64,000 nt of DNA. It comes from Tribonema minus. Lineage: Eukaryota; Sar; Xanthophyceae; Tribonematales; Tribonemataceae. Location of the stretch: the NCBI GenBank assembly GCA_017506865.1, contig JAFCMP010000070.1, positions 124,001 through 188,000 on the forward strand, written 5' to 3'. Below, piece by piece: positions 1-64,000 of this stretch. The notes under the pieces were generated by a model. The model saw only the letters and a list, made by a program, of their open reading frames with translations. It was not told where the DNA came from and did not search any database. Position 1 is the stretch's first letter, and every line of letters starts with the position of its first letter. The position numbers were made by a program, and so were the translations under genes.

Positions 1-682
1 CGGCGTGGCTCCGTATCTGTGTTGTCGCTGATTCATTCCATTTGCGTCAGCGCTCCATCGCCTCAAGTGGATTGTTCAGGTGCAAGTGCACGTGGCACAC
101 CGTGCTTGAGGCTGCGGCGCCTTCGCACATGTGTGCTAACCAAATCACCAAACTGGGGTACATGTATGCGCTTCACAAATGGGTACATGTATGTACTTCA
201 CACATATTTGTGACTCTTACGTATGCGCACGCGCCGCAGTGCTGCGCTGCCTGCCAGCCCAGGAGCAAAGTGGGTCCCAGAACCCTAGCTGTCTTCCACC
301 TCCTCGGCGCGCTCTTCGTGTACCTCGTGACAACGCTCAGCTGATGCGTATCAGTGCTCATCTGCCCCCTGCCCCCCCCCCCCCCCCAATGCCCCCCTAC
401 CCCCTTTTCCATGTGCGCGCAGTGGTGCCAGAACCTCAACAGCTACCACGTCTGCGGTGTGCTCTGTGACGCAGGACACCTGCATTGTCCTGTGTCAGTG
501 CTCATCTGCCAATCCCCCGCCCCCCCCGTACGCCCCCTGCCCCCTTCTCTGCCCCCGCAGCGGTGCCATAACCCCAACAGCTACACCTGCACGGTGTGCT
601 GGGTGACGCAGGGCATCTACGACGTTTCGTGTCAGTGCTCATCTGCCCCCCCCCTCCCCCCCCTGCCCCCCTGCCCCCGCAG
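1..682 (+). repeat. Intron end with tandem ghost copies of the next exon's acceptor edge
   Basis: This is the 3' part of an intron of the dehydrogenase gene. Copies of polypyrimidine tract plus CAG plus the exon start (tggtgccagaaccc...) occur near 421-475 and 561-620, ahead of the exon I chose at 683. The copies differ by substitutions. The one at 683 is the only one whose reading frame runs on to the next exon junction. C-homopolymer tracts are prominent (for example 367-388). Confidence 0.6.
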
Positions 683-3600
683 TGGTGCCAGAACCCCAAC
701 AGCTACACGTCTGCAGTGTGTTCGGTGACGCAGGACATCTATGACGCCGCGTCGTCGCCCGGTGTGAACGACGGTTTGGGTGGCTGCTCCACCGGCGGCG
801 CCTTCTACACAGGCGAGTGTGATTCTCCGCTGACTCATCTCTGTTGCGAGCGTAGATGATGGTCAGCTTTTTAGGTGACAGCGCACAGCTCCGCTCATGT
901 TGAGGTTGAGTCCTGTTGGACGGTGACGTGGCTGTTCATATTTCAGGCGGCTGCTCCACTGGCGGCGCCTTCTACACAGGCGAGTGTGACTCTCCGCTTG
1001 GCTGGCCGCTGTTACAGGCGTGAATAGTTAGCCATGTAGCTGTACGCGGACGCGGAGATCTTGGTAATGTTTGAAGAGTGCGGTCGGTCCACTCAGAGAG
1101 CTAGGCAAGGTGACCAGGGTTAGGGTTAGGGTTAGGTGACGCAACCAACCGCATGTGTGGCGACTCGATGTCGGATGTGTCACAGGGCTCGGAAGCCGTG
1201 CCTGCCTCAACGCTCAGCCACTATCAAGCTGCTGTCGCGCCTGTGCTGGCGCAACGTCAGCGCGTTCGTACTGCGGCATTGTGGGCAACCGACCAAATGT
1301 TGTCTTACTATAATGGCATCGTGCAGGGACGCAGTTCGGCACACTGAGGGTCAGGGTTAGGGTTAGGATGCTCAACAAGCGGCATAACGACTGAAGCAGT
1401 GCATACTGTGCGCCGCAGTAGCCAATCTCCATACGCCTGCGGTGTCAAGACTGATTGCTGGTATGGTCACGTACATGTACTTCAACAGGTACTTCAACGT
1501 CAACTGAAATTCTGTGTCGACGTGATTGCGGCACGTGCTTAAGTGTACAAGTCCAAATGTTGCAACCGTGTGCACGTAAGCTATCACGGGTTTAAAACTT
1601 GGTAAGCATATGCTCCGTGCAGACCGTATTCCGTGCGGCGTCCGTGCCCTTCATACTCTTTGAAATACTTGTTGAAGTGCGGGACGCTCCGCTGCCATCG
1701 CCGCTCGCGCAGGCACGGAGTTCAAGGACCGACTGATGAGCGGCGCCTACATCTTTGGCGACTACCAGAAGCAAGCCATCATGGTAAACCCCCCAAAACC
1801 CCCCGCATCTGTAGGCATCGCCAGTGTATTCCCTATTGATTTTCGCTCAGGGCGCGACCAAGCCCAGATGGTGGATGTCCATGGACTTGCAATCAGAATC
1901 TATCTACATGCCATGTTTGCTAGCAGCTCCTGCTCGCGCGGTCATGTCACGCCTCACACTGGCTGCCCCACACAATCAGAAACTTATCACCTCCTAATCT
2001 GATCGTGTAGGAAATGCGGAGGGGCCTTGAATTGTTCCAATAGCACGAGCCATCGGGTGTGCTTTCAGCGGGACTCGTACCCCCCCCCACGCTGCGTGTC
2101 AGAGGGTAGAGGGTATGTATGTACGGACTGAGGCAACGCTCAAGCTCGCTGCACTTCAGCGTTTACAGCACGCACTGTCACGGCTTTGCCTGGGCTAGAC
2201 TTGGACGCGACCGGCCAGATGTTAACGAGTCAAGTTCGCCTGCTAACGCGCATGACCTTGAATAGGGGCGCTCACGCCGCACCACATTACGGCACCGGCC
2301 ATGGTCACTGCGACTTCAAATTGTTGCGGCGCCCGCCCAACCAGCGCGCGTGCCTGCGCGATTGCCAATGCTGACGCTGATGTCCATGGACCTCCACCCG
2401 AACCCTAAAGCCAACTGGTTGAGCTTTAGTTTAGCCAACTTGTTGTACTTTAGTTCGAGGGACAATCGCTCACCGCTCAATCGCTTGCGCCGCCGCGCAC
2501 TGCAGATGCTCAGGCAGGAGGGCAGCGCCTGGAAGAAGTACACACTCTACACCGCGCTGCAGGGACCCTTCAAAGGTGGGTGGGTGACGTCGCGCGTTGG
2601 AAGGGCAGTGCTGTGCGCCAGCAAGGGCAGCAGAAGAGAGTGAGAGGCATCGCCGCACTGCTGCTGGCGGGCCAACAAGAGTGAAGTCACTCAAACACAC
2701 ATGGTAGAAATGCGACTGTCATATGGCGGAAGTAACCGCCATGATTTGTGCTGCCACAGCGCGTGCGCGCGCACGCAATCACCGTCGCGTTTTGTGGCAC
2801 CGCCCCCTTCGACATCGCCCCTTCAGAGTCTGTCGCAGTTCTGCGCGCTGACATGCTTGAAGTTGAAGTTGCTGCACCTCCTTCGCCCCCGCTGCAGTGA
2901 TTGGCTTCTTCAACGATCCCGACACCGGCGACGTGTTCGTGATGGACATATCCGGCGGCGGCACCAGCTTCCCCTCCGAGGGACTGGCCCAGATCACCAA
3001 GCTGGGCTGCGGCAACCAGTGCGGCAGTGAGTGCAAGTTGAAGTGGCGCGTTGGCATGTGATTAACTTCAAGTAGCAGTAATGTGACTGCACGCGCTGGC
3101 AGTTTGCCTGCGTGGAGAGAGGCGCTGCCTCCCAGCGCGAGCCGGGCTTTTGAGACTGAATCGGCAGCGATGAAACTTGAACTTCAAGGTGGCGGCCAGC
3201 GGTGAACACACATGAAGTGCTGCACGTGCTCACTGCTGGCAGCCGATTGCGCAGCTCGGCTTCACCAGAACACAGCGCGCAAGGGGCTGGAACAGAGCCG
3301 GATGCATGGGCAAGCAACGGAAGTGACTAGAATCTTGTATGCGTGTGTTTGCGCGAGATGCCGCCAGGGGCAGTGATGCCGATGTTGTGCACATGCCGTG
3401 CACAGCAGGAGCCTGCAGAGCTTAGTGCGGCTCACAGAGCCTAAAGCTACGGCTTCAAGGTTGCGTCTTGGTAGCGCACATGCGCTGCGGTAGCGTACTT
3501 GCACCGTAGACCTCTGCCATGTGCAATCTTCAGCGTGCCACAGCGTCGTGATTCCGAGTACTCGCTGGCGAGTCAGAGCCTGACCCGCGAGTCAGACTCT

Positions 3601-6257
3601 GAGTCAGAATTCAGGTTGTTCTCTGCAGTACCATCATAACTCCAGGCTTGCGTCACAGTAGCATACATGCGTTGAAGCCCTCTTTGTGCTTCATTGAGCG
3701 CCTGGTGCTGCACGTCCCCTCCCCCGGGCGCATGTGCCTGGCAGAAGCGTGAGGGTTAGGGTTAGGGTTAGGGTTAGGGTTAGGGTTAGGGTTAGGGTTA
3801 GCGTGACCCCTGTCGTGGCGCCCCAGACAACGTACACCTTGTCCTAGCGGCGTTACCCATTGCCCTAGGCTCCCCCCTCAGCTCCGCGCCAGCAGCTGCG
3901 TGCAGCACACACTCTGAGGTCGTTGTTGCACCAAGCCATTGAAGTTGAAGTGGGGGAAGACGCAGTGCTCAGCCGGTGCGCCTGCGGCTACTAGTCGTGC
4001 CCCAAGGGACTGCTGCTGTCGTACCGCTTGCCATAGCGGCAGCATCAACGCCTGTACCTGCGCCGCAGAGATTCCGTTGAACGGCTTTGCGCAGTCAGCC
4101 GCCTGCGCGTGTGCAAGCTGGCTGCGATGCTCGGTGACGCGTCGAAACCCTAACCTAGCCCTAACCTTAAACCCGTGGAGAGCGTCTCCGCTCGTGACAC
4201 ATGGCGCAGTTTTGGGACTGCGCCGCCTTTGCGCGGCGTTTCTCAGCACCCCGCCTCTGCTGCCTTCGTCTCCGCCTGCCGCGGCTGCACTACTGCAGGC
4301 ATATGTATCCTTGTTGCGCCTGTATATTGAAAAAATAGTAGTCATCAATTGACCAGCCCCTACACCGCTCCGGATAGATGTACTTGCGGTCAAAATTGCC
4401 AAGTCAAGAGATGGTTCTGAATGGGCTTGAATTGAACTTGATGGTGGGTAAACCACTGCGCGCCGCCGGTCCCGCACATGATTGCTTAGCGCGTCCCTCA
4501 CCGGATCGGTGCGTGTTGTCGTGTGAGCGGGTCAGAGGTCCCGAGGAAAATGCTACTGTACAGGAGCAACTACAAACCGCTGGCCAGCTCTACGGTCCTG
4601 GCTCTGACTCTGAGTCTGGTGTTCATACCCACAGCGCCAGTGCCTCGCTACAGCAGGTGTCAGGGGCTGTTCGCATGACTGCGGCCTTCGAATTGAGGTT
4701 CACGGCAAACTTCTTGGCGCGCAACGCTCATCGTTTCTCCTTGTCACCGGCGGTGGCCCTCCCGACGCAGGCGTGACCCCGCCCCCGACTTCCAACGTCC
4801 CTGACCCGGGCTGCGACCGCGGAATCAAGGTACGTACTTGCGTGTCGCGAGTGCATGCGCTGCGGCTGCTGCGTCTCATATGGCATGCATGCGAGGAGCC
4901 GTGGGGCACGATCAGAGCAGTGCGCGCCCGCTTGCGCTCTCGCGACTTGCTCTGCGAGCTCGACCTGCTCGACTCCTGGTGTCGCATGGGGCATGCAACA
5001 CCCGCATGCCCCGCAAGCGTCGCGCTGCCTGCGCGCCTCGCTGCAGCACACGCGCGCTAGAGTCATTGCCCCATGAAGTTGCCCCACTTGAACTTGAACT
5101 TGAAGTGCGCATTGCGGGCATGTCACCGCCCTGATTCCTTCGCGCGCGCGCGCGCAGCACCCAGACGCCACCAAGAAGACGTGCTGCGCCGCGGAGTGCA
5201 GGGACGCGGGCGGCAACAGCATCTGCGGCACGACCGCCTGCGGCTCCACGGGCAAGTCGGCGTCGTGCTGCAACTCGGGCATCGCCGCGCTTAACAAGCC
5301 GTGCACCGCCAACGCGCCCGCCTGCTCGCCGTACATCACAGGTGACGGCCGAACTCGCGCGCGCGCCTGCTTGTTTACATCTCAGGCGAAACGTAAACTC
5401 GCGTGCGCGCTTGCTCACTCAGGGGGGTGAGAGGGGGGTTGTGCGGCGGCGCGGACGTGGTGTGTTTACCGCGGCAGCAAGCTCGCGGCCATGCTGCAGT
5501 CAGTTCTTCAACAAGTCGTGCACCGCCAACACGCCCGTTTGCTCGCCGTACATCGCGGGTGAGCGCGGCGACTGCAGAATCAGTCGACGGCACGCGGTTG
5601 CGGGGGGGCTGCTGCTCCTGCCTGCGCTGACGAGCAACAACGGCAGTGTGACTGTCGCTGAGCAGCGATGCGCATCTGCAACACAGCCAACTTGCACTTT
5701 CAAGTGCAGCCTTTGCTACATGAGCTGAAGCGGTGTGCAAGCTTGAGGGTGAGGGCTGGGATGAGCGTTTCGGTGAAGGCAGGCTGCTTTCGGTGAGGAG
5801 GAGGGCCTGCGCAATGGTGCACATGGAACCGAGCCCTGACCTCAACCATCACCGACGCCAGTGCCATGCCTGCAGCGCCGACTCCGGATGCGCGCAAGGC
5901 GCTTCAATGACAGCCTTGAAGCGTGCCTGCGTAGCTACTGTGCGACCCCTAAACGTGCCACGACACATCCCCGCCCCCCTTCATGGCACTCATACCCCCC
6001 CCCCCGGCCCCCCCCCCCCTCCCCCCCCGCGCCCCCACGCAGCGGACCCCAAGTGTCAGTTCGGCTTCAAGCACCCCGACCCCGCCAAGAAGTCGTGCTG
6101 CCCGTACACGTGCAGGGACGCGTCGGGCGCGAGCATCTGCGGCACGTCCGCGTGCGGCTCCACAAACAAGGCGTCGTCGTGCTGCCACTCCGGCATCATC
6201 GCGCTCAACAGGGCGTGCGCGAGCTTCGTGGCGCCGTGCTCGCCGTACGCGCTGTAA
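683..6257 (+). CDS. Glucose/sorbosone dehydrogenase-like (HIPL-type) protein with two C-terminal 10-Cys domains; 5' end outside window
   Basis: I join exons 683-812, 1713-1783, 2506-2575, 2898-3026, 4771-4829, 5158-5341 and 6043-6257. All phases agree and give 285 residues plus TAA. The joined text STGGAFYTGTEFKDRLMSGA followed by YIFGDY, then GFFNDPDTGDVFVMD, fits the last blades of the PQQ-dependent glucose/sorbosone dehydrogenase and HIP-like beta-propeller family (ITGGYVYRG..., YVFGDY, and E/D-G-E-Y signatures). A tail follows with two related domains of about 65 residues (exons 5-6 and exon 7). Each has ten cysteines in the same order (C, CC, C, C, C, CC, C, C) and ends in SPY. Such Cys-rich tails suggest an extracellular, disulfide-bonded protein. 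The catalytic N-terminus and any signal peptide lie upstream of base 1. The donor after 812 reads AG|GCGAGT, a GC donor, and is the only one that keeps phase with the exon at 1713. Sugar-oxidising activity is inferred from the family. Confidence 0.72.
942..1000 (+). repeat. Ghost copy of the exon end (CSTGGAFYTG) with its own acceptor
   Basis: The segment ggcggctgctccactggcgg and the following 25 bases repeat the end of the exon at 781-825, including the GC donor context, and are preceded by tttcag. Splicing from 774 (TTGG|GTGGCTG) into this copy would also keep frame, so it could be an alternative last part of the same exon. Confidence 0.5.
3748..3803. repeat. Interstitial TTAGGG array in a dehydrogenase intron
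   Basis: About nine uninterrupted TTAGGG units, inside the intron between 3027 and 4770. Shorter runs of the same repeat, on either strand, occur near 1113-1135, 1351-1367, 6538-6550, 6777-6798, 44944-44968, 47184-47202 and 55769-55786. They match a vertebrate/stramenopile-type telomere repeat but are internal. Confidence 0.85.
5510..5567 (+). repeat. Ghost copy of exon 6 end plus donor
   Basis: The text encoding NKSCTANTPVCSPYIAG followed by GTGAGC repeats the end of the exon at 5290-5341 (NKPCTANAPACSPYITG then GTGACG). It is preceded by a possible acceptor (ctgcag at about 5501-5506). It lies inside the intron before the last exon. Its frame would also fit the last exon, so it could be a competing donor. 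Confidence 0.6.
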
Positions 6258-7496
6258 TGCGCGATTTGACGGCGCTGAGCGCTGCTACACTACAGGCAAG
6301 AGGCTGCAGCGGGGCGTGAACTTTAAGTGCAACGTATGGTGCTTGCTCACCTCTGCTGTGCGCTAGCCTCGGGTGCCTCCCCTCACGGCAGGTGACAGCG
6401 CTGGTGTGGGTTCAGATCTGCAATGCCTAAACCTGGCATGTATGTGCGTAGTCGATTCAAGCTGCGCGGCGCTGCACCACTCGCTGCCGCGCAGTGCACC
6501 GCCAGTGCTAACCCTAACTTTAGCCCTAAGTAGACCCAACCCTAACCCTAACCGTACGGCTGGAGATGACAGTGCTGCGGCGTCAACGGCTTGTTTGCTG
6601 CGCCTGGCCGCGTCATATAGGGTTAGTGTTTGAAAGGTAGCCGTTGTGTGGCACGCGTTGCGACCGTGTGAGGCCCCGGGGCATGCGTCAGTGTGGCTCC
6701 AGGCAGGCCCATGGACACTCGGTGAGAGCAGCCAACCAACGCTACGCTGTGCTGACCCCCTGCTGATTATGCGTGCCCTAACCCTAACCCTAACCCTGAT
6801 GGCGCTTGCCTGATGCTCACCCGCGGGCTGAGCCTTCGCAGACCAGCACCTCACCATGCAGCACTGCTCACTGCAGCTTGTGTCATGCGCGCACCCACAC
6901 CGCTGCGTGATACACCTCGGCGCGCAGCGTGATGCGGCGTTTGTTGAAATTGGGGTGCGAGCCAGCATCACTGACAGCTGTTTGCGTATTGTTGGTGCAG
7001 CTTGTTGCAGTCGAAGTATGCGAAACAGTTCGGCGTCTCATGCTTTGCGAGCATTGCTGCCGAGGCCCGAGTACCTGACATCTTGCAGCTTTTGACAAGC
7101 TGCCCCGCAGTGTCTCCATCGCTGAGCGCTGCTGATCTGCAGTGGCCACGCCGGTCGTACAATGCCACAGATTGTTTTGTCCTGCCATTGTGATATGCTG
7201 AGCCTTGCTTGCTCGGGCCATCACGCTGCCGCTGACGTGAACCTGACAAACAGCACTGCGCCAACACAGACACAGCGGACGGCGCCCGGTCTGATCTGCC
7301 TCCATGATTGCTGCTACCTGCTGCGTATGCCGCTGCTGCGTGCGCGCAGTGCACCTCCCCTGCAGCTTGCCAGAGGCACGTCGCAGTGCGATCACTACCC
7401 GCCTGCTGCACCTTCTGCTGCCGGCGCCTTCACCGCTGGCCGTCGCCCCCCCATCATGGATCCAGCAGCACTGCTGCCGCTGCTGCTGCTGCTGCA

Positions 7497-7532
<36 letters not shown>

Positions 7533-10500
7533 GCCGTTCCCTTGGCGGCCTGTACCCATAGCTTTGTGATGGCAGTTCAGAAGAGCATGTTGATCTGTGC
7601 TCTGAACGCTTCGCGACAGGAGACTAGAGTGCAAACGCTAGAGTCATTTTGCCTTACGAGCATGGGAGCCCCCCTGCCACCACCTCACCTGCCCCCCCCC
7701 CCCCCCCCCGCTTCCCCAGGGGGCTGTGGCTTTTACTCTAGCAAAAGCAACGTATTCTAGTGCTGCGTGCGGGGAGAACGTGCACGCTGGGGGAGCGCAT
7801 TGAGCTTTCCAGCCATATTTCTTCTGGTGGTGCACCAAGTATGCACCAGCCACGCTATGTCATATTGTTTTCTGCGCCTCCTCGCCCCGGTGCTGGGGTG
7901 TTCGCGTTGTCTGCATCGCGCCACTCGCACCGGTTTCGCTCGTCGGTTTGCGCGCACGCAGAGTCAGCTCTAGACGTGTGACACACTAGCATGTAGAGGA
8001 TCAGCTGGAGCTACAAGCAGCTGTGCTGTGCGCCTCTTCCGGTGTTGTCATCTATTCAAAGCCTTGATGCCGTGCAAAGCATGAGCAATATGCAACTTGT
8101 TTCAATGGCAGCTCCTGAGTGCGCACCCGTCTTCCCCTTGCTGCCCTGCGTCTGTAATGTGCGCCATCTAGCAAAAGCGTGCTCTACGTACTCAAGTGGC
8201 AAGGAGGCGATGCCTGTGTCAAATGGCTCCCTGTCCATGTACAGATGGAGTGATGATCAACGAGCAACAAGACGCTTTGTCACAACAATACATGTAGAGC
8301 AGTCTAGCTTGACATCAAACATTCAGACTAGGCTCTTCGCGCTAGGCTCTTCGCGCCTTAGCAAGAACAAATCAAAAGTTCAAATGCAGCCCTCCTGCGC
8401 TTGCCCATTCTGCAATGCATTGCAAGTCACCGACCAAGAACTAATGACCAAGGTGAAGTCTCTGCAGAGCGCCATTGGCGAAGGGGTCTTGCTGAGTTGT
8501 TTTTCAAAAAGTCAGCAAGAAACGGGAGGTGCACCACGTTAGTAAAGTTGCACATGCACTGCAGTGCACCTAGGCGGCAGTTGAAGTGCAACGACGAGGT
8601 GACAGCGATGCCCTCAGTTTGTCTTCGCAGCTGCGTTGCACACGCGGTCTGGGGCTAGCAACAGGTGGTTCAGGCAAGGCACGGCTGCACAAAAAACTCT
8701 GTACTGGCACGGGTACACCAACTGCATCTTTGCCATACCCAGTCTTGCGACAATGACAACAGCTCGGCACTGTCAACGCATTTTCAATCGCTTTGCACAG
8801 ATGTCAGGCAGACACACTACTGTGACTGTCATCGTGCCCATGGGTCACAAAACAACACTCGCACAGAGCACAGTCTCTCGGAGACCACAACTGATGTGCC
8901 CTAGCAGCATTGCAGGTCGTTCGCGTTCTCAGAAAGTGTCCCTCTACTTTGAGTATGTACAATATTGTTGGCTGAAGCGGACATCCTGCGGTACTCAACA
9001 TTACATAGTGCTGCTGGACGAGAGCAGCGTCAGCTCCGTACGAGAAAGTGCAGGTGCATGCGCCAGCTGATCAACGACGCCCAACCTGCGCAACAGCGTA
9101 GGGGTGATGCGCCGTCATGCGTGTACTACTGCTGCAGCAACGTTGCGGCGCGGTTCTAACACCATGCCTGTCAGGTGCGCCAACATGGCCTCGCGCTTTG
9201 CAGTGCTCGCGCCTGCGCGTCCCGCAACAGCCTGCCAGGGCTGACCAGGACGGAGACGCGGCGCTGAGCGCTGTAGCAGACGCATGCCGCTGGCAGCACT
9301 CGACGGCGGCGATGGCATTGCGCACGAGTCACTTTTGCAGCACGCCGCCGCCAGCTAAAAATGTTGTGCGGGCTCAGCCTCGGGCAAGGCGCGTCTCCTC
9401 AAGGTTTTCAGATTTCAACAACTTGATGTTGGACTTGAACTTAAACAAAGTCGCGCTGCCCGTGACGTCGCACATAGCTGCGGAGAGGCGCACGCTGCGG
9501 ATTGCCTATACGCGTACCATAGCCCGGTGAGCCAGCTGCTGGAGCTGGTCACCCTCACAGCGCACACAGGGTGAGCAGTCCGACAAGATGGGAAGCTATA
9601 TGCGGCACCTTACCAGCAAAGCAGCTAGTTGCCTTGACTTTGGTTCTCAAGAATCTCTGTAGCGTTGCTGACATTGCGTTGACCTGCGGACCTAGCTCGC
9701 ACTGTTGCGAGCTCACTGCATGCTGGTCGGCGCAAAAATCCGCAAAGCTCCTGCTTGAGCAGCCGCGAGACACTGCGATGTATTCCTGCAGTGGTGCCTG
9801 TGCTGTGTGACGGTATCACTGCTGTGATTTTACACGCGAAGCCGATGACGCAGAGGATATTCAAAGATGACATGGCTTTCTGAAGTCGTCAAGTGATGCC
9901 CGAATGTTGCCCCCACCGCAGTCCTGTGCATTTAGAGTGAACAGAGCAGTAACAGCACGCAGTTCGCTGGTGCAAGGTCTGACGTGCACCAAATGGCTCG
10001 CGTGCTCTTCACACACTCTGTAGGTCAGCGCAAACTGCACCTTTACACTCTTGACCACCGCACCCTGATGCAGCACATGCACACAGTGCAAATCAGCTAG
10101 AAGTGTATGTTCCTGCCACGGGGCATGCTGCAACGGCAGCGTCCGCTATCACATGCAGTCGCTGTGCATTGCGCAGCTTCGGAACGAAGCTTCAGGGCAG
10201 CGCTCTCGTCATTGAAAGTTGCGCACATGGCCGGACTGCTGCCACTGTGGCGCGTGTGCTCATTCGCGGCGCACAGCTCGTGCCGTAGCATCAGCGGTCA
10301 TCTTCGAAGCGCACCGTCTGTGAGAAGTGCGCAGCTGTCCGCAACGAATGCGCGCAAAGCACCATATAATGTGCTGTGGCGTGATGCCATCTGTACCTGC
10401 AATGACCACCGAGCGGGATGGCACCAGCCGGTGCTGCTGCTGCCGCACCGCGCCGTCAATCATGCAGCATCATGCACTCCATCCCTCCGTTTGAGCATCA

Positions 10501-10857
10501 GCATCATGTGCACTACAGCGGTGATCTCAGGCAACTGAAATGTGCAATGGCACGCTGCACTTAGTCCTCGAGCTAGGCAGCGGCTGCGCAGCCGGCAAGG
10601 GCGCGCTGCTGCAAGCGCTGCCGTGGAAGCGCACTGCTCAGCGCAATCGGACCGGAGTGCTGCAGAGCGCTGCAACTGCAGGGGCTGCTGCTGAGGCGCT
10701 GTCGCAATGCCGCGCCGCCGTCGCCGCCGCTGCCGCTGCGACAGCCAAGGAAAAGTCGTGGACCACCCCACAAAACGACGCTCGCGCTGCTGCCGCAGGA
10801 CGGAGGCGGCGCGGCGCTGCTGCCGGCGCACCGCGGCGCGGCGGCTGTCGCTGCGCG
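6258..10857. other. Long intergenic stretch, no supported gene
   Basis: I see no protein family here. The stretch holds short CCCTAA/TTAGGG runs, a CTG/CGG trinucleotide tract (7466-7530), a 20-base poly-C run (about 7688-7707) next to a possible splice acceptor, and AT-richer DNA around 8000-10300. One open frame at 8042-8542 (+, 166 codons, Ser-rich with a CPFC motif) has no recognisable homologue and no strong start context. I would not call it a gene without transcript support. Confidence 0.5.
7466..7530. repeat. CTG/CGG trinucleotide microsatellite
   Basis: A run of ctgctgctg followed by cggcggcgg units, about 65 bases. It is not inside a supported gene. Confidence 0.85.
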
Positions 10858-13212
10858 ATGGCGGAGGAGAAGGCGACCACGGACCCGCTCGTCGCGGCGG
10901 GCTCGCGCTTTGCGCAGCTCAAGGCGGATGCTCAGGCGAAGGCGCTCAACGGCGACTTCGGCGCCGCGGGCGCCGCATACCAGACCGCCATCGCGGAGAT
11001 CATCAACTCGACGCCGAACCTGAGCGATGAGGCGCTGCTGGAGATCAGCAAGTGCTACGGCAACATGTCCATGATGCAGCTGCGGCGCGGGCTGCCGCAG
11101 GACGCGCTGTACTTTGGCGACGCGGCCGTGCGCTACTCGCCACGCTGGGGCATGGTGAGCGGCGGCGGCGGCGGCGATGGCGGCGGTGCTCAGTGACAGC
11201 GCTCTGGCGGCGCGCCGTCCGTGCACTGCGCTCGGATGCATGCCTGATGTTTGCTGCGTCAGAAAGCAGGGACGGTCGTGTCGCGCGCTGCCTGCCCGTT
11301 GCCGGCGCCGTTGCAAATTGGCGTGGGAATATGCGGATCGCTGCTGGAGGAGAGAGTCAGGGCCAGGGTCCGAGTCGCGGGGCGTGCCGCACGGAGGAGT
11401 CACGCTGCTGCGCCGGCGCAGCGGCCGCCGCTGCTGCGGCGTCGCAAGTGTCGCTCAGAGCGCTCGTGCGCGGCGGCGCGCTGCAGCGCTCGTCCGTGGC
11501 GTGCCGGCGGCGTCACGGCGAGCCGCAACAGCAATGAGCGCTGCTCGCGGCGCGGCGCAAATGTTGCTGTCTGCACACGCTCACTGTCCTTCGCATTGGG
11601 GCTGTCGCAGCAGTTGTGATTGAGACGTAGCGGCGCGGCGCTTCCCCCAGTAGCGCAGTAGAGGGAGCGGCGGCACGTAGATGGCAGCGCCCACCTACCT
11701 CTAAACCTAACCCCTCATCCAGGGCAAGCGTGCGCACGACAGCACGCTGCATGCGCACTCCCGACTGCGCCCGCCTCTCACACACACTGCAGAGGAACGA
11801 GGTTTCCTGCCTTAGCCGGATGTCTGACCCCCTTTCCCTCCCCCCGCGCCGCTGCCCTGCACCCCCACCCCCCCCTCCCCGGCGGCAGGCGCACGCGTGC
11901 TGCGCGGCGGCGCTGGAGGGCATGGGCCTGCACGACCGCGCGTGGTGCGCGTACGCCAAGGCCGCGGACCTGTGCGCGGACGACGGCGACGTCGACGCCG
12001 CGGAGGAGTTCTACCGCGACGAGATGCGCGAGTACATGCTCGCCAAGGCGCAGCACCGCCAGGCGCGCCACGCCGCCGCCGCGGGCGCCGCGGCGGCGGC
12101 GGCGGCGTCCGCGCCGGCGGCGCCCATCGCCGGCGAGGAGAAGGCGGATGACAGCGGCGCGGAGAGCGGCGGCGGCGACGGCGACGGCGGCGGCGGCCTT
12201 AAGTCCGCCCCTGCCGCCCTCGCTGCCGCCGCCGCCGCAGATGACGCGGACAGCGCCGGCGGCAGCGGCGGCGCTGGCGACGGCGGCTCGGCGGCGGCGG
12301 CGGCGGCGGCAGCGGCCAGCCCGCTGCTGCGCGCGCTCACGGGCGCCGCCGCGGGCGTCATGGACGCGCTGTCGTCGCTGCTGGGGCCGTGCGACCTCGC
12401 GCGCGTGGAGAACACGTGCCGCTTCTTCGGCGCCGCGCCGGCGACCATGAGGACGCGGCGGCGGCGCGTCGCACGCTGCGCGCGGCTGCTGTCCGCGCTG
12501 CCGTCGTCGCGGCCGCTGCGTTACGCGGTGCGCGACTACTGCAACGAGGCCGCCGCCGCTGGCGCCGGCGATGGCGGCGGCGCGGCGGACAAGCAGGTCG
12601 TGTCGAGCGTGTGCGGCGACGTGCGCGCGGCGTGCGACAAGGAGACGGCGCAGGCCGTCGCGGCGCTCGTCAGCGCCGCCGCCAAGGCGATGCCGCCGTG
12701 GTTCACGTGGCGGCGCGCGCGCGACGCGCCCGCGGAGACGGCCGCGCTGCTGAGCGTCGCCGGCGGCAGCGCGCCGCGCGGCGAGCGCCACGCGTTCTGG
12801 CACGCCGCCGTGCAGAAGCGCGCGCTCGCGGCGGCGCTCACGCCGCTGGCCGCGGGCGTGCCGCCGGACGCGTGCGCGCTGCGCTGGCTGCTGCGCGCGG
12901 CGCCGCGCAAGGCGCGCGCGGACGCCGTCACCGCCGCGCTGCGCTCGCTGCGCGCCGCGCTCACGCGGCCGCGGCCGCGCCCACGCGCCCTCCTCGACGG
13001 TTACCCCGCGGCGGCGGCGAACGGCGGCAGCGGCGAGCCGCTCGCCGCGGAGGTCGGCGAGCGCGCCAACGCGCTCGTCGTTGCGAGGCTGCGCGACATC
13101 TACCTGTACGACGTGGACGGCGAGGTGTGCCGGCTGCTGCTGGCGGTGCACGCGCGCAAGGACGACCACCCGCGCGGCGGCAGCAGCCGCGACGGCGGCG
13201 GCGACGGCGACG

Positions 13213-13243
<31 letters not shown>

Positions 13244-13545
13244 GCGGCACCGGCGCGGGCACATGCGCAGCGGCAGCGGCAGCAGCGGCTCGCGCGCGCC
13301 GGCGCTGGAGGCGTGGACGGATGAGCAGACGGCGGAGGTGGAGGACGCGGCGTGCGGCGCGCTGAGCGCGATGGCGGAGACGGGGACGGCGGTCCTGGAG
13401 GCGGCGGACGGCGCGCTGCTGGCGCGGCTCGGCGAATTCCTGCGCCACACGGACGCGCTATTTGAGGGGCTGCCGGCGCGCATCCCCGCGTCGCGCATGG
13501 ACGTAGAGGACCAGGACCTGCACTCCGGCGGCAGCGACCTCAGCG

Positions 13546-13609
<64 letters not shown>

Positions 13610-14459
13610 GGAGCCGGACATGCGGCGCGCGGCGGCGCGCGCGGTGGCGCGCGCGCGGTCGCAGGACCCCCTCGAGATGGCCAGCTACTTCAAGGGCGAC
13701 GTGCGGCAGGCGCGGCAGTGGCGTGCGGCGCTGCTGCGCGTCGCCGACTGGCTCGACGCGAACGACGCGGGGCACTGGCCCGCGCTCGTGCTGTCGCAGC
13801 GCGTGCACTCGCACCTCCTCGACACAGGCGACGCGTTCATCTCCGCGGACTCGCTCGCGCTCTTCGCCGTCAAGTGGTCGCTGCAGGTGGGTGGGCGTGG
13901 CAGGGCGTGCGGTGCAGATGTGCGCCCGCCGCGTGTGTAGCGTTCGTCCCGCGGCGGCGGCGGCGCTCTTGCAAACACGTGCGGTGACACTTGCGCTTTT
14001 GAAAGTAGGCTCTGACGCAGCGAGAGGAGGGCGCTCTGTGCAGGTTGACTTCGTGTTGCTGCAGACTTCATGTTGCTGCAGCTTGTCTGTTTGTGGGGGA
14101 TGATACCCCCTCCATCCAGGTTGGCGCTATACCAGGCTCGAGGCCGATGCACGTGGATTATGCCTGGCGCTTCACGAGGATGGGTTCTGCGAATGCCTCT
14201 TGCAGTCAGCCTCCTTACTGCGCCATTGCCGCCGCCGCCGCCGCCATCGCGCAGGCGTCCGACGGCGGGCTGCGGCCCGGGCACGGCGGCGACGCGCTGC
14301 GCAGCGCGCTGCAGTCGGAGCGGCGCGAGGTCGGCAGCGGCGCCGTGCGCGCCATGGCCAACTTCATTGCGGGGCACGGCGAGATGATGACGGTGCGCGC
14401 GTTCGCGCTCGCGGAGTGGCACGAGTGGGAGGCGCGCTCGCCGCGCAGCTCGCTGCGGT

Positions 14460-14461
<2 letters not shown>
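10858..14461 (+). CDS. TPR and F-box-like protein with Ala/Gly-rich linkers
   Basis: Three exons (10858-11154, 11889-13886, 14255-14461), all joined in phase 0, give 833 residues. The start MAEEKATTDP has a good eukaryotic context (gcgATGG). Residues about 10-150 form helical repeats of the TPR type: AKALNGDFGAAGAAYQTAIA, then a long helix pair through QDALYFGDAAVRYSP, continued across the intron by GLHDRAWCAYAKAADLCA. A short F-box-like helix (LLGPCDLARVENTCRFFG, about residue 263-281) follows an Ala-rich linker. The rest is alpha-helical with disordered Gly runs (GGC tract at 13543-13610). TPR plus F-box would suggest a scaffold for ubiquitin ligase or protein-protein contacts, but the F-box call is weak. 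No in-frame stop occurs in the 1998-base middle exon. Intron 1 (11155-11888) has a C-rich tract before its acceptor. Confidence 0.65.
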
Positions 14462-14526
<65 letters not shown>

Positions 14527-14539
14527 GCCGCCGCCGCCT

Positions 14540-14582
<43 letters not shown>

Positions 14583-14600
14583 TGCCGCCGCTGCCGCTGC
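14462..14600. repeat. (GCC)n microsatellite directly after the TPR gene stop codon
   Basis: Nearly pure GCC trinucleotides for about 130 bases, with a few CTG/CAC/TCC interruptions, beginning at the base after TAG. It would lie in the 3' UTR of the TPR gene. Confidence 0.9.
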
Positions 14601-16100
14601 CGCAGCCGCAGCCGCAGCCGTCCCCCCTTGAGCACGTCCGCGGGCGGCGGTGCGGCGTTGCTTGCTTGCCAGCGTCCGCCGCCGCTCAATGCTGTGATGA
14701 GTGTGGATGCGTGCAGGGACCTTGGGCCATGTGGGTGTGGGGATGGTGTCACGGTTGGCGTGCAGAGATAGAATCGCCCTTTGCTGTTGCTGCCGCGCCG
14801 TCGTGTCGGGGCTGCCAAGCACGAACAGCGTTTCCGCGCATTCGCAGCTGGCGGGGCTTGGTGGGTGACTCGAGGCCTTGACCTGTCAGAGTCAAATCAG
14901 CATCTTGAGTCGAGAGTGCGTCAACCAGGTCGTCGGCAGCTTGGGGCGACGTTGCAGCACTGTTGTACTACTTGCCGAGGAACCGTGTCGTGTGTTGTTT
15001 GAGGCAGACTGGAGAGTGGTGCTGCGCCGGGGGGGGGGGGAGACACGGGGCAGGGGGGGCGGGACGGGGTGGGGGTGGGGGGGGGGGGGCTATTTGCGAT
15101 GCATGACGTGGCGTGCCACAAATACTGTGCCAGCGCGAGGTTGTGTCTTTACGTAGCGATAGTGCTAGGGTGCTACCTGTACCACTGTGTTGATCCATCA
15201 TTTCTACAGTTTCTTGTGCGCTTCCGATGTCGGGAGCATCATGGTGGCAACCAACTGGTGTCCTTCAAGCCCGGTCACAGGATATTGGGCCTGGTTCTGG
15301 CCGTAATGAGGCTGATGGTCATGGTCCATTGTTTAGCGTATTGCACTGGAGCAATGCAAGCACAGTCTGGCATTGCAGTTACAGCCTGCCGCCACAATCC
15401 AAAACAGACTTTATACCATAGCCTGCCTGTGCCGATTGATCCCCGGGCTCTAATCGCAGAGGTGATTGTGTATTATTTACTGGCGTCATTCGTCGCTTTG
15501 CTGTACCTGCCATGGCAGGAGCACGCATGCGTGCATGTTCGGAATCAGTCATGCCGTGATGCAGTGACTATGTGCCTGGGTTTCAGATGTGTTGCAGCAC
15601 GATGTCTCCTGTCACTTCTGCTCTTGCTATTGTTGACGTTGCAGACGGTATGAACGTGCTCTGCCACCAGACTGCCAGCAAACTCACGCCCACTGATAGA
15701 TCATGCATATATGCATTTTATCCCGTGTTCAGACAGTCAATGCCGGCGCTCATCTCAAGAGCTGGGGGCACAGTCGGACGACCTTGAGGGCAATGCAAGG
15801 TCAGGATTGGAGTTTGCTTGCTTCTGATCAGCCTCCTTTTTACATCACTGCAAGACGCAGGAGGGCCTCATATGCGTGCATAGTGCCAGTACAAAAGTAG
15901 CAGCGCTTCACGTAATGTCGTTGTCGGCAAGCGCGCCGCTGCAATGTTGTATTGATCTATCTCGAGTGCACACAGTCATAGTCACGTCACCACGGGCAGT
16001 AGATCATCTAAAAAGTTGAAGTAAAATATGCCGAAGGCCACCACAGCACCAGAACGAGCTGCAGAATCAAAGGCACTGGGTGCTATACCCGCGGGCCACC
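14601..16100. other. Intergenic region
   Basis: No supported gene. G-homopolymers at 15029-15090, next to a possible minus-strand acceptor (ctgcgcc at about 15022), hint at a minus-strand intron end, but only a short open stretch follows. The 195-codon plus frame at 15069-15653 has no family signature and non-coding-like base use. Confidence 0.45.
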
Positions 16101-18036
16101 ATGGTGGCCAAGCTGTGCTTCGTTTCACGGCTAGCGGGCTTGAAATACCAGCATCAGCAACAGGACCTCGAGCGCAAGCTGCTGTGTGGTGCCAGCGCAA
16201 CCAGCACCGCCGACGACGACAGCGCTGCTGCGGCCAGCGCTTACGTCGCGCCTTCACCTATACTCGATGAGGCGGCGGCCGCTGACGCCACGGATGGCGA
16301 GCAAGGCAAGATCGTGATTTCGTGATTTTGTGTTTCATGATGAGCTTGCCTGATGGCGTGACCATTGGTCACGCGTTTTCGCCTGTTTTCGTCGCTCATT
16401 TGCAAGGAACGCCTGACTAGACAGCTGCAGAAGCAGAGGAGAGTAGTAGCGTGTATGCATCCTACCAGGACCAATACGTGTTCTGCATTTTGCCTACCCA
16501 CACATTATTGCCTTCAACCTCGCACTTCCCACTGTTTCGTGAAGCCTTTACGTTGGTCTGCATCCGGTCTGCAGCACGGCGGCGTATATTCGCTCACAAT
16601 ATCTGACTGTTTGTGTTGTCGCGTGGCTCCTGTTGTTGCAGACGAGCGCACCCTCGCAGAGCTCTCAGGCATGCCTGATGACAGGCGCATGCGCAGCCGA
16701 GAAAGGAACAGGCTCCATGCTCGCAAAACCAGGTACACTTGCCGTCTCGCATCTACAACTGCAACACTCTGGCACTGCAATTATTGCGGAAGCGGTACCG
16801 CAGAGGTTCGCTGTTGTCTTGGCCCTGTGTGCAGCTCTGGACTGAAACCATGCATGTCTCCCTTCTCATCACTTGTGTGCTAAGCATTGCCTTGAGCTGG
16901 CCAGCCACGGCAACACATTTTTCTCATGTGGCTGCGGCTCATGCAGCACCGCCTTGCTCAGCGCAGCACACCAATCATGCCGACCGCACTATTCTCTGAT
17001 GCGCCGCAGGCAGCGCAAGAAGCAGCAGCTGGAGGGCCTTCAGGACAGGATCCGCGCGCTGCGCAGGGAGGCGGAGGCGCTGCACTGGCAGGCGCAGCAG
17101 CAGCAGCAGCAGCAGGCGGCCCTCGGCGCCTCCGCCGCCGCCGCGCAGCGCGCTCCCGCGGCTGCGGACGCAACCGCCGACGCCGCCGCAGCCGACTGCC
17201 GCGCGCACGCCGCCGCGCACGCGGCCGCTCTCTCTGCGCTGCTCGCCCAGAGCAACCACATGGACCAGGAGTACACGGCGTCGCTCTCGGAGGTGGCGGC
17301 GGCGGAGCGCGCGCGCGCGGCGTCTGCGGCCGCCGCCGCCGCCGCGGACCCCGCCGCCGCCGCCGCCGTGCGCACGCAGCAGCGCCGCGAGCGCAACAGG
17401 ATGCACGCCAAGCGCGCGCGCGACCGCAAGCGCCTGCTCGTGGAGGCGAGCACCGCCATCGTCGGGCTGCTCGAGGCGCGCAACGCGCTCGAGCAGGGGC
17501 GGCTGCGCCGCGCCGCCGCCGCCGCCGCGCTGCCGCCGCCCGCCGCCGCCGCCGCGATAGCAGCCGCTGCTGCGCCCGTCGCCGCCGACCTGGACCCTCT
17601 GCCAGAGGACGTCTTTGAGCTGTGGGCGTACGCGCAGACCGGACCGCTGCCGCTGACGCTTGATGTTGACATGCCGGTGCGGCGGGTGTCGGCGCGGCGC
17701 ACGAGAGTCAGCGGCGGCGGCGGCGGCACCGGCGGCGGCGGAAGCAGCAGCGACACGGCGTCGGAGCACGAGGCAGAGGCGACGTCGCGCGAGCCGTCGA
17801 GCGTCAGCAGCTCGGAGGAGTGCGGTTTTGACAGCGTGCGCCATGCGGACGCTGCGTGCCGGCACGTCACCAAACGCGCGCGCCTTAGCGGCAGTGCTGG
17901 TTCGACGCGCTCCGCCGTTGCCGCCGCTGCTGCTGAGCAGGTGGCATCGCTCGACGGAGGTGATGCTGCGCGGGATGCCGCTGCTGGGGGAGGCGTGGTC
18001 GTACAGCATCCAGCTGCGGCGACGTGGATGGTGTAG
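16101..18036 (+). CDS. Transcription factor with two bZIP basic regions
   Basis: Exons 16101-16305, 16642-16732 and 17010-18036 (phases 1 and 2) give 440 residues. The start has a perfect context, gccaccATGG. Joining exons 2 and 3 creates the first basic region, RERNRLHARKTRQRKKQQ, in which N-x7-R is intact, followed by a zipper-like heptad stretch (LEGL, RIRAL, REAEAL). A second, separate basic region, RRERNRMHAKRARDRKRL, with the same N-x7-R signature (about 17380-17435), is followed by LLVEASTAIVGLLEARNALEQ. Between them is an Ala/Gln-rich linker of about 100 residues. The C-terminal third is Ser/Gly-rich and probably disordered. The first intron appears to use a GC donor (CAAG|GCAAGA), the only site near there that keeps phase. 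The protein is a likely nuclear DNA-binding regulator; targets are unknown. The two basic regions resemble each other and suggest internal duplication. Confidence 0.78.
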
Positions 18037-18045
18037 GCAGCAGCG

Positions 18046-18130
18046 CATGCGGCAGCAACGCATGCGGCAGCAGGGCATGCGGCAGCAGGGCATGCGGCAG
18101 CAGCGCTGGCGGCAGCAGCAGCGGCAGCAG
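18046..18130. repeat. 15-bp minisatellite (gcatgcggcagcagg)
   Basis: About four to five imperfect units just past the bZIP stop codon, grading into CAG/CGG triplets. It is probably 3' UTR. Confidence 0.8.
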
Positions 18131-19689
18131 CGGCAGCCACGAGGCTTGTGGACGCCGCATAGGCTGCCACAGATGGACCTGACGGAGCAAGGAGGGAGAG
18201 CAAATCTGCAGGCGCACGTAACGTTTCTTGCAGCCATATCATGGTGAGACGCGTACTATTGCCAGCATTGGGGAAGGGGAAAGGGGCGGGGGTCGCATGA
18301 GGGGTCATGGGGGCAGAGGGGGGGCACATTTGAGCGCACTGTGTCATCAGGTGCGCTCCCGGCGGTCGAGCACAATGTGGCCTGCCGTCAGCGAAGTGGG
18401 GCTCACGTGCCCGCACAACCGCGTTTATACAGTACCGCAACCGAAAACTTACATAGAGGGGCGCCGGCCGTGTGTGTCGTGTGCACACAGCAAGCGTCAA
18501 GCAGCGCTTATGATGCAGATTTCAGGTAGGGGCTGATCTGGGGGGGGGATGTGGGATGGGGGACGGGGGACAAGAGGGGGTCGATCGCAGTGGCGTACAC
18601 GCTCTGGCACACAGTCGCCGGCGTGTTTTACTTTTCCTTCTTGAGGGCCCAGGATGCCTGCACACGTGCAGCGTGCGCACGTGCTTCTTTACATATTCCT
18701 CGCCTGCCACTGCACTGCAGCCATTGCCTACGATGGCAGTTACCCCAATACATAGCGGCACCCGCAGGGGATGGTGGTTTCCCCGTGCGCACGCGGGCGC
18801 GCCGCGAGTTTGTCTGCATGTCTCATAGCCCAGGCAGACAGATGTGAGGATGGCATTACAGCTCATCAAGAGATGGTGGAGGATTGCTTTCCTGCGCGGT
18901 TGTTTTGATTCCCCCGATGCGTTGTTATCGCATGTTGCTGGACTGATTGACTTGCTGGTGACATCTGTCAGAGGTGATCTGCATCTTTTTTGCTGCAACA
19001 AACTGTCTACTCTGCACAGTGCTGAACATTCAGTGTGTTGGTGTTCGCAAGAACTGAATTTATGGCATTTCGCAACGTCCTCAATCTGCTGCAAATGTAT
19101 CTGCTGCTCATGCTTCGTCACGCAATGACTGGCAGCGCAGCGACACTTCACCATGGTTACAGGTCAACTCATCTGTTGACAAATCGGGGGCTGATTTCTT
19201 TTTATGTTTTGGCGGCGAACACACTTCAAGTTCAACTTCTCCAAAGTTCTCGCTTGAAGTAAGCTTGAGTGTGTCGTACCTCCAAGCGTAGCTGCTCGTA
19301 GCTGATCAGGTAGCCGAGCACCTCCTGCTGTACAAGTGAGTCTCGGTGCTATGAATTCATGCGTATTTTATGATTCTCGCTCGCAACATCATGACCAGCA
19401 TCAGGCTTCGTCGATTATGCAACACTGCGTTGTGGGTAGGCGTATTGCAGCAGGATGTGCAAGTATTCTCTAATAGTTGGCCATATGAGGTAGGGTCCTT
19501 GCTTTTGTGGCGCACTCTTATGACCGCGCAAATACGAGTTCTTGGCTCTCGGCAAAACGCTAGGCCGGGGCTGCTGTCGTGCTGAAAGCTGAACAGTTAC
19601 AATTTGACTGCTAAGCAGCTTGAAAGCCCATCTGATGCTGAGCAGCCTGTCTGTCACGCTGGTCCCCGCATGCAGCAGCTGCTCTACTG
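18131..19689. other. Intergenic region
   Basis: No supported gene. G-rich runs occur at 18280-18320 and 18540-18580. The rest is mixed-composition DNA. Upstream exons of the BRCT gene could lie here but none is convincing. Confidence 0.45.
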
Positions 19690-20163
19690 ATGCCACCCGC
19701 ATTTCAAAACAAGATCTTCTCGGTCACGGGCTCGCTGGGCGCCGCACGCAGCACGCTCAAAGCACTAATTGGGCAGCACGGCGGGCAGGTCTCGAACATC
19801 GTCCACTCGCGCGTGTCGTACGTCGTGTGCAACGCGGAGGCCGTCGCCAACAACACGCAGCGCGTGCGCAAGGCCGCGCGCTTCGCCATACCCGTCGTGT
19901 CGGAGGCCTTCGTTGTGGAGAGCGCCGCGCAGCAGAAGCTGCTGGACTGGAAGCCGTATGCGCTGGCGAGCGGCGCGTCGGATGCAGCTGCTGCCGCGAG
20001 CGATTTGAATGAGCGGCGACAGGGCCAGGAGCGGAAGCAGGAGGAGGTTGCAGCACCGCCGCAAGGAGGCGGCCCCGAGCGCAAACGAGGGCGAGAGAGC
20101 GAACAAGGGGGCACCGCAAAGGCGACAGCAGTGCGGCCACCCAAGGCTGTCAAAAGCAAATGA
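19690..20163 (+). CDS. BRCT-domain protein
   Basis: A 157-codon frame ending in TGA. Residues about 5-95 fit a BRCT fold: FQNKIFSVTGSL at the start, then IGQHGGQVS (the family's GG turn), VSYVVCNAEAV, and IPVVSEAFVVE with a following DW for the last helix. The domain most resembles the BRCT of poly(ADP-ribose) polymerases, which bind other repair proteins, but no catalytic part is present here. The tail is basic and Gln/Glu/Lys-rich with KRGRE, a possible nuclear signal. The ATG at 19690 precedes the domain by only a few residues, so either the protein is small or an upstream exon was missed. Role in DNA damage response is inferred. Confidence 0.65.
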   Translation: MPPAFQNKIFSVTGSLGAARSTLKALIGQHGGQVSNIVHSRVSYVVCNAEAVANNTQRVRKAARFAIPVVSEAFVVESAAQQKLLDWKPYALASGASDAAAAASDLNERRQGQERKQEEVAAPPQGGGPERKRGRESEQGGTAKATAVRPPKAVKSK

Positions 20164-21649
20164 AATCTGATTGTCTGTGGGTTCTGGTGGAGAGCATGCA
20201 GCGGCTGTCTATGGTGTTGCCCCATTGCATCTGGTCAGGTGAAGGTGTGCCACGGACTAAGTAAGGGTTTGATGGCTGCAGCAATGAGCGCCCTTCATTA
20301 TACGTGACCCAGCCCAGAGCAGTGCTGCTGCCATCAACCTTGCTCGTTGCTACCATTTCTTCTTCATGGGTACCCAGACAGAAATGCCATTGCCACGGTT
20401 GAGCAGCACATCTGAGGTGAACATGATGTAGTAGCACACACATCTCCACATCTACTAAGAGGGTTGCAGTCAATATCTGCCGCCATGTAAAGGCAAGGCA
20501 GCAGCTGGCAACAGTGCGTCATGTGAATGAGCCATTGCACCACCACGCCGCAGATGGTCGCGGTCGCCGATTAGCATCATGGTGCACCTCAGCTGAACGC
20601 ATGATGCGCAGTCCACTTCCATAGAGTACAACGTCAGCAAGTTTGATGAGCCACGCCTGCTGAGCAGTGACACAGAGCGGTACATGCAAATGACCACGCG
20701 CAGCGCTGTCATCCATCGCGCACAAATGACACTGCTATATGCACCTGCCTGACCTATACACAACAGCAGTCATGCAGCAGCGGACCGAGCAAACACGCAC
20801 AGCAAGCGCAAGCGCTGACTAGCACGCACCCTGCGGAGTCGTCATAACTGATATTCTGCATGTGGTGCCGGAGACCGTAATGTGTGTTGCAGGCATGCGC
20901 GCCTGCTGCATCTGATATGTGTCGAAGCGAGCCCGCCGCCACGTGGCGCGGACGCGCGTGTGCAGCGCGATTTGCACATCTAGTGGTGATGTTCAGTACG
21001 ACCGACGCGGGTAATATACGATAATCTGCGCTGGCGCCGACTGAAACGATACCAGCAGCGGAAAGAAAAACCTTGCCTGTCAATCAGCGGACCCCCCGCC
21101 CCCCCTCTCTCAAACTCATTCCACCCACTCCCCCAGCAGCTGCCACAGAAACCGCCAATCCCGCCTAAGCACCGCCCCCGCTCCTGCCTATCGCGACAAA
21201 ACCTTGAGCAGCAAACCCCCCGTGCGCCAGCGGGTGTGCCGTCTGGCGGAGTCTGCGAGCCGAGCGCTGCGCAGCGCTTTGTGCTCCTCTCCACCCTCCT
21301 CCCGAAGGCCCTGCGAATTCTGCTCGTCAGCGCTGCTCCGCTGTGCTTGTGCAGCCGCCCACCGCCACAGCTGTCGCCGCCACCCCGCTGCACTGTGGCC
21401 CCGGTGCACCATCGCCGCCGCTGCTGCTGCCGCCGCCGCCGCCACTCCGCCGCTGCCGCCACCGCTGCCACCACCGCTGCCGCTGCAGCCGCCACCGCCG
21501 CCACCGCCACCGTCGCCACCGCCGCCGCCGCCGCTGCCGCCGTCGCTGCCGCCGCCAGCAGCTGCGCTCACCGCGCAGGCTCTACTGACGCCGCAGCCGC
21601 AGCGATGGGCTGGCGAAATGCTCAGGCCGTCGTCGTCTGCGTGTGCGCT
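20164..21649. other. Intergenic region with CCG/CGC-rich tract
   Basis: No supported gene. Between about 21410 and 21570 lies a CGC/CCG/CTG triplet-rich tract. The BRCT gene and the sigma-factor gene converge on this region, so it should hold both 3' UTRs. Confidence 0.5.
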
Positions 21650-23119
21650 CTACGAGAGGGCGTCAATGAGCTCCGCGTAGTCGCGCAGGCGCAGCGTGTC
21701 GGGCGCGACACGCAGCTTGGTGAGCGCGTTGCGCTCCTCGCGCAGGATGACGTACGCGGGCAGCTGGAACACGGCGGCGAGCTCCGTCGCCGTCTTGGCG
21801 CGCCCGTCGTCAAGCCCGACGCGCATGCGCACGATGTCGCGCTCGCGCTGGCTGAGCGACGCGCGCATCGCGCGCTCGAGGTCCTCGCGTAGCAGGTCCC
21901 ACTCCAGCGCCTGCTCCATCGTGGCGGTGCCCGCGCTCGTGCCGTCGTCCGCGGCGGCCGGCGTCACGTCGAGCATCGTCACGAGCCCCTGCTCGGAGCG
22001 GTGCGACGCGAAGTGGAGCTCGCGGTCGAGGGACTCCGGGGGGAGCATGGCGGCGCGCACGTGCGCGGCGCGCGCGGGCGTGAGGCCGCAGCGCGCCGCG
22101 AGCTCGCCCTCGGTGGGGCGCCGCCCGAGCTCGCCCGCGAGCGCGCGCACCGCGCGGCGCAGCGCCTCGAACTGGCTGTGCACGCGCAGCGGGACGCGCA
22201 CGAGGCGGTGGCTGCGCACGCTGAGGTGCAGGCGCTGGCGCACCCACCACGTCGCGTACGTCGAAAAGCGGAAGCCGCGCGCGGGGTCGTACTTCTCGGC
22301 GGCGCGCACGAGGCCTACCGCGCCCTCCTGGATGAGGTCCGCGAGCGGCGGGCCCTGGCCCTGGAACTTGGCCGCGAGCGCGACAACGAGGCGCAGGTTG
22401 CACGTCACCATGGCGCGCTTCGCCCAGAGGCCGCGCCGCAGCCGTGCCGTGTACAGCGCCTCCGATGCCGCGCCGGCGTCCGCCGCGCGCTCTGCGAGCG
22501 TCGGCTCGCGGCCGAGCGCCTCCGCCAGCGCCGCGCAGCGCGCCTCCGCCGCCACCAGCTCCTGCACGAGCGCGCCGAGCCGCAGCTCCTCCTCCGCGGA
22601 CAGCAGCCGCGTGCTCCGCAGCTGCGCGAAGAACTCCGCGTTGGGCTGCGAGGCGGCGGAGGGCTCGCTGAATTCGGCCTTCGGCTTGCGGCCGCGCTTA
22701 CGCCCGCGCTGCTGCTGCTGCTGCCGCTGCCGCGGCGCTTCCGCGCTGCTGGTTGCAACGGACATAACGGGACGGCGAGCTATCGCCGCTGCTGCACCGT
22801 GTGCAGCCCCAGGCCGACTCCAGTTACAGCCGAAGGGTGATACAAATGCGCTGCTGGGTGCTGGATTCCATTGTTGCTGCGGGCCTGTACATCTATGTCG
22901 GAGCAGTCGCGGTTGGTGCTGATGCCGTGCCGCCTCCGCGCCTGCTGGACAGGGCAGCAAGCAGGCCGACACCGCCAATAGTGCGGCACACCGCAAAATT
23001 GGGCGCGTCTGCGCCGAAGTTGGCTCGTGTCTGCCTGCTGCGCTCTGATCATCGAGTTGCTGCCGCGACTTGCGCCAGCTAGCGCAGCTGCACGGCACTG
23101 ATCGATACGAGTTCGTCAT
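21650..23119 (-). CDS. Nuclear-encoded plastid RNA polymerase sigma factor (sigma-70 family)
   Basis: This single-exon frame gives 489 residues from the ATG at 23119. The core is a sigma-70 protein. It has region 2 (VTCNLRLVVALAAKFQGQG, LADLIQEGAVGLVRAAEKYD, FRFSTYATWWVRQRL), region 3 (LGRRPTEGELAARCGL) and region 4 (LSQRERDIVRMRVGLDDG, then a degenerate helix-turn-helix ending NALTKLR). It would direct the bacterial-type plastid RNA polymerase to promoters. The N-terminal part holds a hydrophobic stretch (CAALLAVSACLLPCPAGA) and later SSAFVSP, resembling the signal peptide plus ASAF cleavage motif of secondary plastids. The hydrophobic stretch starts about 41 residues in from 23119, and the codon where a signal peptide would normally start is ATT (see findings). 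The frame stays open to an ATG at 23215. The Lys/Arg/Gln-rich linker (GRKRGRKPK) is low complexity. Confidence 0.85.
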   Translation of the reverse strand: MTNSYRSVPCSCASWRKSRQQLDDQSAAGRHEPTSAQTRPILRCAALLAVSACLLPCPAGAEAARHQHQPRLLRHRCTGPQQQWNPAPSSAFVSPFGCNWSRPGAAHGAAAAIARRPVMSVATSSAEAPRQRQQQQQRGRKRGRKPKAEFSEPSAASQPNAEFFAQLRSTRLLSAEEELRLGALVQELVAAEARCAALAEALGREPTLAERAADAGAASEALYTARLRRGLWAKRAMVTCNLRLVVALAAKFQGQGPPLADLIQEGAVGLVRAAEKYDPARGFRFSTYATWWVRQRLHLSVRSHRLVRVPLRVHSQFEALRRAVRALAGELGRRPTEGELAARCGLTPARAAHVRAAMLPPESLDRELHFASHRSEQGLVTMLDVTPAAADDGTSAGTATMEQALEWDLLREDLERAMRASLSQRERDIVRMRVGLDDGRAKTATELAAVFQLPAYVILREERNALTKLRVAPDTLRLRDYAELIDALS

Positions 23120-23215
23120 CAGGCACCTCAGAGGTCGGTGCCAGGCTCGCGTGAACCTCCTGCAGTGGCTGGAATCACGGCAACGGCATTGCAACACGTT
23201 GTGAGCAAGGCTCAA

Positions 23216-24111
23216 TCAATCTGCACACAAGCAGGCGGATGCTACGCTGAAATACATGCTGCTGGTGCTGCTGCATCGACAGATGGCTGTGTGCATGCAG
23301 TCGTATCTGCGATGCAAACGTTGATGCCTATGCGCGGCTTCGATAGCAGGACTGCAATGCATCTCTCTCACCTCTGCAGCTACCGAGAGGCGTACCGGAG
23401 CAAGCTGCCTCTGCAACAGGCAGGCGCACACTGTGAGTAAGCGAGAGCTGATTCAAACCCAACCCTGGCGGTAGGGTTGGAGAGGCCTCGTACAACTGTG
23501 TTTAGCCTCGCATACATACGCACGACTTTCTGTGTGTGCCATAAATATTTCAAATTAGTTCAGGTGTCGGAGTGCTCATACTGTATAGAACCCGCAAAGT
23601 GACGAGCGTCGCGAGCCTCAAAGTACATGATATGAAAACGCCTCAGTACGAGGGCAGGGATCCGCTGCTGAACGAGTTCGTCGCTGCCATGAATGGCAAG
23701 CTCGATGGTGTGCACGTGTCAGCGCGCTGCGGTCACTGCATAAAGAGAGCCAAACACATGTACATAGGACCAATGTCTCAATAAGGCATCAAAGCTACAT
23801 TGACTTGCAGCAGAGACACGCAAGACCAAGAGAAGGTACAGTGTTTTCGCGAACGGAAACAATCATCATTGAAGTGCTGTGTGCTCAAACACAAGTGTGC
23901 CATGGGGGCGAGGGGTGGTATCGGGGGTGGGAACACACGGTAATCAGCACCTCAAGCAAACTAACAGCACGCAGTACTAGTGCAGTGATCGGCAGAGAGC
24001 TTGTTCTACAGTGACAGGCCGCCACATTTCCTTAAAGCGCTCCTGCAGGGACATGCCAAAGTGCCGCAACCTCCCTTGCAGTGGCAGGAGGTGTCTCCAG
24101 CAGCACCGCGC
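23216..24111. other. Spacer between sigma gene and first EsV-1-7 gene; duplicated at 26275-27584
   Basis: It contains the upstream region of the sigma gene and the 3' side of the EsV-1-7 gene. Most of it recurs, at an estimated 80-90% identity by eye, in 26275-27560. The block tggggg-cgaggggtgg-atcgggg near 23901 recurs near 27441 and 32445. Confidence 0.65.
23572..23784 (+). CDS. Small conserved-in-duplicate ORF, unknown function
   Basis: An open frame of 70 codons containing KVTSVASLKVHDMKTPQYEG and DPLLNEFVAAMNGKLDG. The same text occurs in the duplicate at about 26756-26880, where several changes are conservative or silent, but one extra base (ggcaggcgatcc for ggcagggatcc) breaks the frame. 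It could be an exon of an unrecognised gene or an old transposon remnant. I do not recognise the family. Confidence 0.3.
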   Translation: MLILYRTRKVTSVASLKVHDMKTPQYEGRDPLLNEFVAAMNGKLDGVHVSARCGHCIKRAKHMYIGPMSQ

Positions 24112-25125
24112 TTAGTGTCCTTCACGCCGTGCAAGCTGCTTGTGTCTCATGCTGACCATGTCCGGCGTCTTGTGCGCGGCGCAGTGCGTAGGGGTCTTAC
24201 CCCCGGGCATGCGGAAGGACGCGTGCCTCATGCACTGGGCGCCCCCCTCGTCTACACCGGCACACCGCTTGTTGTTAATGTCGACCATGTCCAGAGTCTT
24301 GTGCGCGGCGCAGTGCGTGGCAGCCTCCCCGGGCACGCCGAAGGTAGGCCGCCTCGTGCACTTGGCGCCCCCCTCGTCCACACCGGCGCACTTCTTGTTC
24401 ATGACGTCGACCATGCCCGGCGTTCTGTGCGCGGCGCAGTGCGTAGCCTTACCCCCGGGCACGCCGAAGGTTGGCCGCCTTGAGCACTTGGCACTCCCCT
24501 CGTCCACACCGGCGCACTTCTTGGATTTGACGTCAACCATGCCCGGCGTCTTGTGCGCGAAGCAGTACGTGGCGGCCTTACCCCCGGGCACGCCGAAGGT
24601 TGGCTGCCTCATGCACTTGGCGCCCCCCTCGTCCACACCAGCGCACTTCTTGTTTTTGATGTCAACCATGCTTGGCGTCTTGTGCGCAGCGCAGCGCGTG
24701 GCGGCCTTGTCTCCGGGTATGCCGAAGGTCGGCCACTTTTGGCACTGGGTGCCCGCCTCGTCGACGCCGGCGCACTTCTTGCCGACGCGCTTCTTGATTC
24801 TGGCGCCGATGAGAATTGCGTTGCCCGCCTTCATCCTGTCCACTGCGGCCATCACTCTTTGCAAATCCGCATGAGCCGGCGGCTGCTCCACTGGCAGCGT
24901 ATCTGTGTTCATGGCGAGCGAGGGTGTCGTGGGTGTCGTGGCTCTGCGCCGGGTCGAATGCCGCCCCTGTTCGCTTGACAGCATCCTGAACGGCGAATCC
25001 ACGCCAGTTGGTAGAATTTGTTGCTGCCATCCTATACAGATACATCGAGGCGCAAAGACCGCTGTCGCCTTGGGGACGCTGCGGCGTGCCGCAGTAAGGA
25101 AGCTTATCCTAAGAGCGTTGTTCAT
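24112..25125 (-). CDS. EsV-1-7 repeat protein, copy 1 (five repeats)
   Basis: The 337-residue single-exon frame begins MNNALRISFLTAARRSVPKA, an Arg/Ala/Ser-rich leader without acidic residues that could target mitochondrion or plastid. From residue about 125 five tandem repeats follow, each C-x9-C-x15/16-C-x2-H-x12, for example CAGVDEGGAKC then RPTFGVPGGKA, CAAHKTPGMVDV. This matches the EsV-1-7 motif (C-x4-C-x16-C-x2-H-x12) known from brown-algal IMMEDIATE UPRIGHT, other stramenopile proteins and a phycodnavirus, except that the first spacer is nine residues rather than four. The Cys3His spacing suggests metal binding, but its biochemical role is not established. Two paralogues follow in the same orientation (27585-28583, 32699-33606). 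Confidence 0.8.
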   Translation of the reverse strand: MNNALRISFLTAARRSVPKATAVFAPRCICIGWQQQILPTGVDSPFRMLSSEQGRHSTRRRATTPTTPSLAMNTDTLPVEQPPAHADLQRVMAAVDRMKAGNAILIGARIKKRVGKKCAGVDEAGTQCQKWPTFGIPGDKAATRCAAHKTPSMVDIKNKKCAGVDEGGAKCMRQPTFGVPGGKAATYCFAHKTPGMVDVKSKKCAGVDEGSAKCSRRPTFGVPGGKATHCAAHRTPGMVDVMNKKCAGVDEGGAKCTRRPTFGVPGEAATHCAAHKTLDMVDINNKRCAGVDEGGAQCMRHASFRMPGGKTPTHCAAHKTPDMVSMRHKQLARREGH

Positions 25126-26082
25126 CGACGTTGGCTTCCAGCCCTCACTTTACGACAGGTTGAAAGCTTGTCGCGTGCACGATAAGTCATGCCAGCCGCA
25201 AGTCACTGAAGTTCAAGTCTTTGCTTGAAGTTGGTCACGCTCGATTGAGGTAGATGTAATCGCAAGCCCTGCTGCACAGAAAGCACAGATAGCACTACTA
25301 TCATAGCAGGCTTTCCTGTACGCACGCCTTCTGGCTGTGGCAGAGCTGCCACACTTTTGGTGGTGAGCACTGATCTGTGAGCACAGATTGGCTGCGGTAA
25401 GCAGGACGAGAGTGTCCAGCTGGCGGAGGTTTCGGCGAGTTCTACGGTGACACGCCGGTGGAGTGCCGTTGCGCAATTTCGAGCTGACACACCAGCCAAC
25501 ACGTGAGTTGATAGCCTTTGCGGCCGAGCCAATTCTGACATCACTGGGCTTGACAGTGTGAGCGGCATCAAAGGAAATGGCTTTCGCTGGCGACAACCTG
25601 CAAAGCTAATATTCTTGCCATTACACCACCATTGCTCTCCAGTGACATGTGCTATGTAGTGAGCAGAGGGCCAAGTCCCCTACAGGTGCCGTAGCAAGTT
25701 GTGTACGGAAAGCAAGTCATGGGTTAAAAACACCTGTGCTGTTTATACTGCAGCAATCTGAATGGCATTTCATGCAAAGTCAACTATGTAGTTGATTCAA
25801 ATCAGACATCTGAGGTTGATTCCAGTGTAAAAACTGAACACGGTCATGTTTGTGACAGCAACGGCACTGAAGCTGCAATGCATCGCAAGCAGTTGCGCGC
25901 GTCCATTGGTTGCACATGGACAACGTGCGCGACAAGGGGGCGGCGTGTGAGCATGTGAGCCGCGGTCCTGGCAGGTGCGCTTCTGTTGTACGCGCATGCA
26001 ATGGCAACGTGTGATGCTGGCACGTGCGGCGACGCCGGCGCATCACACGTGTTTTGACTGCTAGCTGCGGCAGCACTTTTGT
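25126..26082. other. Spacer between first EsV-1-7 gene and sigma-gene fragment
   Basis: No supported gene. This stretch is not obviously part of the duplicated block. It is the upstream region of EsV-1-7 copy 1, with a TTGAAGTT-type motif cluster at 25207-25235. Confidence 0.5.
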
Positions 26083-26274
26083 CTATGCACGCGCGCCAGC
26101 TGGACAGGGCAGCAGGCAGGTCGACACTGCCAACAACGCGGCGCGCCGTAACATTAGGTGCGCCTGTGCCGTTGTCAGCTCGTGTCTGCCTGCTGCGCTC
26201 TGATCATCGAGTTGCTGTCGTGACTTGCGCCAGCTAGCGCAGCTGCACGGCACTGATCGATACGAGTTCGTCAT
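26083..26274 (-). pseudogene. Duplicated 5' fragment of the sigma-factor gene
   Basis: The frame begins MTNSYRSVPCSCASWRKSRQ exactly as the sigma gene at 23119 and continues through LRRAALLAVSTCLLPCPAGA. The similarity to the sigma gene then stops and a TAG follows two codons later. No sigma domain is present, so it is a promoter-plus-leader fragment carried along in a segmental duplication. In this copy the codon before the hydrophobic leader is ATG, so a 22-residue secretory-leader peptide could be made. Confidence 0.85.
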
Positions 26275-27584
26275 CAGGCACCCGAGAGGTCAGTGCCAGG
26301 CTCGTGTGCACCTCCTGCAGTGGCTGGGAACACGGCAACGGCAGTGCAACAGACTGTGAGCAGAAAGCAAATCGACCAGCACACAAGCAGGCGGATGCTA
26401 CGCAGAAAATACATGCTGTAAGCGCTGCTTCATCAATCAGATGGCTGTGTGCATGCAGCCGTATGTGCGATGTGAACGTCGGCGCCCATGCGCGGCCAAT
26501 GTAGCAGGACTACAATGCATCTCTCTCACCTCTGCAGCTACCGCGAGGCGTACCGGAGCAGGCTGCCTCTGTAACAGGCAGGCGCTTGACACACACACTG
26601 TGAGTAAGCAAGCTGATTCAAAACCCTAGTGGTAGGGTTGGAGACGGGGCTGGCACCCTACATACGTGCGCATTAGGGTTAGGCATGCATCTTGCGTCTT
26701 GCAGCTGGTGTGCCTTATGCAAATCAGTTCAGGTGTCGGAGTGTTCATACTGAGTAAAGCCCACAAAGTGACGAGCGTCGCGAGCGTCAGACTACTTGAC
26801 AAGAAAACGCCTCACTACAAAGGCAGGCGATCCGCTGGTGAACGAGTTTGTTGCTGCCGTGAATGGCAAGCTCGATGGTTTGCACTGCAGACTAGGCTGC
26901 TGCGTTGACGCAAACTTTTCGATTGCGTAGGCGACCGGCCTCCCTTGGGCCTATATAGATACAGTTCCATGAGTACACGCGTCAGCGCGCTGTGGCAACT
27001 GCGTAAAGAAAGCCGAACACATGTACATACTGGCATTTCCACAGCCACAAGTGGAATATAATAAAAGTACATACTAATAAAAGTACATACTATCAAGACC
27101 AATGTCTCAGAGAGTTCCACACGAGGTGATCAGAGATAAACAACATCTTCAACACGCTCCCACTACTGGATGCTCTGCAATCCAAAACTTGTTCTGTACA
27201 GATGAGAACGACAATAAATGCACATTGACATGATATGCAATGTTTGTCACGCACACTGTTGCATCACGAGTCATGCCTGAGATGACCCATTCAAAAAGGC
27301 ATGAATGCTATTTACATCAACTTGCAGCACAGACAGAAACGCAACACCGAAAGGAAAGGTACAGTATTTTCACGCACTAGCAGAAACGATTATGTATGAA
27401 GTGTACAACGACATTGTGGGTTCAAACACAAAGTAGACCATGGGGGCGAAATGTGGTGTGGGGGAATGAAACACATAAATTGTTAATTTAATAGCATGCA
27501 GTGCTTGAGCACTGTCCTTCAACTTTTCCTGCAGGGACACAGGGTCCCTTGCACTGGCAGGAGGTGTCTCCAGTAGCGCCGTGC
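26275..27584. repeat. Second copy of the sigma-upstream / EsV-1-7-downstream spacer
   Basis: It aligns with 23120-24090 with small insertions, for example around 26920-27130. Together with 27585-28620 it forms a duplicate of about 2.2-2.5 kb of 22940-25130. Confidence 0.75.
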
Positions 27585-28583
27585 TTAGTGTCCTTCACGC
27601 GTTGCAAGCCGCTCGTGTCTCACGCTGACCATGTCCGGCGTCTTGTGCGCGGCACAGTGCGTAGGGGTCTTACCCCTGGGCATGCGGAAGGACGCCTGCC
27701 GCATGCACTGGGCGCCCCCCTCGTCTACACCGGTACACCGCTTGTTGTTGATGTCGACCATGTCCGGCGTCTTGTGCGCGGCGCAGTGCGTGGCGCCCTT
27801 ACCCCCGGGCATGCCGAAGGTTGGCCGCCTCGTGCACTTGGCACCCCCCTCGTCCACACCGGCGCACTTCTTGTTCCTGACGTCGACCATACCCGGCGTC
27901 TTGTGCGCGGCGCAGTGCGTGGCGGCCTTAGCGCCGGGCATGCCAAAGAACGGCAGCCTTGTGCACTTGACGCCCCCCTCGTCCACACCGGCGCACTTCT
28001 TGTTTCTGACCTCGACCATGCCCGGCGTCTTATGCGCGGCGCAGTGCGTGGCAGCCTCCCCGGTCATGCCAAAACTCGGCTGCTTTGTGCACTTGACGCC
28101 TCCCTCGTCCACACCGACGCACTTCTTGTTTATGACGTCGACCATGCCCGGCGGTTTGTGCGCGGCGCAGTGCGTGGCGACCTTGCCTCCGGGCACGCCG
28201 AAAATCGGCCACCTCGTGCACTTGGCGCCCCCCTCGTCGACGCCGGCGCACTTCTTGCCGACGCGCTTCTTGGTTTCGGCGCCGACGAAAGTTGCGTTGT
28301 CCGCCTTCATCCTGTCCACTGCGGCCATCACTCTTTCCATTTCCGCAAGAGCCGGCTGCTCCAGCGTATCTGTGTCCATGGCGAGCGAGGGTGTCGTAGG
28401 TGTCCTGGCTTTTCGTCGGGTCACAGGCCGCCCATGTCCGCTCGACAGCCTGGACGGCGCGTCAACGCCAGTAAGGGGGACCACTTGCTGCCATCCTATG
28501 CAGCGAGGCGCGAAGACCGCTGCTGCCTTGGGGCCGCTGCGGCGTGCCGCGGTAAGAAAGCCTTTTCTGAAAGCGTTGTTCAT
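27585..28583 (-). CDS. EsV-1-7 repeat protein, copy 2 (five repeats)
   Basis: 332 residues, single exon, closely related to copy 1 through its length (MNNAFRKGFLTAARRSGPKA at the start, same Thr/Pro-rich spacer, same LERVM...DRMKADNA helix). Five C-x9-C-x15/16-C-x2-H repeats are intact, each with the metal-ligand-like Cys and His residues. The order of repeat variants differs from copy 1 (a short-spacer TGEAATHC repeat is second here and fourth there), so repeats have been shuffled or converted among copies. Product role unknown, as for copy 1. Confidence 0.8.
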   Translation of the reverse strand: MNNAFRKGFLTAARRSGPKAAAVFAPRCIGWQQVVPLTGVDAPSRLSSGHGRPVTRRKARTPTTPSLAMDTDTLEQPALAEMERVMAAVDRMKADNATFVGAETKKRVGKKCAGVDEGGAKCTRWPIFGVPGGKVATHCAAHKPPGMVDVINKKCVGVDEGGVKCTKQPSFGMTGEAATHCAAHKTPGMVEVRNKKCAGVDEGGVKCTRLPFFGMPGAKAATHCAAHKTPGMVDVRNKKCAGVDEGGAKCTRRPTFGMPGGKGATHCAAHKTPDMVDINNKRCTGVDEGGAQCMRQASFRMPRGKTPTHCAAHKTPDMVSVRHERLATREGH

Positions 28584-29119
28584 AGATGCGTTCGTCGGCT
28601 TGCAGCCTTCGTTCTACGACTTATTGAATGTTTGTCGTTAGGATGAGGGTCGCGGTTCCATTCTTCAAAAAAGAGTTGAAAGTGTCCGAGTAACGGTTGT
28701 TGAAGTGTACATGCTTAAAACTGGGCCGGGGCGATGCACGACAAACCGTGCGCTTTGTGGTGCAATAGAGCTTCGGCGTTCTGCTAACTCTGTGCAGGGT
28801 GTGTACACTGCACAGAGCTTCGGCGTTCTGCTAACTCAATGCAAGTGTATGTGTCTTTCCAGCTTCGGCGTTCTGCTAGCTCTGTGCAGTGTATTTGTCT
28901 TTCCACGACCAATTCAGTACGCCAGGCTGCCGCTGTATGTGCAACAATTACGGTCCATTGCAGGGGTATCCCCGGTGGCATGACAAACCGTGAAGCCACA
29001 CAGACAGGGGTCCGTGCCGCTGTTGGTGGTGGCGCAGGATGTCAAGCACCGGGCGCATGTCAATGCTCCAGTCGGTGCTGCTCCCTCCGGCATCAGCGTG
29101 ACGGCCCGTGCCAACAAAT
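28584..29119. other. Spacer with three 45-47 bp tandem repeats
   Basis: Units at 28769-28815, 28816-28860 and 28861-28905 all begin agcttcggcgttctgct. Their ends alternate between tgtgcag... and tgtctttcc. No gene is supported. Confidence 0.75.
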
Positions 29120-31219
29120 CTAAGGGCATGCCAAGGTCGCCTGCTGTCGGCAGAAGCCAAGCGCATACCTTGTACTCTTTTTTGTAGTCGACCCCCAGCC
29201 CCGCGCCGTACACGTGTGTTGCATTGCATGGGCGAAAGAAGCCCCTCGCATTTCAGGTCCTGTGTGAGCCTGCACGGGACACAACACCGCCAGCAGCAGG
29301 AGCGCACAACCGCAAAGGACCGACGAGAGTGAAGAGCAGCGCCTGCGCTGACCGGCGCGCTGCCGCTGACGGGTGTGTGGTGCTGGAGAGCCGGCGGGCC
29401 ATGACGCCCACACTGAGGCCCTTGGCCTGGTGGGGGGGGGGTGGAGGGGGATGCTGGTGGCCTCGGACGTGGCGGTGGTGCTTGAGAGTTTTGCAGCGCT
29501 AAATCGTCTGCGTTTGGAGGTCTGGAATTTCCACCTCCAGTTCGCTCGCGGGGTGGCGGCCGGCTGGCCGGCCGCACCCGCCAAGCCCAGCGGCGCCTGC
29601 ATCTCGATGGGCCCATCGGGGTTCTCGGGCCCTGCCGCGCCGCTGCCGCCGGTGCGGGGGGTTGGGGGGCTGACCCACCGCAAATCACCATTGCTGCTGC
29701 TGCTGCTGACACGCGCGCCGCTGGCTGCGAGAGCGACGGGGCTGAGTGCCCCCGCGGCTGCGGCGGCGGCGGCGGTGGCACCTGCCTCGCCGCGCACGTC
29801 GGCGCTGACACGCCCGCCGCTGCCGCCTACTGCGTTGAGCGCGCACGCGCTTGGCGCCATAGGGTGCGGGCTGAGGAGGGGGGTGAGCGCTGCACTGATG
29901 CGCATGATGCTGTTGCCGCGGACGTGGGACGCTGTGGAGGCGCCGCCAGGGGGGCGGGCGGGTGCTCAAGTACAGCGCGCCGCCGTTGCTGCTGCTGCAG
30001 CTGGTGACATGTGCGCTGCTGCCTGTGCGAGCGGCGTGCCTGAGAGCCCCCGCGGCGACGGCGCCTGCTTCGCCGTCCGCACCGGCGCTGACACCGCTCG
30101 CGCTCTGTGCCGTGGAGATGTGGACAGCGCCCGAGGCTGGCGCTGCGGCGCTGCTGGTTGCAGCGGCTGCGCCATTGCTGCTGCGGATGCTGGGTCTGGT
30201 GCTGGGTACAGGATTGCGTGGTCTGCGGGGGGTGGACGTGGCATGCATGCCGCTGCTGCTGCTGGCCTCAGGCGCGGCAGCGGAGCCGCGGAGTGGGGGT
30301 GGGCTGCGCGCCGTCGCGACACTGCACGGCGTCGCGACGCTGCGCGCCGCAGGCCTGCTGCTGGAGACGTCGCTGGCGGCCGCGGAGGGGGTGCAGGGGA
30401 GGGGGGGGGCGAGCGATAGCGCGGTGCTGGTGCGGGGTGGGAGCAGGGCTTGGCGCGGCACCGCGCCGCCGCGCATCGCAGTGCTGCTGGTGGAGGTGCC
30501 GCAGGCGGAGGCGGCCGCGGCTGCCGGGTTGCGCGCCGCGCCATCCCTGCGGCCGCCGCCGCCGCCGCCACCACCGCCGCCGCCGCCGTCGAGGGTGAAC
30601 GTGCCAAGCATCTGCTGCTGCTGCTGGCCTCGGGCATGGGGGCAGCGCTGGACAACGAGACGGCAACGTCGGCGGAGCACCGGGCGTTGTTGGCAAACAG
30701 CATGAGGGGCCTGCGCGGCGCTGCGGCGGCGGGCGGCGTGCTGCCGACGGCGTTGCCGTTGACGAGTGCGGCGGCGGCGCGTGCGTCGCACAGCGCGCCA
30801 CCGGCGTGGGGGGTGACGCCGCTGCCGCTGCTGCCGCTGCCGCTGCTGCCGCTGCCCGCAGCCCAGGCAGGTCCGGGCGACATGTGCTTGGAGGTCTTGT
30901 GCTTCTTGAGTCTCAACTTTGACCTCCGGTCCACAAATGACTTGGCGCCGGCACTGCGCATGGTGCTGCTGCTGGACACCACCGCGGCGGCGCCGCCGGT
31001 GCGGGGGGTGGGGAGCGAAGCCACCGCGAATCGGCAAGACGCGCGTCCGGTTGAGCAGTGCGGACTGCAAATATCTGTCGCCGCGCCTGGACGCAGCGGT
31101 GCCGACCGCACGCGCGCAGAGTCTTCGTGGTTGTGGCGGGTGAGCGCAGCTGCCGAGCGCGCTGCCTTGGCATGCAGGTCTCCGCAGCAGCTGTGCTGCG
31201 GGCATGCTGCCTGGTGCAT
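29120..31219 (-). CDS. Ala/Ser/Pro-rich open region, unknown protein (uncertain)
   Basis: On the minus strand two open stretches in the same frame, 31219-29966 (417 codons) and 29965-29120, are separated by a single TGA at 29966-29968. Codons are strongly C/G-ending (runs of GGC AGC, GTC ACC CCC CAC GCC), more coding-like than the other frames. Both parts hold the motif PTPRTGG followed by a basic patch (KLRLKKHKTSKH; KFQTSKRRR), which suggests a two-module protein with nuclear-type signals. A 42-base GT-AG segment could remove the TGA but is unusually short for an intron. A possible acceptor after a C tract lies at about 29429-29432. The plus strand is also open for long stretches, so strand choice is not certain. 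No family is recognised. Confidence 0.35.
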
Positions 31220-31864
31220 GACGCAATGCGTTGTGCTTGACCAACCTCTTTCAGAGGCGATCCATCGGCAAATGCCCGCCGGCAGTAGGCACCCACATCA
31301 GCGTCTGACTCAGCTGCCTCTAGCAGAAACCATGCGGCGCGCCGCGTCGCAGCCGGGGGCAGATGCAGCGCTGTCGCAACTCGTGGCAATGCCATCGGTT
31401 CCGGTTCTGCGCGCAGCGTACAGCGCTGCGCTGCACAGAATCTGTAGCACCCATGTCCAAGCGCCCTCGCCGAGTCTCGCTCTTGTCTTGCCCGGGCCAC
31501 GCTGTTCCGTGGACGAGTGCAGCGAGACGATCCGCTACCAGCAGCGCGAGCACATGCTGCAGCTGGATGTGGTGGTGGCGGGCGCCAGGGCTGACGGTGG
31601 TCGACCAACACGGCCGCCGATGACGGCAGCGCTGCAGCGGCCGGCAGCAGTCGCGGCAGCAGCGGCGGCGGCGCCTGTGACGCCGCGGCGCCAAAGCGCC
31701 CCCCCCCCTCTCTTCGCCCCCGTCACGAGCGCCACGGCAGCAGGCGGACCGCAAGAGGCGCGTGGAGCGCAGCAGCAGCGGCGCCTGCGGCGACGGCGGC
31801 AGCGGCAGGGGCAGCAGCACCGGCAAGGGGCTGCTCTCGGGGAAGCAGCGGCAGAGAGACACGA

Positions 31865-32133
31865 CTCTGTTTCTCGCTGAAGGACTTGAAGTCCTACAGG
31901 CAAGTTACGGCGGACCCGACTTTCTGTCATCATGGCGATTGGTTTTGAGGTGAGGACATGTAAGGACACCGCATGCACATCAAAAAGGCAAGCAATAGAG
32001 AACGAGATGAAGTCCGTCGACACGAACAAAAGACTCAGTACAAGCACACATCAAACACAAACATCTTGCGCCCATCCTTCCACAGGCGTGCTGGACACGC
32101 AACTGAAAACAGTGACATAACACAAATGTTTCA
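31865..32133. repeat. Dispersed repeat, copy A
   Basis: Similar to 39411-39681 in direct orientation (shared landmarks: ttctcgctga, acttgaagt, ggttttgag, gcaagcaatagaaa/gaac, cgaagtccgtcg, aacatcttgcg). No reading frame is conserved. The origin is unknown. It adjoins the 3' side of EsV-1-7 copy 3. Confidence 0.75.
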
Positions 32134-32698
32134 ACACGCTCCCACTAAATGGATGCTCTGCGCGCTCAAGAACTTGTACTGTAGAAATAAGAATCACAAT
32201 AAATGCACATGAAGGTGACATGCAATGTACGACACACACACTGTTGCCGCTGGTACATCATCATGAGTCATGCCTGAAATGACCCGTTCAGCGAATTTCA
32301 AGTATGACTACATCCAGTTGCAGCGGAGAGACAGACACACAGCACCAAGGAAAGGTAATATGTCTTCACGCATTAGTACTAGCGACAATAAATTATCAAT
32401 ATAGAATTACGAAGACACTGTGGGCTCGCACAAAAGGTATACCATGGGGGCGAAGGGGGGTATGTGGGGGTGAAAACACAGTTGTCAGCACTCCAAGCAA
32501 CCTAACAGCACGCAGTGCTAGGGCACTGATCACAAGCTGCTGCAGGGCATCCGCCCGCACTGCACCAGAATGCTTCTCTGGGAAGCTGCCTACGATGACA
32601 CACACTGCCACATCACCATAACACCTCTCCTGCAGGGACGTGCCAAGGCGCCGCAACCTCCCTTGCACTGGCGGGAGGTGTCTCCAGCAGCACCGCGC
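32134..32698. repeat. 3' flank of EsV-1-7 copy 3, shared with copies 1 and 2
   Basis: 32134-32300 resembles 27140-27290 (caacacgctcccact, caataaatgcacat, gagtcatgcctga). 32440-32500 resembles 23900-23960 and 27440-27490. The paralogous genes were therefore copied with their downstream DNA. Confidence 0.7.
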
Positions 32699-33606
32699 TT
32701 ATTGTCCTTCACGCCCTGCAAGCTGCTTGTGTCTCATGCTGACCATGTCCGGGATCTTGTGCGCAACGCAGTGCGTAGGGGTTCTACCCTCGGGCATGCA
32801 GAAGGACGCCTGCCTCATGCACTGGGCGCCCCCCTCGTCTACACCGGCACACCGCTTGTTTTTGACGTCGACCATGCCCGGCGCTTTGTGCGCAGCGCAG
32901 TGCGTGGGGGCCTTATTCCCCGGCACGCCAAAGGACGGCTGCCTCGTGCACTTGGCGCCCCCCTCGTCCACACCGGCGCACTTCTTGTGTCTCACGCTGA
33001 CCATGCCCGGCATCTTATGCGCGGCGCAGTGCGTGGCAGCCTCCCCGGTCATGCCAAAACTCGGCTGCTTTGTGCACTTGACGCCCCCCTCGTCCACACC
33101 GACGCACTTCTTGTTTTTGACGTCGACCATGCCCGGCGTTTTGTGCGCAGCGCAGTGCGTGGCGACCTTAACCCCGGGCATGCCGAAGGTTGGCCGCTTT
33201 GTGCACTGGGTGCCCCCCTCGTCCACACCAACGCACTTCCTGTCCCTGACGCCGACGCGCTTCTTGCTTCTGGCGCCGACGAGAATTGCGTTGCCCGCCT
33301 TCATCCTGTCCACTGCGGCCATCACTCTTTGCAATTCCGCATGAGCCGGCGGCTGCTCCAGCGTATCTGTGTCCATGGCGAGCGAGGGTGTCATGGCTCC
33401 TCGCCGGCTCACAGGCCGCCCCTGTCCGCTTGACAGCAGCCTGAACGGCGCATCAATGTAGTATAGTTGAATTCAACTATACTACAATCAACGCCAGTGA
33501 GTGGGACCGCTTGCTGCCATCCTATACACCGAGGCGCAGTGAAGACCGCTGCTGCCTTCGGGACGCGGCGTGTCGCGGTAAGCAAGCCTCTGAAAGCGTT
33601 GTTCAT
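32699..33606 (-). pseudogene. EsV-1-7 repeat gene, copy 3 (four repeats), frame broken by a palindromic insertion
   Basis: The N-terminal part (33606 down to 33492) starts MNNAFRGLLTATRRVPKAAA and matches copies 1 and 2. At TGVD it meets a 35-base insertion (30-bp palindrome plus 5-bp target duplication), which shifts the frame to a stop near 33409. The downstream frame (33412-32699) is open and encodes MSRRGAMTPSLAMDTDTLEQ, the helix, and four C-x9-C-x15/16-C-x2-H repeats. The repeats themselves are undamaged, so a product could still come from internal initiation at 33412, or the allele may be recently inactivated. Confidence 0.75.
33452..33491. mobile_element. 30-bp perfect palindrome flanked by 5-bp direct repeats
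   Basis: 33457-33486 starts tgtagtatagttgaa and its second half is the exact reverse complement. Both sides carry atcaa (33452-33456, 33487-33491). The paralogue at 28455-28470 has an uninterrupted site (gcgtcaacgccag), so this is a clean insertion. TG...CA ends and a 5-bp duplication recall integrase-type ends, but no known element is recognised. Confidence 0.85.
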
Positions 33607-35571
33607 AGATGCGTTCGTCTGCTTTCAGCCTGCAAAGTACGGCAACCGAAAGCTTGACGCCAGGACGAGGAAGACGCGGTAGGTCGTGCCCTCGAGATCT
33701 CTCTCTCCTGTTTTCCTTCACGCCTACTTTAAGACTAGGTTGAAGTGGACGCGATGAACCCGTGAAATGTGCGACACAAGCTAGTCCCACTCTGGGTATT
33801 TCTGTGAAAGTGGGTGGCTCGGGGTCTTCAGTGGTCCACTGGTGAAGCCCCCCCCCCTCCCGGAGGCGGGGCTGGGTAAGCTGCGCTCAAAGCATTTTCC
33901 GCAAACGTGATGCTGATACGTGTCTGAAAAGTGCCTAATCCAGCATGACATAGTATGGTGCATTCCAGGCGACGCTCTGTTTTGAACGAACTCAGAATGC
34001 AACGCGTACAGGTCGAGACATCTGTGCCAGCCTGATGTGGAAAGCGCCGTAGACAAGACAACTTGAACGCTTTTTGCAACAATGCACCAAAAAAACAAAA
34101 TTCCCAACATGCTGTGGCACGAGACGTGACGTTTCTGTGTCATGTGCCAACTTGAAGTGATACATGACGACATGCAACATCACAAGCGGAATGTTATCAT
34201 AGCAGCAGATGCAGCTTCAAGTTGAGGCACTTGCCAATGAGACCATTGACAAAGAAGGCGAAACAAACACAATAATAGGCAACACCACCATTATGGTGGT
34301 ACAATGCGTATTGAGTCATACAAATGTGCCCTCTTGAATTTCGGCTTGGGATCGTGCACCTTTGCTGAAGAGCGCCGCTGAGCATCCACTTAACTCATCA
34401 AGTGCCACACTTTCTGGTAGACATGCAGTAACTGCAATCCATGATTGCAGACATCTGCACAATTCGTGAGTATATACAGCAGCTCCTGCACCAGCGCACT
34501 GTGTTCCAGATGACCATGCAGCATATCATCAAAGGTCAAGCATACTGTCATCGCCATGTACGAAGCCAAAGCCCAGCTTGTGCAGAAGACGTCGACCAGC
34601 GCTGCTGTGCCACCAGCGCAACCACCACCACCGCTGTGCCACCAGCGCAACCACCACCACCACCAGCGCTGCAACACCACCTGCGCTGTGTTCATCACTG
34701 GGCTCGGCCCGCCGGGACTGCATCTTGCACCGCATTTGTCAAGTCGCCGCTTCGACCTGGACTGCATGCACTGCATCTGTCAAATTGCCAATTCGACTGT
34801 CAAACCAAGGCCATGATTTAGAGTATACATGTGCCTCCTACCATGATCTACATCCCAACCGGCGATTGGCTCGCCTGTCATCGCCTAAGTTGACCAAAAT
34901 AACGTTCAGATAATATCACCTGCAGTTTCTTGCGCTGCAGGTGTACGACGCAAGCCACTGACACAGGCCAGATTGATCTGCTTCATCCTGTAGACTCGAG
35001 CTGTGCAAAAGCTCAGAACACACACATGAAAAAGCACACTTGGGCTCGAGAGCTGCAGCGCGCGTGTCAGCATCAACTTCTGGTGTGCCTTGCTATCACC
35101 GCCGTCATGTGCCATACCTGAGAAAGCTGTTGACGGATATCACCGCTGCACGATAACTTTCTGCACCAGCAAGCCGTCGGCAACTCTGTGGCCTTGCTCC
35201 CACCCCTGGCTCTGGCTTCAGGTGGGCACGCCTGGTGCAAATAGTCAGGTGCCTTGCTGCTGCTGCATTTCAAACCAGCAGCACACGCTGAGCCACTCCA
35301 GTGGCCTAAGTTTGCTTTGCTTTCAGGAGCTGTGACGTGCGTCGCTCAATTTGAGGTTTCGGCACTTCACTTGCATCGTTTTCTTGTGCTGCCTGCGTTC
35401 TGCACGGCCGCCGCCAGGATGGCAGGTTTCTCAGATAGTGCGCTCTCTGTCCCACCACCCGGCGCGCCTTCATGTGCTGTGGTTCGCGCTATCACTACTG
35501 AACGTGAAGTGTGGACTTCAACTTTTTAAGAGAGTTCACGTGGAAAGTTCAACAAGTGCATGCAAAAACAT
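33607..35571. other. AT-richer intergenic region
   Basis: No supported gene. A short CCACCA/GCGCAA tandem tract is at 34605-34680. Around 35160-35520 there are open stretches but no family signature. Confidence 0.5.
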
Positions 35572-37470
35572 TCATTGTCGAACAATTCGGGACACCGAGT
35601 GCAGCACTCGAGTATGACCGAGTATTACTCGGCACTCGGTGCCGCACAGGCACCGATTATACTCGGTCAATATTCACTCGGTCTGCAGAAGCAGCTGTGG
35701 ATAATCACTCGGTCTGACGGCTACACCCGAGTATGCGACCGAGTACAGTGGCGCGGTTGCAAACAGGCTTGGCCTGCGGGCTCGCTTGCCCGGACCGTTT
35801 CGCGACCATTCTCGGTCCTCCGACGCGGGCTTTTCAAACTTTTTGAACCAGTGACTCCTGCTCCTGCTGTCATGGAGGCGGCAGCTGCTGCGGTCGATTC
35901 TGCTGCTGATGCTGCTGCAGATTTAATTGTCATTGACGAGACAGAAGCTTCGCTGCCTGCAGTAGCAGCAGCAGCAGCTGGCCCTGAAGCTGCGCTGCCT
36001 GCAGCAGCAGCTGGCTCTGACCCACCGATTCTTTGGGAGGACGATGATCGCCTGGCCCCGTACACTGTCGTCGAGCGCGAGGGTGCCATCTACAAGTATT
36101 ATGTCATCGTGGAGCACGCGCAACTTGAGTCCGCATCAAAGCGGCAGAAGCTCGGTGGTTGTTACGGCATGCTCTCATTGCCGCAGGGCTTGGCAGGGTC
36201 TGGCGCTGCCAATGGCTCAGTGACTGCCACACCTGACCCGCTAGAGCAGTTGCAGGCTTATGATAAAGATGCACTTCATACAGGCCAGTCCCCCCCCGAT
36301 GATTACAGCCTGTTTCAGTGGTGGAAGTCTGCCATGAGCAAGGGCAAATATGAGCACTTGGGCCAGATAGCCCGCGTGTTGTTGGGGGTGCGTCCCACTT
36401 CAGTCGACCCTGAGCGCAACTTCTCTGATGCTGGCAACATCATCACTGCAAAGCGCTCGAGGTTGTCTCCTGCGATGGCAAAAATACTGCTCATGATCAA
36501 AAGCAACAGTGACCTCATCAGTGATCCTAACGAGGTGTCAGTCTTGTCAAGGCAGCAGGTGCAGTCAATGATGCCTCAGTTGTTTGGTGATGAGGACGAT
36601 CCGTTTGATGTCGCAGACACTAGCGGGAGCAGTGACTCAGATGATGGAGACTCTGAGTGAGTTAAGCGACAATTGCAAGGGACCTAGCTGGCAACCTGGG
36701 TATATGCTACCAGTTTGATGACTGTGAGGATCTGCAAGAAAGGTTGGAATGTATATACATGCGCTCAAGCCTGTCACAGGCTACAACGGCATTTGAGTCT
36801 GGTTGACGTCTCTGCTCTTCCTGCTGCCGGTAGTACTGCCAGATTATTGAGCAACGGCTGTTTGTGTGCACTGCCAGCCTGCCCTGTTTCTTTTGCATGC
36901 AATGCGTGTCGCAACTGTGGTCACCATGTGTGTTGCATCATTGGTCTGCTAGTACTACGCTGGTGCTTTTCCCTACCCTGCTCTGCTAATCAGCTGGCGC
37001 TCCTTACCCTTGCCATACATGTTTGCGGCACATGACTCATATTCAAGTTGACACATTATTGCCTGACATGGTCAGCAGATGGTCATGATGACTCTGTTAA
37101 CTCTGCTGCAGCAGTGCTGCTAGATGTGTATCGTGTGATCATGCTGCAAACCCCACATGCTGCACGTGTGCTGCAAGTGTTATGCCTGATTCACATGCGA
37201 ATGCATGCTGCAATGCATCAATACTCGCCAATACGCGGTCAATACTCGCCAAATACTCGGTCAATACTCGCCTGCAGCCTTTAGGGCCCATACTCGGTGT
37301 GCGAGTAAATACTCGCACTCGGTTTGGCTGCCGAGCTGCAGCACTCGTACTCGGTGTGCCCAACATGGCAAGTATACTCGGTGCATACTCACTCGGTCTC
37401 TGCATGAGTCACCCATACTCACACTCGGGGGGTAAAAGTGCATATTCAGCAATGTCTGTGCAAAAATGGC
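35572..37470 (+). mobile_element. Defective hAT-type transposon, copy 1
   Basis: The unit starts near cattgtcgaa/ttcggg and ends near agcaatgtctg. Both ends are packed with ACTCGG/CCGAGT motifs (35593-35740 and 37215-37432), like the subterminal transposase-binding arrays of hAT elements. The left end forms the hairpin CCGAGTA-T-TACTCGG. The outer ends resemble each other in inverted orientation (caccgagtg... against ...cactcgg). Exact terminal repeats and an 8-bp target duplication could not be fixed. It is followed directly by a second copy in the same orientation. Confidence 0.65.
35872..36660 (+). CDS. hAT transposase C-terminal dimerisation-domain protein
   Basis: 262 codons from the ATG at 35872 to TGA; the frame is open further upstream. 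After an Ala-rich, acidic region (IVIDETEASL), residues about 135-220 carry the hAT dimerisation domain: YSLFQWWKSAM, LGQIARVLLGVRPTSVDPER, NFSDAGNIITAKRSRLSP, and LLMIKSNSDL. The tail is acidic (DEDDPFDVADTSGSSDSDDG). The BED zinc finger and DDE catalytic residues normally found upstream are missing, so it cannot transpose on its own. It could be a remnant or a domesticated dimerisation or regulatory protein. Confidence 0.75.
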   Translation: MEAAAAAVDSAADAAADLIVIDETEASLPAVAAAAAGPEAALPAAAAGSDPPILWEDDDRLAPYTVVEREGAIYKYYVIVEHAQLESASKRQKLGGCYGMLSLPQGLAGSGAANGSVTATPDPLEQLQAYDKDALHTGQSPPDDYSLFQWWKSAMSKGKYEHLGQIARVLLGVRPTSVDPERNFSDAGNIITAKRSRLSPAMAKILLMIKSNSDLISDPNEVSVLSRQQVQSMMPQLFGDEDDPFDVADTSGSSDSDDGDSE

Positions 37471-39205
37471 AGACATTGTCGAATAATTCGGGACACCGAG
37501 TGCAGCACTCGAGTATGACCGAGTAATACTCGGCACTCGGTGCCGCACAGGCACCGATTATACTCGGTCAATATTCACTCGGTCTGCAGAAGCAGCTGTG
37601 GATAATCACTCGGTCTGACGGCTACAACCGAGTATGCGACCGAGTACAGTGGCGCGGTTGACTTGGCTCGCTTGCCCGGACCGTTTCGCGACCATTCTCG
37701 GTTCTCCGACGCGGGCTTTTCAAACTTTTTGAACCAGAGACTCCTGCTCCTGCTGCCATGGAGGCGGCAGCTGCTGCGGTCGATTCTGCTGCTGATGCTG
37801 CTGCAGATTTAATTGTCATCGACGAGGCAGAAGCTTCGCTGCCTGCAGTAACAGCAGTGCAGTAGCAGCTGGCCCTGAAGCTGCGCTGCCTGCAGCAGCA
37901 GCTGGCTCTGACCCACCAATTCTTTGGGAGGACGATGATCGCCTGGCCCCGTACACTGTCGTCGAGCGCGAGGGTGCCATCTACAAGTATTATGTCATCG
38001 TGGAGCAGTTGCAGGCTTATGATAAAGATGCACTTCATACAAGCCAGTCCCCCCCCGATGATTACAGCCTGTTTCAGTGGTGGAAGTCTGCCATGAGCAA
38101 GGGCAAATATGAGCACTTGGGCCAGATAGCCCGCGTGTTGTTGGGGGTGCGTCCCACTTCAGTCGACCCTGAGCGCAACTTCTCAGATGCTGGCAACATC
38201 ATCACTGCAAAGCGCTCGAGGTTGTCCCCTGCGATGGCAGAAATACTGCTCATGATCAAAAGCAACAGTGACCTCATCAGTGATCCTAACGAGGTGTCAG
38301 TCTTGTCAAGGCAGCAGGTGCAGTCAATGATGCCTCAGTTGTTTGGTGATGAGGACGATCCGTTTGATGTCGCAGACACTAGCGGGAGCAGTGACTCAGA
38401 TGATGGAGACTCTGAGTGAGTTAAGCGACAATTGCAAGGGACCTAGCTGGCACATTGGGTTATGCTACCAGTTTGATGACTGTGAGGATCTGCAAGAAAG
38501 GGTTGGAATGTATATACATGCGCTCAAGCCTGTAACAGGCTACAACGGCATTTGACGTCTCTGCTCTTCCTGCTGCCAGTAGTACTGCCAGATTATTGAG
38601 CAACGGCTGGCTGTGTGCACTGCCAGCCTGCCCTGTTTCTTTTGCATGCAATGTGTGTCGCAACTGTGGTCACCATGTGTGTTGCATCATTGGTCTGCTA
38701 GTACTACGCTGGTGCTTTTCCCTACCCTGCTTTGCTAATCAGCTGGCGCTCATTACCCTTGCAATACATGTTTGCGGCACATGACTCATATTCAAGTTAA
38801 CACATTATTGCCTGACATGGTCAGCAGATGGTCATGATGACTCTGTTAACTCTGCTGCAGCAGTGCTGCTAGATGTGTATCGTGTGATCATGCTGCAAAC
38901 CCCACATGCTGCACGTGTGGTGCAAGTGTTATGCCTGCTTCACATGCGAATGCATGCTGCAATGCATCAATACTCGCCAATACGCGGTCAATACTCGCCA
39001 AATACTCGGTCAATACTCGCCTGCAGCCTTTAGGGCCCATACTCGGTGTGCGAGTAAATACTCGCACTCGGTTTGGCTGCCGAGCTGCAGCACTCGTACT
39101 CGGTGTGCCCAACATGGCGAGTATACTCGGTACATATTCACTCGGTCTCTGCATGAGTCACCCATACTCACACTCGGGGGGTGAAAGTGCATATTCAGCA
39201 ATGTC
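37471..39205 (+). mobile_element. Defective hAT-type transposon, copy 2
   Basis: A direct repeat of copy 1 at high identity (few substitutions per 100 bases by eye), from cattgtcgaa at 37474 to agcaatgtctg at about 39207, with the same ACTCGG arrays at both ends. The two copies abut with about 20 bases between, so this is a tandem arrangement rather than two scattered insertions. Confidence 0.7.
37758..38419 (+). pseudogene. hAT dimerisation-domain ORF, copy 2, interrupted
   Basis: It starts at the same ATG as copy 1 but a small rearrangement in the CAG repeat creates an in-frame TAG (37863-37865). About 131 bases of copy 1 (36118-36248) are missing here, with GAGCA at both edges of the lost piece. 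The dimerisation domain (38063-38300) and the acidic tail remain open and nearly identical to copy 1. Confidence 0.8.
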
Positions 39206-40571
39206 TGAAAAATGGCACAGTCCAAGAACCACGAGCACACGGGACGTCTAAGAAAGGCTCCGGCCTGAACACCCCTCGCCAACAAATCTAGTGTAAACAA
39301 AAGGGCACATACCAGGTGCTGGCGACCAAAAAACTTGTGAAAATAGAGTGCACAAGGCAGGCTGCAATTAATGACAGTACAACAACTTCTTTCTCCCGTT
39401 GAGCACACACACTTCTTTTCTCGCTGAAAGACTTGAAGTTCTACAGCGGACCCACTCTTTGGCATGGTGAATAGGTTTTGAGATGAGGACATGTATGGAC
39501 AGAGCATGCACATCAAGAAGGCAAGCAATAGAAACCGAGACGAAGTCCGTCGGCATGAACAAAAGACTCGTATACAAGCACTCTCCTGTGACATCACAAA
39601 CATCTTGCGACCATTATTCCACGGGCGTGCTGCAGGTCACGAAACTGATAGCATTTGTCACAACACTAACGTTTCACGTTGTTGCCGATATTCAAGCCTG
39701 TTCTTGGGAACATCCGTTTGCGCGGCGAAACGCATTGCTTGCTTACCCTGCTGTTTTAAAGCAAGCCCACACGCTCAAGTATTTGGAACCTCGTGGTCAA
39801 AACCAAGACAAGTGCACCAGACATGCGGAACAGCAACAGAGCCATGCAAGGTGAACCAGCAAACATCAATTCGAAAAATGAGGAGCGAGCGGTCATCGGC
39901 GATAAAAGGACATCCATGATAATGCCATGTGGTGCTACATAAGCGCTCCATACAGCGGCAGCGCTGAGTCCAAACTCACGCTCAAAGCCACCCATCTGGC
40001 ATAAACAGCAGCATGGAGCACTCGCTTTTCGCGAGCCGCGCCCTTGCTGCAGCAGCCCCCCCCCCTCCTTCCCACCTGCCTCTCTGAAAATCCTAGACCG
40101 CCCACACCGCCCTCCCCAATTTTTTGTTGCAGCAGCCGTTTTGTGTAAGGTACGGACCTCGCCACCGCATGGCAAGCACAGAAGCGCGCGCGGCGGGGGA
40201 GGGGGGTGGGGGTAGGGGGGCAGGGGGGAAGGGGGGCGGAGCCGTCCGGCTCAGTGCGCCGAGCAGCATGCAGTGCTGCAAAGCCGGCCCCGCCGCTGCC
40301 GTCGTTGCATGGCACGCCCGTGCCGCCCCCCCCACCCAGGACTAGAGAACCCGTCATAGTGCGCCGTGCCGCGCCGCGCCGCCGAGTCATCATCATGATG
40401 ACGCGTGCGCTGTTGCAACCCCCCTCCCCCACACAACTTGCCCCCCCCCTCCCTCCTCCCCCCCCCCCCATTCTACTCCTACGCCCGCGGCATGCACGCG
40501 CGGGTGGCATCCCCCCCGCACACGCCAGGCGCTTCCAGCGCTTCAGGTTTGTGAACTTCATGTTGAAGTTT
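39206..40571. other. Intergenic region with dispersed repeat and homopolymer runs
   Basis: It contains dispersed repeat copy B (39411-39681). At 40030-40480 are many C and G homopolymers on both strands. It is the 3' flank of the Ca2+-ATPase gene. No gene is supported. Confidence 0.55.
39411..39681. repeat. Dispersed repeat, copy B
   Basis: Matches 31865-32133 with many substitutions and small indels. It has no conserved reading frame. Confidence 0.75.
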
Positions 40572-43500
40572 TCAGACGGCGACGGCGTCCTTGGACTTGG
40601 TGATGGCGGCGCCGGGCGGGTCGTAGCCCGCATAGTCTGACATCCGCTCGCCGACGGGTATGAAGCGCATGAGAACGCCGAGCGGGAACGCGATGAGGCC
40701 GAGCGCTGACGTGATGAGCCACTGCTCCGCGGTGAGCCCGGCCGTTTTCGTGAACTCGCCGCCGACCTCGATCACAAAGATCTGCAGGCCGATCGTGATG
40801 AGGATGATCGCGATGAACATGGGGTTGCCGCCGATGCCGCGCAGTATGTTCCACTCGTCGCCGATAGAGCGCGCGTTGAACTCGTTGGCGATCTGCGCGA
40901 AGACGAACGTGTTGAAGATGAGCGAGTAGTGCACGTAGTCAAAGGACGTGCAGTCCTTGAAGCACTTGTCGTCGAAGTCGGCGTACTGCGCGAACTCGTC
41001 GTCGTAGCACGCGCCGTTGTCGCCGCCGCCGCACGCCGCCGTGAACGACGCGCACGTCGTGAGCCCCGCGCACGCCGCGCCCGCGCAGTTGGCGACCTGC
41101 TGGAACGTCTCGGGCGACCACGCGAGGTCCGCGACGTTGGGCTTGACGACGTACTGCTCGCACGGGTTGTTCTTGCGCACGTCGTCGAAGAGGACGTCCG
41201 GCGCGAAGAGCAGCCCGAGCAGCATGGCGAGCTGGAAGACCGACATGACGCCGATGTGGCGCATAATCTTGTACGACAGCAGCGACGCGCGCCGCGAGAA
41301 CGGCTTGCGCTTGAGGAGGTCGAGCGTCGGCGCCTCCGTGCCCAGCGCGAGCGCGCCCATCGTGTCCATGATGAGGTTCACCCAGAGCATCATGACGGCA
41401 TTGAGGGGGGGGTCGAAGCCCGCGACGGAGCCGATAAAGACGATGGAGAGCGCCACCACGTTGACCGTCAGTTGGAACTGCGCGCGCGCGCGTGGGTGTT
41501 GGGGGGGGTGGGGGGGGGGGGGGTGTCAGAATTGGAAATCGGGGGCGCACAAGCTTGGGGCACAGCTGCAGACATCACGAACAGGCGCAAAGTACCAGCG
41601 GATAAGGAAGTTTGAAGCACGGATAGACTGCACGCGAAGTATCCCTGCGCCATGCGTGCCGCCAACGGTCATTGTTGCAGCATCCGAAGCCGCGCCTCGC
41701 AGCATGAACGCGCGTTACGCCTACCACAGCGGACGCGCTCGCTGCCGCAAGTACGCAGCGACACAGTTCAATCCTGCTCTCGCTCCACTTGTCAGTAAAG
41801 TGTCGTTGACCACTTCCTGAAATATCGCAGTTCCCTTCCTTCATACACTTGCAACGCTCACTTTCACTTCATGCAACTACGAACCGATCAACATGGCGGC
41901 GGCGCGGCCGCGACCGCTCGCTCCCGGCCACTCGCAGCGTCGCGGTGAGCAGACTGCAGCGCTCAGCCGCAGTGGCAGCGCTCAACTGCAGGAGATTGCG
42001 CATGTCGACGTGCAACAGAGGGCACGCAACATGCAAGCGCAAGCTTCAAACTTGAAGTTCAGAACCCACCTGCAGGAACTTGCGGATGTTGTCGTAGACG
42101 GAGCGGCCCCACATGATGGCGCGCACGATGGACGAGAAGCGGTCGTCCAGGATGACAATGTCCGAGGCGTTTTGGGCCACCTGCAGAGATACCAGGGGAG
42201 GGGGGGGAGGAGGAGGGGAAAGGGGGGGGGGGGGGGGGGGGGAGTTAGTCAAATGGAGGCGCTGGCGGCGGCAACTGTCGGCAGCACTGCTGGATTGCCG
42301 GTTGAAGCGCTTGCACGTCCCATCCTCACCCTGGCCGCTACACACTAGCCAATGCTCTAAGCCTCATCTGAACACGCTACCTATGACAAAAAGCGCGCAC
42401 GTGCATCGAGCCGGCGCAGCACAGCAGCACATCGCCCTGGCACGCAAGACAACTTCAGATTCAGCTGCAATGCAGCGCAAGCGTCTTGGTGCCATCGATG
42501 CCCATGCTCAGCGACGCGCCTGCTGCTGCACGCAATGGCAACTTCGACTGCACCTGCTGCTCACGCACCATGCAAGTTCAACTCCGACCACGCACCTTGG
42601 TGCCGGTGATTCCCATGCTCAGGCCGACGTCGGCCGTCTTGAGCGCGGGCGCGTCGTTGGTGCCTAACTTCAACTCCAACTGCAACCACATGCGTTCGCG
42701 CCTGCTGCTCTCACACCAATGCAACTGCAGTCCTGACGCTGCGCGCACTTGGTGCCGGTAATTCCATGCTCAGGCCGACGTCCGCCGCCTGGAGCGCGGG
42801 CGCATCATTCGTGCTGCCAACTTCAACTGGAACCTCAACTGCATCAGCAGCTTGAGTGCCCCCAGGGGCCCCCATGCTCGCAATGCGCCCGCTACCTCGC
42901 AGCGCAAACTTCAACCCTGATCACGCACCTTAGTGCCAGTAATTCCCAAGCTCAGGCCGACGTCCGCCGCCTTGAGCGCGGGCGCGTCGTTCGTGCCTAA
43001 CTTCAACTCCAACTTCAATTACATGCAGGTACACGCATGTTTCACGCCCGCTACTCTCGCACCACGCAACTACGCCCCTACTACACGCACCTTGGTGCCA
43101 GTAGTTCGCATGCTCAGGCTGACGTCCGCCGCCTTGAGCGCGGGCGCGTCGTTGATGATGCCAACTTCAATTCTGACCTGAACTGCACCCAGCGGGCGAC
43201 TGCTTACCAAAGCACCTGCTACCTCGCAGTGCACCAACTTCAACAACGCACCTTGGTGCCGGTGATTCCCATGCTCAGGCCGACGTCCGCCGCCTTGAGC
43301 GCGGGCGCGTCGTTGGTGCCGTCGCCCGTCACGCCCACCACCTCGCCGCCCTTGGGGTTGGCCTTGGCCCACTCCTCCGCGTAGCCAGGCAGCAGACGGT
43401 CCCTGTCGGTCTCCCACGAGAGGCCCAGGACCCCCGTCTTGTCGTGTATCTCCTTCCACTCCGCCTCGTTCTTGGGCATGTTGTGGCCGTTGAGGCGCGT

Positions 43501-46500
43501 GACGAGGAGGTACTTGTCGTTGGGCGTTGAGCGCGCGAGGACCTGGAGGCGCGGCAGCACCTCGTCCACCTGGCGCACGCGCCGGGGGGGGGGGGGGGGG
43601 GGGGGGGTCAGAGAGGAATGTCAGAGGCTCAGGCTCAGGGTCAGGGTGAGTAAGAGGGTCAATATCAGGGTACAGAGGGCATTTTTGCATCAACAGCGAG
43701 AGCACCTGGAGGCGCGGCAGCACCTCGTCCACCTGGCGGGCAAGAGGGGGAAGGTGTGTATGGGGGGGGGGGGGGGGGGTAAAGGGGGGGCGCCAGAGGG
43801 GGGCTCACAGGCTCAGGGTCAGGGTCAGTAGTCAGTAGCAGGGTCAGAATACAGTAGCGGGCAATTCTGAGTCGACAGGCGCGAGCACCTGGAGGCGCGG
43901 CAGCACCTCGTTCACCTGGCGCAGGAGGGGGGGAGGGGGGGTGAGGGGGGGGGGGGCAGAGGGGGGGCATCAGAGGGTCAGGGTCAGGGTCAGTGGCAGG
44001 GTAAATATATGCATGCGCCGCGCACTCACCACAACAACAACGCAACCCTAACACCGCACCTGCGCGGGCGTCTTGGTTGCAAAACATGAGCCGCGTCAGC
44101 GCCATGCTGCCCTCCCTGACAATGCCGCAGTCAACATGACAACGTGCACTACTTCAAAGTACAAGCACCCTGATTCCAGCGCCTTGTAAATATGCGTGCG
44201 CCGCGCGCGATCCCTACCCCCATCGTAACCCTAATCGCACCTGTGCGGGCGTCATGTTGCGGAACGTGGGCGCCTGCAGCGCGCCGCCGCCCTCGGACCC
44301 AGGGCCTTGTAAGTGCGCATGCACTGCGCCTTGTGGATATGCATGCGCTGCGCACCGACCCAAACCGCGATGTCACCTGCGCGGGCATCATGTTGCGGCA
44401 CGTGGGCCCCTCGAGCGCGACGCCGCCCTCGCGCAGGATGCCGCAGTCGTATGTGACAATGCGAACTACAGGCACCATCGTCCCGGCGCACTGTAAACAC
44501 GCATGCGCCGCGCCCTACTCATAACAGCAAGATCCTAACCGCACCTGCGCGGGCGTCATGTTGCGGAACGTGGGCCCCTCGAGCGCGACGCCACCCTCGC
44601 GCAGGATGCCGCAGTCGCGCGCGATGGCCTTGGCCGTGTGGATGTTGTCGCCCGTGACCATGCGCACCATGACGCCTGCGTGCTGCGCCGTCGCGACGGC
44701 CTCCTTCACCTGAGAACGCAGAGAGCGGAGAGGCGGTGGTCAGGAAACGGTCAGGAAACGGCAACGCCACGAGCATGCAACGCGCTGCGGTTCTTGCGCC
44801 GGTATGCTGTGCTGTGGCGGTGGCCTCCTTCACGTGGGCGGACAGAGGGAGCGATGGAGTCGCGAGGCGCGCATTCAGGGCACAGAAAGCGTTCATGTAG
44901 CTCAAACTTGAACATGCTGCATGTGGTACAGTGACGCCACCATAGGGTTAGGGTTGGGGTTAGGGTTAACCCTAAGTGGCTTGAACTTGCTGGAAGCGAA
45001 ACGGGAATCTGGGGGTCTGCGAAGGGCAACGGTCTGGGGCCCTACACACCACGACAGCACAACTTGAACTACAACATGTGACATCCCTCAACTTTGGTCA
45101 CAGCGCGTCCATGCTGCCTACGACCGCGTCGCACACCATCCGGTCGCTGTTTGCGGGCGACACCGTCTCTTCAACTCGAACATGTGACACACTGCAATTT
45201 CAACTTCAATCTCAACTTCAATGTGCGCTCAACTTCAATGTGCGACTCACCTCTGGCCGCAGCGGGTCCATGATGCCGACGACGGCGTCGCACACCATCT
45301 GGTCGCTGTCGGGCGACTCCGTCTCCCAGCCCGCGGGCAGGTCGGCCACGCTGTCAAAGTCAATGTGCGCAATGCAGATGGTGCGCAGCGCGCGGTCCGC
45401 CATGCCAAAGATCATCTCCTCCATCTCGCGGCGCTTGGCGTCCGTCAGCGGCTGCGGCTTGCCGTCGGGGCCTGCATGGGGGGCGACGGGGGTGGTGTGT
45501 GTGTGTGGGGGGGGGGGAGGGGCGATGATGAGTTGATTCATCGACTTGCCCACAGTACATGCGTGCTAGCGCGTGTCGCTAGTGCGTGCGTATGTTGAAG
45601 CGCTTCAATGAATCACAAACGCGGCTTGGCGTCCGTTTGCGGCTGCTGCGGCTTGCGGTCGGGGACCGCGATGGGGGGGGAGAAGGGGGGGGGGGGGAAG
45701 GGGGGGCGGAATGACATGCGTCATCCACCCACTGCCTGCATGCACAACAACCCCGCCCGCCAACAGTGTGTGCGCATTCTCGAGTCCTTCCAGAGCTCAA
45801 GGAGTCATCTAGCGCGGTATGCCCGGAAGGCGGCTGCGCTCGATGCACGAGTGCGCTTGGTGCCTCACATGCCTGTGATCGGCGCTGCCCACGGCGCTCT
45901 TCGCATGTGCCAGTCTTTGAAGCGGAAGCGACACATCCGCGCATGTGAAGAACGCGCAGTCCTGGAGGACGCGCTGACCGGAGAGGCGTAAACTGCCCCG
46001 CAGCGCCCTTGCATGACGCGCAATGAGATGGGCTGCGCCGCACACTACTACAGCCAACACCATTGCTACAGTGACAGAAGAAGAGTCCGTGGAACGCTTC
46101 GCACTCAACGCACCTGTGAAGAACGCGCAGTCCTGGAGAACGCGCTCGCTGGCGCCCTTGCAGAACAGGCGCAGGCCGCGCGCGTCGGCCTCCTTGCGGG
46201 TGACGAGCACCGAGGAGCGCTTCTTGGCCGAGTTGAAGGGGTACTCACGGTCCACCGCGGGGTCAAAGAGGCTCTTCTTGAGCGACACGGCGTTAAAGCC
46301 CCAGTCCATGGCGAGGATGACGAGGGCGCCCTCCGTCGCGCTGCCGATGACCTTGGGCTTGTGCAGCTGCTTGCCGTCCTCGCCCTGTGTTGCACGTACG
46401 ACGCGGAACGGAAGGGGGGGGGGGGATTGCTCCATGTGTGTAATTGTAGTGATCACGCATGCAGGTCACCGGCTAAGAATTCGTCGCGCTGCCAATGACC

Positions 46501-49500
46501 TTGGGCTTGTGCAGCTGCCCTGCACATGCGCAATGCACAATTCATGAGGGGGGAACTAGCATTCAGTGGGACACAACTAGGCACACATGTACGTGTAAGG
46601 TCTGTGCTCAAACGGATGCAGGCGAGAGCAACCATCCAGGCATGCCGATGAGCTTGGGCTTGTGGGGGGAACAGTGGAAGGGGATCAGTTGCACGAGCAA
46701 AGAGGCCAAGATGGTGTGTCTGCAAGGCCTGTGACCGTAGGAATGCATAGGACGAAGGTGCCTTGTATTGAGCTGCTAAATCGCTGCGCTCGTGCCGCAG
46801 CTCGCCACCGCCTCCCTGAGCGGGCACAGGAATATACCTCAAGTACATGAAGTACACACATAACGTGCAGGTTCCGCCAGCGCATGGCGTGCCGCTCGCA
46901 GCGGCAGGAGCGCTCGCGCATAAACGCCTCGAGGTCTGCAAGCACGTGGGACGCGCCTTCTCGCAGCAGCGCTCAGCTCACTTTCAGCTGCACTTTTCGC
47001 GGCCGTGTCGATAGCGCAGTTGTGTGTGCTGAGGTCCAGCGCCTCACCTAACCCTCATCTCAACCTAAGTCCAGCACCTGACCTACCCTAACCCTAGCCC
47101 TAGTCCGTAGGGCACGTCTCACCTTGAAGTGCACCTCGCAGCTCCTGTTGATGGCGCAGTTGCGCCTGACGTGGTTCATCTGCCCTAACCCTAACCCTAA
47201 CTCCATCCCTTCCCCAAGGGCATGCCTCGCCTTGAAGCGCATTTGGGCGTGGCGAGATCCATGACATTGCCTCGCTTTCACCCTAACACTAACCCTAACA
47301 CTAGCCCAAAGGGCGCGTCTCACCTTGAAGTGCACCTCGCAGCTCCTGATGGCGCACTTATGTGTGACAAGGTCCAGCGCGTCATCTCACCCTAATCCTA
47401 CCCCAAACCCAAACCTAGCCCAAATGGTGCGTCTCAAAGTGCATCTCTCAGCTCCTGTAATTGAGGCAGGTAGGTATGACCCTTATACTAACTCTAGCCC
47501 TAATCCGGAGGGCGTATCTCACCTTGAAGTGCACCTCGCAGATCCTGCTGACGGCGCAGTTGTGCATGCGCAGCGAGATCCAGCACCTCACCAAACCCTA
47601 ACCCTAATCTGGAAGGAGCGTCTCACCTTGCACCTCATCAAACCCTAACCCTAATCTGGACGGCGCGTCTCACCTTGAAGTGCACCTCGCAGCTCCTGTT
47701 GATGGCGCAGTTGTGCGTGACGAGGTCCAGCACCTCGGGGGGGATCGTGCCCGCAACGCGCAGCGCGTCGGGTCCGACGTGGTTGTCGCCGAACCACCCC
47801 TCCACCACCGTCATCTGGTTCATGGTGAGGGTGCCGGTCTTGTCGCTGTGGAGGCAGGGAGCAGGGGGGGGGGGGGGGGGGCAGGGGGGCGCTCAGTAAA
47901 TCATCGTGAAGAAGGGAGTGAGCGGAGAGGGTATGATGGCGGGGGCGCAGCAGGTGGTGGTGGCGAATGCGCAGAGAGAGAGCGCACCAGATGCAGTCTG
48001 TGATGCCTGCATACTCGCTGAGGAGCGCCCGCTGGGATGCGCGCGCGCGCAGCTGCGGCCCAAACTACAGTTACAGCAGGTCAAGCCCTAGCCAGTGGGA
48101 TTGCAGCAACCGTCATTGCATACACTTGAAGCTGACAACGCCATGGCAGGCCCCCACCTGCAGTGGCGTTGCCCATAGCTCGCACGCCACGAGCACGCGA
48201 ATGACGTTCTGGTCGCCGAGCACCCTCTCATGCCCAATCCTGGCATGTCAACTTCAACACGGAGGAAACACAAAACTGAACTTCAACTGCCCACCGTGCG
48301 CCCCTCTTACCTGCAGATATTGGTGGTGTTGCCCATGGTCTCGCACGCGGCGCGCAGGCTTTGTCTGCCAACCTCAACATGAGAACTCTGTGCGTGACCT
48401 GAGAACTGTACTTCGCCTGCACTGCTCTCCTCTCCTCTCGCCTGCAGATGTTGGTCGCGTTGCCCATGGTCTCGCACGCCGCGAAGACGCGGATGAGGTT
48501 CTGGTCGTTGAGCAACTCCCCCCCCTCTCACCAGTCTTGGCCTGTCAACTTCAACACTCAGAAATAAAACTCACTACACCTTCCCACTGCACAGCGCCTC
48601 TCGTACCTGCAAATGTTGGTCGCGTTGCCCATGGTCTCGCAAGCGGCAAGCACGCGGATCAGGTTCTGGTCCTTGTACATCTTGCGCGTGCTGTACGCGA
48701 GCGAGATGGTCACGGCCAGCGGCAGCCCCTCGGGGATGGCCACCACGATGATGGTGACGGCAATGATGAAGGCATCCACAAAGCCTGCGGCGGGGAGGAG
48801 TGAAACGGGGTGGGTGGGTGGGGGGGGGGGGGTGTCAGCGTCTTCATGTGCTGCTGTACAGCACCTCAAGCGTTGGTGTTGGGTGTGCTGAGACGCTGGA
48901 CTTGCGCGCGTGCGCAGGATGACCCCTGCCCCCGCATGACTGTGACAGGCCCGTGACATGTGACGCGCGCGATGGCTTGCTTGCAACTTGGAAGCACCGG
49001 TCCTACAGAAGCGGCGCACCGCAGCATCCCTCTGCAGCGGCGCGCGTCGCGCAACAGCCACGGCGCCGCGCGCACCCTCTCCCACGCCGCTCTACAAGCA
49101 CTGCCGCATGCGTGCACTGACCCAGTGAACGCGCATATAGAAGTATGTGCAGACGTGCCCTGTAGGATGTCGTTGTCGCCGTTGCGCGCCCAGATCACGA
49201 TGACGAGCACGGTGAACATTGCTACCGCAAACCCCCTCGTTGACTTTGCGTCCTAATCTCAAAGGTGACGCTCCACCCTGCTCACTGCAGGCCCGCTCGC
49301 ACTAGCCCGGCAGCGCATGACAGCTACACGCGCACACACACACGCGCACGTATACGTACGCACCCTGGAGGATGTCGTTGCCGCCGTGGCGCGCCCAGAT
49401 CATGATGACGATCACCATGAACGTCGCCACCGCAAACCTCTTTGTTGACTTTTTGTCATAATCTCACCAGTGACGCTCCACCATGCTCATCGCATGCCCC

Positions 49501-52500
49501 CAGCAGCGCGTGAGAGCGCGCGGAGGCGCGGCGCGCCACACGCGCTACATGCGCGCACACACATGCGTACATCAGCATACATGTACGTACGTACCTTGGA
49601 GGATGTCCTGGCCGCCGTGGCGCGCCCAGATCATGATGACGAGCACAATGAACGTGGCCACCGCAAAGCCCACGCCGACGTAGCCAATGAGCGTCGCCAT
49701 GACATCCAGCTTCTGCTGCAGCGGCGTCTCGCTGGGCTCCGACGTGAGCGTTGCGCGGATCTTGCCCCACTCGGAGTGCGTGCCGACGCCCGTCACTACA
49801 ATCTTGGCGTCGGAGCTGTTGCCCACCTGAGGGTCACCAGGGGGGGAATTCGGGGGGGGGATGGGGCGATGTGAGAGAGCTGATGTCTGAGAAAGGGGAT
49901 GGTGGCGGCGGCGGCGCGGGGATAGGGGGGGGGGGGTTAGGGGGTGATGAGGAGCTGTTGCCCGCCTGAGGGGGGTGGCGGGGGGGGGGGGGGGGAGGGA
50001 GGTGTACAGTGTCATCAATGTGCCCGCACCTCGGTGGTGACGAGGCGGGACGAGAGGAGGACTGGGGTGCTGCCGCCGGGGCGCTTCTCAGTGTGCCTGA
50101 ATGCCTTCACGTGATACACCAATAATTGCAATACTTCCAAGTACTACGATCTTGGCGTCGGAGCTGTTGCCCACCCCTCAGGGTCACCAGGGGGGGGAAT
50201 TCGGGGGGGATGGGGGGATGTGAGAAAGCTGAAGAGGCGGCAGCGGTGGCGGCGCGGGGATAGCGGGGGGGGCTTAGGGGGGTGATGAGAGACATGAGAG
50301 CTGACGGCGAGGCAAGGCGGCATGCATTATGGAGCGCTGACGTGCTGCTGCTGAACTTTTTTGGCCCATTGCAGGCCTAATGACGCTCTGAAGAGTTCTA
50401 AAGCTGTAGTCAAATGCTAGTTCGGGGTGAACGATGCTAGGCGTTGCATTCCTGATTTATTGTTTACGATGACTTCTAGCAGTTGATAAACTACAAATTT
50501 AGTCCATGTTCTCATGCTTCAGATGAGTGCATGCAACCACTCGGACGCACCTCGGTGACGAGGCACGACGAGAAGAGGAACGGGTTGCTACCGTCGGGGC
50601 GCTTCTCGAGGTCGTCGGGCTCGCCCGTGAGGCCCGACTCGTTGCACTTGACGCCCTCGCCCTCAAAGATGATGCCGTCCGCGGGGATGGAGTCCCCCGC
50701 TTTGAGCAGCACGACGTCGCCAATGACCAGCTCATCGGGATGGATCTGAGGGGGGGGGGGTCAAGGCAGGACGTCACGCAGGTGAGAATCTTTGAAAGGG
50801 GTACGTATAGCACTCAGGCATGTATGTGTGTACGAGGGGGAGGGGGGGGGATCAAGGCAGGATCAGGGACATCAAGGCAGGACGTCACCGAGGTGGAAAT
50901 CGTTACACGGAGTATGTGTAGCAGAGGTCAGTAGGCATGTAAGAGGGGGGGGGGGGGAGGCAGGACGTCACCCAGGTGAGAACCGTTACACACGACGTGG
51001 CAAGAGTCACCCGTGCTGGGACTGCACTGGGCAAGCGCGCCTTCGTACAAGGACCGTCATGGTGCTCGCACGGTGCCGTGATCAGCGGGCACACAAGCGA
51101 GCGTGAGCAAGGCCGGAGCACTGAGGCGAGCCAGAGGCACGTCTCCTCTTGCAGTGCGTTCTGCCATCCGCTACGTATGCGCGCACGAGGACACAACTGC
51201 TGCCTGTGCGCCGTTCACTGACAGGCCCCTTACACGCGCCGCATGACATTTATCAAGACATAAGAATGGCCAAGTTAGTATCAATGCTCTGCTTGGACGG
51301 TTGCATGTCCTGCCAACGGCAATGCGCGGCCCCGCCACGTCCACGCCGCTGAGCGCTGCACCCCTGTTGTGGAGCGCTGCTGCAGGTCTCCGTAGTCAGC
51401 AAACCGATTTCGACGCTCGCGGGGCGTGCTGATGCGAACGGCGCAGCTACCCCACGTCATCAAACGGCATGAGCATTGCTACAGTGTCTGTTGGTATCTG
51501 TTGGAAGCGCTTCGCTGTTTGGAATGCTTCACTGCAAGTTGAAAAGGCGACCGAATTTGTTGATGACGATAGCGATATGCGAGCAGCGTCATTTGTCTGA
51601 CGCATGCCCATGACTGCACATTGCAGTTGTCAGGTGAAATTCTACCTGTGTGCGTTGTCTGAATTGATTGGTATCATGACGCGGGGCATATATGGAAGCG
51701 CCTCTAATGCACATGCCCCGGTCTCTGGCTCTCAGTATTGGATTCTGTTGCGCTCTGTGCAGTGTACACGCAGCGTCATGGCCTGCTGCGTGAGGCATTA
51801 CCGCCTGAGTATGGTGCTGAGCACTGCTTGTATCCGTCACCGTAGGGTGCGGATGCATGTGAGGAGACGAAGGGGACCTTGTTGTAAGGTACAGTGTTTG
51901 CTTGAGGTAGGAGTGGCAACATTTGAAGTTCATGACTGCTCATGGCGCAAGGGGCCAACATAAAGGCTGTGCAATCTGTCGCTTGCGAACTGTAGGCCCT
52001 CAACCGAAGCAGCACGCCGCCTGCTCTGGCAGCATTGAACTGCCTATGGCCAGGCTGCTCAAGTGTTTACATGGCTCAGTGGCTGAGTGTACACTTGTAA
52101 GTCATCAGAGTGGACTCTGTAACACATCATGCCAGGGGGATAGGTAGTCTGTCTGCGCTGTGTGCGGCTCCCGACCGGGCGACCATGCGCAGAGCAGTGC
52201 CGCAGGCAGCTGGCTGAAAGCGACATGTACGCTCAGCGGGTGATGCGGGCCCGAAACGCGCCAATGTCACGATGAGTGCCGATTCTTGCACACTGCGCAC
52301 AAACGAGTTTCTCTGGGCAAGTGCACGCTGCAGCTGCTTGCGCCTCCACCACAGCTGCCTGCACAACCTCAGGTGAGACTCTACACACTGCTGAGCATCA
52401 ACGCGCCTGCTGCAGCGACACTGACAAGGCACTTGTGCACGGTACTGATACTGAGTGATGTTTTCTGAAATGGTCAATCTTTGATCGCGACAAAGTTGGA

Positions 52501-54093
52501 CTTCGCAATGAATGTCCTGCAGTATGTCCGGCGCTACTGCTGGAGTGTTGGCAATCAGTTGTAGTACTAGTGCCTACGCTCTGTCCCACTCTGATGACCG
52601 CGGGCGTGCACACGCAGCAGCGCTCCGGTCCTGAGCTCCTCCGCGCACGCTGTGCGAGTAGTGCCATCACCTGCGCCGCCATACTTTTCTCGCATCGCGC
52701 TTATTGCCATATTAGATATCTTGTGTGCGACCACTGAACCCATACTAGTACTGTAGTTCGAATGTAAGGGAGGGGGCGTGACGTAGCGACGCATGAGGGG
52801 CGGCGGCGGCGCACCTGCAGCGTCTCCCCGTTCCTGAACGTAAAACAAGTACGATCCTGTGCGCCGCCGTATAGTGTTCTAGCATCGAGCTTACATCTCT
52901 TGTGTGCGACCATTGAACTCATTACTAGTAGCTAGTACGCAAGGGAGGGGGCGTGACATAGAGGGGGCGTCACATGGCAACGCATGATGGGCGGTGGCGG
53001 CACACACCTGCAGCGTCTCCCCGTTCCTGAGCACAAAAGGGGTACCATTGCGTGCGCCGCCACAGTTTTCTAGCATCAAGCTTACTGCGAGGCTGGAGCT
53101 CTTTTGCGAGATGCTCCAGTAGTAGTTTGAAAGTAAGGGAGGGGCGTGACATAGCGACGCATAGCGACGCATGAGGGGCGGCGCACCTGCAGCGTCTCCC
53201 CGTTCCTGAGAACCAGCGCGCGCTCCGACTCCTCGCTCGTCTTCTCCAGCGCCCTGAACTGCAGCTCCTTGGAGTAGTCATTGGTCGCAGTCACTATGGC
53301 CACGATGAACACCGCAATGAGGATCGCCGTGCCCTCGATCCACCCGTGCCCCGGCTCCGTGATGATGCCGATGATGAGCGACACAACCGCCGCGACGATC
53401 AGCACCTGCAGGATGGTGTCGTTGAAGGACTCCATGAAGAGCTTGAAGAAGCCCTTCATGGGGGGCTCGGGGAAGCAGTTGTTGCCGAACCTCTCCCTCT
53501 GGCGGATGACCTGGTCCGGCGACAGGCCCGTTATGAGGTCCACACCCAGGCCCGCTGCCAGCTGCAGCGTCCCCCCGAACTGCTTGTCCAGCCGCTCCTT
53601 GTTCTCCTTCACTTCCTGGGCCGAGGACACCAGGCTGAACAGCCTGTCCGGGGTCACCTCCTCCACGGTGCTGGGCTTGGAAACCAGCGCCGGCGCTGGG
53701 TCTGCCGTGCGCTTGTCCGCTGGTCAGGGAGTGCGATAGAAGAAGCGCCAGCATCACAGGATGTGGTGAACAAGGAGCGCTGTGGGTGACATTCCGTAAA
53801 CAAAGAGCGTGGCCCGCGAGCACACCATGCAGCACACGGTAGCAACCTGGAGTACCCAGCTAACTGTTTCGACCATGCAGCACCATTCAATGATACACAA
53901 GACCTCAGCAGCATGCCCCCAGCGAGCGTAGGAGCCCTCAAGCGCTTGTACTCCTGGAGCGAGATAAAAGGCAGATTCCAGCGCAGCTACAGCCTGGCAG
54001 GCACTCACCATCAGGCTCCTTCTCCTCGCCGATCAGACTGATGGACCTCTCCAGCTCATCGCTCACAGCAGCGGCCTCGCCTATGCGGGCCAT
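40572..54093 (-). CDS. P-type Ca2+-ATPase, plasma-membrane (type IIB) family
   Basis: Twelve exons read on the minus strand: 54093-54009, 53719-53187, 50745-50551, 49826-49595, 48784-48607, 47845-47674, 46384-46114, 45471-45251, 44709-44545, 43569-43252, 42180-42070, 41477-40572. Every phase matches, giving 1128 residues, normal for the family. It pumps Ca2+ out of the cytosol using ATP. Motifs in order: M1-M2 (about 115-175), actuator loop [10 protein letters not shown] (TGEP where most members have TGES), M4 [11 protein letters not shown], phosphorylation site [11 protein letters not shown] (Asp about 410), KGASE nucleotide-binding site, MVTGDN, DPLRPE, hinge [13 protein letters not shown]6 [16 protein letters not shown], then M7-M10. 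The loop between M7 and M8 is expanded and has eight cysteines. The C-tail is short, with no clear calmodulin site. Nearly every intron carries tandem copies of the adjoining exon edge. Confidence 0.92.
42594..43163 (-). repeat. Four ghost copies of Ca2+-ATPase exon 10 end plus donor
   Basis: Copies at 42594-42663, 42747-42819, 42926-42997 and 43089-43163 each encode variants of [21 protein letters not shown] followed by a GT donor-like site. The real exon end is at 43252-43321. Spacing is about 150-180 bp. The material between copies contains CAACTTCAA motifs. Confidence 0.85.
43697..43925 (-). repeat. Ghost copies of Ca2+-ATPase exon 10 start plus acceptor
   Basis: The exon start ([12 protein letters not shown] on the minus strand, real copy at 43534-43569) recurs at about 43697-43740 and 43884-43922. 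Each is preceded in transcript sense by a CAG and a long C tract. A GTCAGGGTCAGGG-type repeat lies between. Confidence 0.8.
44057..44463 (-). repeat. Three ghost copies of Ca2+-ATPase exon 9 end
   Basis: Copies at about 44057-44141, 44238-44295 and 44376-44463 resemble the end of exon 9 ([20 protein letters not shown], real copy 44545-44630). The nearest copy is best conserved, with the donor context intact. Confidence 0.8.
45089..45160 (-). repeat. Ghost copy of Ca2+-ATPase exon 8 end
   Basis: It matches 45248-45315 ([19 protein letters not shown] on the minus strand), with several substitutions. It lies in the following intron. Confidence 0.7.
45620..45680 (-). repeat. Ghost copy of Ca2+-ATPase exon 8 start
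   Basis: ggcttggcgtccgtttgcgg and the following bases match 45434-45475 ([14 protein letters not shown] on the minus strand), again followed by a G run that is a C tract in transcript sense. Confidence 0.65.
45935..46000 (-). repeat. Ghost copy of Ca2+-ATPase exon 7 end
   Basis: gtgaagaacgcgcagtcctg and neighbours match 46114-46150 ([12 protein letters not shown] on the minus strand). Confidence 0.75.
46485..46680 (-). repeat. Ghost copies of Ca2+-ATPase exon 7 start
   Basis: Two short copies (about 46487-46518, 46642-46664) of gatgaccttgggcttgtgca, which in exon 7 is at 46347-46370 (LHKPKVIG on the minus strand). Confidence 0.65.
47110..47640 (-). repeat. Multiple ghost copies of Ca2+-ATPase exon 6 end
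   Basis: Copies of tctcaccttgaagtgcacct and the next 30 bases ([14 protein letters not shown] plus donor on the minus strand) are at about 47117-47165, 47319-47355 and 47517-47560, with weaker ones near 47225 and 47430. Real exon end 47674. CCCTAACCC runs separate the copies. Confidence 0.8.
48158..48515 (-). repeat. Three ghost copies of Ca2+-ATPase exon 5 end
   Basis: Copies at about 48158-48222, 48310-48365 and 48443-48512 match 48604-48675 ([20 protein letters not shown] on the minus strand). A CAACTTCAACAC motif follows most copies. Confidence 0.85.
49158..49442 (-). repeat. Two ghost copies of Ca2+-ATPase exon 4 end
   Basis: Copies at about 49158-49232 and 49363-49440 match 49592-49670 ([20 protein letters not shown] on the minus strand). 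Spacing is about 205-230 bp. Confidence 0.85.
50027..50190 (-). repeat. Ghost copies of exon 3 end and exon 4 start in one intron
   Basis: 50027-50092 matches the exon 3 end (50548-50610, [10 protein letters not shown] on the minus strand). 50145-50190 matches the exon 4 start (49800-49840, [10 protein letters not shown]). Both kinds of ghost are thus present in the same intron, interleaved with G runs. Confidence 0.75.
50755..50975. repeat. Tandem tcaaggcaggacgtca repeats in Ca2+-ATPase intron 2
   Basis: Copies near 50760, 50852, 50871 and 50958, each next to a G run (C tract in transcript sense) and followed by caggtgagaa/gaggtggaaa. Confidence 0.7.
51000..52784. other. Remainder of Ca2+-ATPase intron 2
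   Basis: Intron sequence between exons 3 and 2. I see no gene or repeat in it beyond short open frames. Confidence 0.5.
52785..53035 (-). repeat. Two ghost copies of Ca2+-ATPase exon 2 end
   Basis: Copies at about 52798-52860 and 52986-53050 match 53170-53215 ([11 protein letters not shown] plus donor on the minus strand), with intact CAG|GTG junctions. Flanks also repeat (cgccacagttttctagcatc; agggagggg-cgtgac). Confidence 0.8.
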
Positions 54094-54947
54094 GCCCCGC
54101 CAGCACCTGCCTCCTCCCTATCTACTCCCTGTCGGCCACTAGCGTGGTCTCTGCTGCTCTGTTAGTTTTGCCAGGCCAGGCTAGCAAGGGTGCTCCTCGA
54201 GGTGGATGGTGGTTTACCGAATACGCAGTCTTTGGTACCCTGTCGAGGTCCCTAGTCAAGAGTGTGGCCAGCGTTTGCCTGGGGAGGGTGCAGAATTTAT
54301 CGCACGCCCGCGAAAATAACTGACAGGCCACGCGATGCGATTAGGAAGCGAGGCACTTGCACTTCACAAAAGAGGGCCCCCCTTTTGGCAGAGTCTTTGC
54401 TGACGCTCGCGAAGCGTAGCTGTGGCCGTAGTAGCGATAGAGCACAGCAGCGCATGCATGCACGTGCTTCCGAGAGATGCGGACCTGAATCTCGCCGTAG
54501 AGGGGTATGACGTTATGACGGCAGTCGAGTTTGCAAAGCGGGGGACGATGCGTAGCTGCGGGCAGCGAGATGCGGAGGACACTTAGCTGCAGGAGCAACA
54601 GAATCAGCGTGTTGCAGCCAATAATTCACAGCGCAGCACCATCGGACAGATCTCCTTGTCCGCAGAACTCGGAGCGCCAGCCGTTGGAGTACTGTTCATG
54701 TGTTGTGCACCACCAGAAGTGGTCCAGAACAGTAGAGAGACAGTCTCCAATAATTCACGATTGTGTGTAACATGCCCGTTGCAGGCTACACTGACACAGA
54801 GGCCGCACAGCTGTAAGTGTGTCATCATCATGAACGCCATGGAGACTGATCATGCACAAGAAACGCGCAAGCATCCCACAGTTGAACTGGCAGGCAGGCA
54901 GCAGGCCACAGTAAATTTACACACTTAAAAGAACCATTGTAGTCATA

Positions 54948-57900
54948 TTATAGAGTCGGCGGTACCTGCGCCTCAACTGCCACCCCACCACCACCACCAT
55001 CAGCCTGAGCAGCAGCAGCAGCATCAGCAGCGTCCTCGCGCTGCAGCCTCTGCGCACCGCCCGCTGACGCAGCAGCAGCCTGCTGCTTCTGAGCCGCCAA
55101 CAGCGCCGCCGCTTGAGCGTTGCTGCCCGCTGAGGCGGCGGCGTGCTGCGCGCGCGGCGTCCGCTCCGGCAGCGGCGGCGCGGCCGCCTCCTCCGCAAAC
55201 AGCTCCTCGCGCCGCCGCTCGAGCAGCGCCTGCATGGCGGCAATGTCCGTCACGCTGAGCGCGCACTCGCTCAGCAGCGCCGCAAATGCGCGCGTCGCGA
55301 AGAGCTCGCCGTAGAAGTCTAGCGTTGGCGCGGGCAGCGCGCCGGCGCCGCCCGCCGCCGCCTCGACGAACGCCTGCGTCGCGCGCGAGGAAGCGCCATC
55401 GCGCGTGTGGCGATGAGATGCGGCAGAAGCGGGGCGCGGTCAGAGTCGACGCCGCCGCCGTCTCATCCGTGCATGCATGCATCGCCAAGTCGCCGTGGCC
55501 CAGAGAGAGCTGCCATGACGCTGTTGATGGCAACAACTGTTCCGTGCTTGTCCCCCTCCGCATGGGGTGCAAAAGTGATTCAGGGTTACCTCGCGCACCA
55601 CGTCAAGGATCAGAGGAGGCAAACTTTCGTCGGGCCGTAGAGTATGTTGTAATCAGGGTCAATGAATGAGAGCGGCTTGACAGCGGGTCGCTCCACTGTT
55701 TTCATCAGCCACCAAAATACAACACTATCACACGACACTACAGGTACCCAGATGCCTCGTATTGAGCCCTAACCCTAACCCTAACACTACACCTGGGCGT
55801 ACACTTGCTACTGCGCTCGCATCACCTGGGCGTACACTTGCTACTGCGCTCGCATAGACACCACCACAACAGCACTCCTGTGCAAACACGCCATACTTTC
55901 GCTGGAGCAACCCCAGCGGTGCCGGCGCCCCCTCTCTCACCTGCGAGTCGAAGCGCACAAGCCCCGATTGCGTGTCCACCGCGACGTACGCCGTGACGTC
56001 CAGCACGGCGCGCTGGAACTCGAGGAATGCGCGCTGCAGCGCCACGTCCGTGCGCGTCGGCGTGTACATGGGAAACATGCGCGCGTCGCCGCCGCCGCCG
56101 CCGCCTTCCGCCGCCTCGCGCCGCCGCTGCTGCTGCTGCTGCTGCTGCAGGCTGGCCACCTGGTCCCGCCACGCGCCGCCGCTCGCGCCGGCGTCGGCGC
56201 TCATATTGGAAGGCGACGACGGCGGCGACAGTACCTCCGCTGCGCCGCCAGCGCCGCTGGAATTGTTGATGACGTCCGCGCCGCCGGCGTCACGGCTGCC
56301 GCCAGTGACGCGGTCAAAGCTTGCGAGGCCCGGGTACAGCGACAGCTGCACGCGCTCCCGCAGCTCGTGCAGCGCCGCCGCCGGCAGCGCCGCCGCCGCC
56401 TCCGCCGCCGCGCACTTGGGGGGCAGCAGCGGCGCCGCGGCGGCGCCCGCCGCGTCGCCGCTGCTCGGCGGCGGCGGCACGACCTCGTCGTTGTCCAGGT
56501 CTATCTGCGTGGCCTGCCGCAGCATGCGCCGCACGCACTCCAGCGCCGCCGCGCCGGGCCCGGAGCCGCGCCGCGCGCCGCCGCGCGCGCCCGCAGCGCG
56601 CGACACCGACGCCGCGCAGGACTCCCGCGGCTGCAGCCCCCAGACCCAGCACCCCTCGCCGGCCGCCGCTGATGTTGCCGCCGCCGCCGCCGCCTCCGGC
56701 GCCGCAAAGGCTGTCTGCGCCGGCGCCGACGCTGCTGTCGGCGACTTAGAGATTGGCGGCGCCCCCTGCGCGATGCGCACCACGTCTCTATCGAGCCCTA
56801 CGAAGAAGGGGTGTCTTCCGCTGCTGCCGCCGCCGCCGCCAGTTTCGTCGCCACCGGACGTCGGCGACGCCGGCGCACCGCCGTTGCTGCCGCCCTGCCT
56901 GCCGCCCCTGCGCCCCGCCCCCGCGAGCGCGTCCTCCTGCACCTTGGCCCTCCAGAACGCGTAGACCTCGGCCGTCGGCAGCACGGGCGCGTACGCGTGG
57001 TGCCACTTGAGCGGCCACAGCAGCGCGCGCAGCGCCTCGCACGCCGCGCAGCGCAGCGTCGCGGAGCCGCCGACCACGACGACGGGGCGCTCGAGCGCCA
57101 GCGCGCGCAGCGCCGCAAGCGCCGTGTCGACGCTCAGCACGCGCAGCAGCGGCTCCAGCGGGAAGTCCAGCGACGGTATGGGGCCGCAGAACCAGAACGG
57201 CCACCGCGCCGGCGCGCGCTGCGCGGACGGCGCCAGCAGCGTGAGCACGGGGCTCTTGTCGGCGGCACTGCCGCTGCTGCCGCCGCCGCCGCTGCTGTCG
57301 CAGCGTAACCGCGACGTCCCCGGGCTGAGCGGCGGCTTCACTGGCGCAGCGGCGGTGGATGTGGCAGCAGCGGTGACTGCAGCAGCAAGAGCGCCAGCGG
57401 CGGTGCCGGATTCACCGGCAGCGGCCTCTGTGAGGAGCACCGCGCGTAGGGTGTCAAAGAGCGGATCGGGCGACAGTGCCGCGCGGCACCGCGGCATGAA
57501 CGCCGTGCCGCGCGCGCGGCTCCCCGGCAGCGGCGCCGCCGCGTGCCACGTCGTGAGGCACGCGCCGTACAGGACGATGTTGTTCAGCGTGTCGACGGCA
57601 ATCGGCAGCGGCGCGCGCTTCGCCGCCGCCGACGCCGGCGACGTCGGCGAGTTGGCGGCCGGGCTGCCCTGCTGCGCGCGGTTCGGCGGCGAGCCCGGCG
57701 ACCGCGGGCTGCCGGGGCCACCTGCGCGCTGCTGCTGCTGCTGGCGCGATGGCGACACCGCCGGCGACGGTGCGCGCTGCAGCAGAGGCCGCCGCCGCGG
57801 GGTCACAATCACAAAGTGGTGCAACGTGGACTGTGGGGGTTCGACTGCGGGCGCCGCCGCTGCCGCCGCCGCCGCCTCCGCAGCCGCAGCGTCGCCTGCC

Positions 57901-60900
57901 GCTGCCGCCGCCGCCGGCTGCTTGGGAGCGCGCGGCGGCACGACCATGGCGATGTGCGTCGGCAGGCAGTGCGCCGGCAGCACCTCGTGCACGCGCTTGC
58001 CGATCATCTCCAGCAGCGTCGCGTTCAGCAGCGACCGCGTGCCGCGGTCCTCCGCCTTGCCCGGCGGGATGCCGCGGCCCAGCGCCACGCCGCTGCCGCC
58101 GCCGCCGCTGCGCCCCGCCGCCGCCGCCGCCGCCGGCCGCACGATGCGCGCCACCGTCTGGTGCCGCAGCTGCCGCACGCGTGCCACGAAGCGCTGCTCT
58201 ATGGCCAGCCGCCGCGTGTCGGCGCCGCCCCTGTGCGGCGACCTCGAGCCGGCGGCAGCACCGCCGCCGCCGCTGCCCGCAGTGGGGGCGGCGGCGACGC
58301 TCGCGACGCAGCCCATGAGGCCGGGCGGCGGCGGCGGCGCAGAGGCTGCGGAGGGTGACGGGGAAGCAGCCGCTGCTGCTGCCGCGGCGGCGGCGGCAGC
58401 GCCCGCGCCGCCCTCGCCCAGCTCCAGCGTCTCCTCCACCGTAACCGCAAAGTTGAAGATGAGGTGCGGCGCCTGGAAGCACGCGAGCGCGTCCACGCGC
58501 GGCCCCTCGAGCGTCAGCACGTGGCTGAGCGCTGCCGCGTCGGCGCCGCTGCCCCCCGCCCCCCCCCTCACCACGAAGAGGTCCGCGAGCGGCGCGGCGG
58601 AGGCGCCAGCGGCGGCGGCGGCGGCGCGCGCCGACAGCGGCGCGCGCGGCCGCGGCGGCTCCGGCGGCGGCGCCGGGCACAGCAGGTGCACGGTGTGCTC
58701 GCCGGACGTGCAGGGCTGCGCGCGCGGCAGCGCCTTGCGCTTGACGTCGGCCATGTCGTTGAGCAGCTGCAGGCGCGCCTGGGGGGCGGGGGGCGGAGGC
58801 GAGGCAAGGCAGGGGGTGCGCAGCGCTGAGAGCGTGCGCGGTAGGCGTGGGTGATAGGGTGCGCGAGCTGCCGCGACTGTCCGTTCGCTGATGCAGCGCG
58901 CGCCACAGCGGCATTGAGAGGTTTGTGAACAGTGCCGAGCGCGTTGCGGCAAGTTCAACTCCTGATGCAAACTGTCCGATTCAACTCCTGCAGTCGCACG
59001 TAATGTGGCAACTGCCAAGCCTGACCCTCCAGGTCAATGAGCTTCTAAGTGCTCCCCCCAAAGCACTGCAGACAACCTGTGCACAGCTTCATCTGTGGGA
59101 ACAGGCGGTCACCGCGGCGCGTGCATGGACAGGGGGGCTCCGCGGCATCATGCAGGCGCACGCAGCGGCATTCGAGAAGGAGGCAAACGCCGCACGTAAA
59201 CGCCAACACCCTGACCCTAACCCTACCCCTACACACCCGCAGCCCGCGCTTCAGCGTCGTCCCAGCAACATCCGCCAGCGACATTGCGCAACGGCACCAG
59301 AGCGCGTGGGCGCGCAGACAGGGGGCGGCCAACGCGCATGCCCCAAACCTCAAGACGCAGCACTTCTGGCTACTTCAACGACAGCACTACTCAACAGCAG
59401 GTGCGCGCTGACAAGGTCAGAGCGCACGGGCGCGCAGACGGGGGGCGGCCGAACGGCGCGCGCCACGAACTTCAAGACACATCACTTCCGGCCACATTAA
59501 CAGCCGCACTACTGCACTTCACTTGGCAGCTGGCTCGCGGGCGCTGACCTGCAGCGGCGCGCACACGACGCTCAGCACCAAACCTCAAGATAGCACTTTC
59601 GGCTACCTCAACACCAGCACTACCTCCACTGCAAGTGCAAATACTGACCTGCAGCGGCGCGCACACGAAGCTCAGCATGTCGTCCGCAAAGTCCAGGAAC
59701 GACGGCGAGCGGTGCAGCGCGGGCACAAGCTCTGCCTGCATGTGGTGGTACGCCTGCTGCTGCGCGCGCAGCAGCGCGTCGCCCAGCGCGCTCACGGCCG
59801 CGCGCAGCCCCTCCGCACTCAGCCCCCCGGCCCCCGTCCCCGGCCTGGGGCATGTAGGTATGAGACGGCGGAGCGATGGCGGTGATGAGCGTAGAAGTAG
59901 ATATTGATGCAGATGACGAAAAGGGGGGGGGGGGGGGGCAGCGTGTGTGTGGTCATCTCAACTTCAACTTGAACTTTATAAGGAGGAGAAGGCGAGGAGT
60001 TCGCGAGCAGCCCCTCCGCGCTCAGCCCCCCGGCGCCCGTCCCCAGCCTGGGGTATGTAGGTATGAGACGGCGGAGCGAGGGCGGAGATGAGCGTGAGTT
60101 GACGCAGACAGGCAACAGGGGGGGGGGGGCGAGGGCGGGGGTCTCAACTTCAAATGTAAAAGCAAGGGGGAAAGAGTTGTTGCGACTGGCCTTGCAGACA
60201 GAGCGAGCGCAATGTGACAGCAGCTGCACTAACTCGCAGGGCAAACAGAGGGGCCTGCACCTGTGTCATGCGCGTGCAGGGCGCAACGCCAACGCTATGG
60301 CCTCGCCCTTACCCCAAATTGCCTAACCCCAACACCCTGTTCTATTGCCACCGCATCCTTCGGATATGCACACGGTACATACATGCACAAGCATCTTGCA
60401 GCACGTATGGGGCCCTTGCACTTGGCGTAGAATGTTGAGGTGCGCACTGTAGCGAGGAGCACAACAGCTCCATGTGTACTCGTTGCCATGCTGCGCCGAC
60501 AAGCCCGCGTGCTTCGTGCGCTTGTGCGGTGCGCCATCGCATCACCACACCCTGTTGATCTGCCTACCGGTCATGCATGCGCAAGCGTCCTGCAGCACAC
60601 GTGGCCAGCCTCACACGCCCCTGCTCTCTGTACACGACCAGCCCACTCCTGGGTGCGCCGCACTGCTGCGACGGTGCCAGCAACGACTACAGCAGCAGCG
60701 CTCAAGCTTGTGCGGTGCGCCATGGCATCACCATGCCCTGGTGATCTGCCTACGGTTCACACCTCGCCGGCGTCACGCACCCTTGCTCTCTGCACGCGGC
60801 GAGCCCACTCCTGGGTGCGCCGTAGATACTGCAAGCCATGGCGAGCGCCACATAGACATGGCACTGCCCATCGCCTCAGCATCCAGGAAGCGAGTCATTG

Positions 60901-62658
60901 TAGCCCGCGCTTGCAGAAGTGTGAGAGCAGGTGAACACTGACTGATAGAGTGGCAACGGCAAGTACCTCCTGCGGCAGCTCCGCAGCAGGCAACGCCGTT
61001 GTCTTGCGCACCAATGTATACATGTCCACGGACATGAAAAATCTCCTTTGAGATATGAATACTTCTACATGTATCCCTACCCATCTGTAATCTCAAGCGA
61101 CATTGCAGCGGATGCAGGGGGGGGGGGGGCAGCGGTACTGGTCCCTACGCTGGACGTCGGGAATCGATGACACGATCTGCTACTTGAAGTTGAAGTTCAT
61201 GAAATGAATACCTAAACTTCAACCCACCCGTGCGGGCTGCTCAGGCCGCTCGTGCGCGGCAGCTCCCAGCCGACGCGCCCCTCCCACCCGATGCGCAGCG
61301 CGTGTATGCGCCGCAGCAGCTGCGTGCGCGTCTCCTGGTCCACCGCGCACGCCCCGGGCTCCGGCTCCACGCCCGCGGCGCCGCCGCCGCCGCTGCTGCC
61401 GCTGCCGCCGCCGCTGCCGATCGCGTGCGCAGCCTCCGGGGGGAAGAAGCGCGCGCGCAGCTTGCCGCACTCGTCGAGCAGGTGGTGCACGGCGTTGCCC
61501 ACGCCCTCGCCCGTGCCGCGCTCGCCGAGGGCCTTGAAGACGCCGGCGCACAGCGGGCGCGTCGTCTGCGCCGCGCAGGGGGGGGGAGGGGGGGGGCGCG
61601 GGCGGCACGGAAAGAACTTAAACGGCTAGAACACGCCTGACAGGCTGGTGCAGCGGGCGTGGTGATGTGTTGAATGCAGCGAGTGTTGGCGCAGCTGCGG
61701 CTGCGCCCGCGACAGTGGCGGCTGCAGCAGCGGCGGCAGCGGCAGCAGCAGCAGCGCCGGCAGCAGCGGCAGCAGCAGCAGCGCCGGCAGCAGCAGCAGC
61801 AGCAGCAGCAGCGGCATGGTGCGCTGCCGACGGCTATTGCTGCCCCTCCTTGCACACGCACACAGGGCGTCACGCGCACGGTACCGCATGCCACCCCTCT
61901 GCCATCGCTCACCGTGAGTATGGTCAGGTACAGGCGGTAGCTGCACGCGACGTCCGGCGGGCACTCGCCCGGCACCGCCACGAAGCGCTGCAGCGCGGCG
62001 TTGAGCGGCGACCCCTCCGCCAGCAGCTGCGGCAGCGTGAGCGGGTAGTGCGCGCTCAGCGAGTCGCGCAGCGCGCCGTAGCTCGCGCTCGCGCAGAAGC
62101 GCGGGTACCAGCGCACCATGAGCTCCAGGTGCACGAAGGCCTGCGCGGCGGCGAAGGCGGCGGCGGGCGGCGCGCCGGCGGCGTGCGCGGCGCGCGTGTG
62201 CGCAGACACCGCGGCGGGGACATCTAGGGACAGCGCGGACGCGTCGGGCGCGAAGAAGCGGGAGATGAGGTTGTCGCTGCGGCCGTCGTCGTCCTCGGCG
62301 CTGAGGGCCTCCGACCGCACCTGCTCCACCTCGAACCAGAAGAGGAGCTTGTGGGCCTGCCCGTGGAGGCTGCGGCGGCGGAGAGAGGGCGCAGTGTTGG
62401 CGCTGTGAGTGTTGGTGCGGGTGCGAGTGCGGCAACATCCCTCGATGCACATCTCTCGATGCACATTGCTCTCAGTTGGTGTGGAGGTACTGCTGAAACT
62501 CATTAGCAACCAAGGATCAAGACTCACCCGCAGAAGTCCAGGAAGTAGGAAAACCTAGCTGGGTCATGCAGAACAGCCTCGAAGGCACGTATCCTTGCGG
62601 CCCGCCTCGCCACCAGCAGAGGGTCCCGTGGACTGCCTGGATGCTCCAATTTTCTCAT
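54948..62658 (-). CDS. RGS-DENN domain protein
   Basis: Exons on the minus strand: 62658-62528, 62369-61913, 61565-61228, 61084-60967, 59844-59649, 58778-55941, 55373-54948. All phases agree except between the fourth and fifth, where a small exon or different junction must be missed. About 1500 residues. Exons 1-2 encode an RGS-like fold: RAFEAVLHDPARFSYFLDFC, then HKLLFWFEVEQVR, then AQAFVHLELMVRWYPRFCAS. Exon 5 has a second RGS-like end (HHMQAELVPALHRSPSFLDF). Exon 6 (946 codons) holds a DENN module: a split uDENN with LNNIVLYGACLTTWH, cDENN (LEPLLRVLSVDTALAALRAL, LERPVVVVGGSA, LLWPLKWHHAYAPVLP), and a dDENN-like end (FLEFQRAVLDVTAYVAVD). DENN proteins activate Rab GTPases; RGS domains accelerate G-alpha GTP hydrolysis. 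The linkers are Ala/Gly/Ser-rich. Start chosen as the first ATG in frame with the RGS core. Confidence 0.75.
59545..59690 (-). repeat. Ghost copy of RGS-DENN exon 5 end
   Basis: 59545-59580 repeats 59645-59680 (ctgacctgcagcggcgcgca, then acgaagctcagca), that is, the end of exon 5 plus donor. Weaker copies around 59300-59340 and 59410-59460 share ggcgcgcagacggggggcgg with each other. Confidence 0.65.
60004..60085 (-). repeat. Ghost copy of RGS-DENN exon 5 start plus acceptor
   Basis: It matches 59808-59890 (GLSAEGL... on the minus strand and the upstream acceptor region with gtaggtatgagacggcggag). Some 80 bases are nearly identical. Confidence 0.8.
60505..60825. repeat. Tandem duplicate inside RGS-DENN intron 4
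   Basis: 60511-60668 and 60703-60823 share cttgtgcggtgcgccat, atctgccta, and cccactcctgggtgcgccg. If the missing exon between 60967 and 59844 exists, this pair is a candidate for its ghosts. Confidence 0.6.
61730..61815. repeat. CAG/CGG triplet tract in RGS-DENN intron 2
   Basis: Imperfect cagcagcagcggcag units for about 85 bases, within the intron between 61912 and 61566. Confidence 0.85.
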
Positions 62659-62942
62659 TGTTGTGGAGATCCAGATGCAAGGTGTATCCTCAAACAGCTT
62701 CCTGGTCTCTCTTCTGGAACGCCATTGACGCGATGATCACGTCAACTACACACATGTGTCTGCACACCGGGATGGGATGAAGTTGGCAGGCAAAAGTGAA
62801 GTTGGCAGGCGAAGTTGCACGAGAAGAAGGTTCGCGACGTCGCGAAGAGTGGTGGCGGCAGCAGCTGTCAGTGCGGCGGGCGATGCGACACGTGCGCTTT
62901 TGAGGAGCGAATCGATTTGCAGGAACGGCAGGTTCCTGCCTC
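62659..62942. promoter_or_regulatory. Divergent promoter region between RGS-DENN and IPP isomerase genes
   Basis: The two start codons (62658 on minus, 62943 on plus) face away from each other across 284 bases. This must hold both 5' UTRs and core promoters. A tandem tgaagttggcaggc repeat is at 62779-62811. No TATA box is evident to me. Confidence 0.55.
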
Positions 62943-63833
62943 ATGACGAGAGCGTGGTGCCTGGGCCTTGTGGCGGCATGTTCGCCTTTGACGAGCGCAT
63001 TCGTTGGCCCGCTAGCCGCGCACTTGACGAACTCAAGGCCTGCCAGCGCGCGTTATGCTGAGGCACCTCCAACAACAGCAGCAGCGGCGGCAACAGCAGA
63101 ACAGTTCACAGACGAACTGGGACAGATAGACCCGGAGCAAGCGGCGATGATGGAGGAGCTCTGCATAGTTGTGGACCGCGACGACAAGCCCCTGGCCCCC
63201 GCCACCAAGGTCCAGGCGCACCTGTGCAGCGAGGGCCTCGCCCTGCACCGCGCCTTCTCCGTCTTCCTCTTCGACAGCAGCGGCCGCATGCTGCTGCAGC
63301 GGCGCGCGCTGTCCAAGCACACGTTCCCGGGCTACTGGACCAACGCGTGCTGCAGCCACCCGTTGTGGAACGACTTCGAGATGGGGTTGGACGGCGACGC
63401 CGACAGTTCGAGCGCGCTGGAGGCGGCGGCGCGCGGCGCGCGGCGTGCGGCGGCGCGCAAGCTCGAGCAGGAGCTGGGCGTGCCCGCGGGGCAGCTGCCG
63501 GAGTCGGCGCTGCGGCTCATGACGCGCATCCACTACCGCGCCGAGTCGGAGGACGGCGTGTGGGGCGAGCACGAGGTCGACTACATCTTCCTCGCGCAGG
63601 CGGACGTGGACGTCGCGCCCAACGCGAACGAGGTCGCGGAGGCGGCGTACGTGACGCGCGCGGAGCTGCGCGCGCTGCTCGCGCGCGCGGACGCCGGCGA
63701 CGCGCGCTTCACGCCGTGGTCGCGCCACGTCATCGACGCCTTCGCGCACGCGTGGTGGGACGCGCTGGGCAACGCGGCCGCGCTCGACGCGCTCGCGGAC
63801 GAAGTGATTCACCGCGTCGGCGACTGCGCCTGA
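62943..63833 (+). CDS. idi: Isopentenyl-diphosphate delta-isomerase (type I), plastid-targeted
   Basis: A single-exon gene of 296 residues. It interconverts isopentenyl and dimethylallyl diphosphate for isoprenoid, carotenoid and chlorophyll-tail synthesis. The Nudix-type core is clear: HRAFSVFLFDSSGRMLLQRR, KHTFPGYWTNACCSHPL with the catalytic Cys, a Nudix-like helix ARKLEQELGV, and WGEHEVDYIFLAQAD with the catalytic Glu. The N-terminus MTRAWCLGLVAACSPLTSAF is a signal peptide, cut before VGP at a motif like ASAF, then a transit-like stretch (LTNSRPASARYAEA). This bipartite form targets complex plastids. Length and motifs are normal, and no frame breaks are seen. Confidence 0.93.
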   Translation: MTRAWCLGLVAACSPLTSAFVGPLAAHLTNSRPASARYAEAPPTTAAAAATAEQFTDELGQIDPEQAAMMEELCIVVDRDDKPLAPATKVQAHLCSEGLALHRAFSVFLFDSSGRMLLQRRALSKHTFPGYWTNACCSHPLWNDFEMGLDGDADSSSALEAAARGARRAAARKLEQELGVPAGQLPESALRLMTRIHYRAESEDGVWGEHEVDYIFLAQADVDVAPNANEVAEAAYVTRAELRALLARADAGDARFTPWSRHVIDAFAHAWWDALGNAAALDALADEVIHRVGDCA

Positions 63834-64000
63834 GCCGTGCTGCAGACGTCGGTGTAGCGAGGCGGCGGCCTCGTTGGAGGCAGGGGGATATGGTGGATGT
63901 AGAGGTTGGCCTTCAGGGGTGGTTGTCGTGCTGCGCACTGGGTTCGTGCCACGCCGTGCCACAGCGCGTGCTGTGAAGGCTTCATGTTTTTTGTCAATGA

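Follow-up and report, generated by a model that had tools for sequence, protein, structure and literature searches.

Why should the introns of a gene carry copies of the edges of its own exons? The question is raised by a P-type Ca2+-ATPase gene (gene A) of the yellow-green alga Tribonema minus, a xanthophyte, in a stretch of 64,000 nucleotides (the window; C70:124001-188000, from a genome of 158 Mb in 554 contigs). A sequence-only reading of the window had proposed that almost every intron of this gene is built from tandem, degenerate copies of the flanking exon edge and its splice site. In our judgment it is very probable (about 0.85) that segments straddling the splice junctions have been duplicated in tandem again and again, that splicing has stayed at the intact exon, and that the copies left behind in the introns are decaying neutrally.

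Exon-edge copies in gene A

The exon map of gene A was set by hand and comprises 12 exons on the minus strand, with GT-AG borders at every intron. The spliced product contains five Pfam domains of P-type cation ATPases, and its top protein match is JKP88DRAFT_304841 (P0001) of Tribonema minus (100% identity, 97% query coverage). P0001 is spliced as in our map from within exon 2 (PSTVEEV...) through exon 12. It has a different N-terminal exon and enters exon 2 later than the hand-made map, which leaves exon 1, intron 1 and the acceptor of exon 2 in doubt. The exons are as follows:

54009-54093, minus strand: exon 1, fixed by hand, uncertain
53187-53719, minus strand: exon 2, donor edge duplicated, acceptor uncertain
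50551-50745, minus strand: exon 3, hand map and P0001
49595-49826, minus strand: exon 4, hand map and P0001
48607-48784, minus strand: exon 5, hand map and P0001
47674-47845, minus strand: exon 6, hand map and P0001
46114-46384, minus strand: exon 7, hand map and P0001
45251-45471, minus strand: exon 8, hand map and P0001
44545-44709, minus strand: exon 9, hand map and P0001
43252-43569, minus strand: exon 10, hand map and P0001
42070-42180, minus strand: exon 11, hand map and P0001, ghosts on neither side
40572-41477, minus strand: exon 12, hand map and P0001

A copy of an exon edge inside the adjoining intron is here called a ghost, and a strong ghost is one with an alignment score of at least 40. 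Gene A has 26 strong ghosts, 21 on the donor side and 5 on the acceptor side, listed with their identity to the exon edge:

53008-53034, minus strand: exon 2 end, 96%
52815-52837, minus strand: exon 2 end, 100% over 23 nt
50036-50089, minus strand: exon 3 end, 85%
50143-50174, minus strand: exon 4 start, 97%
49366-49436, minus strand: exon 4 end, 93%
49161-49235, minus strand: exon 4 end, 84%
48442-48510, minus strand: exon 5 end, 93%
48311-48359, minus strand: exon 5 end, 84%
48163-48214, minus strand: exon 5 end, 83%
47523-47589, minus strand: exon 6 end, 92%
47324-47378, minus strand: exon 6 end, 93%
47123-47178, minus strand: exon 6 end, 93%
46997-47045, minus strand: exon 6 end, 84%
46482-46518, minus strand: exon 7 start, 97%
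45944-45975, minus strand: exon 7 end, 97%
45624-45664, minus strand: exon 8 start, 92%
45092-45169, minus strand: exon 8 end, 88%
44377-44449, minus strand: exon 9 end, 96%
44241-44295, minus strand: exon 9 end, 89%
44060-44132, minus strand: exon 9 end, 79%
43879-43915, minus strand: exon 10 start, 95%
43696-43732, minus strand: exon 10 start, 95%
43091-43157, minus strand: exon 10 end, 91%
42929-42997, minus strand: exon 10 end, 93%
42748-42814, minus strand: exon 10 end, 93%
42596-42664, minus strand: exon 10 end, 97%

Each exon edge (150 nt) was also scored against each intron of the gene. Of the 11 donor sides, 9 had copies of the exon's own edge in the adjoining intron, as did 5 of the 11 acceptor sides; these 14 junctions scored 34-131, above the maximum of 27 from 220 non-adjacent exon-edge/intron comparisons. 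The matches are thus not at background level, and the original observation holds. Its list of junctions (the ends of exons 2-10 and the starts of exons 4, 7, 8 and 10) is exactly that of the ghosts scoring at least 40. The phrase "almost every intron" is borne out on the donor side; fewer acceptors are affected. A weaker copy of the exon 9 start still exceeds the null, and additional weaker copies occur at the ends of exons 6 and 10 and the start of exon 7. No ghosts above the null were found for the ends of exons 1 and 11 or the starts of exons 2, 3, 5, 6, 11 and 12. With the sides exchanged, exon ends matched the upstream intron in 0 of 11 cases and exon starts the downstream intron in 3 of 11 (exons 5, 6 and 9), the latter presumably because the first and last 150 nt overlap in exons of 165-178 nt.

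Multi-copy repeat families are found at the junctions (the exon 10 donor, for example, has one of 73 nt in five copies), and local duplicates cover 4112 of the 10135 intron bases (41%). In line with the sequence-only reading, the ghosts lie outside the public spliced product: P0001 contains none of them. Judging from this protein model, the real junctions, and not the ghosts, are presumably those used in the cell.

Junction-spanning units in gene A and beyond

What exactly is duplicated? The units span the donor or acceptor and include intron sequence, and 130 of 205 copy pairs show significant homology of the intronic halves. Median distances are 163 nt to the nearest ghost and 146 nt from one ghost to the next; 123 of 146 distances fall within 100-220 nt, and a modulo-3 bias is absent. 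Sampled junctions have from one to six ghosts, and one array at another locus has them at 181, 355, 529 and 702 nt, the middle ones being alike across the full unit. Since the units span the junction, have homologous intronic halves and are spaced in tandem, the copies are DNA-level tandem duplications and not processed exon insertions. This agrees with the earlier proposal of tandem duplication across exon-intron borders at many separate junctions. The same structure is recovered when units are sought through their intronic halves, without using the exon: 18 of 23 such intron-anchored units also carry an exonic part, and a random-intron control for the anchor itself gave 3 of 115. The exonic part measures 23-101 nt (setting aside a 129-nt coding repeat), while most host exons are longer than 130 nt, and donor-side ghosts are partial exons without the exon's acceptor.

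Two further ideas of the sequence-only reading fared less well. An increase in divergence away from the exon was not clearly borne out: of the 40 arrays with at least two ghosts (all loci), 21 had higher similarity in the nearest ghost than in the farthest and 18 had lower (Wilcoxon p 0.03, mean difference 2.7 points), and the mean rho was -0.04 in the 23 arrays with at least three. Lengthening of introns was rejected, since predicted introns with donor ghosts have a median length of 897 nt (n=48), as against 972 nt without (n=68), and donor-ghost count does not follow predicted intron length (rho 0.06, p 0.51).

Nor are the copies restricted to one gene. A paralog (gene B, public model P0002) on contig C24 is 77% identical to gene A in DNA over the longest match. 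The junctions of exons 3-11 are identical in the two genes (lengths 195, 232, 178, 172, 271/274, 221, 165, 318 and 111 nt), and gene B has introns inside exons 2 and 12 that are absent from gene A. Of the 13 donors and 13 acceptors of gene B, 9 and 8, respectively, scored for ghosts, counts in which one donor and one acceptor test are unsound, as is the share of duplicates in the e12a intron, the end of e12a having been placed inside the exon and the exon between e12a and e12c omitted. For 5 of the 13 exon ends and 3 of the 13 starts, the intron on the opposite side scored as well, presumably in part owing to the same 150-nt overlap.

The wider sample consisted of 20 regions (3 of gene B and 17 around P-type ATPase hits or gene A matches) plus 4 arbitrary ones, 2 of which yielded no predicted gene. 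When 304 kb were compared with themselves, 15 of 18 stretches contained local direct duplicates; after each stretch had been shuffled once by dinucleotides (Markov), there were none. Most sampled stretches thus contain them, at a very uneven density: 0 per 10 kb in L030, L033 and L041, 1 in L036 and L038, and 43 in L026. Outside genes A and B, exons were predicted with an HMM trained and tried on these two genes only; exons scoring below 12 or shorter than 60 nt, and five that resembled a longer neighbor, were excluded beforehand. Ghosts were found for 36 of the 92 donors of these predicted exons and 24 of the 92 acceptors, with a null of 6 in 2666, so that about a third of the sampled junctions (60 of 184) carry traces. 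Probes of 80 nt had a local copy at 49 of 114 donor and 32 of 116 acceptor exon edges; in introns the figures were 25 of 118 (donor-proximal), 21 of 96 (acceptor-proximal) and 29 of 209 (mid-intron), and elsewhere 11 of 215 (far from predicted genes) and 4 of 38 (exon interiors). The control against another locus gave 1 of 906. The enrichment at junctions is expected in part, because a conserved exon copy keeps ghosts detectable for longer. Viral contigs queried with P0004 contained no relative.

Other repeats are present in the window. Three tandem copies at 347-746 on the plus strand (about 120-140 nt) each combine a C-rich tract with an acceptor-like GCAG site and share the sequence that follows; they look like acceptor-side ghosts of another gene. 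A 129-nt repeat, probably a coding repeat and possibly EsV-1-7-like, forms three arrays (24154-24781, 27627-28257 and 32726-33256), about 75-85% alike across arrays. There is also a direct duplication of ~1.2 kb (36244-37471 and 38003-39217, 97% identical), accompanied by an additional pair (35561-36116 and 37459-38007, 91%).

Has the process continued since the two paralogs separated? At sites that distinguish A from B, exon 4 ghosts carry own-gene bases in a ratio of 18:1 in A and 26:1 in B, and exon 9 ghosts in ratios of 25:3 and 16:3, respectively. These ghosts therefore arose, or were last copied, after the split, in keeping with the running process that had been suggested. Exon 5 ghosts of A (3:11) and exon 10 ghosts of B (8:16) are not own-like, and some ghosts may be older than the split. 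The tallies are indicative, since sites within one junction are not independent; those resting on unaligned edges (the exon 2 acceptor and part of exon 7) were left out. Ancestral arrays common to both paralogs were also considered, but array orthology could not be demonstrated: with ghosts masked, only 2 of 10 introns, those after exon 2 (score 49) and exon 9 (score 43), aligned with their counterpart above the off-diagonal maximum of 34. A purely intronic motif in intron 2 near the exon 3 acceptor (50761-51006) has three copies in gene A and a counterpart by the exon 3 acceptor of gene B (score 49, off-diagonal maximum 34).

Origin and decay of the ghosts

In the mechanism that we propose, DNA segments of about 100-220 nt straddling a splice junction would be duplicated in tandem, repeatedly. 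After each duplication, splicing would keep the site copy that borders the intact exon, that is, the outermost donor or acceptor; because this site stays in use, the protein would be unchanged and the duplication tolerated. The other site copy would become intron and decay neutrally, while selection would hold the exon copy, leaving the ghost recognizable, and further rounds would generate the arrays. The DNA event itself was presumably break repair or a duplication of the flap or slippage type. Telomere-like hexamers lie no more than 30 nt outside the exon-side boundaries of 22 of 146 ghosts, compared to 38 of 730 nearby controls (p 1e-4), which is suggestive of break repair with filler. Such hexamers number 1657 in 304 kb, about 4.6 times the 363 in one dinucleotide shuffle, and TTAGGG/CCCTAA in all rotations is frequent at 44900-47700 of the window and in other introns.

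The decay of the ghosts is free of coding constraint. Across 53 ghosts drawn from the two genes, differences from the exon amount to 8.2, 7.0 and 17.0% at the three codon positions, and 22 gaps shift the frame while 4 keep it, in agreement with ghosts that decay freely and exons that change only synonymously. Single-base differences are synonymous in 50% of cases, against 27% expected under random change; we read the excess as the exon's own synonymous changes, although constraint would give the same. Of 36 donor ghosts, 26 have a GT within ±1 of the expected position; decay alone predicts about 30 by our own estimate. With no excess retention of GT, the decoy sites of the sequence-only reading are at most a by-product. 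In exon-anchored alignments, the exonic parts of ghosts seemed much better kept than the intronic parts. In intron-anchored units, however, exonic divergence is 7.5% and intronic divergence 14.2%, close to the ratio for plain decay, since on the exon side only the ghost changes and on the intron side both copies do. Strong purifying selection or conversion acting on ghosts was thus weakened by gapped alignment and intron-anchored detection, and both are kept only as rivals.

Of these, it is conceivable, if rather unlikely, that the arrays are old and have been homogenized by gene conversion with the exon as donor, which would give the ghosts a young appearance beside old intronic halves. Divergence between ghosts would fit such concerted evolution, being 11.5% in the exonic and 22.8% in the intronic part (51 exon-anchored pairs, 23 junctions) where neutrality predicts equality; part of this gap may come from ascertainment and alignment error. 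Donor ghosts are also mostly own-like at the diagnostic sites (124:27 in A, 85:24 in B), and in A as in B the first ghost of exon 10 ends at +161. On the other hand, the intron-anchored units are consistent with plain decay, the exon 5 ghosts of A and exon 10 ghosts of B are not own-like, and in the young array at L026:7550 three ghost pairs have similar exonic and intronic divergence (5.2/1.8, 6.9/6.5 and 1.7/6.5%). Occasional exon-to-ghost copying, or weak constraint, is possible but not required.

Could the ghosts instead be functional, serving as alternative exon 3' ends, decoy donors or poison exons under selection? The well-kept exonic part and donor hexamer in exon-anchored alignments and the synonymous excess would be expected if so, and the paralog offers an apparent instance: P0002 leaves exon 6 at an internal CAG/GT and re-enters in the exon 6 ghost (about 2418-2590 of L020, C24:476001-486000). 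The skip drops residues largely common to gene A, and may reflect an error of gene prediction or genuine splicing into the ghost. However, changes amount to 7-8% at codon positions 1 and 2, much the same as the excess at position 3 (9-10 points), which agrees with unconstrained ghosts beside exons that change synonymously; 22 of 26 gaps are frame-shifting; no GT was found in 10 of 36 donor ghosts; the ghosts on the donor side, being partial exons, have no acceptor; and the intron-anchored units display no large excess of conservation. We consider selection for function improbable.

Many introns are affected, as might be the case for an introner-like or other mobile element or for RNA-mediated insertion of exon fragments. 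However, the copies match only their own adjacent exon and contain an intronic half, and a 2.2 kb ghost stretch compared with the whole genome (simple repeats skipped) picked up its own locus and the paralog, besides nine matches of 36-60 nt, making such an origin highly implausible. An assembly artefact, or chance similarity in GC-rich sequence with its long intronic poly-C/G tracts and simple repeats, can be dismissed with similar assurance, as shuffles give no local hits, 25 of the 26 strong gene A ghosts differ from the exon by 3-21%, unlike mis-joined reads, and the phenomenon recurs in a separate paralog and on other contigs.

Known systems and the limit inside exons

How does junction-spanning tandem duplication compare with what is known? 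Tandem exon duplication can give rise to mutually exclusive exons, which are likewise tandem exonic copies within a gene. Unlike these, the Tribonema ghosts are partial, mostly 23-86 nt, and lack the opposite splice site, so that they are not whole exons. Introner-like elements differ in being shared: in the non-adjacent comparisons and the single 2.2 kb genome query, we saw no sharing among unrelated introns. The main text of an introner paper (PMC9860276) mentions neither "Tribonema" nor "tandem duplication".

In the classical tandem-duplication model, as outlined in PMC4974935, gene DNA containing splice signals is duplicated and one copy becomes a new intron, as in the cases of ATP2A1 and potato RdRp. 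The Tribonema duplications similarly involve splice-signal DNA and leave one copy intronic, and potato RdRp, where the duplicated piece is an intron-exon stretch, is the nearest in kind. In those cases, however, the intron is new, whereas Tribonema ghosts fill existing introns at positions common to both paralogs (exons 3-11), and the duplication recurs at most junctions of one gene and at many further junctions of the sample. The novel introns of Drosophila that derive from regional tandem duplication (PMC2891723) also involve exonic sequence of which one copy was intronized; they occupy novel positions in a set of genes, and the abstract mentions no arrays of junction copies in old introns. 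In rice, patch-mediated repair of double-strand breaks leaves tandem or partly tandem duplications as insertions of 10-1000 bp (Vaughn & Bennetzen 2014, as cited in PMC7407515), and tandem duplications there are attributed to asymmetric nicks and end joining (PMC7407515). These resemble the adjacent direct duplications of Tribonema, with their distances of 100-220 nt, but as described in PMC7407515 they are tied neither to splice junctions nor to arrays. No description of junction-ghost arrays was found among the matches listed in a survey of titles and beginnings of abstracts, a scope outside which most subscription journals lie.

What is new here is that the duplications seldom reach more than 86 nt into the exon. 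The exonic part exceeded 86 nt at 1 of 64 junctions, where 26 would be expected from uniform breakpoints (first ghosts with a reach of 25-127 nt, exons of at least 130 nt, period below 260; reaches of 128 nt or more were left out beforehand on account of the 129-nt coding repeat). The 95th percentile of the reach is 77 nt on the donor side and 78 nt on the acceptor side, and no relation to exon length or period was seen. Among the predicted internal exons, just 7 of 124 fall below 86 nt. Random tandem duplication alone does not explain this deficit. Presumably, the exonic part is mostly held below 86 nt either by competition between splice sites or by a restriction on where breakpoints can fall within exons: selection may act against duplications whose ghost is big enough to be a competing exon or splice site, or breakpoints may seldom lie further than half a nucleosome into the exon. 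A stronger form of the latter, which we put forward tentatively and think doubtful, is that exon borders are recurrent, physically defined duplication boundaries, where a nucleosome-sized (~160 nt) duplication process, coming from the intron, extends into the exon for no more than roughly half a nucleosome (~75-85 nt), at the donor and the acceptor alike and regardless of exon length and period.

Why does this matter? Tandem duplication of splice-site DNA has so far been argued mostly from single cases (PMC4974935). With traces at about a third of the sampled junctions, the rate, unit size, breakpoints and splicing consequences of the process become statistically measurable. Gene models in such genomes should be viewed with caution, since they can pick up ghost exons. 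The limit on exon reach is a testable regularity, which may reflect the exonic context that a site needs in order to compete, or a barrier to duplication inside exons. If exon borders do act as physical boundaries, junction-spanning duplication would be a main source of intron sequence in this lineage, and would provide a standing supply of spare splice sites.
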